Shown: piece by piece, positions 1 through 36,058 of the stretch
Numbering within the stretch: position 1 is the stretch's first letter
Layout of the letters: every line of letters starts with the position of its first letter
Made by a program: the position numbers and the translations under genes
Source: Clostridia bacterium
GTDB taxonomy: Bacteria; Bacillota; Clostridia; Oscillospirales; Acutalibacteraceae
Assembly: GCA_017410325.1 (NCBI GenBank)
Contig: JAFQRA010000008.1
Span: forward strand, 1-36,058
Direction of reading: 5' to 3'
Length of the DNA: 36,058 nt
The notes under the pieces: model-generated
Seen by the model: the letters and a program-made list of their open reading frames with translations, nothing else
The model's database searches: none
What the model was told of the DNA's origin: nothing

Positions 1-2480
1 CCACTCCGGAAGGCGATGAAGGTGACGGAACAACCCCGGAACCCACTCCGGAAGGCGATGAAGGTGACGGAACAACCCCGGAACCCACTCCGGAAGGCGA
101 TGAAGGTGACGGAACAACCCCGGAACCCACTCCGGAAGGCGATGAAGGTGACGGAACAACTCAGGAGCCCACACCCGAAGGTGACGAAGGCGACGGAACA
201 GAACCGGAGCCCACCCTTGAAGGTGATGGAACAGAACCGAAGCCCACACCCGAAGGAGACGAAGGCAACGGAACAGAACCGGAACCCGCTTACGAAAGTG
301 ATGAAGGCAGCGAACTTATTGAACCGGAAACCAAAAATATGCCTGTAAGCGATGAAACTAAAAAGAAGGACCCTTCAGCCGAAAATAAGGAAGGGCTCAA
401 GTTTGAACGCAAGCCGTATAATGAAAGTTATTACCTTCTTTTTGGTGGCGATAGCGAGCTTTCCTGTGTTGATCCGATAGGAACACTGAATTATCTGAAA
501 GGTCTGGGACTTGATAAGAATCCTCTTCGGCAGGCGCGTGAGGGTAAGAAGATAGCCCAACAGATTGAGGCAACCTTCAAGCCCGGCAAGCCGGATGCCA
601 GATATTGCGATTTCTGTGGTGCTGAAATATTCGGCGTTGAATTTGAAACCTTGTCTGACGGCAGAGACAGATGTTATAACTGTGGACGTACAGCTATAAA
701 AACTGAAAAAGAATTCCGCGAAATATTTGAAGATGTAAAGCGTAATATGGAATCTTTCTTCGGGATCAAGCTGAATGTCGGTATCCGGGTTGAAATGGTT
801 AACTCCCGTACGCTTCACAAACGGTTGAACGAAACCTTTATTCCCACAAAAGAGTTTGACGGACGCGTTCTCGGTGTAGCAATTGAGGATAAAAACGGTT
901 TCACAATTATGGTGGAAAACGGTTCTCCGAGAATGGCATCTATGCTTACAATTGCACATGAATTGACGCATATATGGCAGTATATCAATTGGAATAAAAA
1001 AGCCATTATCAAAAAGTACGGTAAAAAAATGCGTCTTCAGATTTATGAAGGCATGGCAAAATGGGCAGAAATACAGTACGCTTATCTTATAAATGAGCCT
1101 GCTGTTGCCAAGAGAGAGGAAATTATAACCTCCCACCGTACGGATGAATATGGCATCGGTTTCCTCAGATACAGAGCAAACTATCCCTTCTCAACGGGTA
1201 CTGTTATCACAAAGGCAACACCGTTTATGAATGTTCATACTCCGCTTGATCCTCAGTATTGTACAGCTTTTGTTTATATTGATCCCAATGCAAAAGTTCC
1301 GACAGGTGAGGATGAAGGCGATGGTCATGGCGGAAACGGTGGTAATGGTGGCAACGGAATAATTCCCGGCGGAGGAAAGGAGCCCATAAGGGGTTCCATT
1401 GAAAGAAATCCGGGCAACGTGCCGCTTTATGCGTACCAACACCTTTCCGATTCAGAAAAGGCAATGTATGATGTTATCGTTGATGCTGTTTATAATCATA
1501 AGCCGGATATTAAATCCATACCTTTGCAGATTCATAAGGATAATATGCAGAAGATTATTGATTACATAGACAGAGATCATCCTGAACTGATCTGGTTTAA
1601 CAGAGGTATATCCTACCTGTTTGATTCATCAAGCGGAATAGTAAGTGAGCTGAATTTCACATACTGCCTTACCGAAGAAGAAAGCAGTAAGAGGCATCAG
1701 GAAATCGAAGCATCGCTTAAGCCCTTTATGGATACCGTAACTGATAAAATGAGCGACTATGAGCTAGTTCTCAGAATTTACGAAAACATCATCAGACTGG
1801 TGGATTATGACACTATAGGACTTGAACGTCAGAAGAAATATTCACCTGTTACATCAGATAAGCCCGATGATTTAAGATCAATCTATGGTGTGTTTGTAAA
1901 CAAAAAGGCGGTTTGTGCAGGCTATGCCAAGGCAACTCAATATTTGCTTAACCTTTGCGGAATAGAGTGTGTTTATGTCACAAGCGACACGCATGCATGG
2001 AATTTGGTTAAGCTGGAAGGTGCTTATTATCACCTTGATACAACTTGGGGAGATTTATCAAACACCAAAAAAGAGAAAAATATTTCCGACCGAATACAGT
2101 ACGATTGTTTCTGTATTACAACGGCAGAGGTACTTAATCTTGAATACCACCAGCCGGAGAGTGATCTTCCCTTGCCTGAGTGTACGGCTACAAAATGCAA
2201 CTATTTCCACAGACACGGTCTTTTCTTTGAAAAATATAATTATGAAAAAGTTAAGGCAATTGTTGCGAAAAGTTTTGAAAACGGAGTTTTTGATATTAGT
2301 ATTAAATTTGCTGATAAAAAGGTATTGAGTGAAGCTGAAAGAGATCTCGTTACTAACAGCAAAATCCGTGAAGCAGCACAGAGCGTATCACTCAAAACAG
2401 GAGTAAGAGTTAATCTGAGTTACAGTTATTCTGTTCAGAAAGACAGCTTAATTCTCACGTTCCATTTTGCCAAGCTTTAA
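1..2480 (+). CDS. Partial: acidic-repeat protein with DA1-like metallopeptidase and transglutaminase-like domains
   Basis: The reading frame is open from position 3 without a stop, so the gene begins upstream of the window; the ATG at 339 is internal. Order: an acidic Pro/Glu/Gly/Asp tandem repeat (3-329), a charged linker, a zinc ribbon (CDFC and CYNC, about 605-680), a zinc metallopeptidase motif HELTH (957-971) with a downstream EGMAKW Glu (1047) as likely third ligand, a Gly/Asn linker (about 1315-1380), and a transglutaminase-like domain with Cys (codon 1914, VCAGYAKA), His (1992, THAWNL) and Asp (2037, LDTTWGD). Zinc ribbon followed by HExxH and a distal Glu is the arrangement of DA1 peptidases; that link is inference. 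It lies directly upstream of essC on the same strand and may be a secreted effector, a processing enzyme or a surface protein. The N-terminus is unseen, so localisation is open. Confidence 0.85.
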   Translation, partial: TPEGDEGDGTTPEPTPEGDEGDGTTPEPTPEGDEGDGTTPEPTPEGDEGDGTTQEPTPEGDEGDGTEPEPTLEGDGTEPKPTPEGDEGNGTEPEPAYESDEGSELIEPETKNMPVSDETKKKDPSAENKEGLKFERKPYNESYYLLFGGDSELSCVDPIGTLNYLKGLGLDKNPLRQAREGKKIAQQIEATFKPGKPDARYCDFCGAEIFGVEFETLSDGRDRCYNCGRTAIKTEKEFREIFEDVKRNMESFFGIKLNVGIRVEMVNSRTLHKRLNETFIPTKEFDGRVLGVAIEDKNGFTIMVENGSPRMASMLTIAHELTHIWQYINWNKKAIIKKYGKKMRLQIYEGMAKWAEIQYAYLINEPAVAKREEIITSHRTDEYGIGFLRYRANYPFSTGTVITKATPFMNVHTPLDPQYCTAFVYIDPNAKVPTGEDEGDGHGGNGGNGGNGIIPGGGKEPIRGSIERNPGNVPLYAYQHLSDSEKAMYDVIVDAVYNHKPDIKSIPLQIHKDNMQKIIDYIDRDHPELIWFNRGISYLFDSSSGIVSELNFTYCLTEEESSKRHQEIEASLKPFMDTVTDKMSDYELVLRIYENIIRLVDYDTIGLERQKKYSPVTSDKPDDLRSIYGVFVNKKAVCAGYAKATQYLLNLCGIECVYVTSDTHAWNLVKLEGAYYHLDTTWGDLSNTKKEKNISDRIQYDCFCITTAEVLNLEYHQPESDLPLPECTATKCNYFHRHGLFFEKYNYEKVKAIVAKSFENGVFDISIKFADKKVLSEAERDLVTNSKIREAAQSVSLKTGVRVNLSYSYSVQKDSLILTFHFAKL
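3..329 (+). repeat. 42-bp in-frame tandem repeat encoding acidic 14-residue units
   Basis: Units begin at 3, 45, 87, 129, 171, 213, 246 and 288. The first three are identical and read TPEGDEGDGTTPEP. The unit at 213 is 33 bp (11 residues) and the last is strongly diverged. All unit lengths are multiples of three, so copy-number change would keep the frame. The array continues past the left edge. It probably forms an extended, negatively charged stalk or linker. Confidence 0.95.
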
Positions 2481-2487
2481 ACTATGG

Positions 2488-2516
2488 ATCCGCCGCCTGT
2501 TTTTCGGGCGGCGGAT
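2488..2516 (+). promoter_or_regulatory. GC-rich hairpin between the metallopeptidase/TG gene and essC
   Basis: A perfect 10-bp stem (atccgccgcc / ggcggcggat) with a T-rich loop lies 7 bases past the upstream stop and about 20 bases before the essC start. No T-run follows, so it reads more like an attenuator, processing site or mRNA-stability hairpin than a simple terminator. Confidence 0.6.
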
Positions 2517-2536
2517 TATAAAAAGGGGAGCTATGT

Positions 2537-5500
2537 ATGCAGATTGTCCTTATCAGAAAAAAAGAAATCCTGAAAACAGTGCTGCCAGCCAAAATAAGTG
2601 GTCAGCATCAGATTTTTTATGCAGAAAATGGTGAATTCAAGCCGTTGTGTGCTGTTTCTGCAGATAATGGTGAATGGGTAATAAAAGAAAACAAGAAAAC
2701 CGAACTGATTCAAAATTTTGTTACAGATGAATCGGGTAACAGAGAGATAAAATTAAAAGAAAACGAATTTTATATTTTAAGGTGCAGAGCGAACGATGAA
2801 CAGATGATTATTCTTGCTGAGCCTATCGGAACAGGTCGCTCGAATTTTTCGTTTTACAATGTGCCTGCCGATGGAATAATTAATGTCGGATATGAAAAAG
2901 AAAATCACATATGTTACCACGGCGGTTCGTTATCGCGGACCGTTGGTACACATATTGAATATAAACCAAACGGCAAAATACTGGTTAGCGATGCGGACAG
3001 TATTAACGGAATATATCTTAACGGCAAGAGAGTGACCGTTACAACAGAGGCGCGGTATGGTGATGAAATATATCTTGCCGGTTTAAGAATCATACTTGGT
3101 AACGGGTTTGTTGCTGCAAACAACCCCGACGGATGCGTAGCTTCTTCACTCGTTAAAAGGAATCAGGAATCTTTTGTGCTCAGAGATAAAGACGATGATT
3201 CGGACGAGAGCGTTTATGAGACCTTTTCTTCGGCGCCGAGGCAGAAAAACGGAATAAAACAGGAAAAAATAAGCGTGGAAAGTCCGCCTCAGCCATCGGA
3301 AGAACAAAAAACTCCGTGGTTGCTTGTTATGTGGCCGTCTATAACGATGGCTTTCGGTTCTGTTTTTTCGTCGGTATTTACCATACAGAATATAATGAAC
3401 AGCAACGGCGATATATCAAGCGCAATTCCAACGTTGGTTATGGCGGTTTGTATGGTTCTCGGTACAATAATATGGCCGCTTTTTTCAAAGCGATTTGAAA
3501 AAAGAAACCGTATAGCTAAGGACAATAAGAAAAAGCGCAGATATGCCGAACATCTTGAAAAGGTAAAAGGTATAATTGGTAAAGTAATTGAAAACCAGAC
3601 TGAACTTCTCAAAAAAAACAATCCGTCAATAGAAGAATGTATTTCACGCATTAACGCACGGGAAATGACTCTTTGGGAAAGGAGCCCTGTTCACGATGAT
3701 TTTCTTGATGTAATGATCGGCACAGGTGACATCCCTGCAAAAATAGAACTTGAATATTCAAAGCGCAGAGACACTGAAGAACTTGGCGAATCTGCAAAGG
3801 CCATGGACGAATTGGTCAATGCCGGGCGTATCCTAAAAAATGTGCCTGTCACAATTCCGTTTGCCAAAACAAAAATTGTTGGCATGACGGGCGAACGTTA
3901 TGAGGTCATATCTATTGTAAAGGCATTAATTATTGAGCTTACAGCTTTACATAACTATGAAGACCTTAAGATAATGTTTATATATAATGAAAAAGAGAAT
4001 CATCTGTGGAAGTTTGCAAAATGGATTCCTCATGTATGGAACAACGAAAAAACAGTCAGATTTATTGCTAATGATATAGATGAAGCCAAGGAACTTTCCA
4101 ATATCATTTCAAATATAAATGCGGTTTCGGAAAACGAAAGAGATGAAACTATAGCCACACGATACTTGATAATTGCGGCAGACCGTATTCTTGCGGAAAA
4201 AATTCAGGCACTGAAAGATTTTGTAAAAGAGCCCTCAAAATATAAAAACATTTCTTTGCTTGCACTGTATGATGAAAGAAAATATCTTCCTAAAAGCTGT
4301 TCGGTGGTGTGCAGTGCAGAGCAGTCGAGTCTGGTGGTTGCAGATTATAATAATATTGCTGAAAAGCCGCAAAAAATTGATGTACCCGTAAGATATGAAG
4401 GCGATCCGGAAAGTATATTTGTCAATATGGCAAATATCCGTCTGGACTCGCGCTCGGGTGAAACCATTCTTCCGACAGAACTTACATATCTTGAAATGTT
4501 TGGGGCGGGTAAACCAGAACATCTTGATGTGCTGTCACATTGGGAGGAGAACGATCCGGTTAAGTCGCTTGCGGCACCTATAGGTGTGGATGCTGACGGT
4601 TATACAATAAAGCTTGATATTCACGAAAAGGCACACGGACCTCACGGTCTTATTGCGGGTATGACAGGATCAGGTAAGAGTGAATTTATAATTTCTTACA
4701 TTGCCTCAATGGCAGTGAATTACTCTCCTGAAGAAGTTGCTTTTGTTCTTATCGACTTCAAGGGCGGAGGCATGGCAGATGTCTTTAAGAAATTGCCGCA
4801 CCTTGCAGGTAGTATTACAAACCTTGATGGAAATGAGTTGCAACGCTCGTTTATAGCTATTGAAAGTGAACTTGAAAAAAGGCAGACGCTTTTCAAAGAA
4901 ATCAGCGAAAAGAAAAAAATAAGTAATATTGATATTTATAAGTATCAAAAGCTCAGGCGTGAGGATAAAAGTCTTAAAGCATTGCCTCACTTGATTATAA
5001 TTTCTGATGAATTTGCTGAATTAAGGGATCAGCATAACGATTTTATGGATCAACTTATCAGAATAGCCCGAATCGGCAGAAGCTTAGGCGTTCATCTTAT
5101 CCTTGCAACGCAGAAACCCGATGGAGTGGTTAATGAGCAGATTAAGAGTAATATCAAATTTAAAGTCTGTCTGAAGGTTCAGGATAAGGCGGACAGCCAA
5201 AGTGTTATCGGCAGACCTGATGCAACGATGATAACCAACGCAGGCCGTTTTTATTTGCAGGTTGGTTATAATGAAATTTTTGAATACGGTCAGTCACCAT
5301 GGTCGGGTGCGCCGTATTTCCCTGCTGATCAGTACAAAAAAACTTCGGATAATTTTGTCGATATTCTCAACGAACAGGGCAGAACACTTTACCGCGTTAA
5401 GCCGAAGGCTCAACCCAGACCTGCTAATGTGCCCGAAAAGCAGATAGATGCACTGATCGATTATCTTAGTGAACTTGCAAAAACAAGAAATTGCTGTGCA

Positions 5501-7084
5501 GATAAGCTTTGGCTTGAGCCTTTGCAGGGCCCTAAAGAGAAATTGAAAAAGACAAACCGCAATTCAGGAGAAGAAGCTTTTGTTCTTAACCCCGTGGTTG
5601 GTATGTATGATGATCTGAAAAACCAGAAGCACTGTGTTATGCGTGTGCCTTTCACAGAGGGTGGAAATACGGTTATCTATGGTTCTAGCGGTAGCGGAAA
5701 ACTTTCATTTCTCAACAGCTTGCTTGTATCGATTATTGAAAAACACTCTTGCGAAGAGGTTTCAATATACGCACTCGATTTTGATTCCGGTTCGCTTTCA
5801 GCCTTCGAAAATGCTCCGCAGGTGAAAATGATTGCTCTTTCGGAAGAACTCTCTTTGGTTGATAAAACATTTGAAGAAATTGAGAAAGAACTTGATTTCA
5901 GAAAAAATGAGTTCAGGCGCTTTGGCGGAGATTATCAGAATTATGTCAGGACCTCAGGAAAAACATTACCTAACATTGTTCTTGTAATCAGCAATTTCCT
6001 TGCGTTTTCTGAAACGGCAGGCAGCGCAGAGGATAAACTTTCCAGAATTGCCAGAGAAGGAAAGAAGTACGGTATATTTGTTGTTATAACAGCCATGGAT
6101 TCCCGTTCTGTGCGTCAGTTTGTTCCGCTGTTCAGTAATGTTTATGTTCTTCAGCTGAACAACATAGAACAGTATGGTGACATTCTCAACAAAACAGGCG
6201 GACTTATTCCCGGTGGATTCAAGGGCCGAGGTATATTCAGACAGGACGATTCCGTTTACGAATTTCAGACAAAAATGGTGTTTGAGGATATGGAGAATAC
6301 TTATGATGCCATTGCTTCTTTCTGCACAAGTGTGAGTGAGAAATCATGCGTCAAGAAGCCTGAGGTTAAGCAAGTTCCCGAAGTTGTAACAAAAAAATAT
6401 TTTGAAGAACTGGGGCTTGAATTCCGTGCGAACAACCTTCCCGTTGCAGTGGACAAAGAAACGATTGAGCCAATATGTATGGATTTCAGTGCAGCGGTAG
6501 CTTCAGCAATAGTTTACGAAAAACGTGCATTGCCATCCGTTCGGACAATTTGCGAAGAGCTTGTTGCAGCGGAAGATGATATAATTGTTATCGACCCGTA
6601 TAAAACACTCGGTATAAGTGATTCAAAAGTGCTTTCAGATGCTTCAAGAATTGAGGAGTTTATAAACGATCTGGAAAGTCTGGTTTATAACCGTGCGGCA
6701 GAAGCAATATCCGAAAAGAGTGCAGGCAATCCGATCCCTGATTTTAAGCATATATATATTGTTGTCAATGGTTTTTATGCATTGAAAAATCTGATACCAG
6801 AAAATATGCTTATAAAATTCAGCGGTATGATTTTCAACATAAATGATCCGTACCATATCAATATTATTATTGTCAGTGACGTTGAAACCTATGATAAGGA
6901 AATAAGTTATATTTCCGGAATGTCTCCGTTTGCCCAAGGAATTACTTTTTCGGATTCATCTGTTAATTATTCATTTTTTGAAAAGAAATTTTCAAAAATC
7001 TGCGAAAAAGGTTATGCTCATTTTGTTGTTGATAATGTAAGGCGGACAGGAAAGGCTCTTACAAAACAGGAGGAGGGTGAATAA
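2537..7084 (+). CDS. essC: Type VII secretion ATPase EssC (FHA-FtsK/SpoIIIE)
   Basis: This is the membrane ATPase motor of Firmicutes T7SSb; at 1515 aa it is close to the usual length of about 1480. An N-terminal FHA-like region (about residues 90-195, GRSNFSFYNVP and SINGIYLNGKRV) precedes two membrane helices (about 259-282 and 296-315). The first FtsK/SpoIIIE domain is intact, with Walker A GMTGSGKSE near residue 708, LIDFKGGGM, and Walker B LIIISDEFAEL. The second has GSSGSGKLS near 1049, where the Ser/Thr after Lys is replaced by Leu, and a weak Walker B (LVISNFLAF), so it may not hydrolyse ATP. The third is degenerate. The start at 2537 is 6 nt after GGGGAG; an ATG at 2533 is out of frame. 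The esaB-like gene begins 2 nt after the stop. Confidence 0.97.
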   Translation: MQIVLIRKKEILKTVLPAKISGQHQIFYAENGEFKPLCAVSADNGEWVIKENKKTELIQNFVTDESGNREIKLKENEFYILRCRANDEQMIILAEPIGTGRSNFSFYNVPADGIINVGYEKENHICYHGGSLSRTVGTHIEYKPNGKILVSDADSINGIYLNGKRVTVTTEARYGDEIYLAGLRIILGNGFVAANNPDGCVASSLVKRNQESFVLRDKDDDSDESVYETFSSAPRQKNGIKQEKISVESPPQPSEEQKTPWLLVMWPSITMAFGSVFSSVFTIQNIMNSNGDISSAIPTLVMAVCMVLGTIIWPLFSKRFEKRNRIAKDNKKKRRYAEHLEKVKGIIGKVIENQTELLKKNNPSIEECISRINAREMTLWERSPVHDDFLDVMIGTGDIPAKIELEYSKRRDTEELGESAKAMDELVNAGRILKNVPVTIPFAKTKIVGMTGERYEVISIVKALIIELTALHNYEDLKIMFIYNEKENHLWKFAKWIPHVWNNEKTVRFIANDIDEAKELSNIISNINAVSENERDETIATRYLIIAADRILAEKIQALKDFVKEPSKYKNISLLALYDERKYLPKSCSVVCSAEQSSLVVADYNNIAEKPQKIDVPVRYEGDPESIFVNMANIRLDSRSGETILPTELTYLEMFGAGKPEHLDVLSHWEENDPVKSLAAPIGVDADGYTIKLDIHEKAHGPHGLIAGMTGSGKSEFIISYIASMAVNYSPEEVAFVLIDFKGGGMADVFKKLPHLAGSITNLDGNELQRSFIAIESELEKRQTLFKEISEKKKISNIDIYKYQKLRREDKSLKALPHLIIISDEFAELRDQHNDFMDQLIRIARIGRSLGVHLILATQKPDGVVNEQIKSNIKFKVCLKVQDKADSQSVIGRPDATMITNAGRFYLQVGYNEIFEYGQSPWSGAPYFPADQYKKTSDNFVDILNEQGRTLYRVKPKAQPRPANVPEKQIDALIDYLSELAKTRNCCADKLWLEPLQGPKEKLKKTNRNSGEEAFVLNPVVGMYDDLKNQKHCVMRVPFTEGGNTVIYGSSGSGKLSFLNSLLVSIIEKHSCEEVSIYALDFDSGSLSAFENAPQVKMIALSEELSLVDKTFEEIEKELDFRKNEFRRFGGDYQNYVRTSGKTLPNIVLVISNFLAFSETAGSAEDKLSRIAREGKKYGIFVVITAMDSRSVRQFVPLFSNVYVLQLNNIEQYGDILNKTGGLIPGGFKGRGIFRQDDSVYEFQTKMVFEDMENTYDAIASFCTSVSEKSCVKKPEVKQVPEVVTKKYFEELGLEFRANNLPVAVDKETIEPICMDFSAAVASAIVYEKRALPSVRTICEELVAAEDDIIVIDPYKTLGISDSKVLSDASRIEEFINDLESLVYNRAAEAISEKSAGNPIPDFKHIYIVVNGFYALKNLIPENMLIKFSGMIFNINDPYHINIIIVSDVETYDKEISYISGMSPFAQGITFSDSSVNYSFFEKKFSKICEKGYAHFVVDNVRRTGKALTKQEEGE

Positions 7085-7086
7085 TA

Positions 7087-7338
7087 ATGAACAAGATTCT
7101 TATTGAAGTGACTTCACCTGCCGCAGAACAAAGCTACGATATGTTGGTCCCGGATAATATGCAAGTGGGCGAATTTGCCACGCTTGTCAATGAGGTTTTC
7201 TCAAAAATCTCAAACGGTATTTATCGGTTCAACGGTTCTTATGTAGTCAGCGAAAAGGTTACCGGTTCAATCCTTAAGCCTGAGATGACTATGAAGGAAT
7301 CAAACATCAGAAACGGCTCAAAATTAATTTTATATTAA
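7087..7338 (+). CDS. esaB: EsaB/YukD-like ubiquitin-fold T7SS protein
   Basis: At 83 aa this is the usual size of EsaB/YukD. It starts with a beta-strand (KILIEVTSP), followed by DMLVPDNMQVGEFATLVNEVF, typical of the ubiquitin-like fold, and ends in NIRNGSKLILY, matching the 'L.dG..L.l' end of YukD proteins. EsaB is a small cytoplasmic component or regulator of T7SSb. It starts 2 nt after essC, with the GGAGG ribosome-binding site inside the essC 3' end, so the two are likely translationally coupled. Assignment rests on size, predicted fold and position rather than a diagnostic motif. Confidence 0.85.
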   Translation: MNKILIEVTSPAAEQSYDMLVPDNMQVGEFATLVNEVFSKISNGIYRFNGSYVVSEKVTGSILKPEMTMKESNIRNGSKLILY

Positions 7339-7357
7339 AAAACAAAGGAGAAAAAAT

Positions 7358-7642
7358 ATGTATTACGATACCGGTGCAATCAGAAGAACAGCTGCAGATA
7401 TCCGCAGCGAACTCAAAACTTACACAGCCTCCAAAAACAAGGTGGAATTAACTATCGAGGGAATGAACAGTTACTTTAGCGATCCCGTTCAGCAGGATTT
7501 TGTAAAGCGTTACAGGAATGAGCTCAAGGAGACCGTAATCGGTATTGAAAAGCTTATGAACCAGTATGCAGACTACCTTGATGAATGTGCCAGAGCAATT
7601 GATAAGGCGATAGAAGAAGGCAAGTCAGCCATAAACGGTTAA
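7358..7642 (+). CDS. WXG100-superfamily small helical protein (motif degenerate)
   Basis: A 94-aa, almost all-helical protein. The central turn of WXG100 proteins is represented by NSYFSDPVQQDF, with Phe and Ser in place of the usual W-x-G. The second helix, FVKRYRNELKETVIGIEKLMNQYADYL, matches the normal helix-turn-helix plan. It has no signal peptide, as expected for a T7SS substrate. A strong ribosome-binding site (AAAGGAG) lies 8-10 nt upstream. It sits between esaB and a second WXG100-like gene and probably pairs with it or with the lipase downstream as a secreted heterodimer; that pairing is inference. Confidence 0.8.
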   Translation: MYYDTGAIRRTAADIRSELKTYTASKNKVELTIEGMNSYFSDPVQQDFVKRYRNELKETVIGIEKLMNQYADYLDECARAIDKAIEEGKSAING

Positions 7643-7662
7643 AATAAAAGGAGGAAATAAAA

Positions 7663-7971
7663 ATGGCTAACAATACATCGACAATTGATATTAAGAAGGT
7701 TAATGCAGCAGGTACGGAAATTATTGATGAAGGCAAAAAAATGTTTAATTCCCTTGAGAACATTAAAAACATAATTAACCAGGGCAAGAAGAGCTTTGAC
7801 AGTGAAGGTGGTGAAGAAATCAGAAAAAACTTCAACACGTCTGCACAGAAGTTTGAAGAGTTCAAGAGGTTTGTAGCTAAGTACGGCGAGTTTCTTCAGA
7901 ACTACAGTGAAGAACAGAGAAGACTTAATGAAGAAATTGCAAAGATTGCTCAGAAGATTACCAAGCTTTAA
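7663..7971 (+). CDS. WXG100/ESAT-6-like secreted protein
   Basis: 102 aa, two long amphipathic helices separated by KKSFDSEGGEEI. The SEGG turn corresponds to the W-x-G turn, with Phe in place of Trp. The C-terminal helix ends EEQRRLNEEIAKIAQKITKL and resembles helical secretion-signal tails, although a strict YxxxD/E is not obvious; the nearest is YSEEQ. It has no signal peptide. The start is preceded by AAAGGAGG. It is the last gene before a hairpin and may be expressed at a higher level than the downstream genes. Confidence 0.85.
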   Translation: MANNTSTIDIKKVNAAGTEIIDEGKKMFNSLENIKNIINQGKKSFDSEGGEEIRKNFNTSAQKFEEFKRFVAKYGEFLQNYSEEQRRLNEEIAKIAQKITKL

Positions 7972-7986
7972 GAGTGCGCTTTGGTG

Positions 7987-8010
7987 GCAGGCGGCTTAAT
8001 TGCTGCCTGC
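7987..8010 (+). promoter_or_regulatory. Hairpin after the WXG100 genes
   Basis: A 9-bp stem (gcaggcggc / gctgcctgc, one G-U pair) with a 6-nt loop lies 15 bases after the WXG100 stop and is followed only by a short T-run (tgctttt). It could partly terminate transcription or protect the esx-like mRNA from decay, giving more esx message than lipase message. Confidence 0.5.
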
Positions 8011-8062
8011 TGCTTTTGAGCTTTATTAAGTGTGTTTTCAGCGCAGTTTACAAGGTGGTTTT

Positions 8063-8758
8063 ATGAAAAAGAGTTTTAGGTTTTTGTGCCTTTTTACGGC
8101 AACTATATTAACGGTATTCGGAGTGAGCGGTTGTATGTCAGAAACCAATATCAGAATCAGTACGGACGGTATGATTAATTATATGGAAAATAAGTATAAT
8201 GATGAGTTTGAATATGTCGATTCTTTCGGTGGAGCAGATGATAACACGAATAAGAATATTATAATAAAGTCGAAAAAATATCCGGACAATGAAATTTCGG
8301 TTAGTATTTTCGATGGTGAAGGAAAAACACACATTACAGAGAACTATACTCAGTTCAGATTCAAGGACGAAACAGAAAAATATTTAACATCTATGATGAA
8401 CACGTTGTTCGGAAACGATGTTATTGTAACATATAATATAAGCTCAGGTGGCACGGCAAACAGCTTTACAGAAAAAACATCTTTTGAAGAATTCATTTCA
8501 GACAGCGCATCCGGAATATTCTTTCGGGTGGTAGTCGGCACTTCGTTTTCAACACAGGATATGCAGACGGTTGCCAATGCAGTAAGAAAGGCTGCTGAAG
8601 AATCACCCGCAATTATGTGTGCGGAAATTTATTTTGCATCTTCCGAGGATTTGTTCAGACCTTGCAGTGAACTTGCAAATTACGAAAAAAATCAATTACA
8701 CAGAGTTTATTTTGAAAAGGATACGGTAAACAGTATTTCAGATTTTGAATGGCGGTGA
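8063..8758 (+). CDS. Lipoprotein, candidate lipase-immunity protein (TilA-like position)
   Basis: 231 aa from the ATG at 8063, chosen because AAGGTGG sits 6 nt upstream and the protein then begins with a clean signal peptide (MKKSFRFLCLFTATIL) ending in a lipobox VSGC. A start at 8030 would spoil the signal. The mature part is mixed alpha/beta and acidic, with no motif I recognise. The gene ends 4 nt before the lipase start. In S. aureus the T7 lipase toxin TslA is neutralised by a cell-surface lipoprotein encoded next to it; the same arrangement here suggests self-protection. Function is inferred from position and lipidation only. Confidence 0.8.
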   Translation: MKKSFRFLCLFTATILTVFGVSGCMSETNIRISTDGMINYMENKYNDEFEYVDSFGGADDNTNKNIIIKSKKYPDNEISVSIFDGEGKTHITENYTQFRFKDETEKYLTSMMNTLFGNDVIVTYNISSGGTANSFTEKTSFEEFISDSASGIFFRVVVGTSFSTQDMQTVANAVRKAAEESPAIMCAEIYFASSEDLFRPCSELANYEKNQLHRVYFEKDTVNSISDFEWR

Positions 8759-8762
8759 TAAA

Positions 8763-10886
8763 ATGGGCAACCCTCTTTCGGACAACACAGTTTCTGAAAT
8801 AAATAAAGCGGCTGTTCTGGATTGGTATGCATATGATGATGACCAGCTTGAAGAGTACGAAAGCAAAGAGAATATTATTGATGTTCTGGATTGTTCAAAA
8901 AAACATGGCAGAGCGCTTGGCGAAAACGAAGCGCTCAGAGAAGCTATTGAAAAAAACGGACTCAGTGATTTTAAGCTTATAAAACAAAGCAGTACAACCG
9001 TCAGAAGTGTAGATGCCAGCGGCAATTACAAAATGAACGAGGTTATTGCTTACGCATTCCGCGATGAAAAAACCGGAGATATTTATATTATTTACCGCGG
9101 TACAGGCGATGGCAAATGGGTTGACAACGGTGAAGGCCTTGTGAAGGCGGAAACTGTTATGCAGCGCCGTGCAGCAGAGTTTTATGACGATGTAATAAGG
9201 GCTGAAGGACTGGACAAAGAAAACCCCGATAACCGCAGAGTTATTGTAAGCGGACATTCCAAGGGCGGTAACCTTGCCCAGTTTGTTACAATGGCATCGG
9301 AATATGCGGAGCTTGTTGACGTCTGTTATTCGATTGATGGCCAGGGCTTTTCCAAAGAGGCGATAAAATCATTTAAAAAAAGATGGGGAGAGGATTATCA
9401 GAAAATTGTTGATAAAATGTATTCCATCAACGGTAAGAACGACTATGTACATGACTTAGGTCACGTTATTATAAATGAGAATCAGACCTATTTTATCGAC
9501 ACAAAAGGCAGCGGTTTCGGTGCGTGGCACTTAATAGACTGTTTTTTTGAAGATGGAAGATTTTTGTGGGATGAGAACGAGAACCCAGAAATAAGGTTTA
9601 ACATACCGCAAGGTTCTGTAGGCTTGTTTGTAAAAGAAGTTTCTGCAAATATGATGATGCTGAATGATGAGGAGATCGAGGATTGTGCCATTACCGTTAT
9701 GTGGTTGCTTGAACTTTTTATGAAAAGCGAGACGGCGGAAGGCAAAGATGTAAACTCGCTTATTGGTACAGGTAACAGAAAATCAGCAACCATTGAGGAA
9801 ATGGCAGGATTTTTAAAAGTCGGCGTGCCTATGCTTATCAATATTTTTGGTAAAAGCGAACATGCCAAAGGCTTTATTGAAGAACTAGGCTTAGGCAGGT
9901 ACGGCATAATTATAGACGAGATTCAGAAATTTGTTAATGAAAAAAATATAGATCTCGGTCAATATATTCTTGAAGATCCTATGCGCCTTATTACAATTTA
10001 TTCTTCTTTTGATCTGAGCAAGAAAAAAGTTCACGAATTGGTGGCAATACTTTGTTCGGTAAATGGTCTGGCGAAATTTGTTGCCACGGCTTTTCTGCCT
10101 GTTCCGATTGTTGCTTTAGCGGATATAGTTGGTGGCTTGGTTACGGCAGCTGCAACAATCGGTATCATAGCAAACCATATACTTCTCAACTGGGATAAAT
10201 TTGTTGAGAATGTCAAGGCATCGCTTGAGTACATAGGCGATCAGATAAACAAGGCGGTTGATTTTGCCGTTGGCAAAGCCATAGAGGGTTACGAATATGT
10301 TACGGATAAGATTGATCAGGCCGCTGACTATATTTACAATAAGGTAACAGAGCTGTATACCAGCATAAGGAATACTGTGCGCAAAGAGCTCAATGAAACT
10401 GTTGGAAAGATTTACGGTGTTGCAGAGAGCATAATTACAAAAAGCACGCGCTTTTTCGATAAGGCCTGTGAACTTCTAAGTAAGGCACAGAAGGTTTCTA
10501 TTGCTGTAATGGATAAAGTGTTAAAGTATACAAATCCTCTGTTCTATTCTATAGCATCATCTGTTTACAGAGCCAGACAGAGCATCATTTCTATCAATAT
10601 AAAGAAGCTTAAGGAATGTGTGAATACGCTTTATAGGCTGGCAACGAGAATATCTGCTCTTGACACGCGGCTGGACAACCTTTATTATAAGCTTTCAAGA
10701 AACAACATTGAGCAGGAGGAGGGTGTGTTCACTTCTCTGGCAAGTATATATAATCTTTTCAGCGCAGATCTTAATATAGATCAGGGCGGCGTAATTAGAC
10801 GCAAGGCGAGGGCCCTCTCCGAGCTTGTTGAGAAATTTGAAGCTACAGAGAGAAAAATTATAAACGGTGTTCCCCATGTCGGTTGA
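8763..10886 (+). CDS. Lipase with C-terminal helical LXG-like domain, probable T7SS effector (TslA-like)
   Basis: The start is ATG 8763, preceded by GGCGGTGA; an in-frame TTG at 8745 is less likely. The N-terminal part is an alpha/beta-hydrolase of the Mbeg1/DUF2974 or class 3 lipase type: IIYRGTGDG, then the nucleophile elbow VSGHSKGGN (Ser about 166), with NDYVHD (Asp about 227) and GAWHL (His about 256) completing a plausible triad. From about residue 300 it is helical, with a hydrophobic stretch near 440-480, then a coiled-coil-like region (IEGYEYVTDKIDQAADYIYN) to the end. Catalytic N-terminus plus helical C-terminus is the reverse of normal LXG toxins and is the layout of S. aureus TslA. 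It has no signal peptide. A lipoprotein gene lies before it and a 64-aa helical protein after it. The substrate is unknown; phospholipid is likely. Confidence 0.85.
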   Translation: MGNPLSDNTVSEINKAAVLDWYAYDDDQLEEYESKENIIDVLDCSKKHGRALGENEALREAIEKNGLSDFKLIKQSSTTVRSVDASGNYKMNEVIAYAFRDEKTGDIYIIYRGTGDGKWVDNGEGLVKAETVMQRRAAEFYDDVIRAEGLDKENPDNRRVIVSGHSKGGNLAQFVTMASEYAELVDVCYSIDGQGFSKEAIKSFKKRWGEDYQKIVDKMYSINGKNDYVHDLGHVIINENQTYFIDTKGSGFGAWHLIDCFFEDGRFLWDENENPEIRFNIPQGSVGLFVKEVSANMMMLNDEEIEDCAITVMWLLELFMKSETAEGKDVNSLIGTGNRKSATIEEMAGFLKVGVPMLINIFGKSEHAKGFIEELGLGRYGIIIDEIQKFVNEKNIDLGQYILEDPMRLITIYSSFDLSKKKVHELVAILCSVNGLAKFVATAFLPVPIVALADIVGGLVTAAATIGIIANHILLNWDKFVENVKASLEYIGDQINKAVDFAVGKAIEGYEYVTDKIDQAADYIYNKVTELYTSIRNTVRKELNETVGKIYGVAESIITKSTRFFDKACELLSKAQKVSIAVMDKVLKYTNPLFYSIASSVYRARQSIISINIKKLKECVNTLYRLATRISALDTRLDNLYYKLSRNNIEQEEGVFTSLASIYNLFSADLNIDQGGVIRRKARALSELVEKFEATERKIINGVPHVG

Positions 10887-10902
10887 TTCAGGAGGTTAAA
10901 CT

Positions 10903-11097
10903 ATGGATTGGGCATTAAGACAGGAGATTAATTCCTGTATATCAGAAATTAATTCAATTGTCCGTCAGTTGCGCTATGTGTCGGATGATGTGGCAAACAG
11001 TATAAGCGGTATGAACACAAAAAAATACACCCAGAGTATTAATAACGCTGCTGATAAATATGAAAAAGCGGCAAAAAAACTCAGAACGATAAAGTAA
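10903..11097 (+). CDS. Small helical protein, candidate partner of the lipase (TlaA/Lap-like)
   Basis: 64 aa, no signal peptide, two predicted helices: QEINSCISEINSIVRQLRYV and YTQSINNAADKYEKAAKKL, joined by SISGMNTK. This is a shortened WXG100-like hairpin. An AGGAGG ribosome-binding site lies 8 nt upstream and the gene starts 16 nt after the lipase. In characterised T7SSb toxins, small helical partners bind the LXG or reverse-LXG helices and are needed for export, which fits size and position here. Homology cannot be shown by eye at this length. Confidence 0.7.
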   Translation: MDWALRQEINSCISEINSIVRQLRYVSDDVANSISGMNTKKYTQSINNAADKYEKAAKKLRTIK

Positions 11098-11110
11098 GAG
11101 AGGGTTGATT

Positions 11111-12661
11111 ATGGAGTGTAAAAAATGCGGCAAAAACATAGCTGAAGACGCTACAGGAATTTGCGCTGATTGTGCCGCTGACGAGGCCGAGAAAAAGGCG
11201 TTGGAAAGAAACTATTTTTGGCGCGAGGTAAACAAAAATCAGTCAGCCATTGAGGATTTTGGTTATTGTGTAAAAACCGAAATAAGAAAATCTGAAAATA
11301 CAGTTATCTATATTGCAACCAATGATAACGATGAAACTGTTGCTATTAAAAAGATTACGGTTCCGTACGATAGTGTTTCGGCAAGAAATTCAACGGATAT
11401 TCACAAAGAAATTTCCGAGCGAGTACGCGCGGAAATGGAGGATCTTTCAAATATCAGCAAAGAAATCGGAAACAGATTTGTTATCACCTATTATGATTAT
11501 AAATTGGTTTATAACGATGAAAGCTATAAATACGATTTGTACATAAAGATGGATTATCTGACTTCCCTTGGCAGCCTTTATGTCAATATGGAGTATACGG
11601 TAGCTGATATGTTGCGTATGGGTATCGATGTGTGTGATGCACTGGAATGGTGTCACCAAAACGGTAAGGTGCACAACAACCTCAATCTTAATAATGTTTT
11701 TATTAATAACGAGGGACGATATGTTCTTGGAGATTTTGCATTTTCTGCAAACGATAAGAATGACTGTGAATATTGCATGGCTCCGGAATTGTTTTACGGT
11801 GATTTGCCCTGCCCATCAACGGATCTTTACAGCCTGGGTATGTTGATGTTTGTGTTGCTTAACGGTGGGTTGCCGCCGTTTGCACAACTGCCGCAGGATA
11901 TCAAAATGGCAGAAGAACGCCTCAGAAACGGTGAAAAACCCGTTTTGCCAAATAAGGTAAACAGCCGTCTGAGGGAGGTTATTCATCGCGCTGTCGATTC
12001 AAAGGCAGACAGATATGCTTCGGCAACCGAGTTTAAAAACGAACTTAAGCATTTGTTATCTTTTATGCCTGAGGATTGGTTGAAACAGCCTGTCGGTGAA
12101 ATATTTGAGATGGAACAGGAGAAAAAGTCTCAGCCTGAACCGAAGAGGAAAATCGATGAAGAAAAGAAACCTGAGGAGAAGAAATCTGAAGAAGAGAATG
12201 ACATACCGATTTCAACGGTTGAAGATGAGGATGTAAAAAAAGGGAACCGTAAGGATATGGTTATTTTGGCTGCTGTAATTGTGGTTATTGCGGCTGCTAT
12301 TGCGGTTGGGGTGCTTGTCCTTTCCAATGCAGGAAATAGAAAAATTTATTCCCTTATCGAAAGTGAATCATATGCTGTTGCGTATAAAGAAATATCAGAA
12401 CTATACAGTAACGGAAAAAATGTAGATTCATTAGCTCGCACATATATTGATGCGTGTTGCGATGACAGGGAATATAACCGTGTTGTTCAAGCGGTTTTGT
12501 TGCTTTCTGAGGAGGCTTTTGATGATATTGAATATTTCAGAAATATCTTAAGCCAGATGTTGGATAGCGGAAAATACCGACAGGCAGATTCGCTTGCGGA
12601 AATACTGTACGAATATGAAAATATGTATACCATGCTTGAAGACTTGGGATATCAGATCTGA
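11111..12661 (+). CDS. Membrane-anchored pseudokinase with N-terminal zinc ribbon (EssB-like role)
   Basis: 516 aa from ATG 11111. It begins with a zinc ribbon (CKKC and CADC), then a Hanks-type kinase fold: a degenerate Gly-loop, VAIKKI (Lys 80), then HNNLNLNN where HRDLKPxN is expected, so the catalytic Asp is Asn 190. DFG is DFA (208-210), followed by an APE motif (MAPELFYG) and DLYSLGML. After a charged Lys/Glu linker comes one membrane helix (about 381-403) and an outside domain of TPR-like helices. EssB/YukC of T7SSb is also a cytoplasmic pseudokinase with one membrane helix and a helical outside part, and no other essB candidate is visible, so I infer this is the EssB equivalent. An alternative is an independent signalling pseudokinase that reads the EssC FHA domain. 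Confidence 0.8.
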   Translation: MECKKCGKNIAEDATGICADCAADEAEKKALERNYFWREVNKNQSAIEDFGYCVKTEIRKSENTVIYIATNDNDETVAIKKITVPYDSVSARNSTDIHKEISERVRAEMEDLSNISKEIGNRFVITYYDYKLVYNDESYKYDLYIKMDYLTSLGSLYVNMEYTVADMLRMGIDVCDALEWCHQNGKVHNNLNLNNVFINNEGRYVLGDFAFSANDKNDCEYCMAPELFYGDLPCPSTDLYSLGMLMFVLLNGGLPPFAQLPQDIKMAEERLRNGEKPVLPNKVNSRLREVIHRAVDSKADRYASATEFKNELKHLLSFMPEDWLKQPVGEIFEMEQEKKSQPEPKRKIDEEKKPEEKKSEEENDIPISTVEDEDVKKGNRKDMVILAAVIVVIAAAIAVGVLVLSNAGNRKIYSLIESESYAVAYKEISELYSNGKNVDSLARTYIDACCDDREYNRVVQAVLLLSEEAFDDIEYFRNILSQMLDSGKYRQADSLAEILYEYENMYTMLEDLGYQI

Positions 12662-12679
12662 GACACAGGAGATGCTAAA

Positions 12680-13156
12680 ATGAAAAAAATTCTTTTCAGA
12701 GCGATTGCTATAATAATGTTACTTGTTATGACGGTGGGGCTTTCAGGGTGCGATAAATCTGACAGCGAAATTGAAAACCTGCTTACTGAGTTTGAATATG
12801 CGTGTAATACGCTCGACTTTGACGCAGCACTGAATTGTATTGATCCCAGGGTATCTGACAAAATCAAGGTTGCAACAAATATTCTGGGAATGTTTACTTC
12901 TCAGGATCGAGAAGAACTCTTTGAAAAGCTCGCAAGTGTCATTGCAGATGTTTCTGAAATAAACGGATTGGAGTTTTTTGAATCAATACAGATTGATTTG
13001 CAGGAAATCATTGACGATGAAGAGTATGATTATTTAAAATATGCCTTTACATATGTAACATATGATTTGGCGGGCGAGGAAATGACGAAGGAAGCATATT
13101 TTACCTTTGAAAAATATGTGGATAAATGGTATATTACAAGCTTTAGGTTTGAATAA
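12680..13156 (+). CDS. Small lipoprotein, NTF2/DUF4878-like
   Basis: 158 aa. The N-terminus is a lipoprotein signal (MKKILFRAIAIIMLLVMTV) with lipobox LSGC. The mature part begins with a helix (LLTEFEYACNTLDFDAALNCID), then strands ending YFTFEKYVDKWYITSFRFE, the pattern of NTF2-like domains (DUF4878 type). It starts 18 nt after the pseudokinase with an ACAGGAG ribosome-binding site, so it is the last gene of the T7SS operon. It may be a second immunity lipoprotein or a surface component of the machine; sequence alone does not decide. Confidence 0.8.
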   Translation: MKKILFRAIAIIMLLVMTVGLSGCDKSDSEIENLLTEFEYACNTLDFDAALNCIDPRVSDKIKVATNILGMFTSQDREELFEKLASVIADVSEINGLEFFESIQIDLQEIIDDEEYDYLKYAFTYVTYDLAGEEMTKEAYFTFEKYVDKWYITSFRFE

Positions 13157-13171
13157 AATAAAAATAATATC

Positions 13172-13200
13172 TTGCAAAAATTGTCGGATTAAGTTATAAT
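13172..13200 (+). promoter_or_regulatory. Sigma-A-type promoter for the small Cys-pair membrane protein
   Basis: TTGCAA, 17-bp spacer, perfect TATAAT. It starts 16 bases past the preceding lipoprotein stop and shows that the next gene is transcribed separately from the T7SS operon. Confidence 0.75.
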
Positions 13201-13277
13201 GTTTTCAATGCATATTTGGTTTAAATTCGCAGACGGAAGAATTTGCGGTTTAATAAAACATATTGGAGGTTTTTTTC

Positions 13278-13556
13278 GTGGCTAAGAAAAAGAAAAGTTT
13301 TCCCATTGTTCCGGTACTTGTGCTTGTTATAGTTGTTCTTGTCGGTGCGTTTGTAGGGCCTAAGGTTGTTCACGAATGTGCGGATTGTGGCGAAACGTTT
13401 TTCGGCGCAGGATATGAGCCCAGTGAAGTGATTGAATTCTTGGAAGGCTCTAAGGGTGATGACAATGTTATCTGCGAAGAATGCGCAGAAGAACAGCATG
13501 CTATTGAGCTTGCATTAGGCAAGACATTGGAAGATTTCAAATTAGATATTTTCTGA
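13278..13556 (+). CDS. Small membrane protein with two CxxC pairs
   Basis: 92 aa with a GTG start at 13278, 8 nt after a GGAGG. A short basic N-terminus (VAKKKKSF) precedes one membrane helix (PIVPVLVLVIVVLVGAFVG) and an outside or cytoplasmic tail with CADC and CEEC 33 residues apart, a probable zinc-binding ribbon interrupted by an acidic loop. It has its own promoter and terminator. I do not recognise the family. It may be unrelated to the T7SS. Confidence 0.7.
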   Translation: MAKKKKSFPIVPVLVLVIVVLVGAFVGPKVVHECADCGETFFGAGYEPSEVIEFLEGSKGDDNVICEECAEEQHAIELALGKTLEDFKLDIF

Positions 13557-13574
13557 TAAACTAAAAAGCCAGAC

Positions 13575-13607
13575 AAACGACACCGCCACATTGTGGCGGT
13601 GTCGTTT
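13575..13607 (+). terminator. Strong hairpin terminator
   Basis: A long stem (aaacgacaccgccaca pairing with tgtggcggtgtcgttt) lies 19 bases past the stop of the small membrane protein. The A and T ends let it work in both directions, separating the T7SS side from the tRNA side. Confidence 0.85.
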
Positions 13608-13694
13608 CAATTTGTAAAAATGCATTCTGCCGGTTCCGTTATGTGTACGGTATGTTACTGCACTGAACTGTTTTCTTAACGCAAAAACTCTCCC

Positions 13695-13707
13695 GAGTTC
13701 GATTCTC
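13695..13707 (+). other. Isolated tRNA T-arm-like sequence
   Basis: gagttcgattctc, preceded by ccc and followed by cg, is identical to the T-arm of the tRNA-Glu at 13753-13827 but in the opposite orientation and outside any tRNA. It could be a degraded tRNA copy or old attachment-site remnant at the edge of the T7SS block, or chance, since the 13-mer is nearly self-complementary. Confidence 0.4.
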
Positions 13708-13715
13708 CGAAAACA

Positions 13716-13751
13716 TAAAAAATAAAGAGCACACAAAAGTGTACTCTTTAT
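13716..13751 (-). terminator. Terminator of the tRNA-Met/tRNA-Glu transcript
   Basis: On the minus strand, a 13-bp stem (one mismatch) with a 4-nt loop lies directly after the tRNA-Glu CCA end and is followed by a T-run (complement of aaaaa at 717-721). Confidence 0.8.
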
Positions 13752-13752
13752 C

Positions 13753-13827
13753 TGGTGACCCGGACGAGAATCGAACTCGTGTTACCGCCGTGAAAGGGCG
13801 GTGTCTTGACCGCTTGACCACCGGGCC
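13753..13827 (-). tRNA. tRNA-Glu (UUC)
   Basis: 75 nt with encoded CCA. Acceptor GGCCCGG pairs with CCGGGTC (one G-U). The anticodon stem-loop is CCGCC-CTTTCAC-GGCGG, anticodon TTC. The T-arm is CGAG-TTCGATT-CTCG. It is co-transcribed after tRNA-Met, 30 nt downstream. Confidence 0.97.
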
Positions 13828-13857
13828 GTATGAGCCGAGAAAACTCTCGGCTGTTTG

Positions 13858-13934
13858 TGGTAGCGGCAGTGGGACTTGAACCTACGACACTCCGGGTATG
13901 AACCGAATGCTCTAGCCAACTGAGCTATGCCGCC
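13858..13934 (-). tRNA. tRNA-Met (CAU), elongator type
   Basis: 77 nt with encoded CCA. Acceptor GGCGGCA pairs with TGCCGCT. The anticodon stem-loop is TTCGG-TTCATAC-CCGGA, anticodon CAT. The three consecutive G-C pairs of an initiator tRNA are absent and the body resembles Bacillus elongator tRNA-Met rather than tRNA-Ile2. Confidence 0.95.
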
Positions 13935-13947
13935 ACAAAGCTTGTTT

Positions 13948-13976
13948 ATTATATTATAACCAAAAGAATTTGTCAA
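13948..13976 (-). promoter_or_regulatory. Consensus promoter for the tRNA-Met/Glu operon
   Basis: On the minus strand TTGACA (13971-13976), 17-bp spacer, TATAAT (13948-13953), ending 13 bases before the mature tRNA-Met 5' end. This is a perfect -35/-10 pair, as expected for a stable-RNA promoter. Confidence 0.9.
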
Positions 13977-14025
13977 TAGTTATTTATAAAAATTTTAAAA
14001 AAATTGTCAGTTTATTTCTTGCTTT

Positions 14026-14580
14026 TTACCAGTAATCCACATCGCTGTAATCCTCCGGCTCGAAAGCGTAGTGAATTTCGGAATTATAAATGTCAAAGTT
14101 TTTGTTGTTATGCAATGAGCCGAGATTATATATTTTTTTACCGTTTTTTAAGGCGTATTTCATTGCTTGATAAGCTCCGCCGTAATTGTGATTTACGTAA
14201 AAAACCGATAAATCAGAACGGTCGATAACAGAACGGTTGCGTATGCCGTAAGCGGCCTTCGGGTGAGCATTGCAGGACTCCTCGCAAATTTCAATATCGT
14301 TATAAAAGCTGTTAAGACCCATATTGCGTTCGACGTAGTCGGGCATAATATACGGCAGGACGAGAACATGTGAGTTCTGAACGTCACCGAACAGCTTTTG
14401 TTCGTGTTTGATTGCGGAGGATACGATTCTGTCAAAATCGCCGCCCGTACTGACAAGGAACTCGGTGTAATAATTGCGGTTTATCATCAGGCGTACAATT
14501 TCTCTGAGTTTTTCGTCAAGTTCCCATATATCACCCTCAATAAGTCTGTGTCCGAAAAAACTGACGGTACAAGAACGCAT
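14026..14580 (-). CDS. SLOG-domain (DUF1273/YpsA-like) protein
   Basis: 184 aa. The Rossmann-type SLOG fold shows in VSFFGHR near the N-terminus, STGGDFDRIVSSAI (nucleotide-loop region, about 44-57) and a C-terminal IDRSDLSVFYV followed by GGAYQAMKYALKNGKKIYNL. SLOG proteins bind nucleotides or nucleotide-derived ligands, and some act in phage-defence or stress pathways. It is divergently transcribed from an XRE regulator that probably controls it. The ribosome-binding site is weak (GGATGTGAG) but the promoter is near consensus. Confidence 0.85.
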   Translation of the reverse strand: MRSCTVSFFGHRLIEGDIWELDEKLREIVRLMINRNYYTEFLVSTGGDFDRIVSSAIKHEQKLFGDVQNSHVLVLPYIMPDYVERNMGLNSFYNDIEICEESCNAHPKAAYGIRNRSVIDRSDLSVFYVNHNYGGAYQAMKYALKNGKKIYNLGSLHNNKNFDIYNSEIHYAFEPEDYSDVDYW

Positions 14581-14600
14581 AATCTCACATCCTATATATA

Positions 14601-14652
14601 AAGCAATTGCAATATAAATTATACTATTGTTTTACAAGTAAGTCAATTGCTT
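14601..14652. promoter_or_regulatory. 9-bp inverted repeat flanking the SLOG promoter
   Basis: aagcaattg (14601-14609) and caattgctt (14644-14652) form a perfect inverted repeat that brackets the -10 and overlaps the -35 of the minus-strand promoter. It is a candidate operator pair for the divergent XRE protein, allowing looping or paired-dimer repression. Confidence 0.55.
14618..14646 (-). promoter_or_regulatory. Promoter of the SLOG gene
   Basis: On the minus strand TTGACT (14641-14646), 17-bp spacer, TATAAT (14618-14623), about 38 bases before the ATG. Confidence 0.85.
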
Positions 14653-14685
14653 AATAGATAATACAGCAAATTATCTTGGTGAAAA

Positions 14686-14713
14686 CTATAATTTATGTAA
14701 ATATAAATTATAG
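14686..14713 (+). promoter_or_regulatory. 11-bp perfect palindrome over the XRE ribosome-binding site
   Basis: ctataatttat (14686-14696), a 6-nt spacer, ataaattatag (14703-14713). Its right arm ends inside the AGGAG ribosome-binding site of the XRE gene. It could be the autoregulatory operator or, in RNA, a hairpin that hides the translation start. Confidence 0.6.
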
Positions 14714-14721
14714 GAGTAATT

Positions 14722-14991
14722 ATGCGTAAGGAAGTTAGTTTTAACAATAGGGATAGATTTATACAATTGGGTGCTACAATTGCAACCTTAAGAAAGGTTC
14801 GTGGAATGTCACAGGAAAAACTTGCCGAAAAAGCTAGAATCAGCCGTTCGTTGATAAGCACGATAGAAGCACCGAATATGGTAAACAGTTTTTCAATGGA
14901 TTCGTTTTTCAACATTGCAGATGCTCTTGAGGTTGACCCTGCTGACTTACTGAAATCATCAAACTTTGAGGATATATTGAATAAAAATTGA
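14722..14991 (+). CDS. XRE-family HTH regulator
   Basis: 89 aa, one helix-turn-helix domain (about 17-70: LGATIATLRKVRGMSQEKL, then RISRSLISTIE as turn and recognition helix) and a short acidic tail. It is divergent from the SLOG gene with 141 bp between the start codons. Size and arrangement are those of a small local repressor. Confidence 0.9.
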   Translation: MRKEVSFNNRDRFIQLGATIATLRKVRGMSQEKLAEKARISRSLISTIEAPNMVNSFSMDSFFNIADALEVDPADLLKSSNFEDILNKN

Positions 14992-15435
14992 TTATTGTTT
15001 TATGTATTGCGATGTCGAGGTCGCCGTCCCCTACTACCTTGTTTCACCTAAAACTTCACAGTAGGGGCGGCTATCAGCCGCCGGCAAACTGAGCGTTATC
15101 AACACGGGCGGATAATATCCGCCCCTACAAAAAGTCAACTTTAAGATGAAACAAGGTACTACGGCTCATCGTGAAATTGATATAACAATAAAAACGGACG
15201 AGCAAAGCTCGCCCCTACTGTTGGTTAAACCTAAAACTTTATGCTAATATCAATGTGCGATAGAACTGTAGGGAACGGTTCGGTCATCCGTTAAATCATA
15301 CTGCTAAAATTTATTATTGTATCAATTGAAGAAATATTGTAGGGCAGGGGCTTGCTCCTGCCGATAAATTACATTCTCAAAAAAGTATTATGATTTATAA
15401 AGATTTATATGTTACAGAACACCACGGGCTGATAT
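14992..15435. repeat. Gene-free stretch with GTAGGG hairpin modules (composite copy 1)
   Basis: I see no credible gene here. It holds modules made of GTAGGG plus a self-complementary stem ending in CCG or similar: 15010-15034 (degenerate, reverse), 15061-15082, 15105-15128 (reverse), 15195-15218 (reverse), 15268-15292 and 15339-15363. Those up to 15128, with inverted ends at about 15033-15056 and 15137-15160, form a composite element repeated at 29876-30026. Confidence 0.85.
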
Positions 15436-15436
15436 A

Positions 15437-15477
15437 ACAAAAACGAGGTATGAACTTTTTGCGGTTCATACCTCGTT
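15437..15477 (-). terminator. Terminator of the acyl-CoA synthetase gene
   Basis: A perfect 14-bp stem (15442-15455 with 15464-15477) around an 8-nt loop. Reading on the minus strand it ends in a T-run. It lies about 70 bases past the gene's stop; the stretch between (15484-15546) is built of short near-direct repeats of the type attccgaatt. Confidence 0.9.
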
Positions 15478-15545
15478 AGTTTATAACATTTGGATAATAT
15501 TAATTACGAATTCCTGATTCATAATTCCGAATTCACAATTCCGAA

Positions 15546-17309
15546 TTATTCCGTTCCGTCTGTGAAGTTTTCTGCCTTGAAACGCAGGATTTTCTTTGAT
15601 GCGCTTTTGAGGAATTCTTTGCGGCGCAGGGTGAAGCTGCGGATATGCTTATACGGCGGAAGCTTATTATTGACCTCTTTTACAACCTCTTTGAAGAGCT
15701 TTTGCAGGTCGTCATCGGTATAATCGTCCTTGCCGAGAACGGCTCTGACCTCTTCATCATCGGGGAAGATTGATGCCTTGACTATGGTTTCACCCCTTGC
15801 GTTGGTGTCTGCAAAAACCATAGCTTCGCTGACAACGGAATTGAGGGTGAGATGGTACTCAAGCTCTTCGGGGTAGATATTTTTGCCGTTTTCGGTAACG
15901 ATAACGTTCTTGATTCGGCCGCTGATATAAAATCTGCCCTTTTCATCAAGCCTTGCAAGGTCGCCCGTGTGGAGAAAACCGTCGCTGTCGAGAACTTCGT
16001 CGGTTGCCTGCTGATTTTTGTAGTAGCCGAGCATTACCATTTTGCCCTTTACGCAAAGCTCGCCGACACCCGTCTGCGGGTCCGGGTCGATAATCTTTGC
16101 CTCGGTTTCGGGCAGGGCAAGGCCGACTGATTCTGCAAGGTGCAGCTTGTCGTTATTCATAACGGCAAGGGGGGCACACTCCGTCAGGCCGTAGCCGAAA
16201 AGAATCTGAATGCCGAAGGCATCAAAATCACGCAGGATTTCGGGGCGTATGGGCGCGGCACCGCAGATGATGAGGCGCATATTGCCGCCGAAGGCCTCCT
16301 GGATTTCCTTGAAGAAAACCTTTTTGAGGTCAATGCCGAACTTGCTTGCCGTTTTGCAGACCTTGGAGCCCACCTTGAACATCAGCTCGCCGTGGGGCTT
16401 TGCCTTGATTCGCTGCATAAGGCGGCGGTGCACGGTTTCCAGAATAAGCGGAACGGCAACGAATACGGAAGGCGAGAACTCCTTCATATTCTTAAGAACG
16501 TATTTAAAGCCGTCGCAGAACGTAACCTTTGCGCCGCAGTAGGGGGCAAAGAAAAGAATAATCGTGCTTTCGTAGGTGTGGTGGAGAGGAAGCATTGAAA
16601 TGCCGCAGTCCTCGGGATAAATCTTGAGCACGCTCATTGCTGACATAATCTCGAAGCAGAAGTTGCGGTGGCAGAGCATAACGCCCTTTGCCGCGCCGGT
16701 TGTTCCCGAAGTGAAAAGCAGAGTGCTCATTTTGTCGGGGTCGATTTCAGCCTCGATAAATCTTCTGTCGCCCTTGGCAAGAAGCGACTTGCCCTTGGCA
16801 ACGAGCTTGGAGAAGCTGAGAACGCCGTCAGTGTCCTCCTCATAATCGAAGCAGACAATCTGAATTTCGGGGTTCATTTTATCTCTTTCAAGCGTGCTGA
16901 GCAGAGGCTTGTCGCAGAAGAGAAGCTTGGCCTCCGAGCTTTCGAGAATGCCGTTGATATCAGGAAAGAGAAGCTCTTTGTCAATGGGTACGATAACGCC
17001 CGTACCGTTGACAACGCTCATATAGCTTAAGCACCATTCATACCTGTTGTTGGCAGATACGGCAATGTGCTTGTCCTTGCAGCCCATTTCGATAAGCGCT
17101 GTACCGAGCGCATCGATATCGTTGCAATATTCGTTATAGGTGATATACTGCATACCGCTTTTGTCACGCTTTTTGATTTCAAAAGCGTAACGGCTGCCGT
17201 AAAGCTCCTTGGTCTGTGCCATGAGATCCTTAAGGTCGCGTACCTGTCTGACCTTGTAGAAGGACTTTGTAGGCGGAGCGTAAATTTCGTTGCGTGTGTT
17301 TTTCCCCAT
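15546..17309 (-). CDS. AMP-forming acyl-CoA synthetase (long-chain fatty acid-CoA ligase)
   Basis: 587 aa adenylate-forming enzyme. Motif A3 LLFTSGTTGAAKGVM (about 197-211), A5 FGYGLTECAPLAVMN, A7/A8 HTGDLARLDEKGRFYISGR and IKNVIVTENGKNIYPEELE, and a C-terminal Lys in EFLKSASKKILRF (A10, about 560-578). It should activate a carboxylic acid with ATP to the acyl-AMP and transfer it to CoA. Overall layout is of the FadD/long-chain type, soluble or membrane-associated. It stands alone with its own promoter and terminator. The exact substrate cannot be read from sequence. Confidence 0.93.
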   Translation of the reverse strand: MGKNTRNEIYAPPTKSFYKVRQVRDLKDLMAQTKELYGSRYAFEIKKRDKSGMQYITYNEYCNDIDALGTALIEMGCKDKHIAVSANNRYEWCLSYMSVVNGTGVIVPIDKELLFPDINGILESSEAKLLFCDKPLLSTLERDKMNPEIQIVCFDYEEDTDGVLSFSKLVAKGKSLLAKGDRRFIEAEIDPDKMSTLLFTSGTTGAAKGVMLCHRNFCFEIMSAMSVLKIYPEDCGISMLPLHHTYESTIILFFAPYCGAKVTFCDGFKYVLKNMKEFSPSVFVAVPLILETVHRRLMQRIKAKPHGELMFKVGSKVCKTASKFGIDLKKVFFKEIQEAFGGNMRLIICGAAPIRPEILRDFDAFGIQILFGYGLTECAPLAVMNNDKLHLAESVGLALPETEAKIIDPDPQTGVGELCVKGKMVMLGYYKNQQATDEVLDSDGFLHTGDLARLDEKGRFYISGRIKNVIVTENGKNIYPEELEYHLTLNSVVSEAMVFADTNARGETIVKASIFPDDEEVRAVLGKDDYTDDDLQKLFKEVVKEVNNKLPPYKHIRSFTLRRKEFLKSASKKILRFKAENFTDGTE

Positions 17310-17591
17310 TCTATACTCCCGTTGTGTGAAATAATATGGCTATAATCAAAATATCCAACAGTTTATCATTATAAAGGAGCTTCCTTAAAATAAACTTAAT
17401 TTTCTTAATAAATTCTTGAAAATTTTTGCCAAAAAAAATATCCCCTGCGTTTAAGTGAAAAAAGCTACCTATTATAAATAAAAAATTATTAACCATATTG
17501 CATTTTATCATATTATTCCCTTATGTCAATATAAAAACGCATTTTGTAACTATTTGTAATCATTCTTAAAAAGAAAAATAAAACTCAAAAA
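17310..17591. other. AT-rich intergenic region, no gene seen
   Basis: This stretch is very A/T-rich and holds only the candidate promoter at 17502-17529 and a long leader for the acyl-CoA synthetase. A 66-codon minus-strand frame exists but has low-complexity AT-driven composition and no ribosome-binding site I trust. Confidence 0.6.
17502..17529 (-). promoter_or_regulatory. Candidate promoter upstream of the acyl-CoA synthetase
   Basis: On the minus strand TTGACA (17524-17529), 16-bp spacer, TAAAAT (17502-17507). It implies a leader of about 185 nt before the ATG at 17309. Confidence 0.55.
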
Positions 17592-17625
17592 ACAAAAGAA
17601 AAAGAGCAGTCTTTTGACTGCTCTT
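17592..17625 (-). terminator. Terminator of the rplU-prp-rpmA operon
   Basis: A perfect 10-bp stem (aagagcagtc / gactgctctt) with a 4-nt loop, followed on the minus strand by a T-rich tail, 17 bases past the rpmA stop. Confidence 0.93.
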
Positions 17626-17642
17626 CGGGTATTTTGTCGCAA

Positions 17643-17927
17643 TTACTGTTCTACAGTATAAACGCTGACCTTCTTGCGGTCACGGCCCATACGCTCGAAC
17701 TTAACAACACCGTCAACCTTTGCGAAAAGAGTATCGTCAGAACCCTTGCCGACGTTGGTGCCGGGGTGGATGTGAGTGCCACGCTGTCTTACAAGGATGT
17801 TGCCTGCAAGAACAAACTGACCGTCAGCACGCTTTGCGCCGAGTCTCTTGGATTCGGAATCACGGCCGTTACGGGTGGAACCCATACCTTTCTTGTGAGC
17901 GAAAAGCTGAATGTTTATCTTAAGCAT
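17643..17927 (-). CDS. rpmA: Large-subunit ribosomal protein L27 (bL27), Prp-processed type
   Basis: 94 aa. It begins with the Firmicutes-type extension MLKINIQLF before [15 protein letters not shown]. The extension is removed between Phe and Ala by the protease Prp so that the L27 N-terminus can reach the peptidyl-transferase centre. The body is a complete L27 ([20 protein letters not shown]). The start codon overlaps the prp 3' end by 8 nt and its GGAGG lies inside prp. It is the last gene of the operon. Confidence 0.98.
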
Positions 17928-18243
17928 TTGTGTTACCTCCGTAAATTACTTTTATGCTGCGAGGATAATCCTTCGCAAGCGCTCTTATGTGAGCTTCGAG
18001 CCCGTCCAGCAATTTCACGCTTTGAGCATCTTCCTCGGTCAGAACGAATGACATATAGCCGTCGTCAACCGAAATTTCTGCTTTGGCGCCGAATGTATCG
18101 GTTATCGTGTTTGCGGTGAGGTAGGCTGCCGAGGAAACGGCGGCGCAGACTATATCCTGCCCCGATTGAGCGTATCCTGCGTGACCCGTGCACTCAAACC
18201 CGATATTGATTTTGCCCGAGCGGACAAACTTAAAGCGAATCAT
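17920..18243 (-). CDS. prp: Ribosomal-processing cysteine protease Prp
   Basis: 107 aa. The catalytic region [19 protein letters not shown] carries the His-Cys dyad (His about 21, Cys about 33). Prp cleaves the L27 N-terminal extension, here IQLF/AHKK. It lies between rplU and rpmA, the standard Firmicutes order, 8 nt after rplU and overlapping rpmA. Confidence 0.96.
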
Positions 18244-18251
18244 AGTTAAAA

Positions 18252-18563
18252 TCAGCCGTTGATAGCTGCGATTTCAACCTTGGTGTAGGGCTGTCTGTGG
18301 CCCATCTTGCGCTTCTCGTTCTTCTTGGGCTTGTAGGTGAAGACAACAATCTTCTTGCCCTTACCGTTCTTGATTGCCTTTGCGGTAACTGTTGCGCCCT
18401 CAACGTAGGGAGCACCAACCTTGATGGAGTCGTCGGAGCCAACTGCGATAACCTTGTCGAAAACAACTTCGCTGTCTGCTTCAACATTGAGCTTCTCGAT
18501 GAAAAGTGTGTCGCCGGCAGAAACCTTATACTGCTTGCCGCCGGTCTCAATGATTGCGTACAT
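18252..18563 (-). CDS. rplU: Large-subunit ribosomal protein L21 (bL21)
   Basis: 103 aa, full length: [14 protein letters not shown] at the start, [19 protein letters not shown] near the end, both diagnostic of L21. It binds 23S rRNA. First gene of the operon, preceded by a structured leader and a strong promoter; the GAGG ribosome-binding site is 7 nt upstream. Confidence 0.98.
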
Positions 18564-18658
18564 TTTTTTACCTCTTTTTATAAGTCTCGCTATTCAGGGG
18601 TACCGCCCGTGAGCAGGCGGATTTGGGCGCAATTATAGCGCAACCCGTAATATGCGGC
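18564..18658 (-). promoter_or_regulatory. L21 leader (ribosomal protein autoregulatory RNA)
   Basis: The roughly 95-nt leader on the minus strand contains ccgcatattacgggttgcgc, then gcccaaatccgcctgctcac followed by gggcgg, and accccTgaat-type sequence before the ribosome-binding site. It is G/C-rich and foldable (ccgcc-tgctca-gggcgg hairpin), in contrast with the AT-rich surroundings. Position and layout fit the L21_leader family of Firmicutes, thought to bind L21 and repress the operon. Confidence 0.75.
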
Positions 18659-18664
18659 TTAAGT

Positions 18665-18693
18665 ATAATAGCACAAGAGGGAAGTGTTGTCAA
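18665..18693 (-). promoter_or_regulatory. Promoter of rplU-prp-rpmA
   Basis: On the minus strand TTGACA (18688-18693), 17-bp spacer, TATTAT (18665-18670), giving a start near 18658. Confidence 0.88.
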
Positions 18694-18730
18694 CAGTTTT
18701 TTCAAATAAATGCTGACCGCATTTATTTGA

Positions 18731-18846
18731 AGTGCAAAATGTAAAGTGCAAAGTGCAGAATTGTGGGAGGGCTGACGCCCTCACCCATTATAAAAATGGA
18801 GCGAAGCGACCCTTAATTCTGCATTTTGCACTTTGCACTTTGCATT
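18731..18846. repeat. GCAAAGTGC-rich inverted repeat element, copy 1
   Basis: A left arm of short tandem words (agtgcaaaatgtaaagtgca onward, 18731-18762) pairs with a right arm (18815-18846) that is nearly its reverse complement. The core holds a gggagggc-tgac-gccctcaccc hairpin and the word gagcgaagcgaccctt. A related element lies at 23506-23735. Confidence 0.8.
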
Positions 18847-18874
18847 AAAAAAGAGGGCATCAGCCCTCTTTTTT
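18847..18874 (-). terminator. Terminator overlapping the cohesin-like gene stop
   Basis: A perfect 12-bp stem (18847-18858 with 18863-18874) and 4-nt loop with a T-run on the minus strand. The TGA stop of the cohesin-like gene (18860-18862) lies in the loop, so coding sequence and terminator overlap. Confidence 0.88.
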
Positions 18875-19447
18875 CTTGTGTTTTATTCTCAGTACGATAA
18901 CTACCGCTATGCCAAACAGCATAACAAGCACTACTGCGGCGGCGGCAATGTTTTCACCGGCCCAGAAGGGAATTTCGGTTACGTGTGTCGACGTGCCGAC
19001 GGGAATGAATTCAAGTGCGGGGAAATTCTCGCCGTCGAAGCCTTCGGCGTGCTCAATCTCAAGGTCAAGTGTTACGTAGTGGTTGCCTCTGGGCTTGAAG
19101 CTCATTCGGCAGAGTGTACCGGCGTTGTTGAGTGCTTCTGTTGCAGTGTAGCTGATTTTAAGTCTGCCGGGCTCGACAAGCGTAGCTATAAGGTAGGGTG
19201 AAAGCTCCTGCGCCGCATCGCCCGTGGTTACGCTGCCTTCGACAAATTCTATTTTGTCGCTCTCATACGTTATATAGAATTCCGTTGTGTAGAGTGCGGA
19301 GTTTGCGGTGATATCTACCTTTACGTCAAGGTTGCTGTTTTCCGGCTGAAAAGCATCAAGCGAAAGATGAGTGCCGGCGGCAAAAGAGTTTGAGGCAAAG
19401 CAAAGGCAGAGCAAGGTAACGAGAATAATGCTGAAAAGTTTTTTCAT
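18860..19447 (-). CDS. Cohesin-like surface protein with C-terminal membrane anchor
   Basis: 195 aa: signal peptide (MKKLFSIILVTLLCLCFASNSFA), one domain of cohesin or carbohydrate-binding beta-sandwich type (DVKVDITANSALYTTEFYI, TYESDKIEFVEG, RLKISYTATEALNNAGTLC, typical cohesin spacing), then a membrane helix (about 163-186) and basic tail RIKHKKKEG. Cohesins bind dockerins in cellulosome-type complexes; a single membrane-bound one could hold a dockerin protein at the cell surface. The dockerin-binding face cannot be judged by eye, so 'cohesin fold' is safer than 'functional cohesin'. Confidence 0.78.
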   Translation of the reverse strand: MKKLFSIILVTLLCLCFASNSFAAGTHLSLDAFQPENSNLDVKVDITANSALYTTEFYITYESDKIEFVEGSVTTGDAAQELSPYLIATLVEPGRLKISYTATEALNNAGTLCRMSFKPRGNHYVTLDLEIEHAEGFDGENFPALEFIPVGTSTHVTEIPFWAGENIAAAAVVLVMLFGIAVVIVLRIKHKKKEG

Positions 19448-19486
19448 AAGAGTCCTTCTTTCTTCCCGTCAACGTTTGACAGGACT

Positions 19487-19555
19487 GTAGGGAAGGGTCT
19501 TGACCCTTCCGCAAGGTTTGCTGTGACTTTCGGAACGGTCAAGCTCGTTCCCTAC
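19487..19555. repeat. Pair of GTAGGG hairpin modules in convergent orientation
   Basis: gtagggaagggtcttgaccc continuing to 19511 and its inverted partner at 19531-19555 (reading gtagggaacgagcttgaccg on the minus strand). The two stems differ in sequence but each is self-complementary. Confidence 0.8.
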
Positions 19556-19594
19556 ACTGCATTCTCAATGAAAGCAAATATATTCGGAATTTCT

Positions 19595-19630
19595 AAAAGC
19601 GGCCGCAGTCAAATTACTGCGACCGCTTTT
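19595..19630 (-). terminator. Terminator after the Thr-rich surface protein
   Basis: A 15-bp stem (19595-19609 with 19616-19630, one G-U or mismatch) with a 6-nt loop, 45 bases past the stop, with a short T-run on either strand. Confidence 0.8.
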
Positions 19631-19674
19631 AGCTTTATGGGTGATACGAATTGTTTATCCGTTAAATTATCGGA

Positions 19675-20310
19675 TTACTGCTTTTTGCTGAGGATGAAGA
19701 GGCAAACGCCTGCGCCTGCAACTGCGGCAACAATAACAACGATAATGACAATCTTCTTAACGTCTACGCCGTCGTCGTCCTGCTCAGCCTCGGTTGTTGT
19801 TTCGTCAGCAAATGTGTACTGGAAGAGAGTGGTTGTCTCCTCAAGTGTGATTTCTTCGGAAGAAGAGAGCTCCTCTGTTACGGGCTCTGTAGTTGTTGCA
19901 GTGGGTCTGTAGGTTCTCTTGGTTGTAGCAACGGGCTTCTTTGTGGCAGTGGGCTTCTTGGTTGTGGGAGCCTTTGTTGTTGTGGGGCGCTCGTCGCGTG
20001 TGGTTACGGTGTAATCCGTATCGGGCTCTTCCGTTGTTGTGGGCTTATCCGTAGTGGTTTCGCCTGAGCCTGTAGTGGTTTCGCCCGTGCCTGTAGTCGT
20101 TGTTGAATCGTCCTGCTTTGTGGTGGTAGTGGAGTCATCCTGCTTTGTTGTGGTTGTTGAATCGGCAGGCTTGGTTGTGGTGGTAGCCTGCTGTGTGGTT
20201 GTTGTCGTTACGTTGTCACCGGCCTCTGCGGCGTGGACAAGAACCGTTGTGCTGAAAATCATAACAGCCGCCATAACGAGTAACATTACTTTTGCGATAA
20301 TCTCTTTCAC
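19675..20310 (-). CDS. Thr/Glu-rich surface protein with signal peptide and C-terminal membrane helix
   Basis: 211 aa with a GTG start at 20310, 9 nt after AAAGGAG. A signal peptide ends at VLVHAAEA, followed by a long Thr-rich stretch with repeats of KQDDSTTTT and a TTKKPTATKKP segment, then an acidic segment, one membrane helix (IVIIVVIVAAVAGAGVCLFIL) and a SKKQ tail. It has no LPxTG. The Thr runs look like an extended, possibly glycosylated stalk. It is next to the cohesin-like gene but has its own promoter and terminator. No enzymatic domain is visible. Confidence 0.82.
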   Translation of the reverse strand: MKEIIAKVMLLVMAAVMIFSTTVLVHAAEAGDNVTTTTTQQATTTTKPADSTTTTKQDDSTTTTKQDDSTTTTGTGETTTGSGETTTDKPTTTEEPDTDYTVTTRDERPTTTKAPTTKKPTATKKPVATTKRTYRPTATTTEPVTEELSSSEEITLEETTTLFQYTFADETTTEAEQDDDGVDVKKIVIIVVIVAAVAGAGVCLFILSKKQ

Positions 20311-20342
20311 TTATGTAATCTCCTTTGAATTCAATTTTATTT

Positions 20343-20400
20343 TTATCGGTTAAGTCCGATAACTTAATCCCATTATAAACATTATTTTTCGGTTAGTCAA
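20343..20400 (-). promoter_or_regulatory. Promoter and leader hairpin of the Thr-rich protein gene
   Basis: On the minus strand TTGACT (20395-20400), 17-bp spacer, TATAAT (20372-20377). Just downstream of the expected start an inverted repeat ttatcgg / ccgataa (20343-20362) could be an operator or leader hairpin. Confidence 0.72.
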
Positions 20401-20429
20401 CAAAATTTTAAAATTGTAACCATTTGTAA

Positions 20430-21860
20430 CTATTTTGTAACTATTTGAGATATTTTCACGAATTCGCTGTTCGCTGCCCATACCGTGTTGTGTATGCTCA
20501 TTGAACTGTGCGACAGAATGGAAAGCGTGATGCGTCCCGTGCCGAAGCGTTTCATAAGAGAGTTGGTGGAAAAGCGCAGGGTCTGAATATCGCTGTATTT
20601 GAAAAAACACGTTTTCTGCGAGAGAAAGCCCTGCGAGTATGAGAAAATATTTTCATCTGCGCACAGTGCCTTTGCCTTGTGGCTGAATACGGCAAAAAGA
20701 GCACCGAGCAGAATTATAACCGGGCACAGCGGCAACCACACGAAGGCGGCGGCAACGCTGAGGACACCGAAGCCGAGCAGATATTTTGCCATAGCCGCAA
20801 TAAGACCCGTTTTGTGTTCGGGCATTCGTTCTCCCGTGCAGTTAAAGTCCGAAGCGCAGACAGCAAGAATTTTTTTTAGCTCGTTTTCTTTTACAAGCAG
20901 ACTTATCTGCGGTGTTTCCTTTTTGTCGTTGCCTAGTCCGATTACCGCAACCTCCGCAAAGGCAAGACCAAAGAGCCTCGCAAGCACGGGGCGGCGCACG
21001 GTAAGGGCATTTATTTTTTCCTTTTCAAAGGAATAGTTCTTTTTACGAAGAAGACCCGAGGAGATAAAAATGCTGTTTTCGTCACGCTCAATTTTAAATT
21101 GACACGCAGACATAATCTGCATAACAATTTTTGCCAGCCAGCCAAACACGGAAAGCCCTAAAACCGGCACAATGCGTGTGAACGTGTCTCCGCCGAGAAC
21201 CTTTTCGTCAAAAATCATACCGATTACGGCAAGAGCGCCGATGCCGACGTACTGTACAACGGGCTGGCTTAAAATTACGTGGCGCACGGCCTGTGCGTTT
21301 GTAAAGGCGAAAACGGTTTCTTTGTTTTCTGCTGCTGTCTGCTCTTTCGTTTTTGCCGAGAGTAAAGCGGCTTCAAGCGCTTTTGCTTTTTCAAGCGAGA
21401 GGACAAAGGTGAAATCCGTCTGACTTGCTGTAGCCGCCGAATTGATGTCCAGCTTTATTTTTGCCGTGCCGACAATGCGCTCAAAAATGTTGCGCTCAAG
21501 GTTTACCGTGGCAATGCTTGAAAGCGGCAGACGGGAGCTTTTTTTCATCAGCGTGTTTCGCTCGCACACAAGGTGTTCGCCGTCAATATAAAAACAGGTT
21601 TTGTACCAGCGAATAAGCGACCACAGCGGAATCAGCACCACGAAGACGGCAGCTACGCCGAAAATAACGGCAACCGTTTCGTTCTGTGAGCCCACAACCG
21701 AATAAACAAGCCGCAGCCAGAACTGCTTTGAAAAAATGTTCTGACCCGAGGTGAAGGCTTCGTACACCGCCGAATAAGCAAAGGTAAGCACGACAACGCC
21801 TGCCGCACCAATCTGCTCAAGGACAATTGAAATGTGGTTTCTCGTCGGCTTACTGAACAT
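20430..21860 (-). CDS. Bacterial PH-domain (bPH2, YdbT-like) membrane protein
   Basis: 476 aa with membrane-helix pairs near residues 18-35 and 58-85, then bPH2 modules: TCFYIDGEHLVCERNTLMKKSSRLPLSSIATVNLERNIFERIVGTAKI (split here only by reading) shows the usual 'R.G.l..k...ip...Iq.v...q....r..G.a.i' pattern, and two further modules follow after helices near 190-240 and 355-390. These YdbT-type proteins occur next to a shorter YdbS-type partner, as here, where the genes overlap by 11 bp. In Bacillus such pairs modify sensitivity to antimicrobial compounds. The exact role here is unknown. Confidence 0.85.
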   Translation of the reverse strand: MFSKPTRNHISIVLEQIGAAGVVVLTFAYSAVYEAFTSGQNIFSKQFWLRLVYSVVGSQNETVAVIFGVAAVFVVLIPLWSLIRWYKTCFYIDGEHLVCERNTLMKKSSRLPLSSIATVNLERNIFERIVGTAKIKLDINSAATASQTDFTFVLSLEKAKALEAALLSAKTKEQTAAENKETVFAFTNAQAVRHVILSQPVVQYVGIGALAVIGMIFDEKVLGGDTFTRIVPVLGLSVFGWLAKIVMQIMSACQFKIERDENSIFISSGLLRKKNYSFEKEKINALTVRRPVLARLFGLAFAEVAVIGLGNDKKETPQISLLVKENELKKILAVCASDFNCTGERMPEHKTGLIAAMAKYLLGFGVLSVAAAFVWLPLCPVIILLGALFAVFSHKAKALCADENIFSYSQGFLSQKTCFFKYSDIQTLRFSTNSLMKRFGTGRITLSILSHSSMSIHNTVWAANSEFVKISQIVTK

Positions 21861-22326
21861 CGGGGCTGCCTCCGAGCTTTTCTCTGATACGGGTGTTCAG
21901 GTGCAGGGCAATTTCGTCCGCCTTTTCTTCGTCAAGAAAACGGAAGGTTGCCGTTGCGCCTGCGGTGATAACGCTCACCTTTGCAACACCGAAGGCAGAA
22001 TCAATCGGACCACGGCTCACACTAATCTGGTGAATGCGGTCAATAGGCACAAGCGTGCGCTTAATAAAGAAAACGCCTTCGACAATTTCAATTCTGTCCG
22101 TCTCAATAAGGTAGCGGTAACGCTTAAATCTTACAATCGGAACAATTATAATGTAAGCAATTGCCAGTACGGCACAAACGAGAGCAAGCACAAGCCCCGT
22201 TTTGGAGCCTCTGCCGAAAACATTTGCAATTATAAACAAAGCCGCCGCAGAGAACAGAATTCCCTGAATCATCGCGGTCAGCAGCATTACGGTTTTTGCT
22301 CTTTTGCTTAAGCTTTGATAGTTCAT
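21850..22326 (-). CDS. Bacterial PH-domain (bPH2, YdbS-like) membrane protein
   Basis: 158 aa from the ATG at 22326, chosen for the AAAGGA 7 nt upstream; an in-frame ATG at 22368 would overlap the preceding gene and adds an uncharacteristic tail. Two membrane helices (about 16-37 and 44-66) are followed by one bPH2 module: FKRYRYLIETDRIEIVEGVF, LVPIDRIHQISVSRGPID and FGVAKVSVITAGA. It is the likely partner of the YdbT-like protein downstream. Confidence 0.88.
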   Translation of the reverse strand: MNYQSLSKRAKTVMLLTAMIQGILFSAAALFIIANVFGRGSKTGLVLALVCAVLAIAYIIIVPIVRFKRYRYLIETDRIEIVEGVFFIKRTLVPIDRIHQISVSRGPIDSAFGVAKVSVITAGATATFRFLDEEKADEIALHLNTRIREKLGGSPDVQ

Positions 22327-22354
22327 AGCTTTTCCTTTCAAATAAACTTCGGTT

Positions 22355-23422
22355 TTATATTTCCTCAAACGTTACTTTAACAATTTTCGTACTGTCCAGA
22401 CAATTATCCGTGCCGTTGCTGTGGTAATAGGCGGCGAGGAAATAGTCTTCGCCTGCGATTATTGCAGGGTAGCAATAGCCGTTGCTTCGGTCATCCTCAA
22501 GATAATATACGTTTGATTTTTCAAAGGTTTCCGCTCTGTCATCGCTCACGGCAGCAACGTAGGGTGTTCTGCCCCAAGGCTCACTTTCGGGGCGAAGAAG
22601 GTGCTCGGGCTCGGGATTGAAAACGGCAACGGTTTTTTCGCCGCAATCCTTGACGAGCATCGGTGAGCAGGCGGATGAAAAGAACATATTGTGGTCGGGC
22701 TGTGACCACGTCAGTCCGCCGTCACGCGAGAAGGCTTCAAACTGAAAGCCGAGGCTTGTGCGGATATAGCACCACAGTCTGCCGTCGGGGAATTCATAAA
22801 GACCCGGCTCCTCGTAGCCGTCGGGATTTGAGGCATAGGGACAGGAAAATTCCGCGTTGATTTTATACCAGCTTGCACCGTCATCGTCCGAGGCGAAAAA
22901 GCAAATTACGCCGGGCGTGAAATCCTTGTCCGTATTCAGTACGGTGTGCCTTGCCGCGGCAAAAAGAATTCTGCCGTTTTGCAGGCGAAGCACTCTGTCG
23001 TTGTTTATGACGTAGTAATCCGCCTCGTCAAGACAGCCGAGTGTATTAATCGGCTCGCTCCACGTTTCGCCCTCGTCAGCGGAACGGCGGAAAAGAATTT
23101 TATCCGTTCTGTCAAAATTCTTCGCTATGTAAAACGCACCTATATCGCCGTTGTTCATACGCAGAAACGAAAGGCACATAATATTTCCGGCATCCTCGGG
23201 CTTTTCAAAAAGCACCCTGCTATGTGACCAGGTTTCACCCTCGTCAGCGGAAAAAACAGCACAGATTCTCGCCGTTGCATCATCATCGTGGCTGTCGCCG
23301 AAAAACGAGGTGTAGCCGAACATAATCACGCCGCTTTTCAGCCTGATAAAAGAACCCTCACCGTTTCGGGGGTTGCCTTCACCCGAGCTGATAAACAGCA
23401 CCTCTCTGCCGATTTTTTTCAT
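22355..23422 (-). CDS. Sialidase-like six-bladed propeller protein (BNR/Asp-box)
   Basis: 355 aa. Four Asp boxes (SADEGETWS twice, SDDDGASWY, SRDGGLTWS) place it in the sialidase/neuraminidase beta-propeller superfamily. An Arg near the N-terminus (GSFIRLKSG) and GYEEPGLYEFPDGRLWCYIR contain plausible active-site Arg and Glu residues. It has no signal peptide or membrane helix, so if it is a glycosidase it acts on imported glycans. Family alternatives are sialidase-like exo-glycosidases of unknown specificity. It is the first gene of a minus-strand group with the two PH proteins (28-bp gap). Confidence 0.83.
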   Translation of the reverse strand: MKKIGREVLFISSGEGNPRNGEGSFIRLKSGVIMFGYTSFFGDSHDDDATARICAVFSADEGETWSHSRVLFEKPEDAGNIMCLSFLRMNNGDIGAFYIAKNFDRTDKILFRRSADEGETWSEPINTLGCLDEADYYVINNDRVLRLQNGRILFAAARHTVLNTDKDFTPGVICFFASDDDGASWYKINAEFSCPYASNPDGYEEPGLYEFPDGRLWCYIRTSLGFQFEAFSRDGGLTWSQPDHNMFFSSACSPMLVKDCGEKTVAVFNPEPEHLLRPESEPWGRTPYVAAVSDDRAETFEKSNVYYLEDDRSNGYCYPAIIAGEDYFLAAYYHSNGTDNCLDSTKIVKVTFEEI

Positions 23423-23453
23423 ACGTCTTTTCTCCTTGAAATCTATTACAGAT

Positions 23454-23482
23454 ATAATAGCAAATATGTTTTCTTAAAGCAA
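23454..23482 (-). promoter_or_regulatory. Candidate promoter of the sialidase-like/PH operon
   Basis: On the minus strand TTGCTT (23477-23482), 17-bp spacer, TATTAT (23454-23459), about 32 bases before the ATG. Confidence 0.65.
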
Positions 23483-23505
23483 TATTTAAATTGCAGTTTG
23501 TTTAA

Positions 23506-23735
23506 ACGCAGAGTGCAGAGCGCAAAACGCAGAACGATGGGTGTGGGATGCGCCCACACCCGATTGTAAATAACAAACAAAAAAATTATGTCATTCTGAG
23601 ACGTAGCCGAAGAATCTTAACGTGTTATAAGATTTTTCACTTCGTTCAGAATGACACTCAGTAAGGTGCGATTTAAAATCGTCAGCGAAGCGACCCCTTG
23701 ATTTTGCATTTTGAGTTTTGCATTTTGCATTAATT
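23506..23735. repeat. GCAAAGTGC-like inverted repeat element, copy 2, with nested insert
   Basis: Left words acgcagagtgcagagcgcaa and right words (ttttgcattttgagttttgc near 23702-23735) resemble the arms at 18731-18846, as do the gggtgtggg-atgcg-cccacaccc hairpin and the word cagcgaagcgacccctt. A TGTCATTCTGA inverted repeat is nested inside. The 23423-23878 interval holds only these repeats and the two flanking promoters; I see no gene in it. Confidence 0.72.
23589..23655. repeat. TGTCATTCTGA inverted repeat, copy 1
   Basis: tgtcattctga at the left and tcagaatgaca at the right, with further internal complementarity (gaagaatctt / aagattttt). It matches the element at 33389-33458 in ends and inner words (tagccgaagaatc and its complement). 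Confidence 0.85.
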
Positions 23736-23812
23736 ACAGTTTAGCGGTTTCGTTGCTAAACTTTAATTTGTAAAGCTCTCTGTCCGAACTGTCGGCGGAG
23801 AGTTTTATCTTC

Positions 23813-23841
23813 TTGACATAACGGAAGTATTGTTATATTAT
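23813..23841 (+). promoter_or_regulatory. Promoter of the TSCPD-darA-holB cluster
   Basis: TTGACA (23813-23818), 17-bp spacer, TATTAT (23836-23841), about 37 bases before the first ATG. Confidence 0.88.
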
Positions 23842-23878
23842 TAATCTGTATGATTATTTATAATAGAGGTATTATGCG

Positions 23879-24133
23879 ATGAATTTCAAATACAAAACAA
23901 TGGGCACGTGCTCACGGGAAATTGACATTGAGCTTGACGGCACAACCGTAAAGAATGTTAAATTCACGGGCGGCTGTGCAGGTAATTTACAGGGCATAGC
24001 AAGCCTTGTAAAGGGAATGGAGATAGGTGAGGTTATTGACCGCCTTTCGGGTATCCGCTGCGGCTTTAAGCCGACCTCGTGTCCCGACCAGCTTGCAAGA
24101 GCACTTGCAGAAATTCAGAAGAATCATCTGTGA
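23879..24133 (+). CDS. TSCPD-domain protein (TIGR03905 family)
   Basis: 84 aa made up of one TSCPD domain, the short Cys-containing domain otherwise found at the C-terminus of class II ribonucleotide reductases. Visible features are GTCSREIDIELDG, VKFTGGCAGNLQGIASLVKG, and RCGFKPTSCPDQLARAL with the naming T-S-C-P-D. Cysteines at about 11, 33, 61 and 68 may bind metal. The stand-alone form is widespread in Clostridia and its role is unknown. First gene of the cluster. Confidence 0.93.
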   Translation: MNFKYKTMGTCSREIDIELDGTTVKNVKFTGGCAGNLQGIASLVKGMEIGEVIDRLSGIRCGFKPTSCPDQLARALAEIQKNHL

Positions 24134-24151
24134 TAAATACGGAGAATCATT

Positions 24152-24481
24152 ATGAGTATGAAGCTAATAATCGCCATAGTTCACAGCGACGATGCTCAGG
24201 GCGTGATATCTGAAATTTCAATGGCGGGATACAGCGCAACCAAGCTTTCCACTACCGGCGGCTTTATGCGCGCAGGAAACACAACGCTGCTTATCGGCGT
24301 TGATGAGGAGCAGGTTGACAACGTTATTGAGTTAATCGGTAAGCGTGCCCGCAGCCACAAGCAGGTTGTTTCGGGCTTTCCCGGCAGAAGCGAGGGCAGC
24401 GTTTCGGCTGTTCCGTTTGAGGTCAATGTCGGCGGTGCAACGGTTTTTGTTGTAGATGTCGATAAGTTTGTTAAACTTTAA
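24152..24481 (+). CDS. darA: Cyclic-di-AMP receptor DarA (PstA/YaaQ)
   Basis: 109 aa PII-like protein. The c-di-AMP-binding loop region is well kept: GYSATKLSTTGGFMRAGNTTLLIGVDEEQVD in two adjoining strands, and the C-terminal GGATVFVVDVDKFVKL. It is a cytoplasmic trimer that senses c-di-AMP. The order darA-holB-ricT is the B. subtilis yaaQ-(yaaR)-holB-yaaT order, with yaaR missing here. The next gene starts 4 nt after the stop. Confidence 0.96.
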   Translation: MSMKLIIAIVHSDDAQGVISEISMAGYSATKLSTTGGFMRAGNTTLLIGVDEEQVDNVIELIGKRARSHKQVVSGFPGRSEGSVSAVPFEVNVGGATVFVVDVDKFVKL

Positions 24482-24484
24482 GCT

Positions 24485-25372
24485 ATGAATTTTGAAGGTA
24501 TAGAAATCAGCACACAGTTGCAGGGTCTGTTGTCTGCGGCGGTTGAAGCCGACAGACTGCCGCACACAATTATTTTAGAGGGCGGCAGCGAGAACGACAG
24601 GCTTGCTCTTGCGCGCTTGCTTGCCCGTGTCCACGTTTGTTCGGGCGAAAATGTTCCGTGCGGGGTCTGCCCCGACTGCGTAAAGGCGGGCAAGGGCTTT
24701 CACCCCGATATTTCCGAAGCGATTGCAACGGAGGGCAGCAAGGATGCGCTGAAGGTTGACGCTGTGCGTGAAATCAGAAGCAATGCTTTTGTTTTCCCGA
24801 ACGAAGCGGCAAGGCGTGTGTTTATTCTTCATAATATGAATTTTGCAAATGAGCAGGCGCAGAATGCTCTGCTTAAAATATTGGAGGAGCCGCCGGAATA
24901 TGTCCGCTTTGTGCTGACTTGTCCCGTTTCCTCCTCGCTGCTGGGGACAATTCTTTCCCGTGCGGCGGTTTACAGCCTCGGTCAGCAGCTTGGTGACAGC
25001 CTGAACGCCAAACACTCAGCGGCCTGCGAAAAGGCAGGGCTGGTTGCAAAGGCGCTTGTTTCGCCCAATGAATTCGACCTTATGCGCGAAACGGGCGTTT
25101 TTGAAAAGGATGCTGAGCTGATGCTGCTTGCGCTCGGTCAGCTTCGGCTGATTTTCCGTGATGCGGCGGCAAAAAAGCAAAGCCCGTCGTCAGCGGTGCT
25201 TTCCGCCTCGCCTGAGCAGGCTTCTCTGCTTGCCCGAAGCCTTACAACAGCACAGTTGGTGCGGCTGATTGATGCTGTGGGCGAGCTTGAAAGAGCGCAG
25301 GCGCTCAATGCAAACAAGGCGCTGCTTGTCACGCGCTTTTGCAGTCAGCTGCGTAAGGCGGCAGGAAAATAA
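24485..25372 (+). CDS. holB: DNA polymerase III delta' subunit
   Basis: 295 aa clamp-loader subunit. It carries the AAA+ N-terminal region (LSAAVEADRLPHTIILEGG), a zinc-binding cluster (CSGENVPCGVCPDC, about 56-70) and the delta'/gamma family sequence FANEQAQNALLKILEEPPEY followed by FVLTC. As usual for delta', the P-loop is degenerate (EGGSENDR). The C-terminal half is variable and helical. It lies between darA and ricT, the standard Firmicutes neighbourhood. Confidence 0.94.
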   Translation: MNFEGIEISTQLQGLLSAAVEADRLPHTIILEGGSENDRLALARLLARVHVCSGENVPCGVCPDCVKAGKGFHPDISEAIATEGSKDALKVDAVREIRSNAFVFPNEAARRVFILHNMNFANEQAQNALLKILEEPPEYVRFVLTCPVSSSLLGTILSRAAVYSLGQQLGDSLNAKHSAACEKAGLVAKALVSPNEFDLMRETGVFEKDAELMLLALGQLRLIFRDAAAKKQSPSSAVLSASPEQASLLARSLTTAQLVRLIDAVGELERAQALNANKALLVTRFCSQLRKAAGK

Positions 25373-25427
25373 TTTAGTAAAACTGAAAGGATATGCGGAG
25401 TGTTTCTGCATATAACAGGTGATATAA

Positions 25428-26291
25428 ATGGCATACGTAGTAGGCGTGCGTTTTAAGGACGTAGGCAAGGTTTATTATTTTGAGCCCAACGAGGAGAGCT
25501 TTGCAATGGGTGACCTCGTTATCGTGGAAACGGTAAGAGGCGTTGAGTGCGGCGAGGTTGCGCTTGAGCCCAAGGAGGTTTCGGAAAACGAAATCGTAAA
25601 GCCGCTTAAGAAAATTCTGCGCAAGGCTACCGATGCGGACAGGAAAAGAATGGAAGAAAACCGCAAAAAGGAAGCCGAAGCACTCAAGGTCTGTGAGCAG
25701 AAAATCGAAAAGCACGGCCTTGATATGAAACTCGTTGACGTGGATTATACCCTTGACGGCAGCAAGATTCTTTTCTACTTCACGGCTGACGGCAGAGTGG
25801 ATTTCCGTGAGCTTGTAAAGGATTTGGCAGGCGTTTTCCGCACCCGTATCGAGCTTCGTCAGATTGGCGTGCGTGACGAAGCAAAGATGCTCGGCGGACT
25901 CGGTATGTGCGGCAGACCCTTCTGCTGTAATTCGTTTATGGGCGATTTCCAGCCCGTTTCAATCAAGATGGCGAAGGAGCAGGGCCTTTCCCTCAACCCC
26001 GTCAAAATCAGCGGCACCTGCGGCAGGCTTATGTGCTGCCTTAAATACGAGCAGGAGGCTTACGAGCACCTTCTCAGGGTTACACCCAAGGCCGGCGCAA
26101 TTGTACAGACACGCGAGGGCAAGGGCGTTGTAAGCGACGTCAATCTGCTTACGGGTATGCTCAAGGTTACACTTGACCGCAATCCGGATGCGGCGCCGAT
26201 TTCCGTTAACAGACACGACGTAACCGTCATCAAGGACGGCAAGATTAAGATTGACCGTGCCGAAATGGAGGCACTTAAAGGTATTGAATGA
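25428..26291 (+). CDS. ricT: RicT/YaaT (PSP1 domain) Fe-S regulatory protein
   Basis: 287 aa. Typical PSP1/YaaT sequence: VGVRFKDVGKVYYFEP at the start, ETVRGVECGEVAL, then GGLGMCGRPFCCNSFMGDF and ISGTCGRLMCCLKYEQEAY with the conserved Cys residues that bind Fe-S clusters in the RicA-RicF-RicT (Y-) complex, which steers RNase Y and RNA processing in B. subtilis. Genes for RicA/RicF are not in this window. The stop overlaps the hflX ATG by 4 nt, so the two are coupled. Confidence 0.96.
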   Translation: MAYVVGVRFKDVGKVYYFEPNEESFAMGDLVIVETVRGVECGEVALEPKEVSENEIVKPLKKILRKATDADRKRMEENRKKEAEALKVCEQKIEKHGLDMKLVDVDYTLDGSKILFYFTADGRVDFRELVKDLAGVFRTRIELRQIGVRDEAKMLGGLGMCGRPFCCNSFMGDFQPVSIKMAKEQGLSLNPVKISGTCGRLMCCLKYEQEAYEHLLRVTPKAGAIVQTREGKGVVSDVNLLTGMLKVTLDRNPDAAPISVNRHDVTVIKDGKIKIDRAEMEALKGIE

Positions 26292-27541
26292 GAGAACTGA
26301 TTGAAAACTCACAGCAGGCGGAGCGTGCAGTGCTCGTCTGTGTTGATTGCGGGGAATACGACCCCGAAAGCTCGCTTGACGAGCTTGAAGAGCTTACAAA
26401 AACGGCAGGCGCAGAAGTTGTTGCAAGGTTAACGCAAAAGCGTGACAAGCCCGATAACGCAACCTATATCGGCTCGGGTAAGCTCGAAGAATTAAAGGAA
26501 TTCTGCAAGGAAAACGAAATAGACCTGCTCATTTTCGATGCGGAGCTTTCGCCCTCGCAGACGAGGAATATTGAGGACGAAACGGACACGAGAGTTGTTG
26601 ACAGAACAACTCTCATTCTCGATATTTTTGCCGCCCGTGCAATGAGCGGCGAAGGTAAGCTTCAGGTTGAGCTGGCACAGCTCAAATACTCTATGCCCCG
26701 CCTTACGGGTAAGGGTATTCAGCTTTCGCGTCTTGGCGGCGGTATAGGCACGAGGGGCCCGGGCGAAACCAAGCTGGAAAGCGACCGCCGACACATTCGC
26801 AGGCGCATTTCCGCACTGGAAGAACAGCTTGAGGGGCTTGAAAAGCGCAGAGGAAATCTGCGTTCAAGGCGTGCTAAGGACGGCGTGCAGACGGTTGCCA
26901 TAGTCGGCTACACGAACGCAGGCAAATCCACGCTGATGAACGCTCTCACACAGGCGGGCGTGCTTGCCGAAGACAAGCTTTTCGCAACGCTTGACCCCAC
27001 TTCAAGAGGCCTTGATTTGCCCGACGGCAGACGGGTTATGCTGATTGATACGGTAGGTCTTATCCGCAGACTGCCTCACCACCTTGTCGAGGCGTTCAAA
27101 TCCACGCTTGAAGAAGCGGCAAGCGCAACGGTTATTCTCAACGTCTGCGATGCTTCGAGTGACGAGTGCGGCGAGCACCTTCGTGTCACGGCGGATTTGC
27201 TGACCGAGCTCGGCTGTATGAACAAGCCCGTAATTTCCGTTATGAACAAGTGCGATTTGGTGGAGTCCGTTGCCGATTTGCCGACCTTCGGCAGAACGGT
27301 TATGATTTCCGCTGCAAACGGTACGGGGCTTGATAAGCTCCTTGAAGCAATAGCAAAGGAGCTTCCGCCCACGCGCAGACAGGCAAAATTATTGTTGCCC
27401 TATTCTGCGGCGGCAACTGCGGCGAGATTTCGCACAGACGGAAAAATCCTCAGCGAAGAATACACCGAAAACGGCATACTGATCGAGGTAATTGCTGAAA
27501 TGTATCTTTTAGATGAAAATAAGAATTATATAGTAGACTGA
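26288..27541 (+). CDS. hflX: GTPase HflX
   Basis: 417 aa ribosome-associated GTPase. The N-terminal HflX domain contains RDKPDNATYIGSGKLEEL, RTTLILDIFAARAMSGEGKL and the Gly-rich GGGIGTRGPGETKLESDRR. A coiled coil (about 165-200) leads to the G domain: G1 GYTNAGKST (about 207), G3 DTVGLIRRLP, G4 NKCD, and G5-like SAANGTG. HflX splits stalled or hibernating ribosomes under stress. It overlaps ricT by 4 nt and ends the plus-strand group. Confidence 0.97.
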   Translation: MRELIENSQQAERAVLVCVDCGEYDPESSLDELEELTKTAGAEVVARLTQKRDKPDNATYIGSGKLEELKEFCKENEIDLLIFDAELSPSQTRNIEDETDTRVVDRTTLILDIFAARAMSGEGKLQVELAQLKYSMPRLTGKGIQLSRLGGGIGTRGPGETKLESDRRHIRRRISALEEQLEGLEKRRGNLRSRRAKDGVQTVAIVGYTNAGKSTLMNALTQAGVLAEDKLFATLDPTSRGLDLPDGRRVMLIDTVGLIRRLPHHLVEAFKSTLEEAASATVILNVCDASSDECGEHLRVTADLLTELGCMNKPVISVMNKCDLVESVADLPTFGRTVMISAANGTGLDKLLEAIAKELPPTRRQAKLLLPYSAAATAARFRTDGKILSEEYTENGILIEVIAEMYLLDENKNYIVD

Positions 27542-27554
27542 TAAAAACAAAAAA

Positions 27555-27587
27555 ACGAGCGGCGGATTTTAACAATCTGTCGCTCGT
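27555..27587. terminator. Shared terminator between hflX and the CD1247-like gene
   Basis: A 14-bp stem (two G-U pairs) with a 5-nt loop, flanked by an A-run on the left and a T-run on the right. It lies between convergent genes and should work in both directions. Confidence 0.9.
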
Positions 27588-27614
27588 GATTTTTATGCGG
27601 TTTTTGCTGAAGAA

Positions 27615-28037
27615 TTATTCTTCGTCCTCGTCCTCATCGTACTCGATGTCGAACTCAAGGTTTTCGTTGCAGTTAGGGCACTGAATGCTGCCGCTTTCAA
27701 GGATACCCTCGTCAACGTTGATGATTTCGCCGCAAGCGGGGCACTCGACCTCGAAGAAGTCGTCGTCGCAACAGTCGCAGTCGTCATCACAGCAGCAATC
27801 GCAATCATCATCGTCGTAAACATAGGACTCAAGAGCGTCGAGGTCCTCGTCAACAGCGTCAACCTGCTCGCCGACAAGTGCAAGCTCGTCCTCAAGGTCA
27901 CAGACCGAGAGAGCCATATCGTCAACAAGGTCGAGAAGTGCGTTGATGATTTTTGTTTCGGGTTTGTCTGCATCAAGATTGAGACCGTCTGCAAGGCCCT
28001 TGATGTATGCAGCCTTTTCAGTCAATGTCATTGCCAT
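27615..28037 (-). CDS. CD1247-like acidic protein with Asp/Cys cluster and zinc ribbon
   Basis: 140 aa. The N-terminal helical domain (TLTEKAAYIKGLADGLNLD, then KIINALLDLVDDMA) matches the CD1247 N-terminal domain of clostridial proteins. A coiled-coil-like acidic helix follows, then a striking run of alternating Asp and Cys (about residues 75-92) and a zinc ribbon (VECPACGE and IQCPNCNE), ending in an almost all Asp/Glu tail. It has a strong GGGAGG ribosome-binding site. It lies 44 bp after efp on the same strand, probably the same transcript. The function is not known to me; strong acidity plus Cys suggests a metal- or basic-protein-binding role. Confidence 0.85.
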   Translation of the reverse strand: MAMTLTEKAAYIKGLADGLNLDADKPETKIINALLDLVDDMALSVCDLEDELALVGEQVDAVDEDLDALESYVYDDDDCDCCCDDDCDCCDDDFFEVECPACGEIINVDEGILESGSIQCPNCNENLEFDIEYDEDEDEE

Positions 28038-28081
28038 AATAATTGCCTCCCTTTAATAAAACAATAAATATTAATTGAAAA

Positions 28082-28639
28082 TTATGCGCGGCTGAGGTAT
28101 TCGCCTGTACGGGTGTCGACCATAATCATTTCGCCCTCTTCGATGAAGAGCGGAACCTTGACCTCTGCACCTGTTTCGAGTGTAGCGGGCTTTGTAGCGT
28201 TTGTAGCTGTGTTGCCTGCAAAGCCGGGGTCTGTCTGAGTTACCTGGAGAGTAACTGTCGTGGGGGGTTCAACGCCGAAAACGTTGCCCTTGTAGGAAAG
28301 AATACGGCAGGTCTCGTTTTCCTTGACAAACTTGAAGTTGTCGGGGAGAGTGTCTTCGCCGATCGGAACCATATCGTAGGTTTCGGGGTCCATGAAGTAG
28401 TAGAGACCGCTGTCGTTGTAGGAGTATTCCATTTCCTTACGCTCGATGTAAGCGGTGGGGAACTTTTCTGTGGGGTTGAATGTACGCTCTGTAACGGAGC
28501 CTGCAATTACGTTACGAATCTTTGTACGAACGAAAGCAGCGCCTTTACCGGGCTTAACGTGCTGGAACTCGATGATCTGGTAAACGTTGCCGTCCATCTC
28601 AAAGGTAATGCCGTTTCTGAAATCGCCTGCTGATACCAT
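28082..28639 (-). CDS. efp: Translation elongation factor P
   Basis: 185 aa, full length with three beta-domains. The loop that enters the peptidyl-transferase centre reads HVKPGKGAAFVRTK, with Lys 32 at the tip, the residue modified in Bacillus-type EF-P. The C-terminal signature (ATNATKPATLETGAEVKVP followed by LFIEEGE) is intact. EF-P relieves stalling at polyproline. It begins 9 nt after GGAGG and has its own promoter. Confidence 0.98.
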   Translation of the reverse strand: MVSAGDFRNGITFEMDGNVYQIIEFQHVKPGKGAAFVRTKIRNVIAGSVTERTFNPTEKFPTAYIERKEMEYSYNDSGLYYFMDPETYDMVPIGEDTLPDNFKFVKENETCRILSYKGNVFGVEPPTTVTLQVTQTDPGFAGNTATNATKPATLETGAEVKVPLFIEEGEMIMVDTRTGEYLSRA

Positions 28640-28686
28640 TTTTTATTTCCTCCGAAAAATTATTTCTGAACATTAGAATTCACTTA

Positions 28687-28715
28687 ATTTTAATACAGAT
28701 ATACATATTTTTCAA
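28687..28715 (-). promoter_or_regulatory. Promoter of efp
   Basis: On the minus strand TTGAAA (28710-28715), 17-bp spacer, TAAAAT (28687-28692). Confidence 0.7.
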
Positions 28716-28733
28716 GTGTTTTAAAGAAAAAAG

Positions 28734-29198
28734 TTACGGCAATTTGCGTAAAACGGGTAAAATTCCGTTTTCTGCTATATCAATTGTGCCGAAACAGCCC
28801 TGTTTTATACTTCCCGGATTAAAAAGAAGTATGCCGTCAACGTATTCTGTAACGGGTTGGTGGGTGTGGCCGTATAATGCAACGGAGCAGTTGTTTTCCT
28901 TTGCGGCGGCAACGAGGTCAGCCGTGCCGTACTTCACAAGGTGGGTGTGACCGTGGCAGGCGTAAATGCGTTTGCCTTCAACAATGTCAACAACGCTTGT
29001 CGGCAATTCGCTGCCCCAGTCGCAGTTACCCTGAACAAGATGAAAAAACTTTGTGCCGTGCTTTCGGGAAACGAGCCTTGCTTCGTGCTCGCCGTCGCCG
29101 AGGTGAAAAACAATTTTCGCATCGGGCACGGCTGTGATTGCATCGTTGAGCTTCCACTCGTCTGCGTGGGAATCGGAAACAACAAGAATTTTTGTCAT
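28734..29198 (-). CDS. YfcE/MJ0936-type metallophosphoesterase
   Basis: 154 aa from ATG 29198; an upstream in-frame GTG at 29207 overlaps the GGGGTGG ribosome-binding site. Metal-binding motifs of the calcineurin-like superfamily in order: SDSHAD, HLGDGEHE, QGNCDW, ACHGHT, and GHTHQP near the C-terminus. These small enzymes hydrolyse phosphodiesters with Mn or similar metals. It lies on the same strand as efp but its 3' end precedes the efp promoter, so it is probably a separate unit. Confidence 0.95.
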   Translation of the reverse strand: MTKILVVSDSHADEWKLNDAITAVPDAKIVFHLGDGEHEARLVSRKHGTKFFHLVQGNCDWGSELPTSVVDIVEGKRIYACHGHTHLVKYGTADLVAAAKENNCSVALYGHTHQPVTEYVDGILLFNPGSIKQGCFGTIDIAENGILPVLRKLP

Positions 29199-29261
29199 AC
29201 AAACCACCCCTTAAAACATAAACTTATGTAATGAATATAACATATAACGGCGGTGATTTCA

Positions 29262-29486
29262 ATGAGCGCAAACAATTTCTCTCCGGACCAGCTTTTAAAG
29301 CTGCTTATGAATTCAAAGGGCTCAAGCTCTGACAGCAATATGGCGCAGGACATACTGCAGAACAAAATCACACCCGAGCAGCGCCAACGGGTGCAGAATA
29401 TTCTGCAGGATAAGAACGCACTCGAAAACCTGCTTAAAAGTCCGCAGGCGCAGGAGCTTATTAAAAAAATGGGCGGCAAAAAATGA
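29262..29486 (+). CDS. Small hypothetical protein, paired with the next gene
   Basis: 74 aa from ATG 29262 (GGCGGTG 5 nt upstream). All helical, Gln/Asn/Lys-rich: FSPDQLLKLLMNSKGSSSDS, then NALENLLKSPQAQELIKKMGG. It has no signal peptide or membrane helix. It overlaps the next gene by 4 nt (ATGA), which points to a conserved functional pair. It resembles short clostridial proteins of unknown role that I recall as recurring next to proteins ending in 'ALKPLLSP..R.KADEAI'; I cannot name the family. Confidence 0.8.
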   Translation: MSANNFSPDQLLKLLMNSKGSSSDSNMAQDILQNKITPEQRQRVQNILQDKNALENLLKSPQAQELIKKMGGKK

Positions 29487-29815
29487 ATTTTGATGACATC
29501 GGCAGCATCCTCTCTTCTCTGAGTGAGGAGGAAATGGGCAACCTTTCCGATATGGCGCAGCAGTTTATGGGCGGCAACGGCGGCAACAGCACCGCCGAAA
29601 CCGCCTCCGACCCTTTCGGCGGCATTGACCCGCAGATGATAGCAAAGCTGATTGAGCTTATGCCGCTGCTGCAAAGCAAAGGCGACGATGAGCGCACACG
29701 CCTCATTGCCGCCCTTAAGCCCCTGCTCAGTCCGCCAAGGCGAAAGAAAGCAGATGAGGCAATACAGCTGATGAGGCTGATGGACCTGCTGCCGATAATT
29801 GAAAAGTTTATGTAA
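29483..29815 (+). CDS. Small hypothetical protein with Gly/Asn-rich linker
   Basis: 110 aa. N-terminal helix (NFDDIGSILSSLSEEEMGNL), a Met/Gly/Asn-rich spacer (FMGGNGGNSTAETASD), and a C-terminal helical module (DDERTRLIAALKPLLSP, RRKKADEAIQLMRLMDLLP). Translation is coupled to the previous gene. The C-terminal module is of a type seen in many spore-forming Clostridia; a link to sporulation is only a guess. Confidence 0.8.
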   Translation: MNFDDIGSILSSLSEEEMGNLSDMAQQFMGGNGGNSTAETASDPFGGIDPQMIAKLIELMPLLQSKGDDERTRLIAALKPLLSPPRRKKADEAIQLMRLMDLLPIIEKFM

Positions 29816-29825
29816 ATTACAATTT

Positions 29826-30026
29826 GCAGGGGCGAATTGTATTCGCCCGAAAAGTACGGAGGTATGGTTATACGGCGGGCGATTGCAAATCGCCCCTACT
29901 ACGCTGTAACAACTAAAACTTCACTGTAGGGGCGGCTATCAGCCGCCAGCAAACCGAGCAATATCAGCACGGGCGGATAATATCCGCCCCTACAAAAGTC
30001 AACTTTAAGATGTTACAATGTACTAC
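29826..30026. repeat. GTAGGG hairpin modules (composite copy 2)
   Basis: Modules at 29826-29849 (GCAGGG variant), 29876-29899 (reverse), 29926-29947 and 29970-29993 (reverse). The last three plus inverted ends (29899-29921 and 30001-30026) repeat the composite element at 15010-15160 in the same order and orientation. No gene is present between 29816 and 30049. Confidence 0.88.
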
Positions 30027-30049
30027 GCTAATTTGAAAGGAGAAACACA

Positions 30050-30247
30050 TTGGACAATGAGCTTCACCGAATGCAGCAGCAGGCGGACAGAATAAGCGGA
30101 GTTACTCTGCGCAGGATAAACGGGCAGAAACGGCAAGACCGGCAGATGAGCGGGGACGGTATGCTTCTCCTCGGGCTGATACTTATACTTGCCTTGGAAA
30201 ATGCGGATAAAACGCTTCTGATGATGCTGCTGTACATTTTTGCATAA
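30050..30247 (+). CDS. Small membrane protein (hypothetical) with TTG start
   Basis: 65 aa. The only plausible start is TTG 30050, 6 nt after a strong AAAGGAGA. A basic Arg/Gln-rich N-terminus (RMQQQADRISGVTLRRINGQ) is followed by a C-terminal membrane segment (GMLLLGLILILALENADKTLLMMLLYIFA split by a short charged turn). It has the same strand and neighbourhood as the helical pair upstream, from which it is separated by repeat elements. The family is not named. Confidence 0.75.
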   Translation: MDNELHRMQQQADRISGVTLRRINGQKRQDRQMSGDGMLLLGLILILALENADKTLLMMLLYIFA

Positions 30248-30253
30248 AAGTGC

Positions 30254-30282
30254 TTGACAATGCCAAAATAATGTGGTAATAT
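30254..30282 (+). promoter_or_regulatory. Promoter of the tRNA-Ser pair
   Basis: TTGACA (30254-30259), 17-bp spacer, TAATAT (30277-30282), 15 bases before the tRNA 5' end. Confidence 0.8.
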
Positions 30283-30297
30283 AACTTGCACACATAC

Positions 30298-30386
30298 GGA
30301 GAGATACCGAAGTGGTCATAACGGAACGGTCTTGAAAACCGTCGTACGGCAACGTACCGTGGGTTCGAATCCCACTCTCTCCGCCA
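30298..30386 (+). tRNA. tRNA-Ser (UGA)
   Basis: 89 nt with encoded CCA. Acceptor GGAGAGA pairs with TCTCTCC. The anticodon stem-loop is ACGGT-CTTGAAA-ACCGT, anticodon TGA. The long variable arm (cgtacggcaacgtacc) is that of a class II tRNA. Confidence 0.97.
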
Positions 30387-30437
30387 CTTAAAAACAACTT
30401 GCTTAAAGTTAATATTTTATAGATAATTCAGCATTAT

Positions 30438-30527
30438 GGAGAAGTACCCAAGTGGTGAAGGGGCTCCCCTGCTAAGGGAGTAGGTTGGGCGACTGGCGCG
30501 AGGGTTCAAATCCCTCCTTCTCCGCCA
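30438..30527 (+). tRNA. tRNA-Ser (GCU)
   Basis: 90 nt with encoded CCA. Acceptor GGAGAAG pairs with CTTCTCC. The anticodon stem-loop is CTCCC-CTGCTAA-GGGAG, anticodon GCT, with a long variable arm. It is probably co-transcribed with tRNA-Ser(UGA), 51 nt upstream. Confidence 0.97.
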
Positions 30528-30562
30528 AAAAAAGAACGAAGCATTTGCTTCGTTCTTTTTTT
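30527..30562 (+). terminator. Terminator of the tRNA-Ser operon
   Basis: Stem aaaaaaagaacgaagc / gcttcgttcttttttt with a 4-nt loop, directly after the tRNA-Ser(GCU) CCA, ending in a T-run. Confidence 0.93.
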
Positions 30563-30564
30563 AT

Positions 30565-30756
30565 CCATTGCGAAAGCAATGGTATATCATCAACAATGGC
30601 AATTTTGCCATTGTTGTATCTCATCAGTCCGTCAGGACTGTATATCATCACGCTTCAGCGTGTATCAAAAAAGCTTTCGCAATGATGATATACAAAACTA
30701 AAGTTTTGATGATATGCAATTCCTGCGGATTTGACGATATACAAGGCTTCGTCTTG
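30565..30756. repeat. Array of seven variable hairpins joined by a tatatcatca linker
   Basis: Hairpins at 30565-30582, 30593-30614, 30626-30639 and 30650-30661 are each followed by a linker of the form tgtatatcatca. Those near 30673-30682, 30693-30708, 30718-30731 and 30742-30756 are associated with the linker in reverse (tgatgatatac, gatgatatgc, gacgatatac), which precedes the hairpin. Stem sequences differ but most are self-complementary. No gene is seen in 30528-30869; the array ends at the merR promoter. Confidence 0.85.
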
Positions 30757-30782
30757 ATTTTGAGGGGCTTTTACAGTATAAT
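30754..30782 (+). promoter_or_regulatory. Promoter of the MerR/TipAS gene
   Basis: TTGATT (30754-30759), 17-bp spacer, TATAAT (30777-30782). The -35 overlaps the last hairpin of the array. The spacer is 17, not the 19-20 bp of promoters that MerR proteins activate by twisting, so autoactivation of that kind is not suggested. Confidence 0.7.
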
Positions 30783-30869
30783 CTTCTCAAGTAAGAGATG
30801 CGAATTGTTTTCTGCCTATTGACTCTCACGCTGCGGTATGGTGTACACTTTTTCTGCGAGGTGATAGAA

Positions 30870-31595
30870 TTGAAAATGCGGATTAAAGAATTTGCGGAGT
30901 TTACGGGTGTCAGTGTGCGCACGCTGCATTATTATGATGAAATCGGCTTGCTTAAGCCGGCCTTTGTTGATAAGTTTACGGGCTACCGTTTTTACGATGA
31001 AAGTTCACTTGTTCGTATGCAGGAGATTCTCTTTTACCGTGAGCTTGATTTTTCTTTGAAATGCATAGCTGAAATTTTATCTTCTCCGAATTATGATAAA
31101 GAAAAGGCACTTGCAGAGCAGAAAAAACTTCTTATTCTAAAGAAGGAACGGCTGGAAAGGTTGATTGTTGCTATTGACGGTGCCGTGAAAGGAGAAAACA
31201 TTATGACCGCTTTTGACAGCAACGAGCTTGAAAATTACAAGCAGGAAGCGAAAGAAAAATGGGGCACAACGACTGCCTACAGGGAGCACACCAAAAAAAC
31301 GAAGGATTATTCAAAGGACAAGTGGAATAACCTTGCCGGGGAAATGGACGGAATTTTCGCAGAGTTTGCGGTGTGTATGAAAAACGGCGCAGAGCCCGAT
31401 TCTGATGAGGTGCAGAGCCTTGTGAAAGCACTGCAGAGCCATATTACCGAGAATTACTATCGTTGCACGAACGAAATTCTGGCAGGACTGGGTCAGATGT
31501 ATGTTGCGGATGAACGCTTCAGAAATAATATAGATAAGCATGCTCTCGGTACGGCAGAGTTTGTCAGCCGGGCAATAGAGGTCTATTGCAAGTAA
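30870..31595 (+). CDS. MerR-family regulator with TipAS-like effector domain
   Basis: 241 aa from TTG 30870, 6 nt after GAGGTG; ATG 30876 is an alternative 12 nt away, and the frame open from 30798 has no ribosome-binding site. The N-terminal MerR domain is clear: KEFAEFTGVSVRTLHYYDEI, GLLKPAF, TGYRFYDESSLVRMQEILFY. A coiled-coil dimer helix (about 78-110) leads to a TipAS-type helical domain (WGTTTAYREHTKKTKDYSKD onward, ending RNNIDKHALGTAEFVSRAI). TipAS domains bind thiopeptide-like or other hydrophobic drugs, so a drug-sensing role is plausible. No efflux pump gene is adjacent. Confidence 0.93.
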   Translation: MKMRIKEFAEFTGVSVRTLHYYDEIGLLKPAFVDKFTGYRFYDESSLVRMQEILFYRELDFSLKCIAEILSSPNYDKEKALAEQKKLLILKKERLERLIVAIDGAVKGENIMTAFDSNELENYKQEAKEKWGTTTAYREHTKKTKDYSKDKWNNLAGEMDGIFAEFAVCMKNGAEPDSDEVQSLVKALQSHITENYYRCTNEILAGLGQMYVADERFRNNIDKHALGTAEFVSRAIEVYCK

Positions 31596-31602
31596 AAATC
31601 GG

Positions 31603-31633
31603 GTCACTCTACCTGCGGTAGGGTGACTTTTTT
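31603..31633 (+). terminator. Terminator after the MerR/TipAS gene
   Basis: A perfect or near-perfect 11-bp stem (gtcactctacc / ggtagggtgac, one G-U) with a 3-nt loop and six T residues. Confidence 0.93.
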
Positions 31634-31672
31634 AGGTTCAGGGTGTATAATCCCATTAAAGGCGGTGCGGAT

Positions 31673-32578
31673 ATGGACAAACTTTCTGTAGGCAGGTTTA
31701 TTGCCGAGCAGCGTAAGGCTAAAGGGCTTACGCAAAAACAGCTTGCCGATGAGCTGAATGTTACAGACAAGGCCGTTTCAAAATGGGAAACAGGCAGAAG
31801 CTATCCCGACGTTGAAACGCTTGAACGTTTAAGTGGTTTTTTCGAGGTTACGGTGAACGACGTTTTAAGTGGCAAGGTAATCAGCCAAACGAGCTTTGCC
31901 GAAGAAGCGGACAAAAACGTTGTGCAGGTTATGCGGGAAACAAGGAAGGCAAAAAACATTTTAAAAGGTATAATAAAAGGCTTTGTTGCGTGCCTTTTTC
32001 TGGTGGGTTTTGCTTTCGGCCCCGTAAGATTTTTTATAACCTTTCCGCACTTCTTTTCCGAAACGGCAGAGGTTAACGGTTGGGAAATTACATACAACAA
32101 TCTTTTCAATGCCGCTTATCTTGACTGTTACATTGCCGACCCCGATGAGGAAGACTTTGATATAACCGTTCCCGATGAATACAACGGTTTACCTGTCACA
32201 AAATTCGGTCACAGCTCACTCGTTCCGACAGCGCCGTTTCATATAAATATGGATTCATATATAAACGCGCCCGAAGACAGCGAATACAATTGTTGTTTTA
32301 CAAAGGATATGATAGTCACCTGTACGGACGGCGAGCTTTTACGGATTGAAAACGTTGTGTTTAAAATGCATATAGGTAAAAATATCAAAGAAATCAAAGA
32401 CGTTGATATGGATTATTACTATCCGCATCTAAATGAGGATGGCAGTATCACGTTTTACCACCCCGTTGTAGAAATATATTGCTCAGAAGAAAACAAGCAT
32501 TTTTATTCGGAGGACGGAAAGCTGTATAAAAAAAGTGACGGTGCTTTGGTAACAGATTTTGAGTACAATTATTATTGA
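31673..32578 (+). CDS. Membrane-tethered XRE regulator with extracytoplasmic domain
   Basis: 301 aa from ATG 31673 (GGCGGTG 6 nt upstream). The N-terminal HTH (VGRFIAEQRKAKGLTQKQLA, VTDKAVSKWETGRSYPDVE, VTVNDVLSGK) is the type widespread in Clostridia. One membrane helix (about 100-120, GFVACLFLVGFAFGP) then leads to a mainly outside beta-rich domain of about 170 aa (WEITYNNLFNAAYLDCYIAD, DFDITVPDEYNGLPVTKFGH) that recalls leucine-rich-like surface modules. It could read an outside signal and alter DNA binding directly. Its neighbour has the same HTH and a different membrane part. Confidence 0.88.
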   Translation: MDKLSVGRFIAEQRKAKGLTQKQLADELNVTDKAVSKWETGRSYPDVETLERLSGFFEVTVNDVLSGKVISQTSFAEEADKNVVQVMRETRKAKNILKGIIKGFVACLFLVGFAFGPVRFFITFPHFFSETAEVNGWEITYNNLFNAAYLDCYIADPDEEDFDITVPDEYNGLPVTKFGHSSLVPTAPFHINMDSYINAPEDSEYNCCFTKDMIVTCTDGELLRIENVVFKMHIGKNIKEIKDVDMDYYYPHLNEDGSITFYHPVVEIYCSEENKHFYSEDGKLYKKSDGALVTDFEYNYY

Positions 32579-32622
32579 AATAATAAATAATATAAAGTAA
32601 TGTAGTGTGATTACTCTACCAA

Positions 32623-32647
32623 CGGTTGATAGCTCCCCAATCAACCG
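32623..32647. promoter_or_regulatory. 8-bp inverted repeat before the second XRE gene
   Basis: cggttgat (32623-32630) and atcaaccg (32640-32647), perfect, centred about 70 bases before the XRE ATG. It is a candidate operator. I see no convincing -35/-10 pair next to it. Confidence 0.45.
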
Positions 32648-32705
32648 ACGGTGTGTGGATTATATGAAAAATCGTAGCTATACTGAAGGTGAAAGGAGGC
32701 AACCT

Positions 32706-33314
32706 ATGGATCAGGCGAAAATCGGCAGATTCATTGCCGAGTGCAGAAAAAACAAAAACCTGACGCAGGCACAGCTTGCAGAAAAACTGAACATTACCGA
32801 CAGGGCAGTATCAAAGTGGGAAACAGGCAAAGCAATGCCCGATTCCTCGATTATGCTCGCTTTGTGTGATGTTCTTTCAATTACCGTAAACGATTTATTA
32901 TGTGGGGAGAAAATCATTATGGAAAACAGCAATCAGAAAAATGAACAGCTTTTGCTTGAAATGGCGAAAGAATTAGAGCGAAAAAACAAAACCATTTGGA
33001 CTTCTATGCGGGCAATTATGATTGTAAGTATGACAGCCCTGTTTGCAGGTATCTTAATCGCCGCATTTTTAATACCCGAAGGAATATGGCAACTTGTCAC
33101 AATTCTCGGTGTTTGCGTTGTGTTTTTGATACCGTGTTTTTATGCATTAAAGCTGGAAGTAAGTGTAGGCGCTTACAAGTGTAAAAATTGCGGCCACGAA
33201 ATTGTGCCTTCTTATTCGGAAGCACTGTGGGCAATGCACAGAGGAACTACTCGTTATTTGAAATGTCCTAAATGTAATAAACGCACTTGGTGCAAAAAAG
33301 TATTGAAGAAATAA
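32706..33314 (+). CDS. Membrane-tethered XRE regulator with C-terminal zinc ribbon
   Basis: 202 aa from ATG 32706 (AAAGGAGG 6-7 nt upstream); a longer in-frame start at 32607 lacks a ribosome-binding site. The HTH (IGRFIAECRKNKNLTQAQLA, ITDRAVSKWETGKAMPD) is close to the preceding gene's, pointing to duplication. Two membrane helices (about 98-120 and 127-148) follow a coiled coil (EQLLLEMAKELERKNKTIW), and the C-terminus is a zinc ribbon (CKNCGHE and CPKCNKRTWC) that by helix count returns to the cytoplasm. No ligand is known. Confidence 0.88.
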   Translation: MDQAKIGRFIAECRKNKNLTQAQLAEKLNITDRAVSKWETGKAMPDSSIMLALCDVLSITVNDLLCGEKIIMENSNQKNEQLLLEMAKELERKNKTIWTSMRAIMIVSMTALFAGILIAAFLIPEGIWQLVTILGVCVVFLIPCFYALKLEVSVGAYKCKNCGHEIVPSYSEALWAMHRGTTRYLKCPKCNKRTWCKKVLKK

Positions 33315-33388
33315 ATTCCCGTTTAGCGACTTCATTATTCATTAAAAATGTTTATTACCATATAGCTTTACAGCAGACTCCAAACAAA

Positions 33389-33458
33389 TGTCATTCTGAA
33401 CGCAGTGAAGAATCTTTTTACAGCCTTTAAGATTCTTCGGCTACGCCTCAGAATGACA
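33389..33458. repeat. TGTCATTCTGA inverted repeat, copy 2
   Basis: tgtcattctga (33389-33399) and tcagaatgaca (33448-33458) with internal complementarity gaagaatct / agattcttc, so the whole 70 bp can fold as one hairpin. It is followed by gagcgaagcgacccgaattt, a word also seen in the GCAAAGTGC elements. The interval 33315-33576 holds no gene. Confidence 0.85.
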
Positions 33459-33576
33459 TCTTTTTTATGCTTCGTTTTTAAAATCGGAGCGAAGCGACCC
33501 GAATTTATTATTTCTTCTTTATTATTTATTATTTTAAAAATTCGGGCTGCTTTTCTAAATTTTTCCTTGAAAATCC

Positions 33577-33605
33577 TTGACAAATCGGGAAACAGGATAT
33601 ATTAT
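33577..33605 (+). promoter_or_regulatory. Promoter of hrcA-grpE-dnaK
   Basis: TTGACA (33577-33582), 17-bp spacer, TATTAT (33600-33605), start expected near 33612, just before the CIRCE operator. Confidence 0.92.
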
Positions 33606-33616
33606 ATGGATAGAGT

Positions 33617-33643
33617 TTAGCACTCGGAACGACAGAGTGCTAA
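33617..33643 (+). promoter_or_regulatory. CIRCE operator (HrcA binding site)
   Basis: TTAGCACTC, 9-nt spacer, GAGTGCTAA: a perfect match to the CIRCE consensus. It begins 11 bases past the -10, so bound HrcA would block the start of its own heat-shock operon. Confidence 0.99.
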
Positions 33644-33677
33644 AATTAGCAGAGCAAGAGAAGGGAGGGCACAATAT

Positions 33678-34703
33678 ATGGAAATGACACAGCGCAAGCA
33701 GAAAATTCTTGCCGCCGTTGTGGAAAGCTACATTCGCACGGGTGAGCCGGTCGGCTCGAAAAACCTGCTGGGCGAGCTTGATTTTTCCGTTTCCTCCGCA
33801 ACCATCCGCAACGAGATGGCTGACCTTGCAGAGATGGGCTACCTCGAACAGCCCCATACCTCTGCCGGCAGAGTGCCCACAACCCTCGGCTACCGCTACT
33901 ATATCGACAAGCTGATGAATAAGCTTGAACCCACCGAGGAGGACAGACGGGCGATAGCCAAAACGGTTTCTTCGGGAAGCGGAGACCCCGAGCAGCTGCT
34001 CGAAAAGGCAGGCGAGGTAATTGCAAGGCTAACGGGCTGTGCGGCGGTTTCAACTATGCCGCTTGGCGAAAAAGCCACCGTGCGCCGAGCCGAAATTGTT
34101 CCCGTCGGCACAAGGACTGCTATGATAGTCCTGCTCACCTCGGCAGGCACGCTCAAAAGCAAGGCCTGCCGCAGCGATATGCCGATTACTCCGCAGACGG
34201 TTGAACGCTTCTACAGCGTTTGTGCAGCTCACTTTGTGGGCAAGCCGCTTGAGGATATTTCAACCGTAATGCTCCAGACGCTTGTTGCGTCCCTCGGCGA
34301 ACACGCTCTTGAAATGTCGTCGTTCTTCGTAACGCTTGCCGATCTGGCGGCGGATGCGCTGAGCAGTGACGTGTTGCTTGAGGGTCAGTCAAACCTCTTT
34401 AATCACAGAGAGCTTGGCGGCAACATAATAGAGCTTATGGAATTCCTGCGCAAGGGCGAGCCGATTTCAAAGCTGCTGTCCAAGGGCAAGGACGGAATCG
34501 ATATCAAAATCGGCACGGAAAACGAATACAAGCAGCTTGCAAATTCCAGCGTGATAATTTCCCACTACGATGTAAACGGCTCACGAAGCGGTGCGCTGGG
34601 CATAATCGGCCCGACAAGGCTCAATTACGCAAAGCTCATTCCGTATATGCAGTTCGTTTCGGGTCTTGTGGGCGATATCTTAAGCGAGAGTATAGACGAT
34701 TAG
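33678..34703 (+). CDS. hrcA: Heat-shock repressor HrcA
   Basis: 341 aa, full length. The N-terminal winged helix (RKQKILAAVVESYIRTGEPV, FSVSSATIRNEMADLAEMGY, LEQPHTSAGRVPT) is diagnostic, and the C-terminal GAF-like and dimer parts end with GSRSGALGIIGPTRLNYAKL followed by IPYMQFVSG. It binds the CIRCE just upstream and needs GroEL for folding in known systems. GGGAGG lies 6-8 nt before the start. First gene of the operon. Confidence 0.98.
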   Translation: MEMTQRKQKILAAVVESYIRTGEPVGSKNLLGELDFSVSSATIRNEMADLAEMGYLEQPHTSAGRVPTTLGYRYYIDKLMNKLEPTEEDRRAIAKTVSSGSGDPEQLLEKAGEVIARLTGCAAVSTMPLGEKATVRRAEIVPVGTRTAMIVLLTSAGTLKSKACRSDMPITPQTVERFYSVCAAHFVGKPLEDISTVMLQTLVASLGEHALEMSSFFVTLADLAADALSSDVLLEGQSNLFNHRELGGNIIELMEFLRKGEPISKLLSKGKDGIDIKIGTENEYKQLANSSVIISHYDVNGSRSGALGIIGPTRLNYAKLIPYMQFVSGLVGDILSESIDD

Positions 34704-34717
34704 AAAGGAAGGCAGAA

Positions 34718-35239
34718 ATGGCAGACGAGAACATCAAGGAAACAGAAACCCAAGAAGAAGTAAAAGAAGAAAAAAAGGAAAAGAAGCTCAAGAAAAAGGA
34801 TAAGACCGCAGAGCTTCAGGCTCAGCTTGAGGAGCAGCAGAACCAGTACCTGCGCCTTGCGGCTGAGTACGACAACTACCGCAAGCGCACACAGCGCGAA
34901 AAAGAGGCTCTCAACGGTGACATCAAGGCTTATATCCTCGGCGAGCTTCTCCCCGTGCTCGACAATTTCGAGCGTGCGCTGGCAAACAACGCAAACGACC
35001 TTGAAAGCTACAGCAAGGGTATTGAAATGATATTCACCCAGCTCGGCGACATTTTCAAAAAGCTCGGCGTTGAGCCCTTCGGCGAAGCAGGAGAGCCTTT
35101 TGACCCCCAGAAGCACAACGCTGTAATGCACATCGACAGCGAAGAATTTGACGAGAGCGTTGTTGCACAGGTTTTTGCAAAGGGTTACAGGCTCGGCGAC
35201 AAAATAATCCGTTGCGCTACCGTACAGGTTGCTAATTAA
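34718..35239 (+). CDS. grpE: Nucleotide-exchange factor GrpE
   Basis: 173 aa. An acidic/basic Lys-Glu-rich N-terminus (about 1-30) is followed by the long dimer helix (AQLEEQQNQYLRLAAEYDNY RKRTQRE, read in two parts) and the beta-wing (GVEPFGEAGEPFDPQKHNAV, then VVAQVFAKGYRLGDKIIRCATV). It releases ADP from DnaK. It starts 14 nt after hrcA. Confidence 0.98.
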   Translation: MADENIKETETQEEVKEEKKEKKLKKKDKTAELQAQLEEQQNQYLRLAAEYDNYRKRTQREKEALNGDIKAYILGELLPVLDNFERALANNANDLESYSKGIEMIFTQLGDIFKKLGVEPFGEAGEPFDPQKHNAVMHIDSEEFDESVVAQVFAKGYRLGDKIIRCATVQVAN

Positions 35240-35268
35240 ACAGTAAAAAATAAACCAACAATAAATAA

Positions 35269-36058
<790 letters not shown>

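Follow-up and report, generated by a model that had tools for sequence, protein, structure and literature searches.

The window, that is, the whole 36,058-nucleotide stretch of clostridial DNA that was analysed, carries part of a gene cluster encoding an EssC-type secretion system, and within it a lipase gene flanked by genes for a lipoprotein and a small helical protein. The features are as follows.

3..2480, + strand: transglutaminase-like core domain protein, directly 5' of essC and truncated where the contig begins (Transglut_core in Pfam, E 1.1e-5; NF045980 in NCBIfam, E 1.2e-19, far under its cut-off)
2537..7084, + strand: EssC/TsxC ATPase with an FHA domain (TIGR03928, E 6e-262, over the cut-off; Pfam domains FtsK_SpoIIIE and FHA)
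7087..7338, + strand: YukD/EsaB-like ubiquitin-fold protein, TsxB (Pfam YukD, E 9.7e-7, above cut-off)
7358..7642, + strand: WXG100-like protein 1 (a weak match to WXG100, E 0.04, under the cut-off; two homologues in the same position at locus L002)
7663..7971, + strand: WXG100/ESAT6-like protein 2 (NF035934 ESAT6_2, E 4.6e-15, below cut-off)
7983..8014, + strand: hairpin of 13 bp, after the WXG100 genes and ahead of the candidate toxin cassette (70-nt fold, -28.9 kcal/mol, z -3.5)
8063..8758, + strand: lipoprotein and candidate immunity protein, 231 aa (lipobox VSGC, residues 21-24; family A5)
8763..10886, + strand: lipase of reverse architecture, 707 aa, candidate T7-exported toxin (matches to the Pfam families Mbeg1-like, E 8e-11, and DUF6792, E 3e-8, each exceeding its curated cut-off)
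10077..10133, + strand: most hydrophobic 19-residue stretch of the lipase, residues 439-457, between the lipase domain and the export module (Kyte-Doolittle mean 2.02)
10581..10871, + strand: C-terminal WXG100-like export module of the lipase, residues 607-703 (profile A2; profile match to WXG100, with controls, given below)
10836..10850, + strand: FEATE, a motif of the form [FY]xxx[DE], 16 residues before the lipase C-terminus (present in 17 of 21 module-bearing ORFs)
10903..11097, + strand: 64-aa helical partner, a degenerate short WXG100-like protein of family A4 (A4 profile; TIGR03930, E 3e-4)
11111..12661, + strand: membrane protein with a kinase-like domain, TsxD-like (Pfam Pkinase, E 2e-15; hydrophobic stretch at residue 385)
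12680..13156, + strand: small lipoprotein, lipobox LSGC (homologue at the TWA4 locus, gene 15 of L002; phmmer E 3e-22)

The trio of lipoprotein, lipase and 64-aa protein, to which a preliminary description had drawn attention, is indeed present, between essC, yukD and the two WXG100-like genes on one side and the kinase-like gene on the other. Because homologous ORFs co-occur in relatives, the association of the trio with its neighbours goes well beyond chance. The longest lipoprotein ORF opens at GTG 8030 (242 aa), and ATG 8063 gives the 231 residues listed. For the lipase the longest ORF opens at TTG 8745 (713 aa); we adopted ATG 8763, 4 nt past the lipoprotein stop codon (8756-8758) and with no strong ribosome site ahead. 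This spacing and the weak upstream signal make the start likely, not certain, and translation of the lipase may be coupled to that of the lipoprotein. The partner gene begins at ATG 10903, 16 nt past the lipase stop, and has an AGGAGG ribosome site. Canonical kinases bear the catalytic motifs HRD and DFG; the kinase-like protein has HNN and DFA in their stead and is therefore perhaps a pseudokinase.

The N-terminal part of the lipase contains the nucleophile elbow GHSKGG with Ser166, and Asp227 and His256 lie where they had been claimed to complete the triad. In an alignment of 12 lipases the catalytic Ser and His are present in every row and an Asp at position 227 in 10 (L002_11 and L034_8 being the exceptions); Asp192, in DGQGF, also occurs in 12/12. 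No signal peptide was seen on reading the sequence, in agreement with the earlier account. The C-terminal half is helical in the predicted full-length structure, a low-confidence model (mean pLDDT 46.1). With this model Foldseek returned nothing at E 0.001, and its top rows were mostly lipases or esterases, including 3o0d; searches of PDB sequences with the lipase and with the 64-aa partner gave nothing useful. The enzyme is probably a phospholipase toxin.

As judged by profile comparison, the last ~100 residues of the lipase are homologous to WXG100 proteins. Aligned with hhalign, the module profile matched the WXG100 profile at 96.5% (E 8.4e-10, 91 columns) with a score of 53.8. The reversed profile scored 21.4, none of 100 column-permuted profiles scored above 18.6, and none of 100 in which blocks of seven columns were permuted scored above 28.6. 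Four of the 11 rows of the WXG100 profile (A8) had first come up in the module search; a profile reduced to the other seven still gave 90.6%, E 1.3e-6 and a score of 38.1, the controls having been run on the full profile. This homology upholds the earlier proposal of a helical export part at the C-terminus, while the structure models are of low confidence. Since this holds for the fold of the module alone (mean pLDDT 59.8) as well as for that of the full-length protein, the module hairpin and any interface with a partner are not established by them. The best PDB matches of both the module (A2) and the partner (A4) profiles are designed coiled coils, at E 4.9e-8 each, and therefore helical composition contributes to the matches; EsxA appeared in the PDB profile search only at E 0.66. 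The four module-bearing ORFs that lack the [FY]xxx[DE] motif have Leu at the position of the Phe or Tyr. A GxL turn motif of the kind found in TslA was also sought; it is not conserved, and the window module has an insert there.

The small helical protein beside the lipase, predicted previously, belongs to a family with a relative in 18 of the 19 loci that carry the module and in none of 19 other loci. The A4 profile was built from 5 of those 18 loci, so that 13 lay outside its construction; some of these small ORFs were missed by our own simple gene-calling script and recovered by a six-frame search. The relation of the partner to WXG100 proteins is a weak link: it scores 20.9 bits against TIGR03930, below the cut-off of 44.85, and the comparison of profiles gave 63.9%, with a score of 28.3 versus 19.9 for the reversed profile.

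The upstream lipoprotein, whose presence next to the lipase and whose VSGC lipobox were confirmed, is conserved as a lipoprotein family, and the lipobox Gly-Cys is invariant in all eight aligned members. Strong A5 matches (E < 1e-60) were found in 7 of 398 family genomes, all seven of which have module-bearing lipases. A member adjoins the lipase in 14 of the 17 module loci that could be assessed; no recognisable lipoprotein was found at the other three (L036, L078 and L096). The family also matches in 6 of 19 loci that lack the module, and in the genomes of two of these, L038 and L041, no EssC was found; the lipoprotein therefore follows the lipase and not the export system. Immunity conferred by the lipoprotein is likely, but it is not universal (14/17 loci). 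Two possible affiliations were tried. Membership of DUF576, the TilA family, is ruled out, as neither the window lipoprotein nor the eight aligned members matched DUF576 at E 0.1. The second, to a solved structure, was dropped: of 13 PDB matches up to E 1 the best was at E 0.055 and none was convincing.

Strong module matches occur in 10 family genomes, and all 10 possess EssC, compared with 39 of 398 overall (P 3e-11; EssC was counted at E 1e-80, and 34 of the 39 exceed the family's own cut-off). The tight link to essC that had been proposed is thereby borne out. The preliminary description had counted it against its own proposal if such lipases were regularly found without essC or the lipoprotein, and this applies in part. 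For EssC it does not, as none of the lipases with strong module matches came from a genome without it, but the lipoprotein is missing from 3/17 loci and lipase domains without the module do occur in EssC-free genomes.

The same description had placed the trio in a T7SSb operon. The assignment to T7SSb did not stand. EssB/YukC (PF10140) had no match in the window genome, which is 96% complete, nor in any of the 11 module genomes searched, this one included, while a B. subtilis control was positive. EsaA (TIGR03929) likewise had no match in the window genome; B. subtilis was among four positive controls, of which one exceeded the cut-off, and matches below the cut-off were seen in TWA4, G030 and G184, so that two of the 11 module genomes (TWA4 and G184) have one. 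Membership of T7SSb is thus ruled out for the window system, as neither EssB nor EsaA was found in its genome. An FHA-bearing EssC, a YukD-like protein and a membrane kinase, features of T7SSe and T7SSj, are all present, the kinase with degenerate motifs. The DUF6382-FHA protein TsxJ (PF19909) had no match in the window genome and matched in 7 of the 11 searched genomes, five times above cut-off. No PP2C/PPM phosphatase (TsxF) was found among the 30 window proteins scanned, in a contig that ends inside the cluster.

A comparison of the two halves of the lipase has implications for the history of this protein. The closest relative of the window module is that of TWA4, a member of the Lachnospiraceae, and the two are sisters in the module tree with support of 100/100; the TWA4 lipase domain is of another lineage. 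In the lipase tree a single clade for the window and TWA4 domains is rejected (p-AU 1.9e-10, in a test chosen after the tree had been seen). Support for the branch separating the two halves of this tree is 80/92, the bootstrap being unsettled, and L077_7 and L078_12 form long branches. L079_9 and L099_0 are truncated by contig ends and entered the module tree only; L094_9 and L095_7, which nearly duplicate L093_7, entered neither tree, and L103 and the 1718-aa ORF of L041 were not used for the lipase tree. L034 and, with the long branch, L077 carry two lipases in tandem that differ in lineage. Lipase domains and modules have different histories, and the trees point to an exchange of lipase domains on a shared C-terminal module. 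Not every lipase at a T7SS locus has this module: those at L037, L039, L040 and L080 end in another one. At L037 a second, B-type module is C-terminal in one lipase and N-terminal in its neighbour. The survey of loci covered the surroundings in 20 of 25 genomes besides the window; the weak-match genomes G272, G166, G223 and G019 were left out.

LXG and other polymorphic toxins combine a constant export part with an exchangeable toxin part, small helical partners and an adjacent immunity gene. In the window this order is reversed, with the constant part C-terminal and the variable part N-terminal. With WXG100/EsxA proteins the module shares a length of ~100 residues, end-to-end profile homology and the [FY]xxx[DE] motif near the C-terminus; it differs in being attached to the C-terminal side of an enzyme and in having no WXG motif.

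Among the closest known systems is the T7SSb reverse lipase of S. aureus, and the likeness to its TslA/TilA/TlaA set is drawn from the published description and from triad spacing, not from sequence alignment. TslA too has the lipase first and the helical export part last, with a lipoprotein gene before it and small helical partners after it, and its GxSxG nucleophile belongs to a triad at 164/224/251, versus 166/227/256 here (PMC10730906). The preliminary description had regarded the gene order of the window, immunity first and partner last, as different; it is in fact that of tilA-tslA-tlaA1-tlaA2 (PMC10730906). An order that does differ, partner-lipoprotein-lipase, is seen in some relatives (L030-L033 and L093-L095). 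There are further differences. The window has one dedicated partner followed by the kinase-like gene at 11111, where S. aureus has two (TlaA1 and TlaA2); its lipoprotein has no DUF576 match, unlike TilA; and its secretion system is not of type b. The window lipase itself bears [FY]xxx[DE], whereas no clear motif of this kind is reported at the termini of TlaA1 or TlaA2, it is longer than TslA, which has ~100 residues past codon 345, and it possesses a hydrophobic linker, for which the part of the paper available contains no mention in TslA (PMC10730906). Lipases of reverse architecture beside T7SS genes of types other than b have been published before: loci of T7SSe in Neobacillus and of T7SSg in Paenibacillus are named as carrying them, and in the portion of the source available their module, partner and immunity are not analysed (PMC11217815). 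The present results extend reverse toxins to a T7SS without EssB or EsaA. The authors of the TslA study suggested that structure-based searches may be needed to find more reverse substrates (PMC10730906); a sequence profile covering 90 positions of the C-terminal module, built from 9 ORFs in 8 loci, sufficed here to find 12 more ORFs in 11 further loci.

As a whole, we give a probability of roughly 70% to the reading that this locus encodes a T7-exported antibacterial lipase of reverse architecture, with a partner, EssC-type export and lipoprotein immunity. The N-terminal alpha/beta-hydrolase domain would be the toxin, probably a phospholipase, joined by the hydrophobic linker to a C-terminal WXG100-like helical hairpin. 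This hairpin would pair with the 64-aa protein in a helical bundle of the WXG100 type. Close to the C-terminus of the lipase, the aromatic-x-x-x-acid motif, the kind of signal that WXG100 and Lap proteins use, would let the EssC-type ATPase, here part of a non-b T7SS, recognise the complex. Outside the cell, the surface lipoprotein would bind the lipase domain and so shield the producer. A specific prediction is that the export signal lies in the last 16 residues of the lipase itself, a question left open for TslA (PMC10730906).

The hydrophobic stretch allows another reading, in which it anchors a cell-bound lipase that is not a T7 substrate and the proximity of essC is incidental. A related lipase without the module, at L035, has such a stretch at its end and comes from a genome that shows no EssC. 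This reading is nevertheless very improbable, given that strong module matches are restricted to EssC genomes (10/10) and that the module is homologous to WXG100 proteins and travels with a dedicated partner. Alternatively, the lipase might be exported by T7 and yet serve the producer, for instance by loosening the lipids of its own envelope so that the machine can be assembled, with the lipoprotein as a regulator or surface receptor. At L036 the lipase does lie inside the core cluster, with an FHA/DUF6382 protein on one side, a WXG100-like pair and a PP2C phosphatase on the other, and no adjoining lipoprotein; L096 resembles it, on a look at the sequence alone for FHA- and PP2C-like genes, and upstream of the L078 lipase there is just a 231-aa ORF without a lipobox. 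We consider a service to the producer unlikely all the same, as the differing histories of lipase and module, the tandem lipases of L034 and L077 and the lipoprotein at 14/17 loci are the usual marks of polymorphic toxin-immunity pairs.

Many lipases serve in digestion or act on a host, which brings up the idea that this one is a digestive enzyme or an effector against an animal host instead of an antibacterial toxin. This is very improbable, since an adjoining cell-surface lipoprotein fits an enzyme that attacks the membrane of the producer's own kind. TslA, the analogue that has been studied, is moreover antibacterial, and a section of the paper is headed as "not required for virulence" in mice with a model abscess infection (PMC10730906).

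We lean modestly toward the view that these proteins are mirror-image polymorphic toxins, in which a WXG100-derived C-terminal tag supplies the ATPase signal and acts with one mini-WXG partner, lipase lineages are swapped N-terminally, and such modules may function at the front or the back of a substrate. The L037 locus, with its B-type module at opposite ends of neighbouring ORFs, is a natural experiment for this view, and natural pairs of this kind allow a test of whether one module is recognised by a T7SS regardless of the end at which it stands. At L084, forward N-terminal modules align with the lipase module at 92.3% (score 39.8); because a permuted control reached 33.1 and the match of these modules to WXG100 is poor (4.5%), this link is suggestive only.

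The hairpin at 7983..8014 was more stable than expected by chance, none of 200 shuffles giving an equally stable fold of the 70-nt stretch. It is absent from the output of the terminator scan, and it is possible that it serves as an attenuator or processing site. Searches beyond chromosomal genomes gave no match in the plasmid collection and five loci in IMG/VR, four of them with lipases of 368-403 aa. In one IMG/VR locus (L105) a lipoprotein ORF is followed by a 470-aa lipase, with genes that appear, by reading, to encode helical proteins around them.

The three genes of the trio lie where the preliminary description had placed them, and the catalytic triad that it predicted for the lipase falls at the residues claimed: Ser166 (in GHSKGG), Asp227 and His256.

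8063-8758: lipoprotein, start ATG at 8063, lipobox VSGC.
8763-10886: lipase of 707 aa, likeliest start the ATG at 8763, 4 nt past the lipoprotein stop.
10903-11097: 64-aa protein, beginning 16 nt after the lipase.

The lipase matches the Pfam families Mbeg1-like and DUF6792, both over cut-off, and aligned T7-linked relatives have the Ser and His in 12 of 12 rows and an Asp at 227 in 10. EssC, YukD and two WXG100-like genes lie upstream of the trio and a membrane protein with a kinase-like domain lies downstream. Between the WXG100 genes and the lipoprotein-lipase-partner cassette is a 13-bp hairpin with a T-rich stretch behind it (7983-8014, z -3.5), which may set the relative expression of the two. 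A transglutaminase-like protein (3-2480) is encoded immediately 5' of essC; it has a distant relative (phmmer E 3e-14) at locus L049, where no EssC match was seen. The window is an entire contig of a 2.67 Mb genome that is 96% complete, and its left end cuts the T7SS cluster. Outside this cluster, 18863-19447 encodes a small cohesin-domain protein (Pfam E 5e-7).

Two statements about this setting have to be revised. The gene order had been called different from that of the TslA locus of S. aureus; it is the same, because that locus runs tilA-tslA-tlaA1-tlaA2 (available sections of PMC10730906). The cluster had also been called a T7SSb operon. A genome search, with B. subtilis as a positive control, found neither EssB nor EsaA in the window genome, and the machine is therefore not T7SSb. 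EssB was likewise not found in the other 10 module genomes searched, among which TWA4 (a Lachnospiraceae relative) and G184 gave below-cut-off EsaA matches. The window cluster resembles the T7SSe/j group in its FHA-EssC, YukD-like protein and kinase-type protein, but the genome search did not find the DUF6382 component of that group. The active site of TscD of T7SSc is said to be conserved in the sections of PMC11217815 available, whereas the window kinase-like protein (11111-12661) replaces HRD by HNN and DFG by DFA; it may be a pseudokinase in EssB's stead. The same sections report reverse lipases at non-b T7SS loci.

Lipase relatives occur in 25 of 300 family genomes, and some of those at T7SS loci share a C-terminal unit of about 100 residues. 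A profile of this module, built from 9 rows, matched 22 of 398 family genomes, at 12 strong places, spread over 10 genomes and each within an ORF that has a GxSxG lipase domain, and at 15 weak places. Open frames of 104-143 aa hold seven of the latter, and the five of these that were read out are WXG100-like proteins of 97-99 aa. The order sample (394 genomes) contributed 8 new genomes among its 12 matching ones at E 1e-5. With TWA4 there are 21 module-bearing ORFs at 19 loci; 20 have the GxSxG motif and the remaining one, at L099, is truncated short of the lipase domain.

The proposed genomic linkage of the lipase to essC and to the small partner is supported. At E 1e-80, 39 of the 398 family genomes have EssC, 34 of them over cut-off; every one of the 10 genomes whose module match is strong belongs to these 39 (P 3e-11 in this sample). 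TWA4 and three order-sample genomes are also positive; in the remaining five order-sample genomes EssC lies in the fetched stretch, though L097 shows just a piece of it, at the stretch edge. The genomes of three module-less lipases (G164, G172, G084) show FtsK-type matches only. Four T7SS loci (L037, L039, L040, L080) have lipases with a different, B-type C-terminal module, so the profile misses some T7-linked lipases. The family of the 64-aa partner is present at 18 of 19 module loci, 13 of which were independent of the building of its profile, versus 0 of 19 other fetched loci. In L098, the one module locus that lacks it, the contig runs on for just 75 nt past the lipase. Elsewhere the partner follows the lipase (11 loci) or precedes the lipoprotein (7).

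The module profile matches that of WXG100 end to end (96.5%, E 8.4e-10), with reversed and permuted controls scoring far below, and the match holds without the rows first met via the module search (90.6%, E 1.3e-6); a caveat is that the best PDB matches of the module and partner profiles are designed coiled coils. A low-confidence model of the module alone, from the window and TWA4 sequences (mean pLDDT 59.8), has two main helices, one long and one shorter, and a short helix between them. The full-length lipase model, with only the window, TWA4 and five IMG/VR sequences as input, had a mean pLDDT of 46.1, better in the lipase core; Foldseek returned no match for it at E 0.001, the top rows being mostly alpha/beta hydrolases. 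Of the 21 module-bearing ORFs, 17 have an [FY]xxx[DE] motif 12-16 residues before the C-terminal end, and the other 4 have Leu in the aromatic position. In its available sections, PMC10730906 describes motifs of this type as serving secretion of Lap and T7SSa substrates and compares the TslA C-terminal domain with EsxA by structure prediction; by analogy, the motif could serve secretion of these lipases.

On a lipase-domain tree of 36 rows the module-bearing lipases require 7 label changes, at least 4 of them forced by well-supported branches. The window and TWA4 modules are sisters in the module tree (100/100) and share 48.5% identity, versus 31% for the lipase cores. L034 and L077 each have two tandem lipases, parted on the tree by a branch supported at 80/92 (L077_7 itself has a long branch); their modules belong to one family, and those of L034 are sisters (91/99). 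At L097 the module is A-type and the lipase domain belongs to the B-type clade (100/100). Topologies uniting all module lipases (p-AU 4e-73) or the window and TWA4 lipase domains (p-AU 1.9e-10) were rejected, in tests chosen after the tree had been seen. The trees thus suggest that lipase domains have been exchanged on the module. The toxin domain of TslA is polymorphic, according to the sections of PMC10730906 available. In the literature searched, chiefly non-subscription papers (among them PMC12558993, PMC11878206, PMC13355648 and PMC11322744), there was no description of the module-partner family, of WXG100 homology of these C-termini or of lipase-domain exchange on this module.

For the trio proteins we infer secretion, pairing, activity and immunity. 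Most likely, the lipase module would combine with the 64-aa protein in a WXG100-type bundle, EssC would be engaged through the aromatic-acid motif on the lipase, the lipase would attack the membrane lipids of neighbours and the lipoprotein would guard the producer's own surface. Less probably, the lipase may instead have a role for the producer itself, a reading for which the loci without the lipoprotein leave room. A lipoprotein-family gene stands beside the lipase at 14 module loci, including TWA4 and a weak match at L097, and is missing at L036, L078 and L096; L079 and L099, where a contig end cuts the lipase, were left out. Among the 19 module-less loci, the lipoprotein family also matches at 6, namely the four B-type T7SS loci plus L038 and L041, the last two from genomes in which no EssC was found, and is therefore not tied to T7 export. 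At E 1e-3 its profile matched 14 of 398 family genomes, the 7 strong ones all module genomes. We read this gene as following the lipase, as would be expected of an immunity protein.

Several single loci merit mention. The TWA4 lipoprotein is split over two overlapping ORFs (L002 8974-9656) and is therefore a broken gene or a draft error. L036 (4947-12611) and L096 (4273-11886) carry a reverse lipase with no adjoining lipoprotein within the T7SS core cluster, ahead of another pair of WXG100-like genes and one that is PP2C-like. At L041 (464-6401) a lipoprotein-family ORF precedes an ORF of 1718 aa that gives a lipase match; as EssC was not found in this genome, such pairs may also occur alongside a different route of export. 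A lipoprotein-lipase pair on a contig filed as viral in IMG/VR (L105 4751-7578) lies amid helical LXG-type genes and therefore looks like part of a bacterial T7SS toxin island.

Residues 387-479 of the L037 lipase match residues 3-95 of a neighbouring 503-aa protein (E 1.6e-11), which the B-type profile also matches (E 2e-10); one helical module therefore stands at the C-terminal end of the lipase and at the N-terminal end of its neighbour (L037 9667-13921). This genome has EssB and a below-cut-off EsaA match. After the 503-aa protein come five consecutive genes of 217-232 aa (13924-17390), the first of which begins like a lipoprotein; these genes may be an immunity array. At L084 (9007-11976) three tandem proteins have a common N-terminal module and differing C-terminal parts; this module resembles the C-terminal one of the lipases (hhalign 92.3%, but with a control not far below).
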